A DNA stretch of 64,000 bases from Erodium maritimum (Eukaryota > Streptophyta > Magnoliopsida > Geraniales > Geraniaceae), in assembly GCA_963921825.1 (NCBI GenBank), contig OY997592.1, forward strand, positions 17,611,432-17,675,431, given 5' to 3'. The translations under genes and the position numbers were made by a program. This document shows, one piece after another, positions 1 to 64,000 of this stretch (positions within the stretch are counted from its first letter, which is position 1; each line of letters opens with the position of its first letter). Below the pieces are notes generated by a model. That model saw nothing but the letters and a program-made list of their open reading frames with translations. It did not search any database and was not told the DNA's origin.

Positions 1-2708
1 TACACACGTCACCCAAACCCGACATCATACGGACATAAGAAAGGACACCAGACGGTTCTCAACACCCAACCCTGGGACACTATACTGCTCAGATCATTAC
101 GAACGTTACTCAGATCCGATATCTCACAACATAAAAACAAGTACCCATGACAATCCGATCACCACGCACAACTCAACAATTACTTCGCACAATTCATTGT
201 CGAACACCCATCATGTTACACTTGAGTCACACAAGAATCAAAAACAACTACAACGTACCAAACTAATCAACACGCAGAATCAAACATTAATAACCATACA
301 CATAGCAAGTGTCCAATAATACGCCGGATCACACGGCACGACTCAACCACATCGTACCGGAATACACATCGGTCTTCCCGAAACGCACGTCGGGGTAAAT
401 CACATAAACAATATACCGGAATGCACATTGGTCTTCCCGGAAACACACCTCGGGGTAAACAAGCAACACAATATACCAGAAACGCACATCGGTCTTCCCG
501 GAAACGCACATCGGGGTAAACAAGCAATACAATATACCAGAATGCACCATCGGTCTTCCCGGAACACACGTCGGGGTAAATCACATAAACAATATACCAG
601 ACCGGCACACACCTCGGTCGGGTATCTTCCCATAGCATGGGGTACAAGTCACACCACACAATAACATACCAATCACATAAACAATATGCCGGACCGGCAC
701 ACACCTCGGCCGGGTATCTTCCCATAGCATGAGGTACAAGTCACACCACACAATACCATACCAATCACATAAACAACATACCGGACCGGCACTCACCTCG
801 GTCGGGGTATGTTCCCATAACATGGGGTACAAGTCATACCAAACTCATTATACCGTCAAAACTTACCACCATAACTTACCAATCACACCACATCGGTCTA
901 TAATTCACCCGATCATATCACATTCATCACACTCATATAGCATACTATGATTCTTAAATTACCCAACGAATATACTCTTTATCGACATTAAGGACCATTA
1001 ACCACAATCAAACACAACCAACACACAATCCTAAGGCCCGACATGGCCATATGTGATTCTACAGCACGGCAATTCTCATAATTGAAAGCGGTTATTCTAG
1101 TGAATCACATCCTATATGCAAGATAATACTCTTCCGGTTATTAACGTCCTATATGCATACTATTAACATTCTTTAATTTAAAAGCGGGAATTACTACTCT
1201 TACCTACCTCAAGTGCTTTCCAAATGCTTAGTCACACAACGGCTAGTAGTCTCGTCCTCCGAGCTCGAGAATAAAGTCTAGGATCATAAATTAATACTAG
1301 AATTAATAAACATTCAAGGTCGGTTTTAGAGAGATAAATACCCAAACTAACCCCCAATTGCTCAACTTGTCAAAATGGGCCCGGAAGGCCCATTTTGCAC
1401 GGAATCGGGAAAACGTCCCTTGGGACTCCGAAAATTTCCCTTTTCGTTTCTATCGTTCATAATTAAATTTACTTGCTCCAACGCAATTGACGAAATTAAA
1501 TTCCGAGGTCCGAGCGCTCTAAATTCGCAATTAAAGTTCCTAATCTCTTTTCCCGAACCACATCCATAATTCGTTCCGGGTGTGAAATTAACGTCCCGGG
1601 GTTCACCCAAGACCGTCCAAGTACGAAACCACCAATTTCCGGCCATGTGTGCCCCACGGCCACACATGGCCGTGGGTGGCCGGACCGGACCGGGCACGGT
1701 CCAAGAGTGGCCGGCTATGGCCGGTCCTCCCTTTGGCCGGCTATGGCCGGTCCTCCCCTCCGATGGCCGGAATTCGGTGACCGGCCGGAGCTACGGCGAA
1801 CCTCCGGTCGTCGGAAAAATACTTCCTTTCTCCTAATAAATTCATAACTAGTTCTAGGTTCTCCACAACACCAATTTTAAGATCTAGAACTTCAAATTCC
1901 ACCTCAAACACTCCAAAGTTTCAAGACCCATGGTGGGTTTCATCAAAACACCAAACCCCAAATGATTTCTACATAAATCATCCATTTTCTTCTCATAAAC
2001 AAACATCTAACAACAATGACTCAAAACCTAACCATTTCATGCAATTTCTATGGAGACCCACAACCCCAAATTGATTGAAAGTAGATTGTTAGAGCTTACT
2101 TACCTTGGAAATGGATAGATGAAGAGGATTAAGAGGTTTTTGAGAAGATTTGGTGAAGAAATGGCCCAAAGGAGCTCCATTTTCCTCCCTTTATTCTTCT
2201 TCAAGCAATGGAGCTTCAATGGAGGATTTCTTTCTCTCTCTTATAGCAAGGAATTTCGGCCAAGGTGAGTAAAAATGCTGAATTTGTTTCCCCATGTGGT
2301 CTTATCCTCAAGGTGGAAATGTCCCTTTCGTCCTTTAGCCCCTCTCCCTCTCCTTTGTCCTTAAGTGGGGACCAATTGGTCCTTTCTCCCACTTTTCGAC
2401 CCCTCCAAGCTAACATGGACATGTGTCCATGTGGGGACCATTCCCACCAAAAATATCTCAGCTCATAATATATTTATTCGTTAATATTCTAAAATCGACC
2501 TAGTTTGACCCGAGTTTGACTTTTTCACAAAAGGTGTCATTTGAAAGGAAATGACCTAACTAAGCTAACCGTAACGACGGCTAAGCTTTTTGGGTCCCGG
2601 AAAGGTCCCGAATGACTCCCGGAGTCATCAGTTGACTTTTCCGACGGAAAGTCAACTTTCGTAAAAAATCACCGGTTCGACCGGGATCAATTGGGGGCGG
2701 TTCTTACA
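1..2708 (-). mobile_element. Del/Tekay-like Gypsy LTR (LTR-a), cut by window edge
   Basis: This is the upstream (U3) end of a long minus-strand LTR that continues beyond the window. On the minus strand it begins TGTAAGAACC at 2708, the start shared by the other long LTRs of this family in the window. The stretch near 880-1130 matches the LTR at 13124-16198 (the run of short phrases around the TTAAATTA and GAAAGCG blocks). No coding region is recognised; the small frames inside it are low-complexity. Family assignment is inferred from the related element at 41394-50219, which carries a chromodomain. It could be a solo LTR or part of a broken element. Confidence 0.75.
357..840. repeat. Tandem repeats inside LTR-a
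   Basis: Two tandem arrays lie end to end. The first has about four units of roughly 60 bp, each with the pattern CGGTCTTCCCGG, then a second half with TCGGGGTAAA. The second has about three units of roughly 90 bp, each with CCGGACCGGCAC, CGGGTATCTTCCCATA and GGGGTACAAGTCA. The units are diverged by a few bases each. They are an LTR-internal minisatellite; the other LTR copies in the window have different arrays in the corresponding part. Confidence 0.85.
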
Positions 2709-3304
2709 ACACTCGAACCAAACAACATGCCTAATTTTAGCACAATCATAACTAGTTTTAACACAAACAGGGAAACCCGCACACTTGTGCGCCACACAAA
2801 GTCAACCACACAGTTCAACAATTGCAAACAAAAGGCACACAATCCACATTTCACATCACAAAGCAATTCCACAAGGTCTCAACATCAACTTAATTTCAAA
2901 GGTTCTTAACACTTTTCTCTTTCTAACATAACATTCCATGTCGACATCATGTCGTTACAACCCGGTTCAGGCATCCCCGAACTACGTTGTAACCACCCGA
3001 CATCCCACCGTCACGTTCGACTGCAGTGGCGCCCCTGAGTCGAATCGTGATAGCACAAACACTTCAGTTTTGCAGAAATTTGGGCATGACCCGTTTGAAA
3101 AACTTACAAACCATCTGCAATTTCGGGACATTCAATTCAAACCCTACACAACACTCAATACACAATCATAGCACACAACAAGTCATCGCATCAACACCCC
3201 TCGGGGTCTCGGTAAATACACGAGCATCACCCAAACAAGTCAACACTTCAAACTTAACCAATCGATCAACGGCCGAACAAGGCAGCAAACCCACTAAAAC
3301 GATC
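2709..3304 (-). mobile_element. Gypsy leader (5' untranslated) fragment
   Basis: Non-coding. The stretch from about 2935 to 3110 matches the leader of the gag-bearing element at about 12320-12480 (shared blocks GTCGTTACAACCCG, CAGTGGCGCCCCTGAGTC and the TTCGGCATGACC block). It lies directly before LTR-b, where the leader of a minus-strand element belongs. No clear primer-binding site is visible at its left junction with LTR-b. Confidence 0.65.
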
Positions 3305-3820
3305 CGTCACGCCCCAAATTCAGTAGAACCAAACCCGGAACGCGAACGTTTAAGACAATAAAACATTTTCAACCCTTTACAATAAATCGCTTTAAAACCA
3401 CCAATTAGTTAATCAAAATAATAATTTACAACTCAAAAGTACGTCCCAACAAGCGGACAAAATACAAGGCGTACGTCGCTAGACTCAAAAAGGAAACCCG
3501 GACTCCCGCTCCTAACTCTTCAAGCTTCGAGAGCTCACCTAGTCCGTCCCGCGACCAGTACCTGTAGGAAAAGCAGCTAGGGGTGAGCGTTCGCTCACCA
3601 CCACGGATAACAGACTGACTACGACATACTAACAGACAATGCCGGTAACACCAACAACAACCCAACACCGGGGACTACTATCCCCCAACTCAAGTAACCC
3701 GACTGATACACAACCGTTACTTTCCTCGACCGACTTAACACTCGGACACGTAAAGTAGACCCGACACAGCGATTACGACCTCCACCAAGGACACTAAAGA
3801 CAACCACGCAACACCCAAGC

Positions 3821-3892
3821 TCACAAAGGATCGCACACCAAACAAGATCACAAAGGATCGCACACCAAACAAGATCACAAAGGATCGCACTC
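3821..3892. repeat. 27-bp tandem repeat in LTR-b
   Basis: Two full units and one partial unit of a 27-bp sequence beginning TCACAAAGGATCGCAC follow one another without spacers. The full copies are identical. Confidence 0.85.
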
Positions 3893-4220
3893 CAGCTGCT
3901 CAGTGCCGGTTGCTAACCGGCTGGGCTCGAGCCTGCCCCACGCAACTTTACCGATCCCTGTCAGGCCAGGCGGTCGACCTGTTAGCGATATATACAACAC
4001 TACTTTTCCGATAGCTAGTCGGAAGGGGAGCTGCCCTTCATCGCCAAAGAATGCTCAACCTTACCGATCCCTGTCAGAAGGCTAGCCAAAGAATGCTCAA
4101 TTTTACCGATCTCTGTCGGAAAGCCAGCCAACCTCCACGCAACTTCCCCCGATCTGTGTCGGGCCCCCAACCTCAGGCAATCACAATCACAAACAAAGTT
4201 CAACAACCAGCAACAACACA

Positions 4221-4506
4221 GGTTCAACACTCCACAGGCACTCATGGCCACCCAAGACACCAACAGTAAAACACGAGTTCAACAACCCCACGGGCACTCA
4301 CGGTCAACCAAGACACCAACAGTAAAACACGGGTTCAACAACCCCACAGGCACTCATGGCCACCCAAGACACACCAACAGTAAAATACGGGTTTAACAAC
4401 CCCACGGGCACTCATGGCCACCCAAGACACACCAACAGTAAAACACGGGTTCAACAACCCCACGAGCACTCATGGCCACCCAAGACGCACCAACAGTAAA
4501 ATACGG
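4221..4506. repeat. ~54-58 bp tandem repeat in LTR-b, about 5 units
   Basis: Five units share the phrases GGTTCAACAACCCCAC, GGGCACTCATGGCC and CCAACAGTAAAACACG. Units differ by small indels (an extra CA in the middle ones) and a few substitutions. This is a minisatellite internal to the LTR. Confidence 0.85.
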
Positions 4507-6460
4507 GCTCTCATGGCCACCAAGACACAAACTAAACAATCAACCTCCGGGCATAATCAGATGCCTCTAGTAATTCTAATATCAATACGTTCACTGCTCC
4601 TACGACACTACTAAGTGTCACATGTATTTCTAATGTTCGATACGTTCCCGTATCATACGACACCACCCGGTGTCGCCTGCCTTTCTATTGTTCGATAAAC
4701 TTACTTAACCCACGACACCCAAGTGTCACATGCATTTCTACTGTTAACTTTCCCTAGTCAGGGTCGAGATCCGGCTACTTTTCCCTACCTCGTATGCTTT
4801 CCCCAAAAGCTCACAATCAAGCTCCAGCGTGATCACGATCACTCGCCTAGCTTTCCCTTTCCTCTGTCGGCGACACGATCTAATAAGAACACAAATTTAA
4901 ATACTTTTAAGTTCGCAGACATAAACTGAATTTTAATAAACTTGACGCCCAAAAGTAACCCCGACAATGTCGATCACTCCCAAACTTCCCAATTACTCGA
5001 CATTGTCGATAATGGACCCGGAAAGGCCCGTTTCGCCCGACCCAGCGAATCTGCCCGGGATTGGAAAACGTCCTTCCGGGGATCCGAAAATTCCTGTTTT
5101 CGTTTCTACGGTCTTAGAATAATTCAAGGGTTCATATGCACTCGACGGAATCACTTTCCGACTTCCGAGTAATTTAATTCGCGTTTAAAGTTTCTAAACC
5201 CGTCAATTACAACTTTTAAAATTTAATTCCAAATTTCGATCCAGGTGTGGATTAACGACTTGGGGATCGTCCTAAACCACCCGAACACGAAAACCCGATA
5301 CCCGAGCAAGTGGGCCCCTTAAGACCCGAGGGTGGTTGGGCCGATTTTGGGCCGGTTCACCATGGTGGTGGCCGGTCCTAGCTCCGGCCAGCCATCACCC
5401 CAACTCCGGCAGCCACCATACACGGTGGCCGGAGCTCCCCCGAGCCTCCGGTCACCGGAAAACGTTCATCTTTTGCTCCAAAACGTCTCCAAAGAACCCC
5501 ACACCTCAACACACCCATAGTTAACTCGTTTCAACACAACCCTAACTTCCTTTTTCTCAATACAAGGTATGACAATCTACAAGAGTATTAACTTAATCTC
5601 TTGTTACTAATAAACAACTCCAAGAAATCATCTTGATGGCTTATCTTCGTTGCTCATTCTCCAACAATAATCTCCAAGCAAAACTAATCTCTTATCTTAG
5701 CATAATCGCCCAACCAAAGAAAGAACAAAACAACAAAAACAAAAAGTCCAATAGCTCTAGTCTTCACCGTGATATAGCAAGAGAATCTTCCAAATAAGCC
5801 AAGAATAAATGATATTCTATCTCTTCTATGTCCAAAGGACCAGCCAAGAACAAAAGGATACAAACCTCCTACTGCTCACGCCATCCAAAAGGAATGAAAG
5901 TGGAGAAGCAACCAAGATCTTGTTCTTCTCTCTTTTGATTTTGGTTTGGCCGAACACACCATGCCTCTTCCTTTTTGTTTAGTTCAATATTACCTAACAC
6001 CACCACTTGTGTGACAAGTGGCAAGTGGCAAGTGGGAAGTGGGTCCCACCCTTTAAAAAATTATCTTTGTAGATATTTTTCTGTCAGATTCGCGAAATTC
6101 GGCCGTTTCGGGCCCCGAACGGGCACTTTTTCCAAGAAATTACGAAACTTCATGGGCTACAAGGAAACGGCTCAACTAAGACCGCTGCGACGACGGCTAA
6201 GCTTTTTGGATCAAAAAAGGGCCTCGAACGGACCAAGACGTCGCTCGGTTGACTTTTCCAGCGAAAAGTCAACATTTCCCAAATTGGTCAGAAAGTTGCC
6301 CTGAGTCCCCCGGAACTCATTTTGGTCGATAAAGGGGTCAACTTAAGTCCGGTATGACCCTCGGGGTCAGATTCAGGTTCATTTAAGTGTCTGTCCAAAT
6401 TTTTTGAATTTTCCTGTTTTTCGCCGATTTGACTAGCGTTGACCGGGAGTGGTTATTACA

Positions 6461-6750
6461 CGATCATTCAACCAAGACAAGCAGTCATCACACAGCTCGA
6501 GCATCACTCGCTAAGTCAACCTCGATCTCAATCGATCGGCACAACAAATCAACCAAGGCACACAACACAACACATGAGTAGGCAAATCACAAACAAAGCA
6601 CTTCACTACCCGAGACTCTCGTCGTCTCGGATCTACGCACAGGACATTTCCGACTTGCGTAACCGACACACTACTGAAAATTAGTGATCCACTACCCACC
6701 TCACTGACGTATGGTCCGAAGTTTTGAAAAACCTGGCTCTTATACCAATT
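6461..6750 (-). mobile_element. Gypsy leader with tRNA-Met primer-binding site
   Basis: Non-coding leader of a minus-strand element. At its right end, 6735-6747, the minus strand reads TGGTATAAGAGCC, one base different from the usual initiator-tRNA-Met primer site TGGTATCAGAGCC. LTR-c follows three bases away. The rest matches the leaders at 12.9-13.1 kb and 50.1-50.2 kb (CACTACCCACC and TGACGT near the end). Confidence 0.75.
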
Positions 6751-8037
6751 TGTCACGCCCCAAATCTGGTTTTGCCCGGATCCGAGACGTGAACCGAAAA
6801 GTAACGACGAAAACCGCTTTTAAAACAATAAATCGATTCAAATATCCTTTATACAAGTAAATCACATAGTAAGAGTCAACGCTCAAATGTGAAAATAGAC
6901 AATGAGTTTGGTACAGAAGAGTACGTCTCTATAACACCCAACTCCAGGACTCTCGCTAAGCTCCCTAGCTTCGAGACATCCTCTAGTCCAACTCGCTGAA
7001 AAAACCTATAGGAAAAGTAGTAAAGGGGATGAGCATTTTCGCTCACCGCCACAGATATCCGTCCGACTATGGCATGCTAGCAAAGCAACAACAAAGACAA
7101 TTTAAACAGAGTAACCCAATGCCAACGCTTAAGCCAAAACAAGAAAACCATAACTCAAACCTGAAACCCATCCGTCCCACAGACAAATTTCTAATCACAA
7201 AGACACCTATCAACACTCATCTCATTCAGGGAAAACATCATACCTGCACTTGATACCAAACCGTCACACGGACAATCCTCCACGACTATAGCATCACTAA
7301 TCTTCCCACACAGGAAAACACGTAATACCGATATAACCCAACAAATCATACTTGCAAACACACTCAATAATACAAAGAAACAACACACAAATGCATCCAG
7401 CATCACACTGGATCACATACCTACTGCACGGTGAGGGACAATAGCACATTTTACTGACACCGAGTCGAAAGGCAGGCGCACCTTATCACGGAACAATAAC
7501 TAATTTTACCGACACCGAGTCGAAAGGCAGGCGCACCTTATCACGGAACAATAGCACATTTTACCGACACCTAGTCGGAAGGCAGGCGTGCCTCATCACG
7601 AAACGATAGCACATTTTACTGACACCTAGTCGGAAGGCAGGCGTGCCTCGAACATACAACAAGTCAGACATTACCATGACAACACTCAACAAGAGGTAAC
7701 ACACAGGTAACAAGGTCGGAACCACACACCAACGTAACTCATCAATTTCCTCCTTAGTGATCGTTACGGGCATTAATCCCAACAGAACTCAAATACTGAC
7801 AAGTCATGACCGACCACAAACAATTTTACAAGGAAGTAATACACAATGCATTCATCAAAACAAAAGATCTCACTATCACTGCAGGGTCTGGAACAACCAC
7901 TCGTTCATCATATCTTGTGGAAAGGGGGCGTACCTCAAACAAGGAAATAAAACAGTTTACCGATACCGAGTCGAAATGTGGCATGCCTCAAAACATACCA
8001 CAAACAAAAGCTCATGCCACACCAATCATGGTACACT
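6751..8037 (-). mobile_element. Del/Tekay-like Gypsy LTR (LTR-c), left part
   Basis: It begins with the family end TGTCACGCCCCAAATC next to a primer-binding site, so in minus-strand terms it is the downstream end of a 5' LTR. It is cut at 8037, where a TGTTAG-type LTR begins. The piece at 16199-17124 could be the other part of the same LTR, separated by later insertions. That is an inference; I could not find matching target duplications. Confidence 0.7.
7438..7650. repeat. 55-bp tandem repeat in LTR-c, 4 units
   Basis: Four units share GCACATTTTACTGACACC, GAGTCGAAAGGCAGGCG and a TATCACGGAACAATA tail. Units 1-2 and 3-4 form two slightly different pairs (ACCGAGTCGAAAGG versus ACCTAGTCGGAAGG). 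A related single phrase recurs at about 7955-7990. Confidence 0.85.
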
Positions 8038-9703
8038 TGTTAGTCTTAGTGCCCGTAGTTCAATCCTAAATGTCCAAATATATATATCATCGTTAGCAAT
8101 AAAATTAAAGTGGCTTTATATTACTTATGTGTTGGAGTAATATATCGATGTGTGCTCTGATCTATGCACACAATGCCAATAGAACCATAGATCGAGATAG
8201 ATCACACTCGATGGGTCCCTAGTCAACAAAGCTTCACTAGAAGCGACTAGTATGAAAGATGACTCTTTATGGCTTACGTTCTGTTAGTCATTGGAATTGG
8301 ATTCCGGAGTCTGATCATAGATATCATGTGGGACATGATATTGGACGACCCGCCCTGAATATGTGTCATAGAATAAGTCATGAACATATTCAGTGTCGTA
8401 GCTTGTCATGTATCCTTAGACCAAGGAGTCTTTGTGATCGCTATGTAGTCAACAACTGAGTTTGACCTGAACCTAACATTTTCCGTAACAGGGCTTCCAT
8501 AACGGCCAAGATTGGCTTGGGGACGGGCTACATGAGTGACACGAAAGACGACTAAGGGATTTATCCCTCATACTGAGGTATGGGAAAGATATCGATTCTC
8601 GGCCGCTTGATCGAGAGTGACAAAAAGAACAACATGGCCATGCACATGATATTGGGTATCATATATTCAGTCATCTCACATATCAAGGAACAGTGATTGA
8701 GAATAATAAGTATGACGACTCTGTGCCATATCTCAATCAGGATATCGGAGATAAAAGGATAATGACAGGGATGATGGAAAGGTTAGAATCGACATGGTCG
8801 ATTCGTTATTCAATGTCAGGCAATACTAAAGTCTCGTTAGTTGCCACTTAAATACGATCAAGTAAATGAGATTTTACGTTGATCTATTGACATGCATAAA
8901 CCTAAGGGTCACACCGGAGGATGAAACTTATTGACACATTTAGGGAGAATGGCCAAACTTATTGACATGCATAAACCTAAGGGTCCCGTAAGTGAATAGG
9001 ACTTTACGGATCGAGACAAGGCTTGGAGTCTTGGGTTGATCGCGTCGGATAATGTTGGACATTTCCAGTTTGGAAGGCTTGGAGGCGATGAGCGAATCAC
9101 GGGACCTCGTTGGAAATGGCCACGGACCATGTTCCAAGAGGCCCATGAAAGGCCCATGCAACCAAGGTCCATGGAACTAATTAATCAAGTCTTGATTAAT
9201 TAGTACTAAGTAAGCAAGACAAGGATTAAGGTGTTGGTGATTCACCACCTAACCCAATCTTGTCTTGCCATACGTTTTCCTATTTGCACCTTACTTGTCA
9301 CCATGCTTGTCTCATGCCTTTAGTTTGACAAGTATGGGGTTTGTTATGTTTAAGTCATCTTTTTTCAACATAACCAACACAAGACAAGAATAGGAAACAC
9401 AACTTCTCTCACCCTTCCCTTGCAATTTCGGGTTTGGCATGCTCCCACCTCCATTTTTGTGTTCTTGAGTCCTCAAAGAGAAGAACTACGTGGCTTTGAT
9501 TCCCATGTGGATACGTAGGCGTCTTGGAGACTCAAGCCAATCATTCGTTACCCGGTGTTCTTGTTTTGGTAAGAACTAGTGCTGAAATTTTCTCTTGTGA
9601 ATCCATTCTTTGTTAGTTGTTTCATGGTTTTAACCGTCTCTTGGTTTTCATTGATTTCCCGCTGCGAGTTGGTTCATCTCCAACCTTACCTCGAGACCCA
9701 ACA
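8038..9703. mobile_element. TGTTAG-type LTR, long version (1666 bp)
   Basis: It begins TGTTAGTCTTAGTGCC and ends TCGAGACCCAACA. The same ends bound the solo LTR at 55761-56928, which has perfect target duplications there. This copy is about 500 bp longer; the extra part lies in the middle. Its flanks (ACACT left, CGGTG right) do not match, so it is either not a simple solo LTR or one side has been rearranged. There is no coding region. It contains a short internal duplication around 8886-8990 (TTGACATGCATAAACCTAAG twice). Which LTR superfamily it belongs to cannot be told without an internal region. Confidence 0.8.
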
Positions 9704-10515
9704 CGGTGGTCTTCGTGCCTCCTTAGTGTTCCGTTCCGCTCCTTCTTGATGTCGTGCTGCAATCTTCACGGCGGTGCGCTCGGACATGTCCTCCATCTTC
9801 TTGGCTCTTCGGCTGACGTCTTGAGTTGGTCAACTCCGTTGACGCGGGTCTGCTTGGTGTAAGGATGTTGGCGTCGTCTTAGGTCTCAGGTTAAACATGA
9901 TGTCGACTTCGTGAACTGGTAGGGATCCGATCGGTTCCTCCGGGGAGAACTTAGGGAGAACATTCTAATCTAATCTCACACGTACGACTCATACTCGTCC
10001 AACTATTTGCTCGTTAACCGGGATGTTAAGACGAAAAGGATCGTCTCAAGGTTCGAATCTTATAACCTAAATCTTTTAGCGAGGGTAGAAGAAGCTAGAG
10101 ATTACGACCCTGTGGGTTACGACCCATCTCCGGTGACCGTTCGGACCGTTTACTGGTCAAGGCTGCAGCCTTTCACTGCTCGGGCATTCGTTGCTGATAG
10201 CATTCGATGAACGCCTGTTGTTTCACCAATCGGTTCTTAAAACTCGATCCGCACTCTCGAAGAAGGACAGAACTTCCCGTACTACTAGGTCTGTTAATCC
10301 TCTTTCGAACTCAAACTGACACTGTTCGGTACTACCACACCTCTAGTCGGTGTGTTTAAGGTACGTAAGGGCTTAACCGTTTTAAACTCGTTCCAAAATA
10401 AAGTAATCACGAACCAATACAACCAAATGTAATACTCAAGTGTTAGCAAACACAGAATCCAAAAGAATAAATCGTAAACAAGTACTGTAAGAGATCTCAA
10501 GATCGGTATCAAGTC
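9704..10515. other. Unassigned sequence between LTR and gag remnant
   Basis: No convincing gene. It could be the internal leader of the TGTTAG element (it follows its LTR directly), but no primer-binding site for a common tRNA is evident, and no gag domain is seen. The open frames here are short and have no recognisable motifs. Confidence 0.4.
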
Positions 10516-10529
10516 CCTCGGCTCTGGGT

Positions 10530-13123
10530 CCGGTTATCTCGTACACTCGGCCCTGCCGCATCGGAGGTCCTCCTCTCGGTGGTGGTGGAAGTACCACCTG
10601 CTACTAAGGTCTAGGCTGGTGCGTGTGGGCTGCTGACGCGGAGCTCTCGACTGTTGTGCCTGTCGTGGTCGGCCAGGAGGTGCCCGACGAGGTTGTGCCT
10701 GCTGGGGTCTCGACGCAGGTGCTAGTCCAACTCGATCAGGACATGTCAAGGAAATGTGCCCCTGTCGGCCGCACCGATAGCACACCCTCTCTTCAACCCG
10801 CTGTATCTCCCCAAACCTCTGTGGACGATCAACCTGTCGATCAGCGGGTCCGCTGCTCCCCGGGCAGTCTCGGGCTAAGTGGCCCTACTGTCTGCATAGA
10901 GGGCACAACTGCGCTAACGAGGCAGGTCCAACTGATGCTACTGCTCCTCCCTGGCGTATGCCTCCCTGTTGAAACTGTGGCTGAAATGACCTAGAGACCC
11001 TCTGCCTCCTCGTATCACGTCCCTCGGACGGCCTCAGGGACCCACTCGGCCTCGACCTGATATCCTGCGCCCTGGCGGTCTCACGAAAATGCCTCTCTAC
11101 AGCTAAGGCCTGAACTACCAGTGTAGAGTACACCTCAGTCCTAAAAGCAATAAGCTGATCCGCAATCGACGGAATGAGCCCACCCTCAAATCGCCTGCAA
11201 CGACTCTCCTCTGCCTGCACCATCTCAGGTGCGAAGCGGGACAAGGATATGAACTTCGCCGCATACTCAGCAACGGTCATCCCTCTCTGCCGCAGTTCTA
11301 GGAACTGCTGGTGCCTATCATCTCGAACAGATCGAGGAAAGTACTGCTCCAGGAACAGTCTGTTGAAAAAGCTGAGAATCATCACCAACTATGGTCTGCA
11401 CAGACTGCCACCAATAATATGCCTCACCCTCGAGCTGGAAGGTGGAGAAAGAGACTCTCAAACGTCCCTCAGAAACTCCAGAAGTGTCAAGGTTGCGGGT
11501 AATCCGCTCCAACCATACAGCAGCTGCCTCGGGGTCAGTACCCCCGGAATAGATCGGTGTACCCAACCTACAAAAATACCTGATAGCCTGGGTCGTGTGG
11601 CTGTCCATCTGGCATGGCCTCTCGATGGTGATTGCGTCGGTAGTAGGCACAGACTCTGGTGCCGGTGCTGCAGTCTCCTGCCGAGCGCTGAACGCTGCTA
11701 GTATTGTGCGAACCACCTCATCTATAGGGGCCGCCTGAGTCGGCTCTGCGACTGGAGGAACTCGAGGTGGTGACCCTGGCGGTCCATCCTCAAAACTCTG
11801 GTGGTCTGCGGAAGCAGCACCCTGGGCACTCGCTGCCCCTGCCAACCCAACAGCGGGTGTCTGGCTCTGTCCCACAGTTGGGCGGCTCCTGGTACCCCTC
11901 GGGATATAAACACGTGACATCTCGTATACTCGCTGCATTTATAATGTATAGGTTCATAGTTCAGTTTAGCTTAAGTGGTTCGATTCATCACAAAGAGACG
12001 TTCTCATGCGTCTTAAGGGATCCTATTTGGATCGATAGTACGTAGTATAGTCATATATAATACTTATATAGACAAAGAAATCCGCACCTTGTGCGTCTCA
12101 CACATCAAGCAAGCAATGCACTCAAGAAAGTAATTCATCCAACTTCCACAGGAGGAACAGTCTCAAGTAATTCACACAAATCACAAGGCAACAGGCATAC
12201 CCCTCGATCGGGTATCTTCCCAACACGTGGGTTCTAGAATCGTAATATGATCAATTTCACAAAACTTAGCATATCTTTCCTTTCCACAGGTTCTCAACAC
12301 TTTAACTTTTATCCAACCTTCATGTCAATCTCACGTCGTTACAACCCGATTTAGGCGTCCCCGAATCTCGTTGTAACCACTTGACATCCAACCATCACGT
12401 TCAACTACAGTGCCGCCCCTGAGTCAACCCGTGATAGTGCAAACATTTCATTTCTATAGAAATTTCGGCATGACCTATTCGTATTTTCCACTAACCATCC
12501 GCTTAAGCGGAACATCTTAACAATCCAAGTCAGGTGAAAGTCAGCAAACAAGGCATACAATCATCACAAAGTGCACATCACTGAAGGATACCGCAGTATC
12601 GTTCGGGTTCTACCCTTTATTTAATTAAACTCCCATTTCGGGTCAACTTTCAACTTTAATTCTCAAATAACGCTCAATAATTTAAACAATTCAATACTCC
12701 AACAAGTCAACACTTCAATAAGTCAACACTTCAATAAGTCAACACTTCAACATTATCAATCATGGAACGGCCAACCAATTGGCAACACACTTAACAAACG
12801 GTTTACTCAACAACCAATTTAGAACGGGTCACTCATTGCTCGTTAACCCAATCCCGATCTCAACCGTTCGGTTTCACCGATCACTGTAACTTACAGCCAA
12901 TAGGGCAAGGATACCAATCAAGCAATGCAACCATTGTAATATAAAAGATTCAAACTTGAACAAACATTGAAACAATCAAGACTTGTGTCGTTCCAACTCT
13001 ACGCATCAAATCTTGTGTCACTGAGTACCACGACTTAGACCACCTAACTCTACCCACCTAATTGACGTTCGGTCCGAGGTTTTGAAAACAAGTTCAAAAT
13101 GAAACCAGGCTCTGATACCAAAT
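10530..13123 (-). mobile_element. Gypsy gag remnant and leader
   Basis: Minus-strand fragments between about 10530 and 11938 match the gag of the chromovirus at 41394-50219. They share the start region (SRVYIPRGT), the capsid-like part with RFCRLGTPIYSGG, YYWWQSVQT and LEQYFPRSVRD, and a CCHC zinc knuckle (CYRCGRQGHISLTCP). The leader runs from 11939 to 13123; at 13108-13120 the minus strand reads TGGTATCAGAGCC, the initiator-tRNA-Met primer site, next to LTR-d. Downstream pol is not present here. The element is a broken fossil with several interruptions in gag. Confidence 0.8.
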
Positions 13124-16100
13124 TGTCACGCCCCAAATCCGGTTTGACCGAACTCGAGACGTGACTTAAAGAAGTAATCAAATAACGACGTTTGAAGCCA
13201 AATCAGATCAAATGTAAATCCTGAATATTGATTGCGATCAAAATCTCAATACATAAATTCCATACTACTCAAATAAACACCAGGTTCAAAATGAAATGAG
13301 GACCAAAAACATCTCTAACAAAGAAAGCACCCGGACCCACAGAAGCTCCCGAGCCTCGAGTCCACTACTCAACAAGCAAGCCTGTAAAAGACAGTAAACA
13401 ACAAAAGGGGTGAGCTTACGCTCAGTAGGGAAAATCATAAACAGTTTAACCTCCAATTTAGTAGTAAAATTGTCTTAGCAAGACGACACATTTTGCAATG
13501 AATACATTTAATCAATAAGATGCTGTCAACGAGTAAAGGTAAGAACAATAACACATTTTTAAAGGTAACAGTAACTTATGAGAGAATAAATGAAAAGTAC
13601 TGTAAATAGTTGAAAACTACTAGAATGGGAACAAGTAAATATCGCACCAACCACTCAATCCTCAATACTCCGATCCACGAATAGGTTCTTGTGTCATGTC
13701 GGATCCCATACTCCGATCCACAAGATTACTCGTGTCATGTCAGATTTTTCCTCGGTCTAGAGGAGGCACATACGTCGGGCTACCGGTAATATCCCTGAGG
13801 GACACCTATCGTCGGGATTCTCGGAAATGCCTCCAAAGGACCATAAGTCATCGGGAACCGAGATAATGCTCCCGCAAGACGCATATACTCGGGTGAATCA
13901 ACAAGTAACCATTCCCCGTAGGGTAAACCATCCAATGCTCCGCAGGGTCCAATAACCAATGCCCCGCAGGGTAAGCCATCCCCACACCGGAATCCTCAAC
14001 AGTGTGGGTACCATACCGGATCACCAATAATCATCCCCGTAAACCATCCCCACATCGGAATCCTCAACGGTGTGGGTACCATACCGGACCACCAATACTC
14101 ATTCCCGTAAACCATCCCCACACCGGAATCCTCAACGGTGTGGGTACCATAACCAATATCCCGCAGGATCAACCAATCAATGCCCCGCAGGGTCCATAAC
14201 CAATCAATTCAAAGACTCACAAGAGAATAACATACTACACAATCATGGAACAACCGAAGCTCAACAAATCACAATTCCATCACAATACACCAACGAAATC
14301 CATATACCTTTACACTTACCGTTATACTTACCAATCACGATCCATCGGTCCATCGGTCACCCGATCGTACCATTTGGCACAATCAATTACACTCAATTAT
14401 CCATTCAATCATTCAATCATCCAATCATTCAAGCATTCATTCAATCATCCAATCATTCGTTCAATCATTCAAACATACGATTTAGCTAGTTTCAATAGAC
14501 TCTTAAATTATCCTTAAGACTAAGTAAGCAACACATGTGAGGCAACCACAACCAATCCTATGGCTCATCTCGGCCTTTCTACCAGCACGACAATTTCCCA
14601 AGTATTGAAAGCGAGTTAAACTAGTTATTCACATCCTACGCATGCACACTAGACGCGTCCGGTTATTAGTAATTGAAAGACGATTATTCTAGTTATTCGC
14701 ATCCTATATCCAATCTAGGACCCTTCCGATTTTATTAACCTAATAGGCATACTAAGTATTAAATTGCACGAGGAGTTTAGTACTTTCACTACCTTGTGGT
14801 ATTCCTCTAATAATCCTTCTAGTTGCCGGAGTCCAAGTTAGTTTCCTCTCCGTTCTTCGCACGGGTCCCCAAGTAGTCTTCCTCCCTCGAGCTTGGTTCC
14901 AAGGTCTTGGATCACAAACAATACTAAAATTAACAACTAGCCAAAGACGGTTTTCACCCTAATCTACTTCAGAACGCTCTAACTGTAAATCCCGGTTCAA
15001 AAGATCGAATTTGGGCCCAAACTAGGCCCAATTAGGAAAACCCTAGCTTCTGGAAACCTGGCCCGGAACATGGCCCGTTCTGTATCACATACCGGCCCGG
15101 AATCCTAGCCGGAACGTGTCACGGACCGGCCCAGAGCCAGACACGGACCGCGTCCCAGTCCGACCCGATACCAGACACGGACCGCGCGACGCACCATCCC
15201 GGGATCAGACACGGACCGTGCGAGGTGCCGTGCCAGAGCCAGAGCCATTCCGCGCCGCGTACCGTGCCGGTACCCAACCCGTTCCGTGCCGGAACGTGGC
15301 CCTCTCCAGGTGCCATTCCGTACCGAACCAGACCTGTTTCCTCCCTTCTTCCCCAACACGAAAAACTGCAGAAACCCAACAAAAACTCCATTTCCAACTC
15401 CAACAATCTTCAAAACAGTCATCTAAAACCTCCAAACTTCAACACCCTCAATGGGTTCCATCAAAACTTCAACAAAACCAAACTAGACTTTACCAATATT
15501 TCTCCAAAAACAACAAACCACACACAATGAAGCTAGTTCTTAAAGTTCTAACCAAAACCCACAAAAACCCAAAATAAAAGGTAGATGAAATGAGAAGATA
15601 AGAGTATACAAACCTTGAGGATGATGAGATGAAGAAGCTAGTAAGCTTTTGGTGAGGAAATGAGCCCAAAGTTCCTCCCTTTCCTCTCTTTCTTCTTGCT
15701 CAAGATAAGAAGCTCTCTTCTCTCTCTCCCTCTAGCTATGGTCGGCTACAACAATGAGAAATGGCTGAATTGTTTGCTCCTTTTGCCTTAAATGACCTAT
15801 TTGATTGAAAGGACTAAAAGCCCCTTAAGGTCTTATCCTCTTAAAGGCAAATTTGGGAGGGTATAAGAGTCAATGGAACCCCATTTTCATCCTCCAAGAC
15901 ACTAATGAAATGTGTCATAGTGGGGCCACTTTCACTTAAATAAAATCCAGCAGTCCAAAATTATATCGGATTTAGCCGATAAAAAGTTCGAGTTTGACCG
16001 AAAGTTGACCTATCCAATATTACAGTCAAACGAAAGGTAATGGCCCAACTAAGCTAACCGTGATAACGAATAAGCTTTTTGGGCCCCGGAAATGTCCCGA

Positions 16101-16198
16101 ATGACTTTCGGAGTCATCAGTTGACTTTTCTGGCCGAAAGTCAAACTTCGTCCAAAGTTCACCGGTTCGACCGGGATCGACCGGGGGCGGTTCTTACA
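13124..16198 (-). mobile_element. Del/Tekay-like Gypsy 5' LTR (LTR-d)
   Basis: A 3075-bp LTR with both family ends: TGTCACGCCCCAAATC at 13124 and GGGCGGTTCTTACA at 16198. The primer-binding site lies next to its left end, so on the minus strand it is the 5' LTR of the gag-bearing fragment at 10530-13123. It is most like the LTR at 41394-44366 (shared GGGGTGAGCTTACGC block and the GGAATCCTCAACGG type array). No coding region is found; the small GC-rich frames at about 15105-15577 lie in the U3-side part and have no domain. Confidence 0.85.
13965..14165. repeat. ~68-bp tandem repeat in LTR-d, about 3 units
   Basis: Three units share CCCCACACCGGAATCCTCAA, GTGTGGGTACCATA and CCCGTAAACCAT. Shorter degenerate phrases (AATGCCCCGCAGGGTCCA) surround it. 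At about 14395-14480 there is also a simple run of AATCATTC-like words. Confidence 0.8.
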
Positions 16199-17124
16199 AC
16201 CAATTTTGCTCCAATTTCACATTTCCCCCAATTCCAAAAGTTAGAGTTTCACCAAATTCTTCTAATTTCACCCATTTTCTTCCATTACTACTTAATTCCA
16301 CCAAGGTTTTATCATTTCCAACAAGACCAATCCAATTTCATCTAAATCCAACAAGACCCATAATCTTAAGTTCTTCAAAAGTGAAAAGAAATGTGTTCTT
16401 ACCATAGGAAATGAAGAGATGAAGAGGAATATGGAGAAATTGAGGAGTTTTGATGGTAGAATGAAAGGGAAATGATCTTCTTCTTCTTCTTCTTCTTCTT
16501 CTTCAACAATGGAGGCTCAAACTCTCTTTTCTCTCTCTAAATTTTGGCCAAAGCAAGAGAAATGCTGAAATTTGGTTCACATGTGACCTTTAACCTAAAG
16601 TGGCAAAGTCTAAAAGCTCTTTTTCCCTTGTTTCACTTTTTTGGGAAAAAGTAAGGTCAAAAGTGTCTTTTCTCATCCTCTTTTCTCCCTTCCATAGAAT
16701 TAATGCCATGTGGCCAAGTGGGCCACTCCCTCTCTTAAATAATTCAGCACACAATTAAAAACCGATAAACTCCTAAATTTGAACCCGATCAACCCGAAAA
16801 TGACATTTTTATGAAAACTGTTATTTGCCCTAAAATGGACCAACTAAGCTAACCGTAATGACGAATAAAATTTTGGGTCCCGGATAAGTCCCAGACGTCT
16901 CAGCATCGACGATTGACTTTTTCGGCGAAAAGTCAACTTTTTCCGAAATTGTCCCAAAATTGCTTTAAATTTTCCCAAGACTACTTTCGGTCGTTTTAGC
17001 GTTCACTTAAAGTCCGAAATGACCCTCGAGGTCAAGCATGTGCTTATTTGAATAAATAACAGATTTTGACTTTAATTCCGTTTCCTGCCGGTTTGAACGG
17101 CATTGACCGGACGTGGTTCTTACA
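16199..17124 (-). mobile_element. Del/Tekay-like LTR fragment (LTR-e)
   Basis: The right end GACGTGGTTCTTACA and the CCAACTAAGCTAACCG block show it is the U3 end of another family LTR. It abuts LTR-d directly, consistent with LTR-d's element having inserted into it. It contains a (TTC)n microsatellite at about 16477-16505. No gene. Confidence 0.7.
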
Positions 17125-17172
17125 CTGGCAGTCAACACTGCTGATCAGCAGATATAAACCGGTGTTTAGGGC

Positions 17173-19688
17173 TGTAAGAACCACTCCCGGTCAATGCCGG
17201 TCAAATCGGCGGAAAAAATAAAAAAATTTAAATTTTTTGGGCATGCACCTAAATGAACCTAAAATTGACCCCGAGGGTCATATCGGACTTAAGTTAACCA
17301 CGATATCGACTAAAGTGAGTTCTGGGTGACTCAGGGCAACTTTTTGACCAATTCGGGAAGAGTTGACTTTTTGCCGAAAAAGTCAATCGAGCGACGTTTT
17401 GGTCCGTTCGAGGCCCGTTTTGGCTCCAAAAAGATTAGCCGTCTTTACCGTGGTCTTAGTTGGGCAGTTTCCTTGTAGCACGTGAAATTTCGTAATTTCT
17501 TGGAAAATGGGCCCGCGCGGGGCCCGAAACGACCGAATTTCGCGAATCTGATTGAAAAATATCTACAAAGATATTTTTCTAACAAGTGGGACCCACATGA
17601 CACATGTCATGAATGTGGTGGAAGGAAAAAGAGAGGACAACTTTACCCTTGTACTTTGAACTAAAAGACAAAAGGGAGGGGTGGGTATTTTGGTCATTTT
17701 GGTGTGGTTTGAATTTTTAAAACAAATAAAAGAGATGGAGAGGAGAGAGTCTCGGCAAAACAGAAAAAAGGAAGAGAAAAAGAGAGAGAAAGGGAAGGAG
17801 AGAAAAGGAAAGAAAATGGGAGATTTTTGAAGATTGTCGACGATCCGGCCGTTGGATCGTGTTTTTTCTTGCGAAATCGTCATCCCCTCATCGTTGCCTA
17901 CGGTAAGAACCCGTCTTTTTCTCGTTTTGGAACGTTTGAATTTTAGGGTTTGAGTTTAAACGGTTTGATTAAGGTTGGGTTTTGTTTAAGATTGGTTTAA
18001 AGATGAATGGTTGAGGTTTGGGGTTCGTTAGGAACGTTTTGGGGCGAAAAGGAACGTTTTCCATTGTGGCCGTGTGGGGCCCACTTGCCCAGGCCTCGGG
18101 TTTTTCGTGTTCGTGTGGTTTTGGATGATCCCCGAATCGATAATTCACACCCGGAACGAATTATGGGATTAAATTGTGGAAATTGGAAATTTCGGGTTTA
18201 GAAACTTTAAACGCGAATTAAATCGCTCGGAAGTCGGAAATTGATTCCGTCGATTGCGTTGGAACACTTGAATTATTTAAGGATCGTAGAAACGAAAATG
18301 GGAATTTTCGGGGCCCCGGAAGGCGTTTTTCCGATCGCGGGCAGATTCGCCGAGCCGGGCGAATCGGGCCTTTCCGGGCCCGTGGTTGACAATGTCGAGT
18401 AATTGGGAGGTTTGGGAGTGATCGACATTGTCGGGGTTGCTTTTGGGCGTCAAATTCATTAAAATTCAACTTTGTCTGTGAACTTAAAAAGTGTTTTAAT
18501 TTGTGATCTTGTTAGATCGTGTTGCCGACCGCGGAAAGAGAAGGCTAAGCGGGTGACTGCGAGCTCGCCGGAGCTTGAGCGTGGATATTAGGAAAGCGTT
18601 ACGAGATAGGGAAAAGTAGCCAGATATTGGCCTTGACTAGGGAAAGTTATTAGTAGAGATGCATGTGGGCACTTAGTTGTGCCCGTAGGTTAAGTAACTT
18701 GTTGTGTTTATGATTGTGGCTATGTGTGTCTTTGGGGTGTTGAACCCGTATGTTACTGTTTGTGTTTCGTGGGTGGCCATGTGTGCCTGTGGGGTGTTAA
18801 ACCTGTATTGTTGCTGACTGTCTTGCTGAGGGGTATTTAGTCGTTATATTATTGTCGCTATTTGTTGAACCTTGAGTGATGACTATGATTACATGGAGGT
18901 TGGGGCCCGCTTGACAACAAAGGGGTGCCACGGGGTCGCGGGCGTAAGGGTTGACTAGCCTTCCGACTAACCATCGGTAAAGTGTGCAGTTTTATGCGAT
19001 GAAGGGTGGCTCCCCTTCCGACTAGCTATCGGAAAAGTATTGCTGTATATGTCGCGAACAGGTCGACCGCCTGGCCCAACTGCGTGTCGGGGAAAGTTGC
19101 GTGGGGTAGGCTCAAGCCCAGCCGGTTAGCAACCGGCAACTGAGTGGCTGGTGTGCCATCATTTGTGATCTTGGGTGTTGCGTGGCTATTATTTGCGTAT
19201 TTGATTGAGGTCGTAACTGCTGGGTCGGGTCTACATTACGTGTCGGGGTTGTGAGATGGTTGGGAAAGTTGAACAGTTGTATTGCGTGAGCGTCAGTCTA
19301 AATTGTGTTTTTGGGGTAGTAGTCCTCGGGGTTGTTGTTGTTGGGTTCCCGACATTTCTGTTGGTATGCCGTAATCAACCCGGTATCCGTGGCGGTGAGC
19401 GAAATGCTCACCCCCTGCTACTTTTCCTGCAGGTACTGGTCGTGAGGCGGACTAGGAGAGCCCTCGAAGCTTGAAGAGCAGGGAGCGGAAGTCCGGGTCT
19501 CTGGGTAGTTAGTGACGTACCTTGTAGCTCGTTTGTACATCGTTTTGAACGTATTTTCCGCTGTAAAATTATCGTTTTTGTTTAACTTAAGTGTTGTTTT
19601 AAAGAGGTTTATTAAAATGTTTGAAAATTGTTTTATTATTTCACCGTTCGCGTTCCGGGTTCGGTCCTGCCGAATTCAAGGCGTGACA
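17173..19688 (+). mobile_element. Solo LTR, Del/Tekay-like family, plus orientation (LTR-f)
   Basis: It runs from TGTAAGAACCACTCCC to AAGGCGTGACA (2516 bp), the same ends as LTR-b in reverse orientation. The 5 bases before it are AGGGC (17168-17172). The matching AGGGC is at 24130-24134, once the younger element at 19691-24127 is set aside. This is therefore a solo LTR with perfect target duplications, left after recombination between the two LTRs of a full element. No internal region or gene is present. Confidence 0.88.
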
Positions 19689-19690
19689 AG

Positions 19691-20293
19691 TGTCACGAAC
19701 CAGGTGAAGACCCGAGCTTGGGCTGGTGCCATGCACATAGGGACGAGGTGGGCTTGGTCCCATTTGGTTGCCGAGAGGGAGAGCTGAGCCGAGACATGGG
19801 CGAGGGGGATGGATGGTCTGGTCAAGGGCCGAATAGCCTTGACTTGGCCATGATTGGCGCGCGCCATGTTGGCAAGGACAAGGGGCAAGGATCAAGGAGT
19901 CAATGTCCATGGGAGTTACAAGACTTGGCAAGAATCAAGGGATAGTCTTTGACCAAGAAGAAATCATGGCATTGATGGCATTAAAGAGGAATCTCATTTA
20001 TTCTTGTTGCCTTATATAGATCTCTTGTACTAGTATATATAGAGGGCTGATTTGCCTTGTAAACTCATTCACTTTGTACTTGATTTTACTCTTAATACAA
20101 TCTGAAAAACGCTCCCTCTTGAGCACCAAACTCTCTTCTTCTACTTTTCTTTTGTTGCTTGTTCGTGGCTCATTCCCTAAGACGCTTCCGCAACGTTGAA
20201 GGCTGATCGCTTTGGCTTACAAAGTCTAGGGAAAGACTTGTGTAAGGAGGCGAGCCGCACGGATCCGAGTGGGTGACTTGTGGTCCCGTGACA
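19691..20293 (+). repeat. 5' LTR of young Gypsy element
   Basis: 603 bp, TGTCACGAACC to GTCCCGTGACA. It carries promoter-like TATATA words at about 20013-20018 and 20034-20042, the probable start of the element's transcript. It is directly followed by the primer-binding site. Confidence 0.9.
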
Positions 20294-20295
20294 AG

Positions 20296-20307
20296 TGGTA
20301 TCAGAGC
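20296..20307 (+). other. Primer-binding site, initiator tRNA-Met
   Basis: TGGTATCAGAGC lies two bases after the 5' LTR. It is the common plant retrotransposon primer site, complementary to the 3' end of initiator tRNA-Met. Confidence 0.9.
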
Positions 20308-20326
20308 TCCGGTTCAAGAACAAAGA

Positions 20327-23300
20327 ATGGATGATCAAGTAGAGTTGGCTTTGGAGGTTGATGCTAGTGGCCGTGACATGTCAAGAGTGAACACCAAGAA
20401 GCGGGGTAAGTCAAAAGAACCTTCTCTTCGTGCTATTGATTCTTCTTCTTCTTCTTCTGTTTCTATGGAGGAACGCATGGCTCTTTTGGAGGAGTATGTG
20501 AAGAGGGGGGATAGGCGATACACTTGGGTGAAGGAGGAGATCAACACGTTGTACAAGCGTGATGATTTTCTAGAGGTCACCTTTGATCCTTATGCTAAGA
20601 AGATAGAGGCATTGGAGGAGACCGTGATGTCCTTACAAGAGGAGTTGAAGCTTTGCAAGAAGGCTGTGGCAAATGGAGGCGGGGGCGCCCCGAGGATGGA
20701 TGTTCCTCGGCCAAAGGCTTATGCGGGAACAAGATCAGCGAAGATCGTTGACAACTTCCTTTGGAGCATGGACAACTACTTTGAGGCAGTGAACGTCCAA
20801 GATGATGCAAGTAAGCTTAAGAATATTTGCAACTTTTTGTCTGACACTGCTAGCCTATGGTGGCGTAGGCGTTGTGAGGAAGCTAAGTATGATGACGAGG
20901 GAGTCATAGATTCTTGGCTGGAATTTAAAGATGAGTTCAAGGCACAATTCCAACCCGAGAACGCTGAGGATGAGGCGAGAGGAAGGCTCTGCCGGTTAAC
21001 TCAGAAGGGGTCTATCTACGAGTACGTAGTGGCATTTCAAGAAATCATGCTGGAGATTCCGGGATTTGGTGGAAGAGAGGCGCTCTTTGCATTCAAAGAC
21101 GGATTGGCTACTTGGGCGCAAGCTGAATTGCGAAAGGCCAATGTGCGAGACTTGAACGAGGCAATCCGTGTGGTAGAGTCCTTGGCTGATTATACAAGGA
21201 AGGAGAAACCAACGGATGATCGTGGTGCTAGGAGTGGACGGTCACATCATAAGGAGGATAGGCGAAGGGAAGAACCCATGGAGAAGCCAAGGTCTAACAA
21301 TGAGAGGCCAACCAAATCGGGTAATTCCGTTCCCTTTCAACAACCATTGAAGTGCTTCATTTGCAATGGTTCTCACATGATGCGTGATTGCCCAAGGAAA
21401 AGTAGCTTGCGAGCTATGGAGGCCGTACCAGATTCGCAAGAGACGACGTTGAACTCTTTGAAGCTTTCAAGCGTTGTGAAAGCGAAGGATGGGCGGAAGA
21501 AGAAGGGCTCCTTGTATGTGGAGGCCGAAGTGAAGGGGATCCCGATAAAGGCCTTGGTTGATACGGGTGCCTCGAATCTCTTCATGAGCATTGAGGCAGC
21601 CAAGAAGGTGGGTCTCAAATGGGACAAGGTGTGTTCGACCGTGAAGACGGTGAACAAGGAAGCAACCCGAGTTGAGGGGTTGGCTCGTGATGTGCAATTG
21701 AAGATTGGCACATGGGGAGGAGTCGAGGACGTCTATGTTATGGAGCTCGACGACTACGACTTCGTTATGGGTTGGGACTTCCTCGACCGTATACGAAGTG
21801 TGCTTGTCCCTCACCTAGACATCATGTGGATCTTGGATGGGACGCCGTGCATGGTTCCACTCGAGAGGAAGTACGCAAGAGGTAAGATGCTTTCAGCTAT
21901 GCAAGTTAACAATGGTTTAAAGCACTCTTCTCCTACATTTCTTGCGGTACTAAAGGGTGACGAAGGGACAAAAGGGAAAGAGGTTATTCCCGCTGTGGTG
22001 GGGGAACTTTTGGCCGAATTCAAGGACGTGATGCCTAGTGAACTGCCCAAGAAGTTACCGCCAAGGAGGGACGTGGATCACGTCATTGAGTTGCTGCCCA
22101 ATTCAAAACCACCAGCCGGCGTGCCTTATAGGATGAGCCCACCCGAGTTGGAGGAATTGAGGAAGCAATTGGGGGACTTGTTGGAGGCGGGGTTCATCCA
22201 ACCGTCCAAGGCTCCGTATGGTGCACCGGTACTCTTTCAAAAGAAGCAAGATGGATCGATGAGGATGTGCATAGACTACCGAGCGCTCAACAAATTAACG
22301 GTAAAGAACAAGTACCCTATTCCTTTACCCGCTGATTTGTTTGATCGTTTGGGGGGTTCTTTCTTCTACTCAAAGCTCGACTTGCGTTCTGGATATTGGC
22401 AAGTACGAATTGCGGAGGGGGATGAGGCCAAGACCGCTTGTGTGACGCGGTATGGCTCATATGAGTTTCTCGTGATGCCATTTGGGTTGAAAAATGCACC
22501 AGCCACATTTTGTACTCTCATGAACAAGGTACTCCAACCATTTTTGGACCGTTTTGTGGTTGTGTATTTGGATGACATTCTTGTGTATAGCTGGTCTTTG
22601 GCCGAGCATGTGGATCACTTGAGACAGGTATTCGAGGCATTGAGGGAACACGAGCTCTATGTGAAGGAAGAGAAGTGTTCCTTTGCCCAAGAGGAGGTGC
22701 CTTTCCTTGGGCATATACTTGGGCGTGGGCGGGTCAAGATGGATGGTGCCAAGGTGAAGGCAATCCAAGAATGGCGACCGCCAACCAAGGTGCCGGAGTT
22801 GCGATCATTCCTTGGGCTGGCCAACTACTATAGGCGGTTCATAAGGGACTACTCAAAGATCGCAGCCCTCTTGACGGACCTCTTGAGGAAAGATCGTCCG
22901 TGGGAATGGAGCGAGAAGGCCGATGATGCTTTTCGTCTCCTAAAGCAAGCCGTTGTGGAGGAACCCGTGCTCATGTTGCCAGACTTTTCGAAGACATGGA
23001 CGGTTCAAACGGATGCTAGTGACTTTGCGCTTGGCGGGGTCTTGATCCAAGATGGGCACCCCGTTGCATTTGAGAGCCGAAAGCTCAACGATGTGGAGAG
23101 GAGGTACACCGTGCACGAGAAGGAGATGACGGCCGTTGTACATTGTCTAAGGGTATGGAGACACTACTTACTTGGCAGCAAATTTAAAGTTATAACTGAC
23201 AATGTTGCTGTGAGCTTTTTCCAAACCCAAAAGAAGCTATCTCCAAAGCAAGAAAGGTGGCAAGACTTCCTAGCCGAGTTTGACTACACTTTGGAGTACA

Positions 23301-23779
23301 AACCCGGTAGGACGAACATTGTGGCGGACGCTTTGAGTCGCAAAGCGGAGTTGGCAAGCCTTCATACAAGTGTCTTAGGGGAGGACTTGTGGGGACACGA
23401 TCCGTTGGGTAACACCAATGCGGATTTTGTCTTGAAGGGCGAAGACCACCAAGACAAGGCTGCCAAGGCAAGGAGTGTGGGGAAGCCGAGCATCGGGGCG
23501 ATGCTCCGTTTTGGTGGGGGAGGATGTCACGGACCAGGTGAAGACCCGAGCTTGGGCTGGTGCCGTGCACATAGGGACGAGGTGGGCTCGGTCCCATTTG
23601 GTTGCCGAGAGGGAGAGCTGGGCCGAGACATGGGCGAGGGGGATGGCTGGTCTGGTCAAGGGCCGAATAGCCTTGACTTGGCCATGATTGGCGCGCGCCA
23701 TGTTGGCAAGGACAAGGGGCAAGGATCAAGGAGTCAATGTCCATGGGAGTTACAAGACTTGGCAAGGATCAAGGGATAG
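20327..23779 (+). CDS. Gag-protease-RT-RNase H polyprotein of young Gypsy element
   Basis: Single open frame; I choose the ATG at 20327 ([10 protein letters not shown]) because the in-frame codons before it lie in the LTR and primer site. Order: an N-terminal coiled-coil-like part, the retrotransposon gag domain ([10 protein letters not shown] ... FKAQFQPEN), a CCHC knuckle [14 protein letters not shown] at about 21353-21394, an aspartic protease with ALVDTGAS at about 21550-21573, reverse transcriptase with YLDDILVYS near 22565, and RNase H starting at [11 protein letters not shown] near 23005 and ending around [11 protein letters not shown]. The frame then runs on into the 3' LTR. No integrase zinc finger, catalytic core or chromodomain is recognised. 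Clade is not assigned beyond Ty3/Gypsy. The protein would form particles and copy element RNA in the cytoplasm. Confidence 0.88.
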
Positions 23780-24127
23780 TCTTTGACCAAGAAGAAATCA
23801 TGGCATTGATGGCATTAAAGAGGAATCTCATTTATTCTTGTTGCCTTATATAGATCTCTTGTACTAGTATATATAGATGGCTGATTTGCCTTGTAAACTC
23901 ACTCACTTTGTACTTGATTTTACTCTTAATACAATATGAAAAACGCTCCCTCTTGAGCACCAAACTCTCTTCTTCTACCTTTCTTTTGTTGCTTGTTCGT
24001 GGCTCATTCCCTAAGACGCTTCCGCAACGTTGAAGGCTGATCGCTTTGGCTTACAAAGTCTAGGGAAAGACTTGTGTAAGGAGGCGAGCCGCACGGATCC
24101 GAGTGGGTGACTTGTGGTCCCGTGACA
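23525..24127 (+). repeat. 3' LTR of young Gypsy element
   Basis: 603 bp, same length as the 5' LTR and about 98% identical by eye. It is preceded by a polypurine tract and followed by the CAAG duplication. Confidence 0.9.
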
Positions 24128-25416
24128 CAAGGGCCACCGAAACACTTACACTCAAATAAGCAAATCCAGACGATTTCAAAACAGGCCAATGACCCAAACC
24201 ACCCGTCGGGGGCCAACACCACAACCGACGAGTCCCACGTCAATAATAAACGGGGAACCAATGAAATCGAACTAAATCTAGTAAAGAGATAAATGGAAAG
24301 CTATTAACCAGAACGAATTAGGGCAAAGAAAGAAGGCCTTACCAACGACCCCGCCAACGACTGCCAAGCTGCTGAAACGCCAGGCGACGATCGACTTCCA
24401 ACCGAAGCAGCCAGCCAAAACAAAACTGGACCTCCACCGAGTCAATCTCTACTAGCCTACACCAGGAATGACCTGCCGACAGAGCCTTTCAACAAAAACG
24501 AGCTTACCCCGCAACCCAGAAACAGGAACAGAAGCACCGATGAAAGAGGGCTAGAAACCACCCGAGATCCACCCAAAAGTCGGCCAGATCATGACCCGAG
24601 TCCAAGCCCGAATACGAGCCCGACCCAGAACCTGACCAAAAGGCCCGCACCAAAGACCAGCCCGCCCGGCCCACCCGGCCCCAACCTAGTACCCAGCCCA
24701 ATACCAGCCCAGTACCAGGCCTAGAAAAGGGCAGTCCCCCAAGAAATGACGAAGCGACCGAGAAGCGGCGAGCCAAGCTGTTGTCGACCGAGCAGCCACC
24801 GCACCTCGCACCACAACGAACCAGTCGAAGCCCCAACACCACCTAGGCGAACAAGCACGCCCTAGGGTCGGTGAAGACGTCTCGAGCAGAGATAGATTGG
24901 TACCAGACTGAAGCACGACGCCAGATCTGCGAGAAGTCGACGGAGAAGGCGAAGGCCACACTCCGGAAGTGAGACAAAACCTTGAACCACGGCCGAGGGA
25001 GAGTCCCGACCTTCAAAACTGAGCAACAACGAGAGAAAACAGAATAAGGTGAGAAGAAGGGGAAAAGTCAGGTGAAGGGATGAGGAAGCGAGGGGGGCGA
25101 GAAGGGAGGGATGAGAAGAGGTCCTCGCCGGCAACGGTCAAGGTTGAAGCCAGATATTGGAGCCGGCGAGAGAGGAAAAGGGCGGCGAGGGTCTGTAGAT
25201 ATAGGGTTTGAGCGTCTTTGAGAGAGAGAGAGAAAATTGGTGCTCAACTGTCTGTCATATTGATCATTATTATTTTAAGGCTCAACCTCGAAATTAAAAC
25301 TTGAGCAACATATCACCAAACATATAATCAAATAGTAGATTCACAATTTAAGGAAATAACTAAGAGATTACAGATAATTTGTGTTCTAGAATGTAGATTT
25401 AGTTGATGGAGTATGC
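24128..25416. other. Unassigned sequence
   Basis: Before the solo LTR and the young Gypsy arrived, this joined 17125-17172 directly. The minus strand from about 25250 to 24500 is pyrimidine-rich and GC-rich, like a 5' untranslated region or retroelement leader, with short frames but no recognisable domain. From about 25260 the base composition turns AT-rich towards the NLR pseudogene. I cannot assign it. Confidence 0.4.
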
Positions 25417-28400
25417 TATGGAATTTGAAATTCCATAGCACTAGTGGAGGTGGAGCTGAGTGTCTGATAACAAACGGTTGAGGAGGTCCTACAAATCAAA
25501 ATACAAGTGAAATGGTTAAATACAACAGCAAGACTGAGAGGAGACAAATATATGCACAGCATAAAGGTATGTACCTTGACTTGATTGGATTCGATTTTGG
25601 CATGCCTGAGCCACGCTTGCCATTGCATGCTCTTGTACCTTTTTTTTTTCTAAACCAGGACATTCAAGTACTTGAAAGGAATTAAACCCAAATTCCGGTC
25701 CCCAAAGAACGATGAATAATAAAAGACGATAAAAGAAATAACACCAGAGATTTATACTGGTTCACTCCCAGAATAGGAGCTACGTCCAGTTGCCGCCTGT
25801 AAAGCCTTATTCACTATAATCTCCAATGGAGTATTGAATACACACTTAACTCTCTCTGGTAAACCCCCCTTTTTCGCTTACCTCTCTGTACCCTTTCTAT
25901 TTGTGCTACTCACAGCATAACACCTTTTCTACCTAAACTATTGCTCTACTACTTTGCTCTTGTTGCCTTAATACACTACACGGCTGCACCATGCCTTCTA
26001 TAGGCACAAAAGAAACAAGTAGGTGAAGTGAGGGCCCACGGAAAGATGAAGAGTCCTTGGTAGGTGAGGTGGGGCCCATAAGCATGTGAAGAGTCTTTGC
26101 AGCCCATGTGATGAATTAGGATTCACACCTAACAGTACTGTCAGAGACCGTAAATTGGTGAGGCGGGACATGACTTCATCGAGGGGGGCAGAGTGGTTAG
26201 GTTTCTGCAATCCCATAGTTGTAGTTCTTGGAGAGATGACAAGTTGCCGATCCAGTTTGGTGGCCTATTGAAGTTGGTCCGACAGAGACTTAGCCTTTAG
26301 GTCGTACAATTTTACGAGCTCAAGGGACACGAATAGCTGTTGTTTTGGTTTCAGCCACCTCTACTCTGAAATCTAGCAAGGGACTTGCTATTACCAATTC
26401 TGCCAGAGCAGGGCACTCTCGTAGATCTGGAATTGATATCAAACTAGAGTAACCTCGAATCGTCAATGACTTCAGAGACGTGAGATCCTTGAGGCTATCT
26501 CTATTGCTGGGAGTAATGTTTTTCAGACATTTGCAGTACATTATGATTAAGTTCTCAAGACCAACCATGCTTTGCACAGAAATGTACCTCAGCTGTCCAC
26601 TGAAATATACCCTAAGTGATCAAAGTGCTTTTGAGGACCGTGCTGCTGCAATACTAGTCGGTTCTAATTCTGATCCCATACACAAAGAACTAGAATCACC
26701 AATCGACTCTAAATCACCAACACTAGATATCACAACAGATGTGAGATTCTTATTGTTTTTGCATATCTCTGCTAGTGGTATACTTTTCAGTCCTTTTTTC
26801 ACGTTCTGAATAATGAGTTGTTTAAGAGAAGAATCTCCCCAAGCTGACCTCCACTTTTGATGCCCCGAATGTTCAAGTTGGTAAGACACGAAAAATCAAT
26901 ACTCTGACTTGGGAATGTTTCCAACTTTGGACATTTGGACACATGCAACCTCTTAAATGAGGAAATGCTTTAATGAGCCTTGTGCTTGTACTTGTAAATG
27001 CCACACTCTATTGTTGCTGCTCATCAATTTCCTTCCACTCCTCAAGCCCGTCCATGTTATGTAGACACAACTGTTCCAGTGATGGAAAAGCTATTCTCGT
27101 GCTGTCATCCGATATTCCTCCTATGCATTTCACCTTGCTAAGTCCATTTATTTCTAGAATCCGAAGACAAGGCAAATGGCCCAACATTGGGAGTAGCTCG
27201 CATTCACTGCAATCCCTTGGTCTCATCTCTACTAAACTGTCCATTTTCATCATCCATGACGGGAATCCATCTCCCTTGTAGCCTTCAATTGTCAAACTTT
27301 TCAAATTCCGGTTTGGTTGAAGCCCCTCCAGTACTTGCTTATCATTCTTAGAACCATTGCCCCATACCAATTTGAGCTTCTTCAACTTGGTCTTTTCTCT
27401 TATATCAGCTTTCCTTGCTTCTTCTCCATCTCTGACTTTCTCAAGATTGTAAATACTCAACTCACCCCCAAGTTTCTTTAGCCTTTCTATCTCATCGATT
27501 CTCCGACCTCTTTCTGTTCCCACAATGAAAACTGATAGTGTCTGCAGACAACTTAACTTCCCTATGTGCATTGGCATTTTGGAGACTCTCCCACGAGAGT
27601 CCATGTGCAGATGTCTCGACTTGGTCAATTTTCCAAGATCCTTTGGAAGCTTCTTCAATCCTTTACTATTCTTCAGTCTCACTGTTTGCATATTGTAGAG
27701 TTTGTTGATAACTTCAGGAACTGTCTTCATCTTGTCTTCTCTCGAGTTTTCAACATACCTGGAGTGCTTCAATTTGCTAATACTATGTTTTGAGCACGTA
27801 CACAGACACAGACACGAGCATAGTGGTCCTTTGAACATTAGAACCTTCTCCAGTCATGGTTCGTACTTTTGACACAGTGTTTGGAGCATACACAAAATGT
27901 GCAAGATCATGTACCAGATCATGCATCTTAATACATGTCTTCCGCAGGATCATGGAATAATGAACTCAGCAACAACATATCAAAATATTCATTCCCGACG
28001 TCCTCCATCTCACTCCTGCAACCCTTCAGCCATCCAAAGTTGCACCAACTCTACCCTCTCCATCACACGACCCTTGGGAAATTTGGAACAATATGCAAAA
28101 CATAGTTTCAAATTGTAAGGTAATAAACGATCGTAGCTAATCTTAAGGGCAGGTAAAATCTCATTCTTAGTGGTAGATGAATGCCAAATTTTATCTGCTT
28201 GAATGGACAACCAGTCTTGTTTCCTTTACTTAGATTGCATCACCCCGCCAAGTACTTTTGCTGCCAGTGGCACACCCTGACATTTTTCAGCTAGATCTAA
28301 TCCTATCTGCTCCAAATCTTTGGTCATTTCTATTTTTTAAATGCTATTTCCTTAAAAATGGACCAACATTCATAATCATTCTTTCCAACTCAACCCTTTT

Positions 28401-29035
28401 AGTTGCTTTCATTGCTGATGCCACTTGAATGCTACGAGTCGTTATGCGGATGCTACTTCCCCTTCCCACTTTGCTTCTCAACAAACAAGTTCTAAGACTC
28501 TCCCACGTTGCAGGATCCTGGTTCCATACATCATCAAAAACAAGAAGGTATTTTCTCTCTTTTAACCTTTTCTCCAAACTAAGACATATCGATTCTAGCT
28601 TACTTTCTTCTTGTTCGACTTCAGTAGGAAGGGATTTTCTAGCTTTCAACTTTTTTTCAAAACCGAGACGGGTTGATTTTGAAGTTTCTAACTTATTTTC
28701 ATCTTGCTTGTCTTCTTATTCAGGAAGTTTCTCCAATATGCTTCTCAAAATAGTTTTGACGTCGAAAGTGTTAGAGATGCAGAGCCAAATTGTGAAATCA
28801 AAATGTTTTTGACGAGGGGGGTGATCGTAAACTTGCTGAGAAATAGTAGTTTTTCCTAATCCTGCCATCCCCACAATGACATAAACTGGGAGAGCTTCTT
28901 GATTGTTTGACCCACTACTAGTTAACAGATCAACAACCTTAGACGCCTCTTGTTCCCTTCCCACGACTCGAGACTGGTCCACAAAGATTGGGTCTCCCTC
29001 TCAATCACGACTCAACTTTTAGTAGGAGAACTTTC
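25417..29035 (-). pseudogene. CC-NB-LRR resistance gene, degenerate copy
   Basis: Minus-strand pieces match the NLR at 59904-63407 in order. They include the NB-ARC start with VVGRE and the P-loop GMAGLGKTTIS (about 28860), kinase-2 VFDDVWN (about 28530), the SYDRLLPYNLKLCFAYC block (about 28100), many LRR segments (27.8-26.1 kb) and the C-terminal QWQAWLR (about 25610). The 3' untranslated region from 25417 also matches 59767 onwards. The CC part is missing: similarity starts near the linker before NB-ARC (IERETQS), and an RRM fragment lies upstream instead. Several stops and frameshifts break the NB-ARC and LRR parts, and a 462-bp solo LTR splits the last repeats. The family are intracellular immune receptors; this copy cannot make a full one. 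Confidence 0.9.
25673..26134 (-). mobile_element. Solo LTR (462 bp) inside the NLR pseudogene
   Basis: On the minus strand it runs from TGTTAGGTGTGAATCC to TTAATTCCTTTCA. It is flanked by perfect GTACT duplications (25668-25672 and 26135-26139). Removing it rejoins the LRR sequence ...LTNLRSLTV with ...LECPGLEKK, as in the intact paralogue (LTNLQELKVCNCPGLGKK). No internal region is present. Superfamily unknown; the ends and the GGTTCACTCCCAGAAT block would suit a Copia LTR. Confidence 0.88.
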
Positions 29036-29089
29036 CACAAAATAAGTGTTAGTACCTTAATTTTACAAACTTGAAGCTCATTAGAGTCA

Positions 29090-30106
29090 GTAGTGTACAA
29101 AATCCCAAGGCACCTGAACCCTTACCAATGCTGGAATTACATCAATTCTAGTTCATGTCGGCGGCCAGCACCGCTTGCGGCAGAGACATTCTGGCAAAAA
29201 TATACCAGAACCTACTAATCCTGTGAACTTGAACAAAAGACTTCAAGTGGCTAGGAAGATCACCAGAATCAAGGACGAGAAGATCACGATTTCCAATATC
29301 ATCCATGCCATCCGGATAAATTGAATGCGCTTCAAACTCGGGATCATCAACGTGCAAACCCGACTTCGGTGAGTCTCCGATAAAGCCTGAAGACACCCCG
29401 TTAGCCCCTTAACCATGTTCTCTGCGGAGCTCTGTAAGTCCACACCCTTTATGGCTGGGTTCGCCATCAATTTTGGCTCAACCGACGTCTGTCCAAGGAT
29501 GCTATGTTTTTGAACCCCAAAAAACAGAGTATTCCTTTTGAAATAATAAACTTCATTTATGTTCCAATTCCGACTAACGACGCAAAACTAAGGCAACGAA
29601 AACAAGAAACCCATTGATTTTAAAACCATTCAGGACCTAAATCACCTTAGTCGTTGCTTCTTTTGATTCAAAACGAATGAAGCCAAAATAACTACCATTT
29701 CGGCTCGGTCGTTTGAGTACAAAGAGGGCAGCAATCGAACCAAAGGGACTGAATAAGTTTCGAGTCCAATCTTCCTACGACTCGAACGGTAGATTGCTCA
29801 CAAACACCTCGTACTCTTGTTTGGAGAATTTAACTTTCCTCACTGCCCGAGTCTGACAAACAACCCTTGATGGCACTGGTTGCTTCGCAGCAGAATTCGT
29901 CCGCGTCTTTGCAACATCTCTAAGAACTGAGCAGAATCGTCAACAGGCAAGCGCCTATGCTTCCGTCTGGGACGATGAACATGGACGTGGTTTGACACGA
30001 AATCAACCTTCTCCATCTCCACCCGACTCTTTGACTTTTTGGATCGACAAGAAACTCCACTGGCTAGGATGAGACTCTTGGCTGATGATCTCGCAATACT
30101 TTGCAT
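29090..30106 (-). pseudogene. RRM-protein fragment, copy 1 (LINE ORF1-like)
   Basis: On the minus strand, 29820 to 29585 encodes an RNA recognition motif: RNP2-like EVFVSNLPF, then NLFSPFGSI, RNP1-like YFGFIRF and VLNGFKINGF. It matches copy 2 at 53385-53640 closely. Two stops interrupt the RRM in this copy. The stretch upstream (30106-29840) is basic; downstream (29396-29148) is an acidic segment with GDSPKSGLHVDDPEFE that parallels GDSPEKLCHGVD of copy 2. RRM-bearing ORF1 proteins are known from the BNR type of plant LINEs, so this may be a LINE ORF1 remnant; a decayed host RRM gene is the alternative. No ORF2 is seen beside it. Confidence 0.65.
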
Positions 30107-31567
30107 ATGCCGAGATCAAATCCGAGCAAAAGGAGGAGAAAGTCATCGGCTTCATCGATTCCACAAGCTCCCAAGCTCACTATATTTTAATTTTTTTATA
30201 TGAGTTACGGGTATTAAACAAGAGCTTGGACACACTTCTTAGATTGTTCTCTATCAAGTTTTATCTTATGAGAAGAGTAAAAGCCGTATAAGCACCTTTC
30301 TTTCTAGCTGAGCCGTCGATGGCCTCCAAGGTTTTGGAGGTCGCCGACCCCCTTTCCTCCTTTTACCCCTTTAGCCTTTCTAGTTTTCGGAGCCTGCTTC
30401 GTCTCCCCTCCTTCTCCTTGTTCAAATCTGGTGGCTTCCTTGCCCGAGGCTCTCGCGTACGAACTCCCTCAGCCCTCTCGTCTTCGTCAACTCATAACCC
30501 CTCTTGGTTTGCTTGGTCCCTTCTCGCCCTTTGGCTCCTCTGCTGTGGGTTTTCTTGTGTCGTTAGTGGTCGGAGACGTCGTAGTCTCTCCTCCTCCTGT
30601 GGTGGCGAGCTTCAGATCTGAACATGTCTACAGCTGTGCTTCTGTAGCTCGACCTTCTTTAGCAACTTGCCTCCATAGTTGATGCCACCAACACGCTGCC
30701 CCTTTCCCAGAATTCTGTTTTCTCCAATTCTGTCCTCAGGCTCTTAGGGCTCATGTTGGCGTGTGGCTTCTTTAGCCCAGTCGTTGTTGTTATGGTGTAG
30801 TCGTCCCTTCGTCATCTTCGTTATTGGCTCTCCTAGTTTGAATGTCTGGACTCCATGCCCGTCGACTCCAACCTCGCCTTGTCTTCGGATCTTTCTTGAA
30901 CCGGGCTTGGCACTCCTTTGGTGGTGCTCGGCTTCTCCTCTATCCGCTCCTCATCTGCTCATGACGTAGTCTTCTTCACCCGTCATTGTTCGCCTCAGAG
31001 GTTTTCTTAGCTTGGAGGTTTAGGTTTCTGGTTATCAAGGTGCTGGTCCCCGGCCTTGCCTTCTTCTCTGAGTCGCCTCCTTTGCTCGCCGTGGTTTGGT
31101 CTGATTTGGTTGGTAGTCGGTTCTCTGGGTGTAGGCCCCCGTCTTCCCCTTCTCCATTTCGATCAATTACCTATAGTTTCTCGTCGATCTCGACCTCGCA
31201 TCTCCGACGAGCAGCTGCCCCAGCAAGGCTCACGAAATCTAGACGTCTGTTGTGGTTCTAGATGTGTCTTGGTTTCTGTTTTCTACTGGTGGCTGCTCGT
31301 GGTTACCGAAGTCCGTTGCCCGTGTGGCTTTCGAGGTTCTCAGGCTTTTCCTCTCCCCAACGTCTTTGGGCCTTTCTTTGGGTCTGTCTTTGAGCCTTTA
31401 GGCCTGATCATTTTTATGTACTCCTTTCCAGAGCTGTTTCGTTTTCCCTTTTTCATCTCTAATTGTAATTCTTCTTGAATTTCATGTTCGAGTAGAATAA
31501 AATTGTTAATTTTTATAATAAATTTTTTTTATCTTATCATTTGCGTTATGTTTATTATATAGAAAAA
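30107..31567. other. Unassigned, pyrimidine-rich plus-strand stretch
   Basis: From about 30310 to 31480 the plus strand is rich in C and T, with many short frames (up to about 140 codons) of low complexity and no domain. It ends with an AATAAAATT word at about 31496-31504 and AT-rich sequence, so it may be an old retrotransposed or untranslated segment. From 31500 it is AT-rich up to the Copia insertion. Confidence 0.35.
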
Positions 31568-31693
31568 TGTTAGATATAATATTATCTATTTATAATTTAT
31601 ATTTCAAATGATGTATATCTTGTATTTGAAACAAGATTAACATGTATTTAATCACTTGAAATCAATGAGAAAGGAAGGCAACTTATTCCAACA
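31568..31693 (+). repeat. 5' LTR of Copia element
   Basis: 126 bp, TGTTAGATATAA to TTATTCCAACA. It is followed at once by TGATACCAGAG, in the place of the primer-binding site. Confidence 0.9.
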
Positions 31694-33104
31694 TGATACC
31701 AGAGATACAATCCGCAATCCTTTGCTGCAACAACAAATCACGCACGTCAGTGCGTTTCTGAACTTCTCTCTCCCGCAGCCGCAGTCGCTCACTTCTCCCT
31801 ATGCGGTTCCTGTTCAGGAAGCCAGCTACCAATCCATTTCATGTAGCCAGCAACCACTCCCTTCCACGCAGCCAGCAACAACTCCCTTTCACGCAACCAG
31901 CACCAACTCCAGCCATGGCAAATTCCAAGCTTCATCCTGCGCTCATCGTCTCCAATATCAGGAGCGCCATCCCCGTGACTCTGGAAATGGAAAAGGGACA
32001 ATATGGAATGTGGTCTAAACTATTCAAAATTCATTGTCGGGTATACGATGTTCTTCACCACATCCTCCCATCTCGGAATGCTGCAGATCCTATTGTAGAT
32101 GCGGCTGCATGGCCAGTTCGTTTGGTCTCCTCCGAAGCCAAGGATACTGCTGCTACCACAGGTGAGGACATCACTGATGCAACTAAAGGCAAAGACTCAG
32201 CTGATAGGGCTGATTCTGTAGTTGCTAAAACCGGCAAGGAAGCTACTGTTACTATGCATTCCAGTCCTTTGGGTTCATCATCCTCCCATTCAGGTTCAAT
32301 TTCGGCTGCCCTTTGGCATCATTTAGATGCAGCTATACTCCAATGGATTTACGGTACTATTTCCCTGACTTGCTCCAAACGATTATTGTACCTGACATAA
32401 CAGCTTTTCGTGCATGGTTAACTCTGAGTAATATTTTTCAGGATAATAAGTACTCGCGTGCTGTTTATCTCGAACAACAATTTTATACTACTCGTTTGGA
32501 GAATTTTGCTAATGTATCTGCTTATTGTCAAGAACTTAAAAATTTGTCTGATCAACTCTTGAATGTTGGAGCTCCGGTCTCCAATAATCGCCTTGTTCTC
32601 CAGCTTGTAACAGGATTATCTGACGCTTATGATGGTATTGCCACTCTCATACAGTAGTGCAATCCCTTACCGTCTTTTTATTATGCGAGTTCCTAATTAA
32701 TCATGGAGGAAACAAGGAAGCTCAAGCATGCATCATCTAGAGCCTTATATTCGGCTACTGCTCTTTCAGTCATGGGTTCTGATCCATCCACCGGACCCAA
32801 ATCTCCTCTTGTTGATCATGCTGGTCGTGGCTCCTGGAACCGTCGAGGCCATGGTCGCTCCAATTCTTGAGGTGGTAGGTCTCTACAAGCTCAGTCCCGA
32901 CCCAACGCTGGACACGGCTCAACTCCTCCCCCATGGGAGTATTGGCCTCAACAGCCTTGGAATGGAAATTCATGGTATGGACATCCATGTCCCTATCCAT
33001 CTCAACCGTGGGTCGGTTCTTCGCCTCGAGCACCTGTCAGGTCATCTTCCAGTCAGCAGCAACCCGGACAGCAGCAAGGCATACTCGGACATCATCCTCA
33101 AGCT

Positions 33105-34379
33105 ATGTCCGTCTCTTCCATGCCTACAGACATTGGCCAGGCCTTGAATACGATGACCCTGCAGCAACCAGATCCAAATTGGTATATGGATACGGGAGCT
33201 TCATCCCATATGACTTCCAATTCAGGTTGTCTCAAACCTTATTTTAATTCAAGTACTACTCGTCTAGTTATTGTTGGTAATGGTAACACAATTCCTATCA
33301 CTGGTTCCGGAAATACATCCCTATTACCCAATACTCAATCATTACGTTTAAATGATGTTTTACATACCCCTAACATTGTTAAAAACTTGGTGTTTGTCCG
33401 CCGTTTTGTCATTGATAATTATGCTACAGTTGAATTTGACCCTTTTGGCTTTTCTGTGAAGGATTTTTGGACGGGCACTCAAGTGTTGAGATGTAATAGT
33501 TCCAGTGATCTCTATCCAGTCACCTCACCCGTGTCTTCTGGTTCTCCATCGGCATTTGCTGCTTTGTCCCCTCAGATTTTGCATTCTCGATTAGGTCATC
33601 CTGGTGATTCGATTTTTGCTACTTTACGTCATCAGCATTTAATTTCTTATTCTTCCAATTATAAACATCTTGTTTGTCGGTCTTGTGTATTTGGAAAGCA
33701 TGTTCGATTGCCTTTTATTACTTCATCAAACTCTACTGCTTCTCCATTTGATATTATTCATGTCGATCTATGGACTACTCCGATTTTAAGCTCGGCTCGT
33801 CATCGTTATTATTTGTTGTTTCTTGATGATTACACAAGTTTTTTATGGACTTTTCCCTTGGGTGCTAAATCTGATGTCTTTTCTGTTTTCACTATGTTTA
33901 GTGCATTTGTTAAAACTCAATTTGGTTGTTCCATTAAAAGTTTTCAATGTGATAACGGAAAAGAGTTCGATAACTCGTCATGTCATCGATTTTGTGCATC
34001 TACAGGGATGGTTTTTCGTTTCTCGTGTCCCCACACATCATCTCAAAATGGCCGCGCTGAGCGTAAAATCCGAGCTATAAACAACTTGGTTCGTACCTTA
34101 CTGGTTCATGCATCTTTACCACATTCTTTCTGGCATCATTCTCTTCATATGTCTACATATGTGCATAACATTTTTCCCTCTAAATTAATAAATTTTTCTT
34201 CTCCAACTCAATTTCTTTATAATCAAACTCCGACTTATTCTCATCTTCGTGTGTTTGGTTGTCTTTGTTACCCACTTCTTCCCTCCACTACAATTCACAA
34301 GTTACGATCTCGCTCAACGCCGTGTGTCTTTCTTGGATTTCCAGCACAACACCGAGGGTATAAATGCTTTGATCTTTAA
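33105..34379 (+). CDS. Copia protease-integrase region (partial)
   Basis: Frame of 424 residues. The retropepsin-type site is MDTGASSH near residue 27. The pre-integrase zinc-binding part has LHSRLGHPGDS followed by CRSCVFGKH. The integrase core carries DLWTTPI, a D in QCDNGKEFD and the Q-NGRAERK motif holding the catalytic E. It ends near GYKCFDL. Integrase would join element DNA to the genome in the nucleus. It belongs to a broken element and is listed as a part only. Confidence 0.85.
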   Translation: MSVSSMPTDIGQALNTMTLQQPDPNWYMDTGASSHMTSNSGCLKPYFNSSTTRLVIVGNGNTIPITGSGNTSLLPNTQSLRLNDVLHTPNIVKNLVFVRRFVIDNYATVEFDPFGFSVKDFWTGTQVLRCNSSSDLYPVTSPVSSGSPSAFAALSPQILHSRLGHPGDSIFATLRHQHLISYSSNYKHLVCRSCVFGKHVRLPFITSSNSTASPFDIIHVDLWTTPILSSARHRYYLLFLDDYTSFLWTFPLGAKSDVFSVFTMFSAFVKTQFGCSIKSFQCDNGKEFDNSSCHRFCASTGMVFRFSCPHTSSQNGRAERKIRAINNLVRTLLVHASLPHSFWHHSLHMSTYVHNIFPSKLINFSSPTQFLYNQTPTYSHLRVFGCLCYPLLPSTTIHKLRSRSTPCVFLGFPAQHRGYKCFDL

Positions 34380-34969
34380 CATAAAAAGATCATTACTTGT
34401 AGACATGTTATTTTTGATGAAACGGTATTCCTGTTCTCTTCTTTGTCTAACCCATTGCAGGATGATTATTCATTTTTGGATGCTTCATCGTCACCCTTGC
34501 TTCGTCTTTCCTTGACTGACCAACAAGCTGATGATTCCAACCCACCTGCCGTGGTCCCCACTCCCATCCAAGCCAGCCTATCTGTCACAACCAATCCATC
34601 TTTGCCGCCCCAATCCACCAACCAGACCGTCTCTCCAGTTCTCGCCTCACCCAGCCAACCCGGGTCCTCCTCTTCAAGACACGACCCATATTTCCCTCCA
34701 CAACATCAAACCACGCCACCATTCTCCTTGGTTTCAGTAGTTCCACCACCTCGTCCAATCCATCCTATGACAATACAAGAGGCCGATCAGGTATTGTTAA
34801 ACCTCGAACCCTTTTTAATCTTCATACCTCTCTTGACCCGTCTCTTATCCCAAAAAATCCCAAACTCGCCTTAGCTGATCCCCATTGGAAACTAGCAATG
34901 CTTGACGAGTTTGATGCTTTAATTAAAAATAAGACATGAGAATTAGTTCCTCGTCCTCTTGACACTAAT

Positions 34970-36411
34970 GTGATTCGGTCTATGTGGGTTTTTCATCATA
35001 AAAGGTGTTCTGACGGTTCTTTTCAGCGTTATAAAGCTCTTCTTGCAGGTGATGGTCGTTCTCAGCAGGTTGGCGTTGACTGTAAGGAAACTTTTAGCCC
35101 GGTCGTGAAGTCGGCTACTATTCGTAATGTTCTTAGTCTTGTCGTCTCTCAGTCATGGCCTCTTCATCAGTTAGACGTCAAGAACGCATTTCTTCATGGC
35201 AATCTCCAAGAAACAATCTACATGCATCAGCCCATTGGTTTTCGGAGCAAAACTCATCCTGATCATGTTTGCGTGCTGAAACGATCGCTTTATGGTCTCA
35301 AGCAAGCTCCCCGGGCTTGGTATCAACGATTTACGGATTTTGTTTCCACTATTGGCTTTACTCACAGTTAATATGATCATTCATTATTTACATACCGTCG
35401 TGGCCCTGATATTGCGTTTCTGTTGTTATATGTGGACGACATCATATTGACGACTTCGAGTCATGATCTTTGACTCTTTCTTATGGCCTCGCTGAGCTCG
35501 GAATTCGTTATGAAAGATCTTGGTCTGTTATCGTTTTTCTTGGGTATTGCAGTCACTCGACATACTGGTAGGATGTTCTTGTCTCAAAGGAAGTACACTG
35601 AGGAGATTATTCGTCGTGCCGACATCTGTTCTTGCTCTCCGTTCGCAACACCAGTCGATACAAAGGAAAAGTCAGTGGTACCGTCGGCGTTCCATTTGCT
35701 GACCCGACACTTTATCGCAGTCTTGCCGACGCCCTACAATTGCTCCGTTTACTCGTCCGGATATCTCCTATGTTGTTCAGCAAGTGTGCCTTCACATGCA
35801 TGGCCCTCGAGACTCGCATATGGGAGCGCTTAAGCGCATCATTCGCTACCTGTAAGACTCTTCATTTGGGACTACATTTGTATTCTTCACAGATATCAGA
35901 GTTGGTATCGTACACTGATGCTGATTGGGCTGGTTGTCCAGACACTCGCAGATCCACCTCAGGCTATTGCATTTTTCTGGGTGATAATCTAATTTCATGG
36001 TCGTCCAAGCGTCAACATACCATCTCGCGTTCTAGCATTGAAGTAGAGTACAAGTGAGTTGCTAATGTTGTATCTGAATCTTGCTGGCTTCGTAATCTTT
36101 TATTGGAACTCCATTGTCCTTTATCTCGGACCACATTGGTCTACTGTGACAATGTTAGTGCCATTTATCTAGCCGGTAATCCAGTTCAACATCAGCGCAC
36201 GAAACATATTGAACTCGACATTCGTTTCGTCAGAGAAAAAGTTGCTAAAGGACATGTTCGGGTTCTTCATGTTCCATCTCGGTCCCAAGTTACAGACATC
36301 TTTACCAAGGGGCTCCCTCAAGTCCTCTTCACTGATTACAGCCTCTTCACTGATTTCAGGACTAGTCTGAACGTTCTGCCTCCTCCCGCTCAGACTGAGG
36401 GGGTGTGTTAG
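34970..36411 (+). pseudogene. Copia reverse transcriptase-RNase H region
   Basis: The RT part includes QVGVDCKETFSPVVKSATIR, QLDVKNAFLHGNL and the SLYGLKQAPRAWY block, then LYVDDI near 35430. RNase H follows with LVSYTDADWAGCPD and TKHIELDIRFVREKV, ending just inside the 3' LTR. The region is spread over more than one frame, as expected of an old copy. Confidence 0.88.
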
Positions 36412-36531
36412 ATATATTATTATATTTTTATAATTTGTATTTCAAATGATGTATATATTGTATTGGAAACAAGATTAACATGTATTTAATCACTTGAAAT
36501 CAATGAGAAAGGCAAGCAACTTATTCCAACA
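36406..36531 (+). repeat. 3' LTR of Copia element
   Basis: 126 bp, TGTTAGATATAT to TTATTCCAACA, preceded by the purine tract CTGAGGGGGTG. Confidence 0.9.
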
Positions 36532-37138
36532 AAAAAAATATCAAATAAAAATGATGAATTTGGTTTTTTAAAATTAAAAGAAAAATTGAAGCTCCAATAA
36601 CTTCACAAAAGGGGGTTTTGTAAACTTATAATAAAAAAACAATTAAAAATATTATCTCCCTTCTTATTAAAAGCCTCACTTTCAATTTTTTTAAGACTAC
36701 CAATTGTATAGAGGCGGTCTGTTAGGAAAGAGTGAAAGGCGGCGCCGAGAAGGCTGAAAGAGCTCATACCGTGCGCGAGGAGGGGCTGGTCGAGTAGCAA
36801 ACGCCGGTAACAGGGGACCAAGGAAGAGCCACGACAAACAGCGTCAGAGAACCGTAGAAAGGGCACAGCGGTGCAGGAGGATGAAACCAAGGTCGGCGTC
36901 GAGCCCAAACTCCTTCCCTTGTTTCCGATCACTTCCCGAGAGCCTCTGCTATCCAACTCGAGAAATGAGAGGAAGTAGAAGAAGAAAACAGACATTCTTA
37001 CGTATAAGAGAAACGAAAAAGATGTGATTTGTGAGTAATTAAGGGGAAAAAGAGTAATGAGTTTTTGTTTATTTGTATAATTGATATATCTCTTCCAAAA
37101 CATGGTAAAGTCATTTTTTCCCTCTTCTTCAGTTCATC
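36532..37138. other. Unassigned, between Copia and hAT elements
   Basis: AT-rich at first. A minus-strand frame (37103-36603, 166 codons) is the longest, with a hydrophobic N-terminal part and no domain I recognise. It is probably not a gene, though it is the only sizeable open frame here. Nothing else is seen. Confidence 0.35.
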
Positions 37139-37757
37139 CAGGGCCGACCCTATGATTGTTGGGGCCTAAAACGAAAATGTGATCAATAACTTTTTTTCTT
37201 CTGAAATAATATAATAGGAAAATAAGTAAATTTGCTCGTATAGAAATATTACACTAGATGATACTCTGATAAAAAAAATACTAGATGATATTGAGAAAAT
37301 GAGTTTAACCTCTATTTATAACACTAAAAAAATTAAAATGGATGATTGATATTAATTTCTAACAAGACACCCTCGATAATTAAGATTTACCATCTAGAAT
37401 TCTATTGAAAAATCCAAATATTTAAGGATTTACATTCATCCATAAATAAAATATATTCATGTCATGTTCGGATGTGATACATTTAAAATAATTATATATA
37501 CGTGCACTAAATTATCTAGAATATATATGACGTCGTGTATGATTAGCTATTTTCATTATCTTCAACAAATTTCCAGAATTAACAATAACTTCTAAATACT
37601 AAATATATGTTTTAACCATGATCAATCAAATATAACCAAAAATAAGAAAACCATCATAACTTAGATTAACGGCACAAGGTAGCAAGTAAGTGAGAATTTT
37701 CAAGAACTATAGGTATCAAGTATTAAAACAGACCACTTAATAGTATTAAAACAGACC

Positions 37758-37771
37758 ACTTAATCGACAAA
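37758..37771. repeat. LINE target-site duplication, left copy
   Basis: ACTTAATCGACAAA, 14 bp, identical to 51947-51960 after the LINE poly-A tail. Confidence 0.92.
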
Positions 37772-37788
37772 TAAGTATTGCAGACCAA

Positions 37789-39368
37789 ATGTCTCTCTCT
37801 CTGAGGGAAGTTCGAATCGATCGGGATTCTTCAGCCGGCGACTCTGGGACTTGGACACCGGCGGCCAGCACCATCTCAGGCCGGTCTGTCTCCACCCCCA
37901 CACACAGGTGTTCCTCATACCCTCCTGTTCCTAAAGTGGCGTCGATAATCTCCAGATTCGAATCTTCTGCTCGGGCCTCTCAGGCTTTGGTCGCCCTCAA
38001 TAGAAATCATGTACCTCGTTCTCCTTCGCGCTCCTCTGGCCTGCTACACCAGTTGGATCCTTGTAAGCCTTCATCAGCAACTTCCCCCCTCTAGCTAAGG
38101 AACCATGGCTTTATCGTCTTTTCGTTGAACACGGCACGATTACGGGCATTTATCTCAGCCAGAGGTCTGTTACTTCAGGCCGACCCTTCTGTTTTGTTCA
38201 CTCGGACTCGGTTGCTGATTGCTCTAAGATGGCTGCCGCTTCGAATGGCAAACGTTTTGCCATTCAATCTGCTGAAACCATGGCTCCAATTGTGGGTGTT
38301 GTGGTCCCGGATCTGAAATTAAAGGCCTTATCCCGTGCTATTGGGATCTCACATTCTTTCTCTTCACCTGAGGTTCTCCTTCAGACCTTGATCTCAGCTG
38401 GACATCACAACTTCGAATTGAAGAGTTTCGGAAACAGAGTTTTTATGCTCTCCCACACCAATTCGGTGGAGGTTGATTGGACCTCTCTAAACCCTTGGTT
38501 TGACATCGTTCGTGCCACTGGTGAACTCTTCACGCAGCCAGGTTTTGTCCACTGGGTTTCAGTTACTGGTATGCCGGTCCAGGGCTGGAGCTTGGAGAAC
38601 TTCACTCCGATTGGGAAGACTTTTGGGGATGTTTTACAAGTTTTAAGAAATGACTTTGAAGGTTTTTATGTTCTGGTGCATTCAATCTCCCGTCTCTCTG
38701 CAAAGTCGGTTTCTTTTAGCTTAAATGGCGAGAGTTTTGATCTTTGGGCTGAGGCAATTCAGACCTCCCTCGTTCCCCTGCCTGTGCGTCCCCGGAGAAT
38801 TGTTCCATCGGTTACTTCTTATGAATCGTCGGACTCGTTGCCGGAGAATCTTGTCGCAGACGCGCGTGGAGATAAGGTCGATTTGAATTCCAATTTGAAT
38901 TCCGAACCTGATATGGATCGATCTCCCCTATCCTCTAAAGACTTCCACGAGTTTGAGGACTCTTTTTTGGGCTCTAGAGATAATGTTGTTGTCCCTGAAT
39001 CTGATTTGGGCCTATCTGCGATCCCTCTCGCCTCACACCCCTCGGTTCCTGGTTTGCGTGGTGCGCACGGCACCCCTTTCTCTCGCAAGAGGTGCACAGC
39101 ATCTGCCCAGAAGTTCTTCCATGTTTTTGGCCCGTCCAAACCCTCAACTTCTGGATCAGCTTCTTGTTCTGGTAAGTGGAATTATGTTAAGAAACTGGGC
39201 TTCAAGGCGTTAGCAATTGGGGGAGAAGTTAAGGAACAGTTTGAGAACTTGGACGCCGAGGTCTCAGGGCATCTTCAGCTCGAAGACAACGATTGTTCAG
39301 AGCCTGCGCTGAACTCTGGTGGTGGCACTCCACTTCGGATTGCTTCCACACCCCATAACTCGGATTGA
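37789..39368 (+). pseudogene. LINE ORF1 (DUF4283-like nucleic-acid-binding protein)
   Basis: The frame opens with MSLSLREVRIDRD at 37789 and shifts once near the C6 run at about 38085. After the shift it reads PPLAKEPWLYRLFVEHG and on to MAAASNGKRF (38229) and the stop at 39366-39368. The middle, with WVSVTGMPVQGWSLENF and IGKTFGDVL, is typical of plant LINE ORF1 of the DUF4283 type, which binds element RNA. No CCHC knuckle was found in the visible part. The stop is followed 2 bases later by the ORF2 ATG, normal spacing for a bicistronic LINE. Confidence 0.8.
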
Positions 39369-39370
39369 GC

Positions 39371-41393
39371 ATGAAGCTCCTATCATGGAATGTGAGAGGA
39401 GCGGGCTCTCCTCACAAGAGGAGAGATATTAGAAGAGTACTTCTTCTTCTCCGGCCCGATTTTGTCATGCTTCAAGAAACAAAGGCGACTGATATTACGG
39501 CTGGCTTTCTTCGTGACTGTGGATTGTTCTTAGGTTGGGAATTTGTCTTTATTCCATCCGATGGTGCTTCAGGGGGGTCTTATCAGCTTGGAAATCTTCT
39601 GTTTTCCGCCTCACCCTCTCCAATCCGGTTGGTACTGCTTTAGTTTGGTCTGGCACCTATCTCCCCACGGGTTCTGCAATAACTCTTCTCAATGTCTATG
39701 GTCCATCGACTCCGTCAAGTCGCCAATCTCTTTGGGAGAAATTGATTGCTGATAGAGCTTCCCTTGGTGATGACTTAATAGCAGGGGGCGATTTTAATTC
39801 CGTCTTACGCCCCGAGGAGCGTCGCAACTCTGTTTCTTTGGCTAGTGATTGTGCCATTTTTGCTGATTTTCTGCAGCGTATGGAGCGTGTCGACATTAAT
39901 CTCTCCGGCTCGAAGTTCACATGGTATGGTGGTGGATCAAAGGCTTCACGCCTCGACCGGTTTGTTTTATCCCCTCCCGTTCTCATCCTTTTTGGAGCTC
40001 TGTCACAACAGAGTCATCCTCTCTCTTTGTCTGACCACCGGCCGGTCACCCTGTCTTCCTCCGACGTCAATTGGGGTCCTAAGCCTAGGCGATTCCTAAA
40101 TGTTTGGACGGAACATAAATTCTTCTTGACAGACGTTCGGGCTTTCTGGAACTCTTATACCTGCCAAGGATTTGCGAGTTATGTTCTTTGGTTCAAGCTA
40201 AAGTGTCTGCGTAACGACTTGCAGAGATGGAGCCGAGAGGTGTTCGGACGGGTGGACCTCGAGGTCGAAGATCTAGCAGCTGAGATCGATTCTTTTGATG
40301 AGGTTTTGGACGACCGGGAATTATCAGGGGAGGAATGTGTATCACGGTCGTTGGTTCGTGTTGCCTTGATCCGCAAGCAAAAGGTGTTGGCTCGAATTTG
40401 GAGTCAAAAGGCTCGTTTACGCTGGCATAAATTTGGGGATGTTTGCTCCCGTTTCTATCATAAGATTGCCAATCTCCGAGCTTCAAGGAACAAAATTCAC
40501 CAGCTCCGTTCGAGTTCTGCTATGCTATCTGAGCCTATAGATATCCAAAACCATGCTGCAGCTCAGTTTAGCACTCGGTTCTCGAAACTGGCAGGAATTC
40601 GTGTCCCACTCCCACAGCTCCCTTTCGCCAGGCTCTCCGGTTTTCAGGCATCTTTTTTGGAGGAGCCTTTCTCATCTGAGAAGATTTTCGCAGCTATTTG
40701 TGACTGTGGTCCTGAAAAGGCACCTGGCCCTGATGGTTTTTCTATGCACTTTTACAAGGTCTGCTGGGATATAATCAAGGTTGACCTGCTTCGATTTTTC
40801 TCTGCATTCTTTGTTTCAGGTACCATAGGAAAAGGGTTGAATTCTACTTTCCTCACCTTGATCCCCAAGATTCGAAATGCTGACAGAATACAGGACTTCA
40901 GGCCTATAAGTCTTATCTCAGGCCCTTACAAGATACTAGCAAAAGTTCTTTCTAATCGCCTCCGCCAAGTTCTGAATGATGTAATCAGCGATCCTCAATC
41001 AGGTTTTGTTGCAGGCAGGCAGCTAGTTGATGGGGTCCTGATTGCTTCAGCGAGTATTGATCTTGTCCGTCACACTGGTGAGGAAACAGTTGTCCTAAAA
41101 CTTGATTTTGAGAAGGCTTTCGATAAGGTCAATTGGGACTACATTGAGGAGGTGATGGTGGCTATGAACTTTGGCCCGACCTGGTGTTCTTGGATGGCTT
41201 CTTGTTTTCGAGCTTCTTTAGCAGTTCTAGTGAACGGATCGCCAAGCCGTGATTTCCCTATACTTAATGGAATCCGGCAAGGTTGTCCCCTCTCCCCGTT
41301 TATTTTCCTGATTGCTGCTGAGGGACTACATCAGGTTCTTGAGGAGGGTATCCGGTTGGGAGAATTCTCTGGAGTTCGGGTCGGCTCCACAGG
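39371..41393 (+). pseudogene. LINE ORF2, first part: endonuclease and RT fingers
   Basis: Start MKLLSWNVRGAG at 39371. The APE-type endonuclease motifs are NVRG, QETK, NVYGPS, GGDFN and SLSDHRP; it nicks the target DNA. A frameshift lies at the G6 run near 39571-39576. RT follows with PGPDGFSMHFYK, LIPKI, DFRPISL, the SGFVAGRQ motif, LKLDFEKAFDKVNW (first catalytic D) and NGIRQGCPLSPFIF. The frame is cut after GVRVGSTG at 41393 by the Gypsy and resumes at 50220. It acts with ORF1 protein in target-primed reverse transcription. Confidence 0.92.
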
Positions 41394-42482
41394 TGTCACG
41401 CCCCAAATCCAGTTTTGACCGGACTTGAGACGTGAATAGAATTTGTAAAGAAAACGATAAATAGCAATTATAAACCTTTTAAATAGACAAGTAAATCTCC
41501 TCAAATCAGCAAATAAAAGTTCAGAAACTCCAGTGAGTCACAGCTCAACAAGTAAAGTAATAAGCAAACGTTTAGTGCGACGGTTAACATAAGTCTAAAC
41601 TAAAACCCAAGATCACGGAAGCTCCCAAGCCTCTGCTCTCTAGACATCAGATACTTCTGTAAAACAGTAAGAGAAACAAAGGGGTGAGCTTACGCCCAGT
41701 AGGAAAAACCTTAACAATTCACCCTCGGATCAACATTATACTAAGTAAACGGATGACTTAAATAATAGTCAACACGACCACAATGAAATAAAGCGTAACA
41801 ATATAGAATAAGATAAGTACGCTGAGACAATAGACAAATGAAATAGAATAAGATAAATACGATGAAAGAAAGTATAACTAAGATGGAATACGATAGACTC
41901 GTACTCTCGAAAATAACATTAACTTGAAAGGTTCCATAACAGAATTAACATAAGGTATCATAACGACAAAATGGGAGTAATTGTTATTACGCCAACCACC
42001 TGCTTTCTCAAGCCTCCGATCCATGAATAGAATTTAGTGTCACCTCTGTCCCCATACTCCGATCCACTAAAGTATTCATATCATATCGGATTTTCCCTCG
42101 GTCCGGAGGGAGACATATATATATATATCGGAGTACCGGACACCATCCCATAGGGATGCTCGTCTTCGGTATTCTTGAACGTGTCTCCAGAGGACCATAA
42201 TCATAGGGAACCAAGGTAGTGCTCCCGTAGGACGCATACCATTGGGTGAAACCTCAGAACCCAACTCTCATGAAGTAATCTCATCAATATCCCGTAGGAT
42301 CAGCCGAGCCATAGGCTCCTCACATCACTCAATATCCCCGTAGGATCTGCCGAGCCATAGGCTCCTCACGTCACTCAATATCCCGTAGGATCTGTCGTAG
42401 GATCTGCCGAGCCATGGGCTCCTCACGTCACTCAATAACCACTGCCTCTGTCAAACTCCAACCACCACAACGGCACCGGATT

Positions 42483-42518
<36 letters not shown>

Positions 42519-44366
42519 TAGTTCCAAACCAAGTAACAAACAGACGAACCAATAAACAAACATAGATTTCAAGAATAAGAATAAAGGAACAAGTATTTCA
42601 TTCATCCATCAAGTAACACACGTCGGAACACCCTTTCATCACAACCAATACTGTTTCATACTTACCGTGCACTTACCTGTCACCAACCATCGGTACATCG
42701 ATCACCTGATTGTACCCCTTTGGCACAATCAGTCATACTCGATCATCCGTTCAACCGATAATTATAGCAACATAAACACTCAATCAATTAAATAAGTACT
42801 CAACCATACAACAGCATGTGAACGAATAAATAGACACTCAATAAGAGACGCTAATCTAGTTTCATTAGACCCTTAAGATAACCCGACACTATCAATCAAG
42901 CATGTGAACCTAGCACACAACTAATCCGAGAGCTCTTCACAGCCTCTCTACCAGTAAATCAAGTTCCCAAGTATTGAAAGCACACTTCACTAATTGTCAT
43001 CGTCCTAAGCATGCATACTAGACTCATCCAATTATTAGTAATTGAAATACGATTATTCTAGTTATTCGCATCCTATAGGCAATTCTAGGACCTTTCCGAT
43101 TTTATTATCCTAATCATGCATTCTAAGCGGTAATTAAGTAATTAAGGCTTTCCCTACCTTGCGGTCTTCCTACGAACAAATACTCCTATCAACAGTTGTC
43201 CGGCTCGCCTCGTCACCTCGGCGAAGTCCCAGCTACAAATCTGGGTTTACACACAAACGATCCAAAATCAGATCGGGTCCAGATTACCCAGTTCTTTAAA
43301 TTAAAAGTTCTTCATTTCCTTTAATTACACCGATTAATCCGATAAAAGTCCGACTTAGTCTCAAGTGTCGTTTAAATCAGTATTAAAATTAATTAAACGA
43401 GTTTGTCCAAACGGTCCGTATCCGATCCAGTCCCGGAGTCAGGCCCGAGTCCGGACCCGAAGTCCAGAGTCAGTCCGGGCCATGGCCAAGACCAGATTCG
43501 AGCCTAAGGCCCAATCCAGTTCAGGCCGAGGCCCAACTGACTCCGGGCCCGAGCCCAAGGACTCGACCTTGACCGGTCTGAGCTGGGAACGACGCTGGCC
43601 GGGCTAGGGTTCCGACGAATCCGGCGGCGGCGACGACTACCAGACGGCGGTTTTGGTGTCGGGAGTTCAGGAAGACGATGGGAAGGGTGGCTGCGCGTGT
43701 TTCGAGCCCTCAGTGGCCGGATCTGACGACTGAGAGCTCGTCGGCGCGCGAGTTCCAGATCTGGAACTCGAACGCTCCGGCGACGGCCTCCGGCGTCATC
43801 CGACCTCCCTCGAGCTCAAAAATCGCAGATGCCGGCGTAGAAGGGACGGGGAGAGAGATTCTAGCTAAGGTGTAGCTCACCTTTGACGGATCTCCTCGGA
43901 TTAGGTTCGGCGGAGCTGGGTTTCGACGTCGGGTTCGCGAATCGAAGACGGAGAGAGGAAGTGGAGGGTATCTGGTGTTTGGGTTAGGGGTAGACGAAGA
44001 AGAAGAAGGCGTGGAGGAAGCATAGAACGGCGGGGGAAGGAGCTCGGCGAGGCCGACGGAGACGGGGAGAAGAACGGCGACGACCTTCGTATGGTACGCG
44101 AAGCTGAGAGAGCGAAGGGAGAGGGTGGGTGAACAGTGCCGCGTCTAGGGTTTCTGTCTCCTTCTATAGACGAACCGAGTGACTGCGTGGGCTGGGCTTG
44201 TGAAAAAGGGCCGCGCGGTGTCACAATTGGGCCTGAGCTGGCCCATCCCGAGCTCGGCCCAAAACTTCTGATCCTCTCCTTTAAAAAAAACACATTTGAT
44301 GCAAAAACAACCCCCCAAGTAATGGTTCGCACTTTAATACCCTTTTAAACCAAACTGGGTTTTACA
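41394..44366 (-). repeat. 3' LTR of Del/Tekay-like element (LTR-g)
   Basis: 2973 bp, TGTCACGCCCCAAATC on the left, AACTGGGTTTTACA on the right. Most like LTR-d. It contains a tandem array at about 42280-42440 (units with CCGTAGGATCTGCCGAGCCA) and a 31-base C run at 42484-42514. Confidence 0.9.
42484..42514 (+). repeat. Homopolymer, 31 C
   Basis: Uninterrupted C31 (G31 on the minus strand) within LTR-g. The corresponding part of LTR-d lacks it. Such a tract could fold as G-quadruplex or i-motif, and its length in the assembly is uncertain. Confidence 0.95.
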
Positions 44367-44382
44367 GTCTACCCCCCTTAAA
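44367..44382 (-). other. Polypurine tract of Del/Tekay-like element
   Basis: On the minus strand this reads TTAAGGGGGGTAGAC, next to the 3' LTR start TGTAAAACCC. It is the primer for plus-strand DNA synthesis, and it fixes the element's direction. Confidence 0.85.
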
Positions 44383-44417
44383 GAAATTTCGTCCTCGAAA
44401 TTTAAAGCAGACATACC

Positions 44418-47400
44418 TCAAGTGTCAAACAGGTGGGGATACTTCTCCCGGATCTCGTCCTCACGCTCCCAGGTCGACTCAGCCCCCTGGTGCCTCCACT
44501 GTACTCGTACCAAAGGGATAGTCGTCTTCCGCAAGACCTTCTCTCCTGTATCCACAATCCTGACGGGCTGCTCCTCATACGAGACATCATCTGCCACCTC
44601 GATGTCCGCCCACTCGATCACATGTGATGGATCTGCCGTGTACTTCCGCAGTTGGGATACATGGAAAACGTTATGCACGTTCCCAAGCTGCGGTGGCAAG
44701 GATAGTCGATAAGCTACAGCTCCAATCCTCTCTAAGACCTCAAATGGTCCAATGAAGCGCGGGGATAGCTTTCCTCCTCCGCGGTTGAATCGTAGTAGGC
44801 CCTTCTTCGTGCTCACCCTCAGAAATACGTGGTCTCCGACCAGGAACTCAAGTGGTCTACATCGTCGGTCTGCATAACTCTTCTGGCGACTCTGTGCGGT
44901 CTTCAGCCGATCTCTGATCAAGGTGACCTTCTCTGTCGTCTCTCGGACCATGTCCGGTCCCAGTAAGTTCCGATCCCCTACCTCAGCCCAACACACCGGC
45001 GACCTACACGGTATGCCGTACAAAGCCTCAAATGGTGCCATACCAATGCTGGACTGATAACTGTTGTTGTAAGCGAACTCTGCCAAGGGTAGATGATCCT
45101 CCCATGATCCCTGAAAGTCAAGCACACAAGCTCGAAGCATGTCTTCCAAAATCTGAATGGTGCGCTCTGACTGTCCATCTGTCTCAGGATGGTAAGCTGT
45201 ACTCAACAGTACTTCAGTCCCCAAAGCCTTCTGTAGGCTCTTCCAGAATCTGGATGTGAAACGAGGGTCTCTATCAGATACTACTGACACCGGTACTCCA
45301 TGTAGACGAATAATTTCCCTGACGTACAACCGTCCCAACATGTCCACAGTATCCGTCATCCTCATAGCTAGAAAATGTGCCGACTTGGTCAGTCGATCAA
45401 CCACAACCCAAACGGCATCATGTCCCTTGGACGACCTCGGTAATCCACTCACAAAATCCATAGTCACATGTTCCCATTTCCACTCGGAAATTGGTAAAGG
45501 CTGTAGCAAACCAGCAGGACGCAGATGCTCCGCCTTCACCTGCTGACAGGTAAGACACCTCGAAACAAAGAGTGCAACTGCCTTGCGCATCCCCCTCCAC
45601 CAGAACTGCCGTCGGATGTCTCTATACATCTTGGTGCCACCGGGATGCACTGCAAGTCGTGAGTGGTGACACTCTCTCAACACTGTGTCCTTACAATCTC
45701 GGGGTACAAACAACCGTCCCCTAAACCGAAGTCCCTGATCTGCACTCAACTCCCAATCATCGATCTTCTCTCCAGCTACCAGTCTCCCACGAATCCCCAT
45801 CGCCTCAGCATCCTCGGTTTGTGCCTCTAGCACCCGAGTAAGCAAAGTGGGTTGAGCCACCAATGCACATAAGGCCATACCATCTGTGACCTCCTCAAGG
45901 TCAAGTCGAAAAGAGCTCAGCTCCTCCAGCATGTTCCACTCTCGGACTGCCATGCTGGCCACACAATGAGTCGACTTCCTGCTCAGGGCATCTGCGACGA
46001 CATTCGCCTTGCCCGGATGGTAGAGCAGCTCGAAGTCGTACTCCTCAAGTAATTCCATCCATCGCCTCTGGCGCATGTTCAGGTCGCGCTGAGAGAAAAT
46101 GTACTTGAGGCTCTTGTGGTCTGAGAACACTCTAAACTGCTCACCATACAGATAGTGTCTCAAACTCTTCAATGCAAAAACTACTGCTGCTAGCTCGAGA
46201 TCATGGGTCGGGTAGTTGCGCTCGTGCACCTTCAACTGCCTGGAGCCGTAGGCAACTACCTTCCCTGACTGCATCAGAACACACCCAAGTCCCTCGCCTG
46301 AAGCGTCACAATAAACGTCATAGCCCACTCCTCGCTTCGGAACAATCAACACTGGAGCAGTGGTCAGACGAGCCTTTAGCTCTGAGAACGAATGCTCACA
46401 CTCACTAGTCCAAAGGAACTCTGCTCCTTTCCGAGTCAAAGCTGTCATAGGTGCAGCCAAACGTGAGAAGTTCTGAACAAAACGTCGATAATAACCGGCC
46501 AACCCAGAAAACTACGGATCTCAAACACGTTCTTGGGCCTCGCCCACTTCGAAACTGCGTCGACCTTTGCTGGGTCAACTAAGATGCCATCACGGGACAC
46601 TACGTGTCCGAGGAATTTCACCTCTGCAAGCCAGAATTCGCACTTCTCCAGGTTCCCATACAGCTGGTGAGTGCGTAACAAGGTCAACACTATCCTGAAG
46701 TGTTCCTCGTGTGCCTCTTCGCTAGGCGAGTAGATCAAAATGTCATCAACGAAGACTACGACAAACTGATCCAGGTAAGGTCTGAATATGCCATTCATCA
46801 AGTCCATGAAGGCTGCTGGCGCGTTCGTCAGTCCGAACGGCATCACTAGAAACTCAAAATGTCCGTAGCGCGTCCGGAACGCGGTCTTCTCCACATCTTC
46901 CTTCCGGACCCTCAACTGATAGTAGCCTGATCTTAGATCAATCTTGGAGAAACATGTCACTCCTCTCAATTGATCGAACAGGTCGTCGATCCTCGGCATC
47001 GGGTAGCGGTTCTTCACCGTCACCCGGTTTAGCTTCCGATAGTCGATGCACATCCTCAAGGTGCCACCCTTCTTCTTCACGAAGAGGGCGGGTGCTCCCC
47101 ACGGTGAGACACTAGGGCGGATGAAACCCTTCTCCTGTAACTCTTCGAGTTGGCGCTTCAACTCGACCAACTCGGCTGGCGCGAACCGATAAGGTGTCAT
47201 CGAGATCGGTGCGGTGCCGGGGATCAAGTCGATCCGGAACTCCAACTCGCGTGCCGGCGGTAAACCTGAAAGTTCCTCCGGGAACACGTCCGGAAACTCA
47301 CATACTACTCTCGGTAGATCTCTGCCACGTCGTACAACCTCAGACTCCACTCCCGTAGACAGAGCGGATAGAAGGACTCCGCTCCTGCTACCCAAAACAC

Positions 47401-47857
47401 AAGTAATAACTCTGCCGCCTGACCTCACCGTCACCTGACGTCGAAAGCAATCGATCGTCGCCCGATATCTCGCAAGCCAATCCATACCTAAGATCACGTC
47501 GAAAGCAGTCATCTCCAGAACGAGTAAGTCACCGACGAAGGGGCAATCTGCCACTCGAACCTCACAGTCTCGACGGAAAGTGTCCAACACTACTTCCCCC
47601 GTAGCTGGGGTCTCAAGACACAAAGGGCTACTAAGGGACTCCACCCTCAAACCCAAAGAACGAGCAAAAGAAGCAGAAATAAACGAATGGGATGCACCAG
47701 TATCGAACAGAAAAGACGCCCACGAATGGAAAAGTAAACACGTACCCTGCGTAGTCTCATGGCCGGCGTACCGTCCCTCAGCTCTAGCATCTGCCACTGC
47801 ATACACTCGCCCCTCTTGTGCCGGTGGTCCTCCTCTCGGTGGTGGTGGTAACGCCAC
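44418..47857 (-). pseudogene. Chromovirus pol: protease, RT, RNase H, integrase, chromodomain
   Basis: Order on the minus strand: aspartic protease with [11 protein letters not shown] (about 47690), RT with [32 protein letters not shown] and FVDDILIYS (about 46740), RNase H with YCDASGEGLGCVL (about 46310), integrase zinc finger with H-H-C-C ending CLTCQQVKAEH (about 45540), core with DFVSGLPRS, VSDRDPRF and AYHPETDGQSERT, then a chromodomain ending HQGAESTWEREDEIR (about 44440). Chromodomains steer integration towards chromatin marks. The region spans more than one frame. Confidence 0.92.
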
Positions 47858-47889
47858 CTGCTGCTGAGGCCTAGCCTGGTGTCTCGGGG

Positions 47890-49066
47890 CTGCCGCTCAC
47901 GCCGCCTGACGCGGAGCTCTCTGCTGCAGTGCCGGTCGTGGTCGGCCGGGAGGTGCCGGACGAGGCTGTGTCGGATGGGGCCTCGGTGGATGTGCAGCTC
48001 CAACCCGCTCGGGACAAGTGAAAGCAATGTGCCCCTGACGGCCGCAATGGTAACAAGTCCGGTCCTCAACGCGCTGTCTCTCACCAAACTCCCGTGGACG
48101 ATCCATCTGTCGCTCTGCTGATCCTCTGCCCCTTGGGCAGTCTCGGGCCAAATGTCCCTGCTGTCTGCATGTAAGACAGACCTGTGTCAACGGAGCAGGT
48201 CCAACTGACTCCACTGCTGCTCCTCTACGCATACCACTCTGCTGAAACTGTGGCTGGAAGTACCCATAAGTCCTCTGTAGTCTAGTATCACGCCTCTCTG
48301 CTGGCCTGAGGAAACCACTCGGCCTCGGCCTGACGTCTCGCTCACTGGCAGTCTCCTCAGTCTGTACCATCTCGGGCGCGTAGAGGGAAAAGGTTAAGAA
48401 CCTCGCCGCATACTCAGCCACTGTCATCCCCCTCTGCCGCAGATCCATGAACTGTTGGCGTCGATCATCCCGAACTGACCGCGGAAAGTACTGCTCCAAG
48501 AACAGTCGACTGAAAAGCTCAAAATCCTCACCAACTCTGGTCTGCACAGACTGCCACCAGTAAAAAGCCTCACCCTCAAGCTGGAAAGTGGAGAAGGAGA
48601 CTCTCCGACGTCCCTCAAAAATGCCGAACGTATCAAGGTTGCGAGTGATCCGCTCCAACCATAAAACTGCTGCCTCGGAGTCAGCACCCCCAGAGAAAGT
48701 CGGTGTACCCAAACGACGGAAATCACGAAGCGCCAGAGCTGTGTAGCTATCCATCTGTCTTGGCCTCTCGACGGCGACCGTCTCAGTAGCAGGCACGGGC
48801 TCTGTCGCCGGTGCTGTGGCCTCCTACTGAGCACTGAGTGCTGCTAGCACTGCGCGTACCACCTCATCAATAGGGGTAGCCCGAGTCGGCTCTGCGACTG
48901 GAGTATCTCTCACTGGTGACCCTGATGGCCCCTCCTCAAAGCTCTGGTGCTCTGTGGAAGTAGCACCTTGGGCGCTAGCTGGCCCTGCCAATCCAACAGC
49001 TGGCGACTGGTTCTGTCCCAAAGCTGGGCGACTCATGGTACCCCTCGGGACGTAAACGGGAGGCAT
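47890..49066 (-). pseudogene. Chromovirus gag
   Basis: Likely start MPPVYVPRGTMSRP at 49066. Capsid-like part with FRRLGTPTFSGG, FYWWQSVQTRVG and FLEQYFPRSVRDDRR, then two CCHC knuckles, CLTCRQQGHLARDCP and CYHCGRQGHIAFTCP, followed by a proline/arginine-rich tail. The gag remnant at 10.5-11.9 kb is a close relative. It is not open throughout. Confidence 0.88.
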
Positions 49067-50219
49067 CTCGAAAGATCGCTGCAATAGCACGTACAATTCA
49101 ACTCAGTTTAAAACAAACGAAACGATTTAAGCAAAATGGGCGTCCTCGAACGTCTCAACAGATCCTAATTGGATCGAGGGTAAGTAGATAAGTCGTATAT
49201 AGTACTTATATAGGCACAGAAGTCCGCACATTGTGCGTCTCACCCAGCAAACAAGTAATGCAACCAACTCCCATAGGAGGCAAAGTTCACGCACAACTGT
49301 ACCCATCACTAGGGTCTCAAAGTGCGAAGCAAATAGTGTGGAATTAAGTCCTCAATTCTTTTATCATAGGCTTTCTCTTTTTCCAATTTCCTTATCTTTT
49401 ACCCAAAATAATTAAGTAGATCTCGCATCGTTACAACTTGATTCAGGCGTCTCCGAACCTCGCTGTAACCACTTGACATCCAATCATCACGTTTGACTAC
49501 AGTGGCGCCCTGAGTCAACCCGTGACAGAACAACCCATCTAGTTTTACAGAAAATTCGGCATGACCTATTCGTATTTTCCACTAATCATCTGTTTAAATG
49601 AGACATTTTACCAAATCAAATTTCACAAGTTATTCAATACAAAGAGTTCTCAAGCTTTGCAAAGTATGCACACAATCAAAAGGGTGCAAGAATACCCGAG
49701 TTCCAGATCTTTTCAACTTTGATTCTTTAAACAATTCTCAACACTCAAACAATTTCCCAAAATCTTAACATTCCAATCCTTCCTTAAGTTCACTATTTGA
49801 TCACTCCCCATTCCGACAAGTCACAATCCACTAACTCCAATCTCCCACGCCATTAACCCTTCAATCAACTAATCCCTTCAACCTTAACAACACGAAAGAC
49901 TCACACGGTGGTAACACGCTCGGCATAGAATTTGCTCAACAATAAACAATACGGTTCTATCCTTGCTTGTTAATCCAATACCGATCTCAACCATTTGGTT
50001 TCCCCGATCACTGCACCTTACAGGCCATAGGGTAAGGATATTTCTCAAGCGATGTAATCAATGCAAACTAAAGATTTAAATTTGAACAAATCAGTAAGAC
50101 TCGAGTCGTTCTCACTCTATGCATTAGTGTCTTTCACCTGCATCACTGAGTATACGACTTAGACCTCCTAACTCTACCCACCTAGCTGACGTTGGTCCGA
50201 GTTTTTTTTGAAAACAAGG

Positions 50220-51861
50220 TCCTATCATCTCTCACCTACAGTTCGCAGACGACACCCTCCTCTTTGTGCAAGGATCCGAGAATGATCTTTTAAGACTCAA
50301 GAGCACCCTCCTTACTTTCCAATTCAGCTCGGGACTGAAGATTAATTTTGAGAAGTCCACTGCTATCTTATTGAATGCTAGGACCTTGTGCACGGACTCG
50401 TTGGCTTCGGCTTTGGGGTGTTTGGTTGGCTCATTACCAATCAAATACCTTGGTTTTCAATTGGGAGCTAACCCGAGGCGTTTGGCTTTTTGGGAACCTG
50501 TTATCCGGAAATTCAAGGAATCCCTTGCCTTGTGGAAGACAAAGGATCTTTCCATGTCTGGAAGGCTAGTCCTGATCAAGTCCACTCTCTCGGCATTACC
50601 CATCTTCTTTATGTCGCTATTCAAGGCTCCAAAGGGGGTCATAAGGGAACTCGAAGCCTGGAGTAGACGGGTTGTTTGGCACAATAGAGCCCGGTGTTCT
50701 GCAAGGTTAGATGGTCCAATGTCTGTAAGACAATGGCTGAAGGTGGCTTGGGTATTCAGGGTTTGGAAAGGGTGAATAACAGCTTGCTAGCGAAATGGTT
50801 CTGGCGTTTCGCTTCTGAAAAAAGACTCTCTATGGAAGCAGGTTTTGTGTGCCAAGTTCGGCTGGGATCAGAATGAATGGGACCTCACAGCACTCGACAA
50901 ACCAGGTTCCTCCTTCCTCTTTAGTCACATTATGGCCTTGTCTGCAGGGCAACCTTTCAGGAACCTCTTTGGGAACCAGAGTCTTCATTGGAAGCTTGGA
51001 AAGGGGGACCGCATTAGATTCTGGCAAGACATTTGGGTTGGTCCTTTGGCCCTTCGTTATCGCTTTCCCCGTCTTTATCTTATTTGCATAGGGAAGTGGC
51101 TACGAGTTGGGGAATTATGGTCTGATGGTACCTGGCACCTGATCTATCGCCGTACCTTCTTGTTCTCATACGAATGGGATGACTCGGCTCTTTCAATGGA
51201 GCTCCTTGGCACGGTTTCGGTCCGTCCGGCTCTTCCTGATTCAGTCACTTGGTCACAGAGAGAAGTTGGTTTCTCCTCTGCCTCTGCTTACTTGTTGCTA
51301 TCAGATTCTGACCCTACTCCAGTTTCTTGGGCTGGTATTCTTTGGGTCAAGAACCTTCCGCCCAAGTATAGCTCCTTAGTATGGTTATTAGCTCACAACG
51401 ATGTCCCTACTAAGGTCTTTCTGGAGGAAAGGGGTATACGAGTTTCGATTCAGGACATGCTCTGCAATTTGTGTTCCCTGATTTTTGAGGACTCCTCTCA
51501 CCTGTTCTTGCACTGTACATATGCTTGGCATTTTTGGTCGAAAGTCTATGTCTGGTGGTCACTTGTTTGGGTAGTACCGGGAGACTGCGTATCCTGTTTG
51601 TTTGCTTGGAGAGGGCTTAATAGCAAGAGATGGTGGAAGGTTTGGGTCAAGGTAGCTTATCTGTGCTTCTGGCACATTTGGCTGCAGAGGAATTCTGCAG
51701 TATTCAGGCAGCAGTTTGAGCCCGTTGAGGCAGTTTTTCTTAGGTTGCAGACACACAGCTACAGTGTGTGCAAAATGGCGGGGGATCTTCTTGAAGGGGC
51801 TAGCTTATGCACTTGGATAGCTTCTCCGTCTCTCTGTTTTACTTGTGCTCGTAGGAGCTAA
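50220..51861 (+). pseudogene. LINE ORF2, second part: RT catalytic site to zf-RVT
   Basis: The frame resumes as GPIISHLQFADDTLLF; the FADD catalytic codons are at 50242-50253. Then come GLKINFEKS and YLGFQLG (RT thumb), a frameshift near 50690, AEGGLGIQGLERVNNSLL, a second frameshift at the A6 run near 50816, and a long C-terminal part (50845-51861) with the zf-RVT zinc-ribbon-like segment LWVKNLPPKYSSLVWLL ... CNLCSLIFEDSSHLFLHCTYA. It ends in CARRS at 51861. The last 340 residues are uninterrupted. Confidence 0.92.
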
Positions 51862-51933
51862 TCTGTTATAGGTTGTTTTATTTCTTTGGAGTTTATTTTG
51901 GGGACTCATCCCCTTGGCTTTGTAAAATTTATC

Positions 51934-51960
51934 AAAAAAAAAAAAAACTTAATCGACAAA
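51934..51960 (+). repeat. LINE poly-A tail and right target duplication
   Basis: A run of 14 A is followed by CTTAATCGACAAA; the last A of the run is shared with the duplication ACTTAATCGACAAA (51947-51960). Confidence 0.92.
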
Positions 51961-53169
51961 ACCAAAATAAGACAAGCCCAACACATTCTTATGATTACCT
52001 CATCGTATATGCCCAAGTTCATTTAATTGTTGTTGCTCTCTAAAAATTAAAGACACTTAGAAACGAACTCGTGTTTATTGATCCTTTTGATTTTGGACTA
52101 AGAAATTAGAAACTACGAATCATTCATGTTCATGGTTTCTGGTATTTCCTCTCTGTTGAACATCTTCACGTCAACGATTGGGAATCAACTTCATCTTCTA
52201 TGAGTGAATCATTTACCAAGAGTATGGATAGTAGAACTCCATGTGATAGGTACATAAAGCCAACTCTACTTATCATCTTGTTTAATCATGAAATGAAACT
52301 TTTGTAATACCTCTTTTATTTCAATAATTTTAGAAGAGGTTATCTTTCTCTTGACTTGCACTTTGGTCAAGTTAATCTTGTTTTCTTATAGAACCTTTAA
52401 GTTTATAGTGTATATAAGTACCCCCGAGTTTCAACATTATCGAACCCAATGAGACTCAAGCTTTTATCTCATAAACAATTTATGGATTATTTTTCGATAA
52501 ATTATCATGTTTTTTACTACATATTTTAGTACAAACCAAAAACATTTTAGTACCAATTATTTATATTTGATATATAGGATTCATGTGTGGATGCATATTA
52601 AGGGAAGTATGAAATATTAAATCAACACTTACTGATTTTCTCATTTGGTTGTTTCACTTTTTTTTCTCTCATCAAATGCTTGTATTTAGTATTGGAGCCC
52701 CCGAAAATTTGACAGCTTACTTTTTAATATAAAAATCCACACTTTTTTCTTTGGTTTTGATCCATTCGTTTGTTTGATACCTCTATTTAATTCACTAGTA
52801 TACTGAACTTGCATGTTTTGTTTCGTTATCGATAATTTTTCGCTACTAATAAAGATCCATAAAGTTGGTAGAAGTTTCAACAATCAAGAAAAATTGTGTT
52901 CCTTTTAGATGAGAACTATTTTTTTCTATAAAACCAATTTGAATCGAGATCAAAATTGGTCCACCTAGCATTAAAATTTAATTTCAAAATTAGAACATAA
53001 ATATTTTCGTTTGATTAGGTTTGATCAAATACTAACAAATTCTTAATTTTATTTGGTCTTTTTTCGACCCAAGGCCTTAAACGGTTGATTATTAAATTTT
53101 ATGAGGCATTTTCAATATGAAGCCTTGAACGATTGCTTAACTTGCTTTAAGCTTAAGACGGCCCTGAGT

Positions 53170-53220
53170 TCATCATCTGGGTGAAAATGTGGAATGCACA
53201 CATTTTCACCCGGATGATGA
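53170..53220. repeat. 22-bp stem hairpin with 7-base loop
   Basis: The arms 53170-53191 (TCATCATCTGGGTGAAAATG...) and 53199-53220 are inverted copies with one mismatch; the loop is GAATGCA. A short ATG/GAT repeat follows (53214-53230). The hairpin overlaps the right target duplication of the hAT-like element. It could be a tiny inverted-repeat element or a chance palindrome. Confidence 0.85.
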
Positions 53221-53285
53221 TGATGATGATAATGATCATGCATTGCAGACCAAAACCCAACAATAATGATACTATTAAATGGTAG

Positions 53286-54725
53286 GTGATCACAGATCAC
53301 CATCTACATTTCTTCTTATTGACTTGTATTTTGCAAGCGGTCGTTGTTGCACAAGTTGGTCGTCGGCCTCGGAGGAACGGTAAGTTCGTAGAACAAAAAG
53401 ATGAGGTTTTTGTTAATGGTTTACCTTTCGAAGCATCGGAAGAATGGAATCTTAATGTGTTCAGTCCATTCGGTACGATTGTGTTCGTTAAAGTTCCCAA
53501 ACGTCCTAGCCGAAGCCATCGATACTTTGGTTTTGTTCGCTTTGATTTAGAAGGTGCAGCGGCTAAGGCAATTGAGGTTTTGAACGGGTTTAAAATCGAC
53601 GGGTACATGTTATTTGTTGCCACGGCTTGGCATCGCCGGACATCAGCAGCTCCGATGACGGAATCTAGTACGCCAAGGGGGTGCTCTGTTTTCGGTGGTC
53701 CGAAACAGAGCATCCAAGGATTGCCAGTTTAGCGAATCACAAAGGATGTTCAGGGCTATCTGGAGACGCAAGTTTCTAGCGGGGCGGTGATAGGTGTCGG
53801 AGACTCGCCGGAGAAGCTCTGTCACGGCGTGGATCGTTTGAATTCAAATCCCGCGTCTGTTACGGGTGAGTTTGAAATGGATTGCAATCGTGATTATGTT
53901 TTTGTTTTAGTTGATTACGCTGGATTTAGGGAAGGTGATGCCCTTGATTATGGGGATAGAGGTTGCGCTGATACTGGGATGACGGAGGACGATGATGATG
54001 CTGTTGGGGTTCAAGATGGGCATGTTGTTGCAGATAGGCCTGTGTATACGGGCCTGTTCCACATCATGTTGCAGATGGGCTTGCTCTAGTATACGGGCCT
54101 GCTCCTCAGAATGGTGCAGACGGGCCTGCTCCAATATACGAGCATGTTCCACAACATGTTGAAGACGGGCCGGTTCTAGCCCAACATTTGCAGCTGCTTC
54201 AGTCTGGTCAAGACTCGATCACATGTTTTGAAGCAACTTTGGGTGTGGCAACGTTTCAAGCGTCTCAGAAGGCGGACTCTTTGTGGAAGGATGCCCTTGT
54301 CAAGAAGCGGGAGAGTCGTCCCCCTAAGCATTTAACGGACTTATACTCTTTGTCGTGCAAGCCAAATATCTCTAGAGATCGGGATAGGTATGTTCGTCCC
54401 GTCGACATTGGGAAACAGGTTGAGTAAGTTAGAAATGGAGAAACTCAAGGCGTAGTGTCGTCTCAGGGTCCCGACGCATGAAATGCAATTCGTGAGTTGG
54501 CTGCCAAGAAGAAGACTACGACTATCCGTCGTTGACAGGCGAGGGTTTCTTTTTTCTGTTTTTGCTCCTTGTGTTTTCTTTTTAGAAAAGGCTTGGCCTT
54601 TTGGTTCCTCTTGCTGGAACTCCTTTGATCGTTGGTTGCCAACCTGCTTCTTTTTGAAACAAGACTTTCCGATTCCTTTTCTGAAATCGGTCTTTCTAAT
54701 AAATTTTCGAGCTTTTAAAAAAAAG
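53286..54725 (+). pseudogene. RRM-protein fragment, copy 2 (LINE ORF1-like)
   Basis: The first frame (to 53732) has a basic start RRPRRNGKFVEQ, then an RRM: RNP2-like EVFVNGLPF, NVFSPFGTI, RNP1-like YFGFVRF and VLNGFKIDGYMLFVA. RRMs bind single-stranded RNA. The reading then changes frame and continues with acidic segments (FEMDCNRDYVFVLVDYAGF, TEDDDDAVGV), three 45-bp repeats, and a tail VKKRESRPPKHLTDLYSLSC to 54427. A pyrimidine-rich stretch, an AATAAATTTT word (54698-54707) and an A8 run end it. The 3' end looks like a retrotransposed copy, and BNR-type plant LINEs carry an RRM in ORF1. No ORF2 is present. Host gene remnant is the alternative. Confidence 0.65.
54045..54179 (+). repeat. 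Three 45-bp tandem repeats in the RRM ORF
   Basis: Units 54045-54089, 54090-54134 and 54135-54179 are each exactly 45 bp and begin TATACG. In the frame that leads into the tail they encode 15-residue units of the pattern YGPxPxxxxDGxxxx, such as YGPAPQNGADGPAP. Confidence 0.9.
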
Positions 54726-54729
54726 AATT

Positions 54730-55368
54730 GATGAAAAACACAGACATTGAGCTTTGCAGAAGTAAAAAGTTACGAGGAAAAGAAAGTGAAGGATCCATTT
54801 TAATGGATATTGCTAAGATTTGGGGAAAGCTGAGGATCTTTCAGGACCAACTTTAGCTTAAGATGATGTGTAGTTTTACTACAGACTAAACCCAGTTCTG
54901 ATTGAACAATTAGGATCAAAAGGATCTAAGACCTTTAACTTTTAACACTAATTTCATCTATGTACTTTTTTTGAAACAAATATATGGGGTATTGTATTAC
55001 TGTAAAAGGTAACCCTTACAGGTTAGGGCATAACTGCTCAGGATTCCAGATATTTGTCTTAGTCGACCGTAGTCCACCAGACGCCCATGGATCCGTAAAA
55101 AAAGTCTGCTTTTGCCCGCAGATCTGAAACTCAAGAGTTCCCCTTACCGAAATGTCAAAAATACAGGAAAAGACATACCTAAACCAACAAGACCAAGGAC
55201 CTAATCGAATTAAAGAAAGGTAATAAGCAACATTAAAGAAAACTGAAAATAGTGCTCTGATTGCGGCTTTCCCGAGACTCCTCAGCACCCGTAGTCCCGG
55301 GTCTGTGGGTATAGTCCGTAGACGGACCCTCCCACCCCCGCCTAGTCTTCTAATTTTTCCGAAGGAGG
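54730..55368. other. Unassigned
   Basis: A minus-strand frame (55288-55016, 90 codons) has hydrophobic stretches but no known domain. Nothing else is supported. Confidence 0.35.
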
Positions 55369-55687
55369 CTAAACCGCCTCCGTCTGTGGATCCTGGATGT
55401 CCTCCTCGGCTCTAAGAAGCCGGGTAATTTCCATCGAAATCTCATGTTCATCTGGCAGAGCTTGTGGGCGACGGCGAGGCGGTTCCGGCAGAAACTTCGG
55501 GTCTGTGCCGGTTAGCAGATTAAAGACAGCCACCGGAGAGACTGAGACTGCCGAGATCACGACCATGGTGTGGTTGTTAGCCTGGTCGGAGTCCACGGCG
55601 GGGTTGCAGATCGTGCTCGGGACGTTGGTTGGCGGGGGTATCTTCGTGGTACGATGGAGGTGGTGATCGGCGTTCATGGGGGTGGGA

Positions 55688-55704
55688 GGGGGGGGGGGGG
55701 GGGG
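55688..55704 (+). repeat. Homopolymer, 17 G
   Basis: Uninterrupted G17, preceded by GGTGGGA. It is prone to slippage and base-calling error. Confidence 0.95.
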
Positions 55705-55760
55705 TTTCCGACCTTTTCCGGGAGGAGAGCCTCCAAAGACAGGGCAGTAGGTGTCGGGAG

Positions 55761-56928
55761 TGTTAGTCTTAGTGCCTGTAGTTCAATCCTAAATGTCCAA
55801 ATGTATATATCATCGTTAGCAATAAAATTAAAGCGGCTTTATATTACTTATGTGTTGGAGTAATATATCGATGTGTGCTCTGATCTATGCCCACCATGCG
55901 AATAGAACCATAGATCGAGATAGATCACACTCGATGGGTCCCTAGTCAACAAAGCTTCACTAGAAGCGACTAGTATGAAAGATGGCTCTTTATGGCTTAC
56001 GTTCTGTTAGTCATTGGAATGGGATTCCGGAGTCTGATCATAGATATCACGTGGGACATGATATTGGACGACCCGCCCTGAATATGTGCCATAGATTAAG
56101 TCATGAACATATTCAATGTTGTAGCTTGTCATGTATCCTTAGACCAAGGAGTCTTTGTGATCGCTATGTAGTCAACAACTGAGTTTGACCTGAGCCTAAC
56201 GTTGTCCGTAACAGGGCTTCCATAACGGCCAGGATCGAGACAAGGCTTGGAGTCTTGGGATTGATCGCGTCGGATAATGTTGGACATTTCCGGTATGGAA
56301 GGCATGGAGGCGATGAGCGAATCACGGGACCTCGTTGGAAATGGCCACGGGCCATGTTCCAAGAGGCCCATGAAAGACCCATGCAACCAAGGCCCATGGA
56401 ACTAATTAATCAAGTCTTGATTAATTAGTACTAAGTAAGCAAGACAAGGATTAAGGTGTTGGTGATTCACCACCTAACCCAATCTTGTCTTGCCATACTT
56501 TGTCTTATTTACACCTTACTTGACACCATACTTGTCCCATGCCTTTAGTTGGACAAGTATGGGTTTTGTTATGTTTAAGTCATCTTTTTTCAACATAACA
56601 AACACAAGACAAGAATAGGAAACACATTTTCTCTCCCTCTTCCATGGCCATTTCGGGTTTGGCTAGTTTCCACCTCCATTTTTGTGTTCTTGAGTCCTCA
56701 AAGAGAAGAACTACGTGGCTTTGATTCCCATGTGGATACGTAGGCGTCTTGGAGACTCAAGCCAATCATTCGTTAACCGGTGTTCTTGTTTTGGTAAGAG
56801 ATAGTGCTGAATTTTTCTCTTGTGAATCCATTCTTTGTTAGTTGTTTCATGGTTTTAATCGTCTCTTGGTTTGTATTGATTTTCCGCTGTGAGTTGGTTC
56901 ATCTCCAACCCTAGCTCGAGACCCAACA
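55761..56928. mobile_element. Solo LTR, TGTTAG type, short version (1168 bp)
   Basis: It begins TGTTAGTCTTAGTGCC, ends TCGAGACCCAACA, and is flanked by perfect GGGAG duplications (55756-55760 and 56929-56933). It matches 8038-9703 over its first ~460 and last ~700 bases and lacks about 500 bp of the middle found there. No internal region is present, so it is a solo LTR left by LTR-LTR recombination. Confidence 0.92.
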
Positions 56929-57230
56929 GGGAGCCCGGACAGGAAGCGTTGAAGACGATGACCGGAAGCAATGGATGGCCGGCAGATCTTCGGCGGTCAC
57001 GACTGGAAGGTCGGCAGTGTAAAAAACGCAGGTGGGGCGCGGCGCAAGGCGAAGGTAGATGGCGGACGGGAAGGTTGTGAAACCTGAAGCAGGCCCACGG
57101 TGGCACACGCCGATTGGAGGGGTGATCGGCGACGACGAGAGGTCAACCCCTGAGGGATACGATGCGAAACCCTAAAGGGTTGATCCATCAAGTTAATACC
57201 TGATTGGAGAAAGACCATGGAAGCCATGGT

Positions 57231-58131
57231 TGCAGAGAGCTCGAAGCTGTTTAGTGCCGGCTCCCAAGGAGAACACTTTTTTATTTTATTTCATCTATAT
57301 TTAATTGATGGCATTGCTATTGTCGTCTTTCAAGAAAAAAATATTGTCCAAATTAATCTGACACAACTTCTGCAAATTTACAAAATCATTAGGAGTTGAT
57401 CAAGTGGGTGGTGCAATGTTATTTCATCTAGAATTTGTCAAACCTACCCATCAATTACTTCCGGCATAAAGATGGATTAAAATGAACTAATCTTACAAAA
57501 ACACACTTCTCATTTGACTTTACTGAGCTCTAAATTTTCATATGAACTTTTAATTTTTCTCACTCACTCCACACTCTTTAGTGATAGATGCCAAAAACTC
57601 CCCTACAGAATGATAGATGTTATATTTGTATTGTAAAGTTAAAAAAATGAAAATTTAGCATAGTTGTACACGAAAACTTAAAAATCAGTGTAGTCAAGTT
57701 TTGAAAGTGTACTCATGTATTATACATACATACGATAGATACACCTTGAACGTATCACTGAAACCTCACATCTAGGGTTTTAAAAATCGTTAGACGCTAA
57801 TCAAACGATTAGGTCTTTAGGGATTAATCGATAATTAATCAGCTCGGTCAACAAAAAATAGCATCTCGACGGGCGCTTAGCCGGGACCTAGTCGGGACTT
57901 TTAGAACACTACTCACAACTATACAGGAAATGTCATCAGCGCTCCTCATATTGACTGCCACCCCAGAAGGTGCTTCGCCGCTGCCCAAGCATCCCTAATG
58001 GGCCTCACAGTGTCCCGCTACTTCCTGGTTCGACATCACCTGGGCCCAAACATCACACCATATTTCAATCAACTAAGCCCCCCAAAAACCCAACTTTTTA
58101 CTTTCAAACACTAACCTTCCAGTTCCACAGC
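57231..58131. other. AT-rich intergenic stretch
   Basis: No gene. At about 57772-57910 is a segment beginning TAGGGTTTTAAAAATCG and containing GATTAATCGATAATTAATC and CGGGACCTAGTCGGGAC, which resembles decayed ends of small plant DNA transposons. This is a resemblance only; no target duplication was found. Confidence 0.4.
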
Positions 58132-59010
58132 TAGGGTTGGGCAAATATCCGGCCGTCACCGAAAACCGACCGTCACCGACCATCCCCATCACCGGAATTA
58201 CCCGAACCGGTGTCACCGGCGACGGTTACGGTTAAGAAAATACCAACCCGACAACATTTTGGGTTTATCTTCCAAACCGGTAAAAAACCGACCGACCGGC
58301 TTTAGGTGTGTATATAAAAATGTTTATGTTTTGTTTTACTAATTTGATGGTTATAGTATTACAGGACGTTTAAATTAAATGTTGACACTAGTATTAGATT
58401 AACAATGTAACAGAGGTAAAATATAGGAGATTAGTTTACTTTTAATCATAAATTTGCCTATAAACAATTATGTAGTAAGTTGGTTGTTCAAATTAAAATA
58501 AATTAAATGTTGACACTAGTATTAATAAATTTATTTGATTTTAAAATTCAAAGTTTATTTGATTGTAATGAACTTGAATTTAAATCCGTGTACTTGAATA
58601 AACATACATTTTAATCCTTTATTTATTATTTGTGTCATGTATTTAACTCGAAGGTTTTTGTTTTTAGAGACCATTAAAAACTTTTTTAAAAATGTTTTTC
58701 TTGATGTAACAGCTTAATAATAAATTACTAGTAATAATTGATTGTGTTTTTGTTGTAAATTGGTTTTATTGTTCTAGTTGTTTCAGAAATTGATGTTTTT
58801 TTCTTCTATTTTGAGCTTTAATTGAAAGCCCAAAAGAAAGCCCAATGGGCCGGTTAAAAACTGTAACCGGCCGGTTCCGTGATGGTCGGTTTTTAAGTTT
58901 CCCGTTGGAACCCGGTGCGGTGACGGTTATGGATTTCAAGTAACCGGTCCTCCCGGTTTGGGTTACGGATAATGAAAATATTGTCGGGACCCGGTCGATG
59001 CCCACCCCTA
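58132..59010. mobile_element. Non-autonomous hAT element (879 bp)
   Basis: Terminal inverted repeats TAGGGTTGGGCA (left) and TGCCCACCCCTA (right) match at 11 of 12 positions. The flanks are a perfect 8-bp duplication, TCCACAGC (58124-58131 and 59011-59018). The sub-terminal 100-200 bp on both sides are full of CCGGT/ACCGG words, as in many hAT elements, where they serve as transposase-binding repeats. The AT-rich core has no transposase; it would need one in trans. Confidence 0.93.
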
Positions 59011-59018
59011 TCCACAGC

Positions 59019-59764
59019 CCATCACTAGCGAGAACAACAAACTCCCAAGCTACTATCATATTCTCAGATTCTCCTATTACTGTTGGGGAAATTATTTTTT
59101 TATTACCGATGTACTGGAAACAACATTACACAAACAAATAACAAAATGGAAATACATAAATTTGAGCTACACTTCTAAAAAATATTTGTTTACAAAATAT
59201 TTCGCCAGATTTTCTGGCCACACGACGAATCTCCTTCGCTCAACAGAATTATTGTGCAGAATCGAAACACGTGATCAAATTTCATTTAGTGGTCAAAGCT
59301 TTCTTTGTAGAATCGTGAATACAACCATGTTTGTCAGTGTTCATAGATTCATAAACTGGGAAAAACATAGAGACCTCGATTAAATGGCTCAACAGATCTA
59401 ATTATGCACTATAGATTGTACGATTCAGTTTTTCAAACACCTTTGACATGAAAATTGGAATCGAATTGACCCCACTGTGAGTTCTCTAAGAGAGCTTATT
59501 ATTGTCGTGCGAATCTACTTTTACACAAATCAGTATTTATGCTGTGTACAATTGATCAAGATTGAATCTGACCTTTACAGCGGAACCATAACCACATCGG
59601 GTAACAGACAGAATGTTTGTAGAAAAAAACAGAGCAGTTCATTTCGGCCTGTTGAGTCTTAAGAAATTATGAAAAGAACAATTGAGGATGAGGTTATAAG
59701 TTTAGATGAAGATTCATGAATAAACAAGTTAATCTTCTACCAAACGGAAGAAGCCCCTTCTAAT
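59019..59764. other. Unassigned, downstream of the NLR gene
   Basis: AT-rich, with short frames only (73 codons at most) and no motif. It lies beyond the region shared with the 3' end of the NLR pseudogene, which begins near 59767. Confidence 0.4.
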
Positions 59765-59903
59765 CAAATTGAAATTCCATAGCATTAATGGAGGTCCTAT
59801 AAATCAAGATACAAGTGAAATGGTTAAATACAACAGTGAGGACAGATGTGCACAACATAAATGAAGAATGTATGAATGTTAATTCACCTTGAATGATGTG
59901 ATG

Positions 59904-62900
59904 TCAGTCAAAATAGGTTTTGATTTCGGCCTGTCTGAGCCACGCTTGCCATTGCTTGCTCTCAAACTTTTTTCCCAAACCAGGACAATTACAGACTTTC
60001 AGTTCTTGTAAATTGGTGAGGCGGGACAGGACTTCGACAGGGGGCAGAGTGGTCAGGTTGCTGCAGTAACGGAGTTGTATTTTTTGGAGAGACGACAAGT
60101 TGCCCATCCAATCCGGTAATTCCTTCAGTTGATGACATGACCATATGAGGAGAGTCTTCAGTTTGGTGGCGTATAACGCACGTTGAAGCTGGTCCGGCAG
60201 AGACTCTGCCTTTGACTCCCACAACCTTACACTTTCAAGGGACACGAATAGCTCTTGTTCTGGTTCAGCCACCTCTGCTACGAAACATGGGGAATCTATT
60301 TCCAATACCGCAAGAGCAGGACAATCTCCTAGATCTGGAATTGGTATCAGACTTGGGCAATCTTGTATAGTCAATTTGTCTAGAGATAAGAGGCCCTTGA
60401 GTCTATTGCTGGGAGTAATGTATTCCAGATAATGGCAATTCCATATGCTCAACTTCTCAAGACCAACCAGGCTTTGCACATCCATATCCCTCAGCTTTGG
60501 ACAATAAGCTACCTCAAGTGATCGAAGTGCTTTTGAGGACTGTACTGCTCCATTACTAGTCGTTTCTGATTCTGATCCCAAGCACAAGCAATTCCAAACA
60601 CTCATTGACTCCAAATCACCAACACTGCCTATCATAACAGAAGTGAGATTATTATTGTTTTCGCATACCTCTGCCAGCGGTATACTTTTCAGTCCTTCCT
60701 TCACATTCGGAATGAAAAGTTGTTCAAGAGAAGTGAGTTCGTTGAGAATCTCCCCAAGCTGACTTCCACTTTCAATGCCATTGATGTCCAACCCCTTAAG
60801 ACACGAAAAGTCCATATGTGGGAATGTTTCAAACTTCTGACAACTTGTCACAATTAGCACCTCTAAACAAGGAAATGCTTTTACGAGCCTTCTACTTGTA
60901 CTTGATGCCACATTATGCTGTTGCTGCTCCTCGTCACCATGATCTTCTGTGTGCAGTTCCTTCCACTCCACAAGCCTTGACATGTCTCTTAGATACAACT
61001 TTGTTAATGACGGAAAAGCTATCCCAGTGCTACCGTAGAACTCATCAGATACTCCAATGCATTTCACCTTCGTAAGTCCTTGCATTTCAAGAATCTGAAG
61101 ACAAGGCAGATGACCCAACATTGGGACTTGCTTGCATTCACTGCAATCCCATAGTTTGATCTCTACCAAATTGTTAAGTAGCTCCATTTTCATGACCCAT
61201 GACGGGAAGCCATCTCCATTGTAGCCAAAAATTGTCAAACTTTTCAAATTCCGGTTTGGTTGAAGACCCTCCAATACTTGCTTATCACCCTTAGACTTAC
61301 CACCCCATACCAATTCCAGCTTCTTCAACTTTGTCTTCTCTCTTATTTCTGCTTTCTTGGCCTCTTCTCCATCTCTCACTTTCTCAAGACAGTGAATCCC
61401 CAACTCTCCCCCAAGTTTCTTCAGCCTTCCGAGCTCATCGATTCTCCGACCTGTTTCTGTTCCTACAACGAAAACCGACAATGTCTGGAGACAACTCAAA
61501 TTCCCTATATGCATTGGCATTTCGGAGACTCTCGAGCGTGAATACCGGTACATATTTCTCAATGTGGTCAATTTGTCAAGGTAACCTGTATCTATATGAA
61601 GATGTCTCAACTTGGTCAATTTTCCAACGTCTTTTGGAAGCTGCTTCAAATACTTGTAATCGGTGAGTCTCAATGTCTGCAGATTGTAGAGTTTGGTGCA
61701 CACTGCCCAATTATTTATATCTATTTTTTCAATGTATCTGAAGTGCTTCAAATTGCTCACGCTATGTTTTGAGCATGAACACAACCATGGGCATGTGGGT
61801 CTTTTGAACAATAGACGAGAACCTTCTCCAGTCAAGGTCCGTACCTTTGACACAACATTTACAGACTGTGCAAGATCATGTACAAGATCATGCATCTTGC
61901 AAAGAATAATGTCACCGTATATGTCTTCCACAGCATCATGGAATAACGAATTCATCAACAGAATATCAAAATATTCATTCCCGATGTCCTCCATCTCACT
62001 CCCACTTTCCTCCTGAGGTGGCTCAAGCAATCCTTCAGCCATCCAAAGCTGCACCAACTTTCCCCTCTCCATCTGATGATCCTTGGGAAACTTGGCACAA
62101 TATGCAAAACATAGTTTCAAATTATGAGGCAATAAATGATCGTAGCTGATTTTAAGGGCCGGTAAAATCTGATTCTTCGTAGTAGATGAATGCCAAATTT
62201 TATCTGCTTGAATGAACAACCAGTCTTGTTTCCTTTCCTTGGACTGCATCACCCCGCCAAGTACTTTTGCTGCTAATGGCACACCTTGACACTTTCGTGC
62301 AAGATCCCATCCTATATCCTCCAAATCTTTGGTCATTTCTATCTTCTTAAATGCTTTTTCCTTGAAAATGGACCAACATTCATCATCAGTCATTTTTTCC
62401 AGCTCAACCCTCTCAGTTGCTTCCATTGTTGATGTCACTTGAATGCTACGAGTAGTTACGAGTATGCTACTTCCCCTTCCCATTTTGCCTCTCAACAAAC
62501 AATTTTTAAGACTCTCCCACTTTTCCCGATCTTGGTTCCATACATCATCAAGAACTAGTAGGTATTTTCCCTCTTTCATCTTTTTTTCGAGACTGAGACC
62601 TATTGAATCTAAAGTGCCTAGCTTACTTTCATCATGCTCAGCCATTTCTTTGGGAAGTTTCTCCCACAGGTTTCTCAAAATGGTCTTGACATCAAAAGGA
62701 TCAGAGATACAGAGCCAGATTGTGAAATCAAAATGCTTTTTGATGAGGGGGTGATTGTATACTAGCTGAGAAATAGTAGTTTTTCCGAGTCCTGCCATCC
62801 CCACAATGGCATAGACAGAGAGATATTCTTGAATGTTTGACTCACTACTAGTTAACAGATCGACAATCTTAGACACCTCCTCTTCCCTTCCCACGACTCG

Positions 62901-63278
62901 AGACTCGTCCACAAAGGACTGTGTCTCTCTCTCAATCGTGACTCGACTTGTACCAGGAGAACTCTGCAGACATTGCCTTCTCTCAAGGCCAAAGCCATTG
63001 GCCCGCTTTTGAATGGCGGTTAAGGCCAAGTTAATGTCCTTGATCTTATGAGCCATCTTGAAACGAAAAGCAATAGGATTGTTGAGAGAGAAAAAGTTGC
63101 AGACTTTGTTGGCCATCATACCTCGAATTTCCACCTGGCGACGGAGATTCTCATAATCAAGCTCGTCCAAGGCATCACGAGCGCGATAAGTAAGATCCGT
63201 AAGGTTTTGGAGCCAAACCTTGACAGCTTCATCAGTGACTTGCCGCTGCTCCGCATCGTGCAAAAAGGCTTGAACCAT
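59904..63278 (-). CDS. CC-NB-LRR (CNL) immune receptor, open frame from codon 44
   Basis: A 1124-residue open frame in one exon. CC part: DALDELDYENLRRQVE at 35-50, the place of the EDVID-type motif. NB-ARC: P-loop GMAGLGKTT at 160-168, kinase-2 LLVLDDVWN at 240-248 (the final W is typical of non-TIR NLRs), RNBS-B GSSILVTTRS at 269-278, GVPLA at 332-336, RNBS-D CFAYCAKFP at 390-398, MHD motif KMHDLVHDLA at 461-470. LRRs fill roughly 500-1110. ATP/ADP exchange at NB-ARC would switch the receptor on after pathogen detection inside the cell. The natural start is 43 codons further upstream, and a stop intervenes. The 3' untranslated region is shared with the pseudogene at 25.4-29.0 kb, the nearest relative here. 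An RGA-like CNL; which pathogen it senses cannot be told. Confidence 0.92.
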   Translation of the reverse strand: MVQAFLHDAEQRQVTDEAVKVWLQNLTDLTYRARDALDELDYENLRRQVEIRGMMANKVCNFFSLNNPIAFRFKMAHKIKDINLALTAIQKRANGFGLERRQCLQSSPGTSRVTIERETQSFVDESRVVGREEEVSKIVDLLTSSESNIQEYLSVYAIVGMAGLGKTTISQLVYNHPLIKKHFDFTIWLCISDPFDVKTILRNLWEKLPKEMAEHDESKLGTLDSIGLSLEKKMKEGKYLLVLDDVWNQDREKWESLKNCLLRGKMGRGSSILVTTRSIQVTSTMEATERVELEKMTDDECWSIFKEKAFKKIEMTKDLEDIGWDLARKCQGVPLAAKVLGGVMQSKERKQDWLFIQADKIWHSSTTKNQILPALKISYDHLLPHNLKLCFAYCAKFPKDHQMERGKLVQLWMAEGLLEPPQEESGSEMEDIGNEYFDILLMNSLFHDAVEDIYGDIILCKMHDLVHDLAQSVNVVSKVRTLTGEGSRLLFKRPTCPWLCSCSKHSVSNLKHFRYIEKIDINNWAVCTKLYNLQTLRLTDYKYLKQLPKDVGKLTKLRHLHIDTGYLDKLTTLRNMYRYSRSRVSEMPMHIGNLSCLQTLSVFVVGTETGRRIDELGRLKKLGGELGIHCLEKVRDGEEAKKAEIREKTKLKKLELVWGGKSKGDKQVLEGLQPNRNLKSLTIFGYNGDGFPSWVMKMELLNNLVEIKLWDCSECKQVPMLGHLPCLQILEMQGLTKVKCIGVSDEFYGSTGIAFPSLTKLYLRDMSRLVEWKELHTEDHGDEEQQQHNVASSTSRRLVKAFPCLEVLIVTSCQKFETFPHMDFSCLKGLDINGIESGSQLGEILNELTSLEQLFIPNVKEGLKSIPLAEVCENNNNLTSVMIGSVGDLESMSVWNCLCLGSESETTSNGAVQSSKALRSLEVAYCPKLRDMDVQSLVGLEKLSIWNCHYLEYITPSNRLKGLLSLDKLTIQDCPSLIPIPDLGDCPALAVLEIDSPCFVAEVAEPEQELFVSLESVRLWESKAESLPDQLQRALYATKLKTLLIWSCHQLKELPDWMGNLSSLQKIQLRYCSNLTTLPPVEVLSRLTNLQELKVCNCPGLGKKFESKQWQAWLRQAEIKTYFD

Positions 63279-63407
63279 CCTCAGTGAATCGCCAAGCTCG
63301 GAGAGCTCGTCCTTGAAACCTCAAGCAGGCCCGATCCCCTTACCAGCGAGTGACATCGTCGCCTTCAGGATCTCCCCCACAATAGCACTCAACACCGCCT
63401 CAGCCAT
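63279..63407 (-). pseudogene. N-terminal 43 codons of the CNL gene, with a stop at codon 29
   Basis: The ATG at 63405-63407 opens MAEAVLSAIVGEILK, the usual start of this CNL group, in frame with the long ORF. Codon 29 (63321-63323) is TGA; the following GFKDELSELGDSLR continues the CC domain into MVQAF at 63278. A Trp codon (TGG) often sits at this position in relatives, so one base change would explain it. Translation from the internal Met at codon 44 would lose the first CC helix. Confidence 0.88.
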
Positions 63408-64000
63408 TTTGGTTATCAATATTTGGTAGCTGAAACTCACGAAACTCCAATAAATTTCAGATGCAGAACAGATAACAAAGGCATAACACTCTTATCTCTA
63501 AAAAAGAAGAGTATAAAATTCTCTGGTTTGAGACCAACGACTTAGCAGCAATCACCACTCGGAAAGAAATCACTAGCAAACAAAGGAAAGGTTTTCCTAG
63601 CTATTTCCTAGATGTGATGGTCTCGTCTGACGGCTGGTGTTAATAATGTCCAACTAGGATAACTATAACTTTAGCTCCTAACCCACCTACCGTTTGTTCC
63701 CGTATGATCTTTAGTTTTAATTTCTATCGGCAGAAATCTGGTGACAATCATGTTTTAACGTATGAATCGCGAGAACCAATCTAAGTCATCCATTTTAAGA
63801 ATGGATGGATGAGATGCAATTGAGTAATTGACTTGTTGACTGCAAAAAAACAGCACTTTTTAGTAAGTGGTAAGGGCTTTTTAGTAAAACTATCATATTA
63901 TTTTTTTTAACCAATTCACTAATTTAATTTTTCCCGCTTCGTTTGAACTCCGATTGGCTTCAAACTTGCGCCATTAATTTTGTTTTTTAAGGGCTTTCAA
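63408..64000 (-). promoter_or_regulatory. Upstream region of the CNL gene
   Basis: Non-coding, AT-rich, expected to hold the promoter and 5' untranslated region for the minus-strand gene. I see no convincing single TATA box (a weak TTTTATACTC word lies near 63505-63515) and no other clear site. No gene is supported here. Confidence 0.4.

Follow-up and report, generated by a model that had tools for sequence, protein, structure and literature searches.

How does a Ty3/Gypsy element come to reside in a plant chromosome with a single LTR? The question is raised by a stretch of Erodium maritimum DNA in which such an element lies inside a LINE, itself lying inside a hAT-like transposon. The window, meaning here the whole stretch of DNA analysed, is 64 kb long (C5:17611432-17675431) and comes from an assembly of 763 Mb in 40 contigs, in which C1 to C9 measure 62.6 to 158.6 Mb. 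Its features are collected in Table 1, and they form a genuine three-level nest within one stretch of plant chromosome.

Table 1. Features of the nest, in window positions, with strand and supporting evidence.
Feature	Position	Strand	Evidence
8-bp target duplication AGTTCATC, left copy	37131..37138		exact repeat in window
hAT-like left part, CAGGGCCG end, one LINE target-duplication copy included	37139..37771	+	genomic copies, ends
23-bp tandem duplication (37719-37741, 37742-37764), LINE 5' flank	37719..37764		7/7 relatives read without duplication
14-bp LINE target duplication, 5' copy	37758..37771		exact repeat; empty site in relatives
Extra ~17-20 nt between 5' target duplication and first relative-matched LINE base	37772..37788	+	start of relatives' match
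LINE before Gypsy: ORF1 38229-39368, ORF2 from 39535	37789..41393	+	ORFs; Pfam: endonuclease, reverse transcriptase
Single-LTR Ty3/Gypsy element; right edge somewhere in 50216-50218	41394..50218	-	LTR and junction comparison
3' LTR, 2973 bp, TGTCACG...TTTTACA on + strand	41394..44366	-	LTR comparison
pol ORF: RNase H, integrase, weak chromodomain	44418..46502	-	ORF list, Pfam
pol ORF, other frame: protease, reverse transcriptase	46445..47857	-	ORF list, Pfam
gag ORF, zinc knuckles	47897..48796	-	ORF list, Pfam
Junction: internal Gypsy runs straight into LINE ORF2, without 5' LTR and primer-binding site	50202..50225		sister and LINE comparison
LINE after Gypsy: ORF2 remainder (zf-RVT), 3' end, A run; first base somewhere in 50217-50220	50217..51946	+	Pfam, LINE relatives
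14-bp LINE target duplication, 3' copy	51947..51960		exact repeat; empty site in relatives
hAT-like right part, CGGCCCTG end	51961..53166	+	genomic copies, ends
8-bp target duplication AGTTCATC, right copy	53167..53174		exact repeat in window

The hAT-like element and the LINE

The ends, the target duplication and the genomic copies show the outermost level to be a hAT-like, non-autonomous element, with AGTTCATC as its insertion site. Its terminal inverted repeats, CAGGGCCG at 37139 and CGGCCCTG at 53159-53166, are similar in most relatives read, and short inverted repeats of the CAGGG type are a trait of the hAT superfamily, as are target duplications of 8 bp. An earlier note on this DNA had described identical 8-bp flanks at these ends; the 8 bp were found exactly twice in the 64-kb window, abutting the inverted ends both times. 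With the guests subtracted and one target copy kept, the element measures 1839 bp, compared to 1863 bp for a copy on C3 and 1963 bp for one on C2. Whether the ends of genomic copies coincide with 37139 and 53166 had been set beforehand as a refutation test, and many do: matches to the left part (633 bp) start at query base 1-4 in 33 of the best 40 of 1030 candidates, and matches to the right part end at base 1204-1206 of 1206 in 26 of 74 matched pieces, the window being included in both counts. Among seven other copies with readable ends, the duplication agreed at 8/8 positions in three (L006/L022, L099/L100, L101/L102), 7/8 in two (L004/L027, L097/L098) and 6/8 in one (L095/L096), while none was present at L002/L026, the closest relative. 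Left out of this count were L103/L104 and L105/L106, with misplaced or truncated left ends, and L005/L023, with a damaged one. This last relative (C7:20329846-20333838) is 3993 bp long and carries ~2.15 kb of extra internal sequence, and its reading frames reach 228 aa. In the window copy no frame exceeds 65 aa, meaning that this copy is non-autonomous.

In 7/7 left-end relatives read (L002-L008), the left and right parts are contiguous, with a LINE-empty site between them, which makes the 14-bp LINE duplication a sound one. The repeat, ACTTAATCGACAAA, occurs exactly twice in the window, with its second copy 3' of the A run, as expected from the duplication and poly-A previously proposed. Traits of the L1 type are present, namely a 3' A run combined with a target duplication of variable length, and an endonuclease (PF03372, 29.0 bits, cut-off 24.5) together with a reverse transcriptase (PF00078, 96.2 bits) in ORF2, whose zf-RVT domain (PF13966, 65.3 bits) is found past the Gypsy element. 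No Pfam family was matched by ORF1. The two ORF2 blocks past the Gypsy element, 50266-50775 and 50845-51861, are in one common frame, so that ORF2 contains a stop at 50773-50775. LINEs insert by target-primed reverse transcription, and an L1-type LINE would have entered the hAT-like element in this way, producing the 14-bp duplication.

At the 5' end, the match to LINE relatives starts at query base 18-24 at ten places and at base 31 at one, the remaining of the 48 pieces starting further in or being second pieces. The ten starts place the beginning of the LINE proper at ~37789-37795, keeping in mind that BLAST may trim ends. For the extra nucleotides before it, the likeliest source would be transcription starting upstream, to judge from full-length human L1, where 5' extra nucleotides are attributed mostly to an upstream transcription start in the available part of PMC2912911. 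Two templated origins were considered separately and found unconvincing: one from the hAT-like flank, with a score equalled in 72 of 5000 shuffles, and one at 53242, where 53242-53254, just outside the hAT-like element, matches 37777-37789 over 13 exact bases (ATTGCAGACCAAA).

As for the surroundings of the nest, a search with 36543-37138 for the outermost empty site matched only the window itself in the best 40 of 1005 candidates, which came mostly from a repeat in the first part of the query, a situation where a lone match could be missed. Further left, 35800-36542 is the end of another multi-copy repeat, and the 126 bp at 36406-36531 are repeated at 31568-31693 with 94% identity. On the right side, relatives of the flank start only at 53192. 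An inverted repeat (53170-53220, 88% over 51 bp) starts within the right hAT-like target duplication, and its left arm seems to be local, judging from three C3 relatives (5.10-5.14 Mb) whose sequence begins only at 53192. Beyond it, an ORF at 53286-53732 encodes an RRM domain (PF00076, 50.1 bits) within a multi-copy repeat, and is perhaps an RRM-type LINE ORF1; segments 53334-53836 and 54283-54724 co-occur at many genomic places.

The Gypsy element in LINE ORF2

The third level is a Ty3/Gypsy element, shown to interrupt LINE ORF2 and to lie on the opposite strand. Eleven other LINE loci were examined; the insertion site is spanned by 10 of them (L072 starts further in), and all 10 are empty and uninterrupted. 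The LINE frame runs on across the element, as the earlier note had claimed. Locus L064, whose LINE is 95% identical, reads CCACAGGTCCTATC, which corresponds to the two Gypsy flanks of the window joined together. No LINE base was lost at the insertion.

If the three levels were chance neighbours, without any nesting, exact duplications would not be expected at their borders: by our own arithmetic, the probability of a chance match at two given points is ~1.5e-5 for 8 bp and ~4e-9 for 14 bp. The insert-free sites in relatives refute this explanation for the LINE and Gypsy levels, no supporting point was found for it, and we consider it practically negligible. The three identities and the order put forward in the earlier note hold, with relatives now displaying the empty site for the LINE and Gypsy levels, and we are nearly certain that the hAT-like element arrived first, the LINE second and the Gypsy element third. 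K2P distances to the nearest copy found, 0.057 for the hAT-like element, 0.050 for the 3' part of the LINE and 0.026 for the first 1778 bp of the LTR, agree with this order but would not prove it. Dating by LTR pair is ruled out, as the Gypsy element has no such pair; in two two-LTR sisters, LTR-LTR distances are 0.023 and 0.014. The nest is useful as a clean record: its host elements have sequenced empty-site relatives, which makes the junctions readable to the single base.

Pfam detects gag, then protease, reverse transcriptase, RNase H and integrase in the Ty3/Gypsy order, in separate ORFs, the integrase core (rve) scoring 29.7 bits, under its cut-off of 32.6. Of the label chromovirus given previously, the Gypsy identity stands, and the chromodomain is weak (Chromo PF00385 after the integrase, 16.7 bits, E 0.0073, cut-off 25.1). 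The pol region is split into two ORFs of different frame, so this copy is now decayed. Elsewhere in the window, 10542-14806 is a remoter copy of a similar Gypsy element (71-74% in the longer matching pieces), with an LTR edge at 13124 adjoining a primer-site motif at 13108.

The 3' LTR is complete, with its canonical terminus TGTCACG at 41394 and its TTTTACA end at 44366 next to the polypurine tract. LTRs come in pairs of ~3 kb in this family, and no second one was detected by self-comparison, short words included, nor did 44367-53166 give any LTR match at E up to 1. The window copy has neither 5' LTR nor primer-binding site, and ~30 bp beyond the latter are missing too. The earlier note had overlooked these absences, as well as that of a normal target duplication. 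We read 30 loci at this junction (window included), out of the best 40 of 1837 candidates. In 29/29 other loci, the primer-site motif followed by the LTR is found at this point, with altered bases in a few. The family order is GAAAACAAGTTC, some 20-30 bp, GGCTCTGATACC (complement of the primer-site motif, which we take to be of the initiator-Met type) and the LTR edge TGTCACG; at the same point the window reads GAAAACAAGGTCCTATC, then directly LINE. The T run beside the junction counts 8 residues in the window versus ~4 in the sisters. Among 20 further LTR edges read, 5 adjoin the primer-site motif and 15 lie at an outer flank, where solo and 3' LTRs are indistinguishable from this one edge.

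The target duplication of the family is 5 bp long in 6/6 testable copies: ATTAG and AAACA for two two-LTR copies, GAGCT, GGTTT, AAAAT and AGCGG for four solo LTRs. Within the 11 LTR loci considered (L010-L020), L011 and L016, being 5' LTRs with one outer edge, and L018, whose right edge was not found, gave no test. In the window, AGG (3 bp) is the longest repeat that can be read, and two of its bases belong to the element as well.

Origin of the single LTR

The reading we favour, with a probability of roughly 0.55, is that the Gypsy element entered as an unfinished cDNA that had stopped before the primer-binding site, with its only good end integrated and the other joined by the host. In Ty3, according to the available part of PMC5371799, a tRNA at the primer-binding site primes the minus strand, which moves to the RNA 3' end before being extended; the plus strand starts at the polypurine tract and has to be transferred later to the opposite end of the minus strand. 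By the scheme given there, a cDNA that stalled before reaching the primer-binding site would lack the same part as the window copy does. Minus-strand synthesis would have stopped ~30 nt before this site; plus-strand transfer would then have had no acceptor, leaving a complete 3' LTR and a 5' LTR that was presumably never made. Integrase would have trimmed and joined the sole complete LTR end, and host end-joining would have attached the other with an overlap of 1-3 bp. In most sisters a 3-nt spacer separates the LTR from the primer-binding site; it is absent at the edge of the window LTR, which would be consistent with trimming by integrase.

The main competitor starts from a complete insertion, with two LTRs and an ACAGG duplication, followed by a ~3-kb deletion that extended from the 5' LTR through the primer-binding site and ~30 bp further. 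Deletions by illegitimate recombination are frequent in plant LTR elements, the 2-bp overlap AG at the junction could have served end-joining, and the copy has decayed anyway, with pol in two frames. The difficulty lies in the right breakpoint. Since no LINE base is missing and the repeat is shorter than 5 bp, it must have fallen inside the 5-bp duplication, which by our own estimate would happen about once in 600 if breakpoints were random over ~3 kb. We hold such a deletion only tentatively, as the less probable of the two. Misassembly, or a more complex rearrangement (gene conversion, for instance), is improbable: long repeats may collapse during assembly, but collapsing two LTRs would leave the primer-binding site and its neighbouring bases in place, and would not rebuild the LINE to the exact base.

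Several points count against a stalled cDNA. Such a copy was seen once among the 30 loci read, the model rests on one junction, the run of 8 T at this junction is unexplained, and the target is changed far less than is usual in the retroviral one-ended events compared below. We found no report of a plant one-LTR insertion ascribed to stalled reverse transcription among the titles and abstract openings listed, in a search where subscription journals were little covered. We would give even odds to the statement that the inner Gypsy element is what remains of a reverse-transcription intermediate that stalled: a one-LTR cDNA, halted before the primer-binding site and inserted by integrase via its single good end. 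If true, plus-strand transfer would be dispensable for chromosomal entry, and part of the one-LTR elements currently labelled as decayed would have been born with one LTR. With junctions readable to the base, the element offers a testable case of incomplete-cDNA integration: should further copies be found whose 5' ends cluster just before the primer-binding site, annotation pipelines would be mislabelling some one-LTR elements as decayed.

Comparison with known systems

Nested transposable elements in plants typically display ordered insertions, target duplications and an older element that is not reduced. The present nest is like them in its order, its duplications and the absence of loss, and differs only by its one-LTR inner element. 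Nests of this sort are commonplace in plants, and the single-LTR inner element is the part that deserves a specialist's attention. The Gypsy copy may belong to a Tekay/Del-like lineage. Long LTRs are known in Ty3/Gypsy elements such as rice Retrosat2, where they exceed 3.2 kb in the available part of PMC3485330. Shared with this type are LTRs of ~3 kb, TG...CA ends and the order of pol domains, as well as the primer-site motif in the sisters; the window copy differs in having a 3' LTR only, no primer-binding site and a target repeat of at most 3 bp.

With full-length human L1, as described in the available part of PMC2912911, the LINE shares a few additional nucleotides that separate the target duplication from the start of the element, in a different host. 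A parallel to the unfinished cDNA comes from retroviral proviruses which, in the portion of PMC5041404 at hand, have one normal end and another that is often truncated and joined by the host. In those one-ended events host repeats are usually much larger, or host DNA is deleted; host DNA being usually more altered there, a simple equation with the Gypsy element is disfavoured. A normal end and a truncated, host-joined end are thus common to both, as far as that portion goes, whereas here the integrated molecule is a retrotransposon, the recipient is a LINE, and the target is almost intact.
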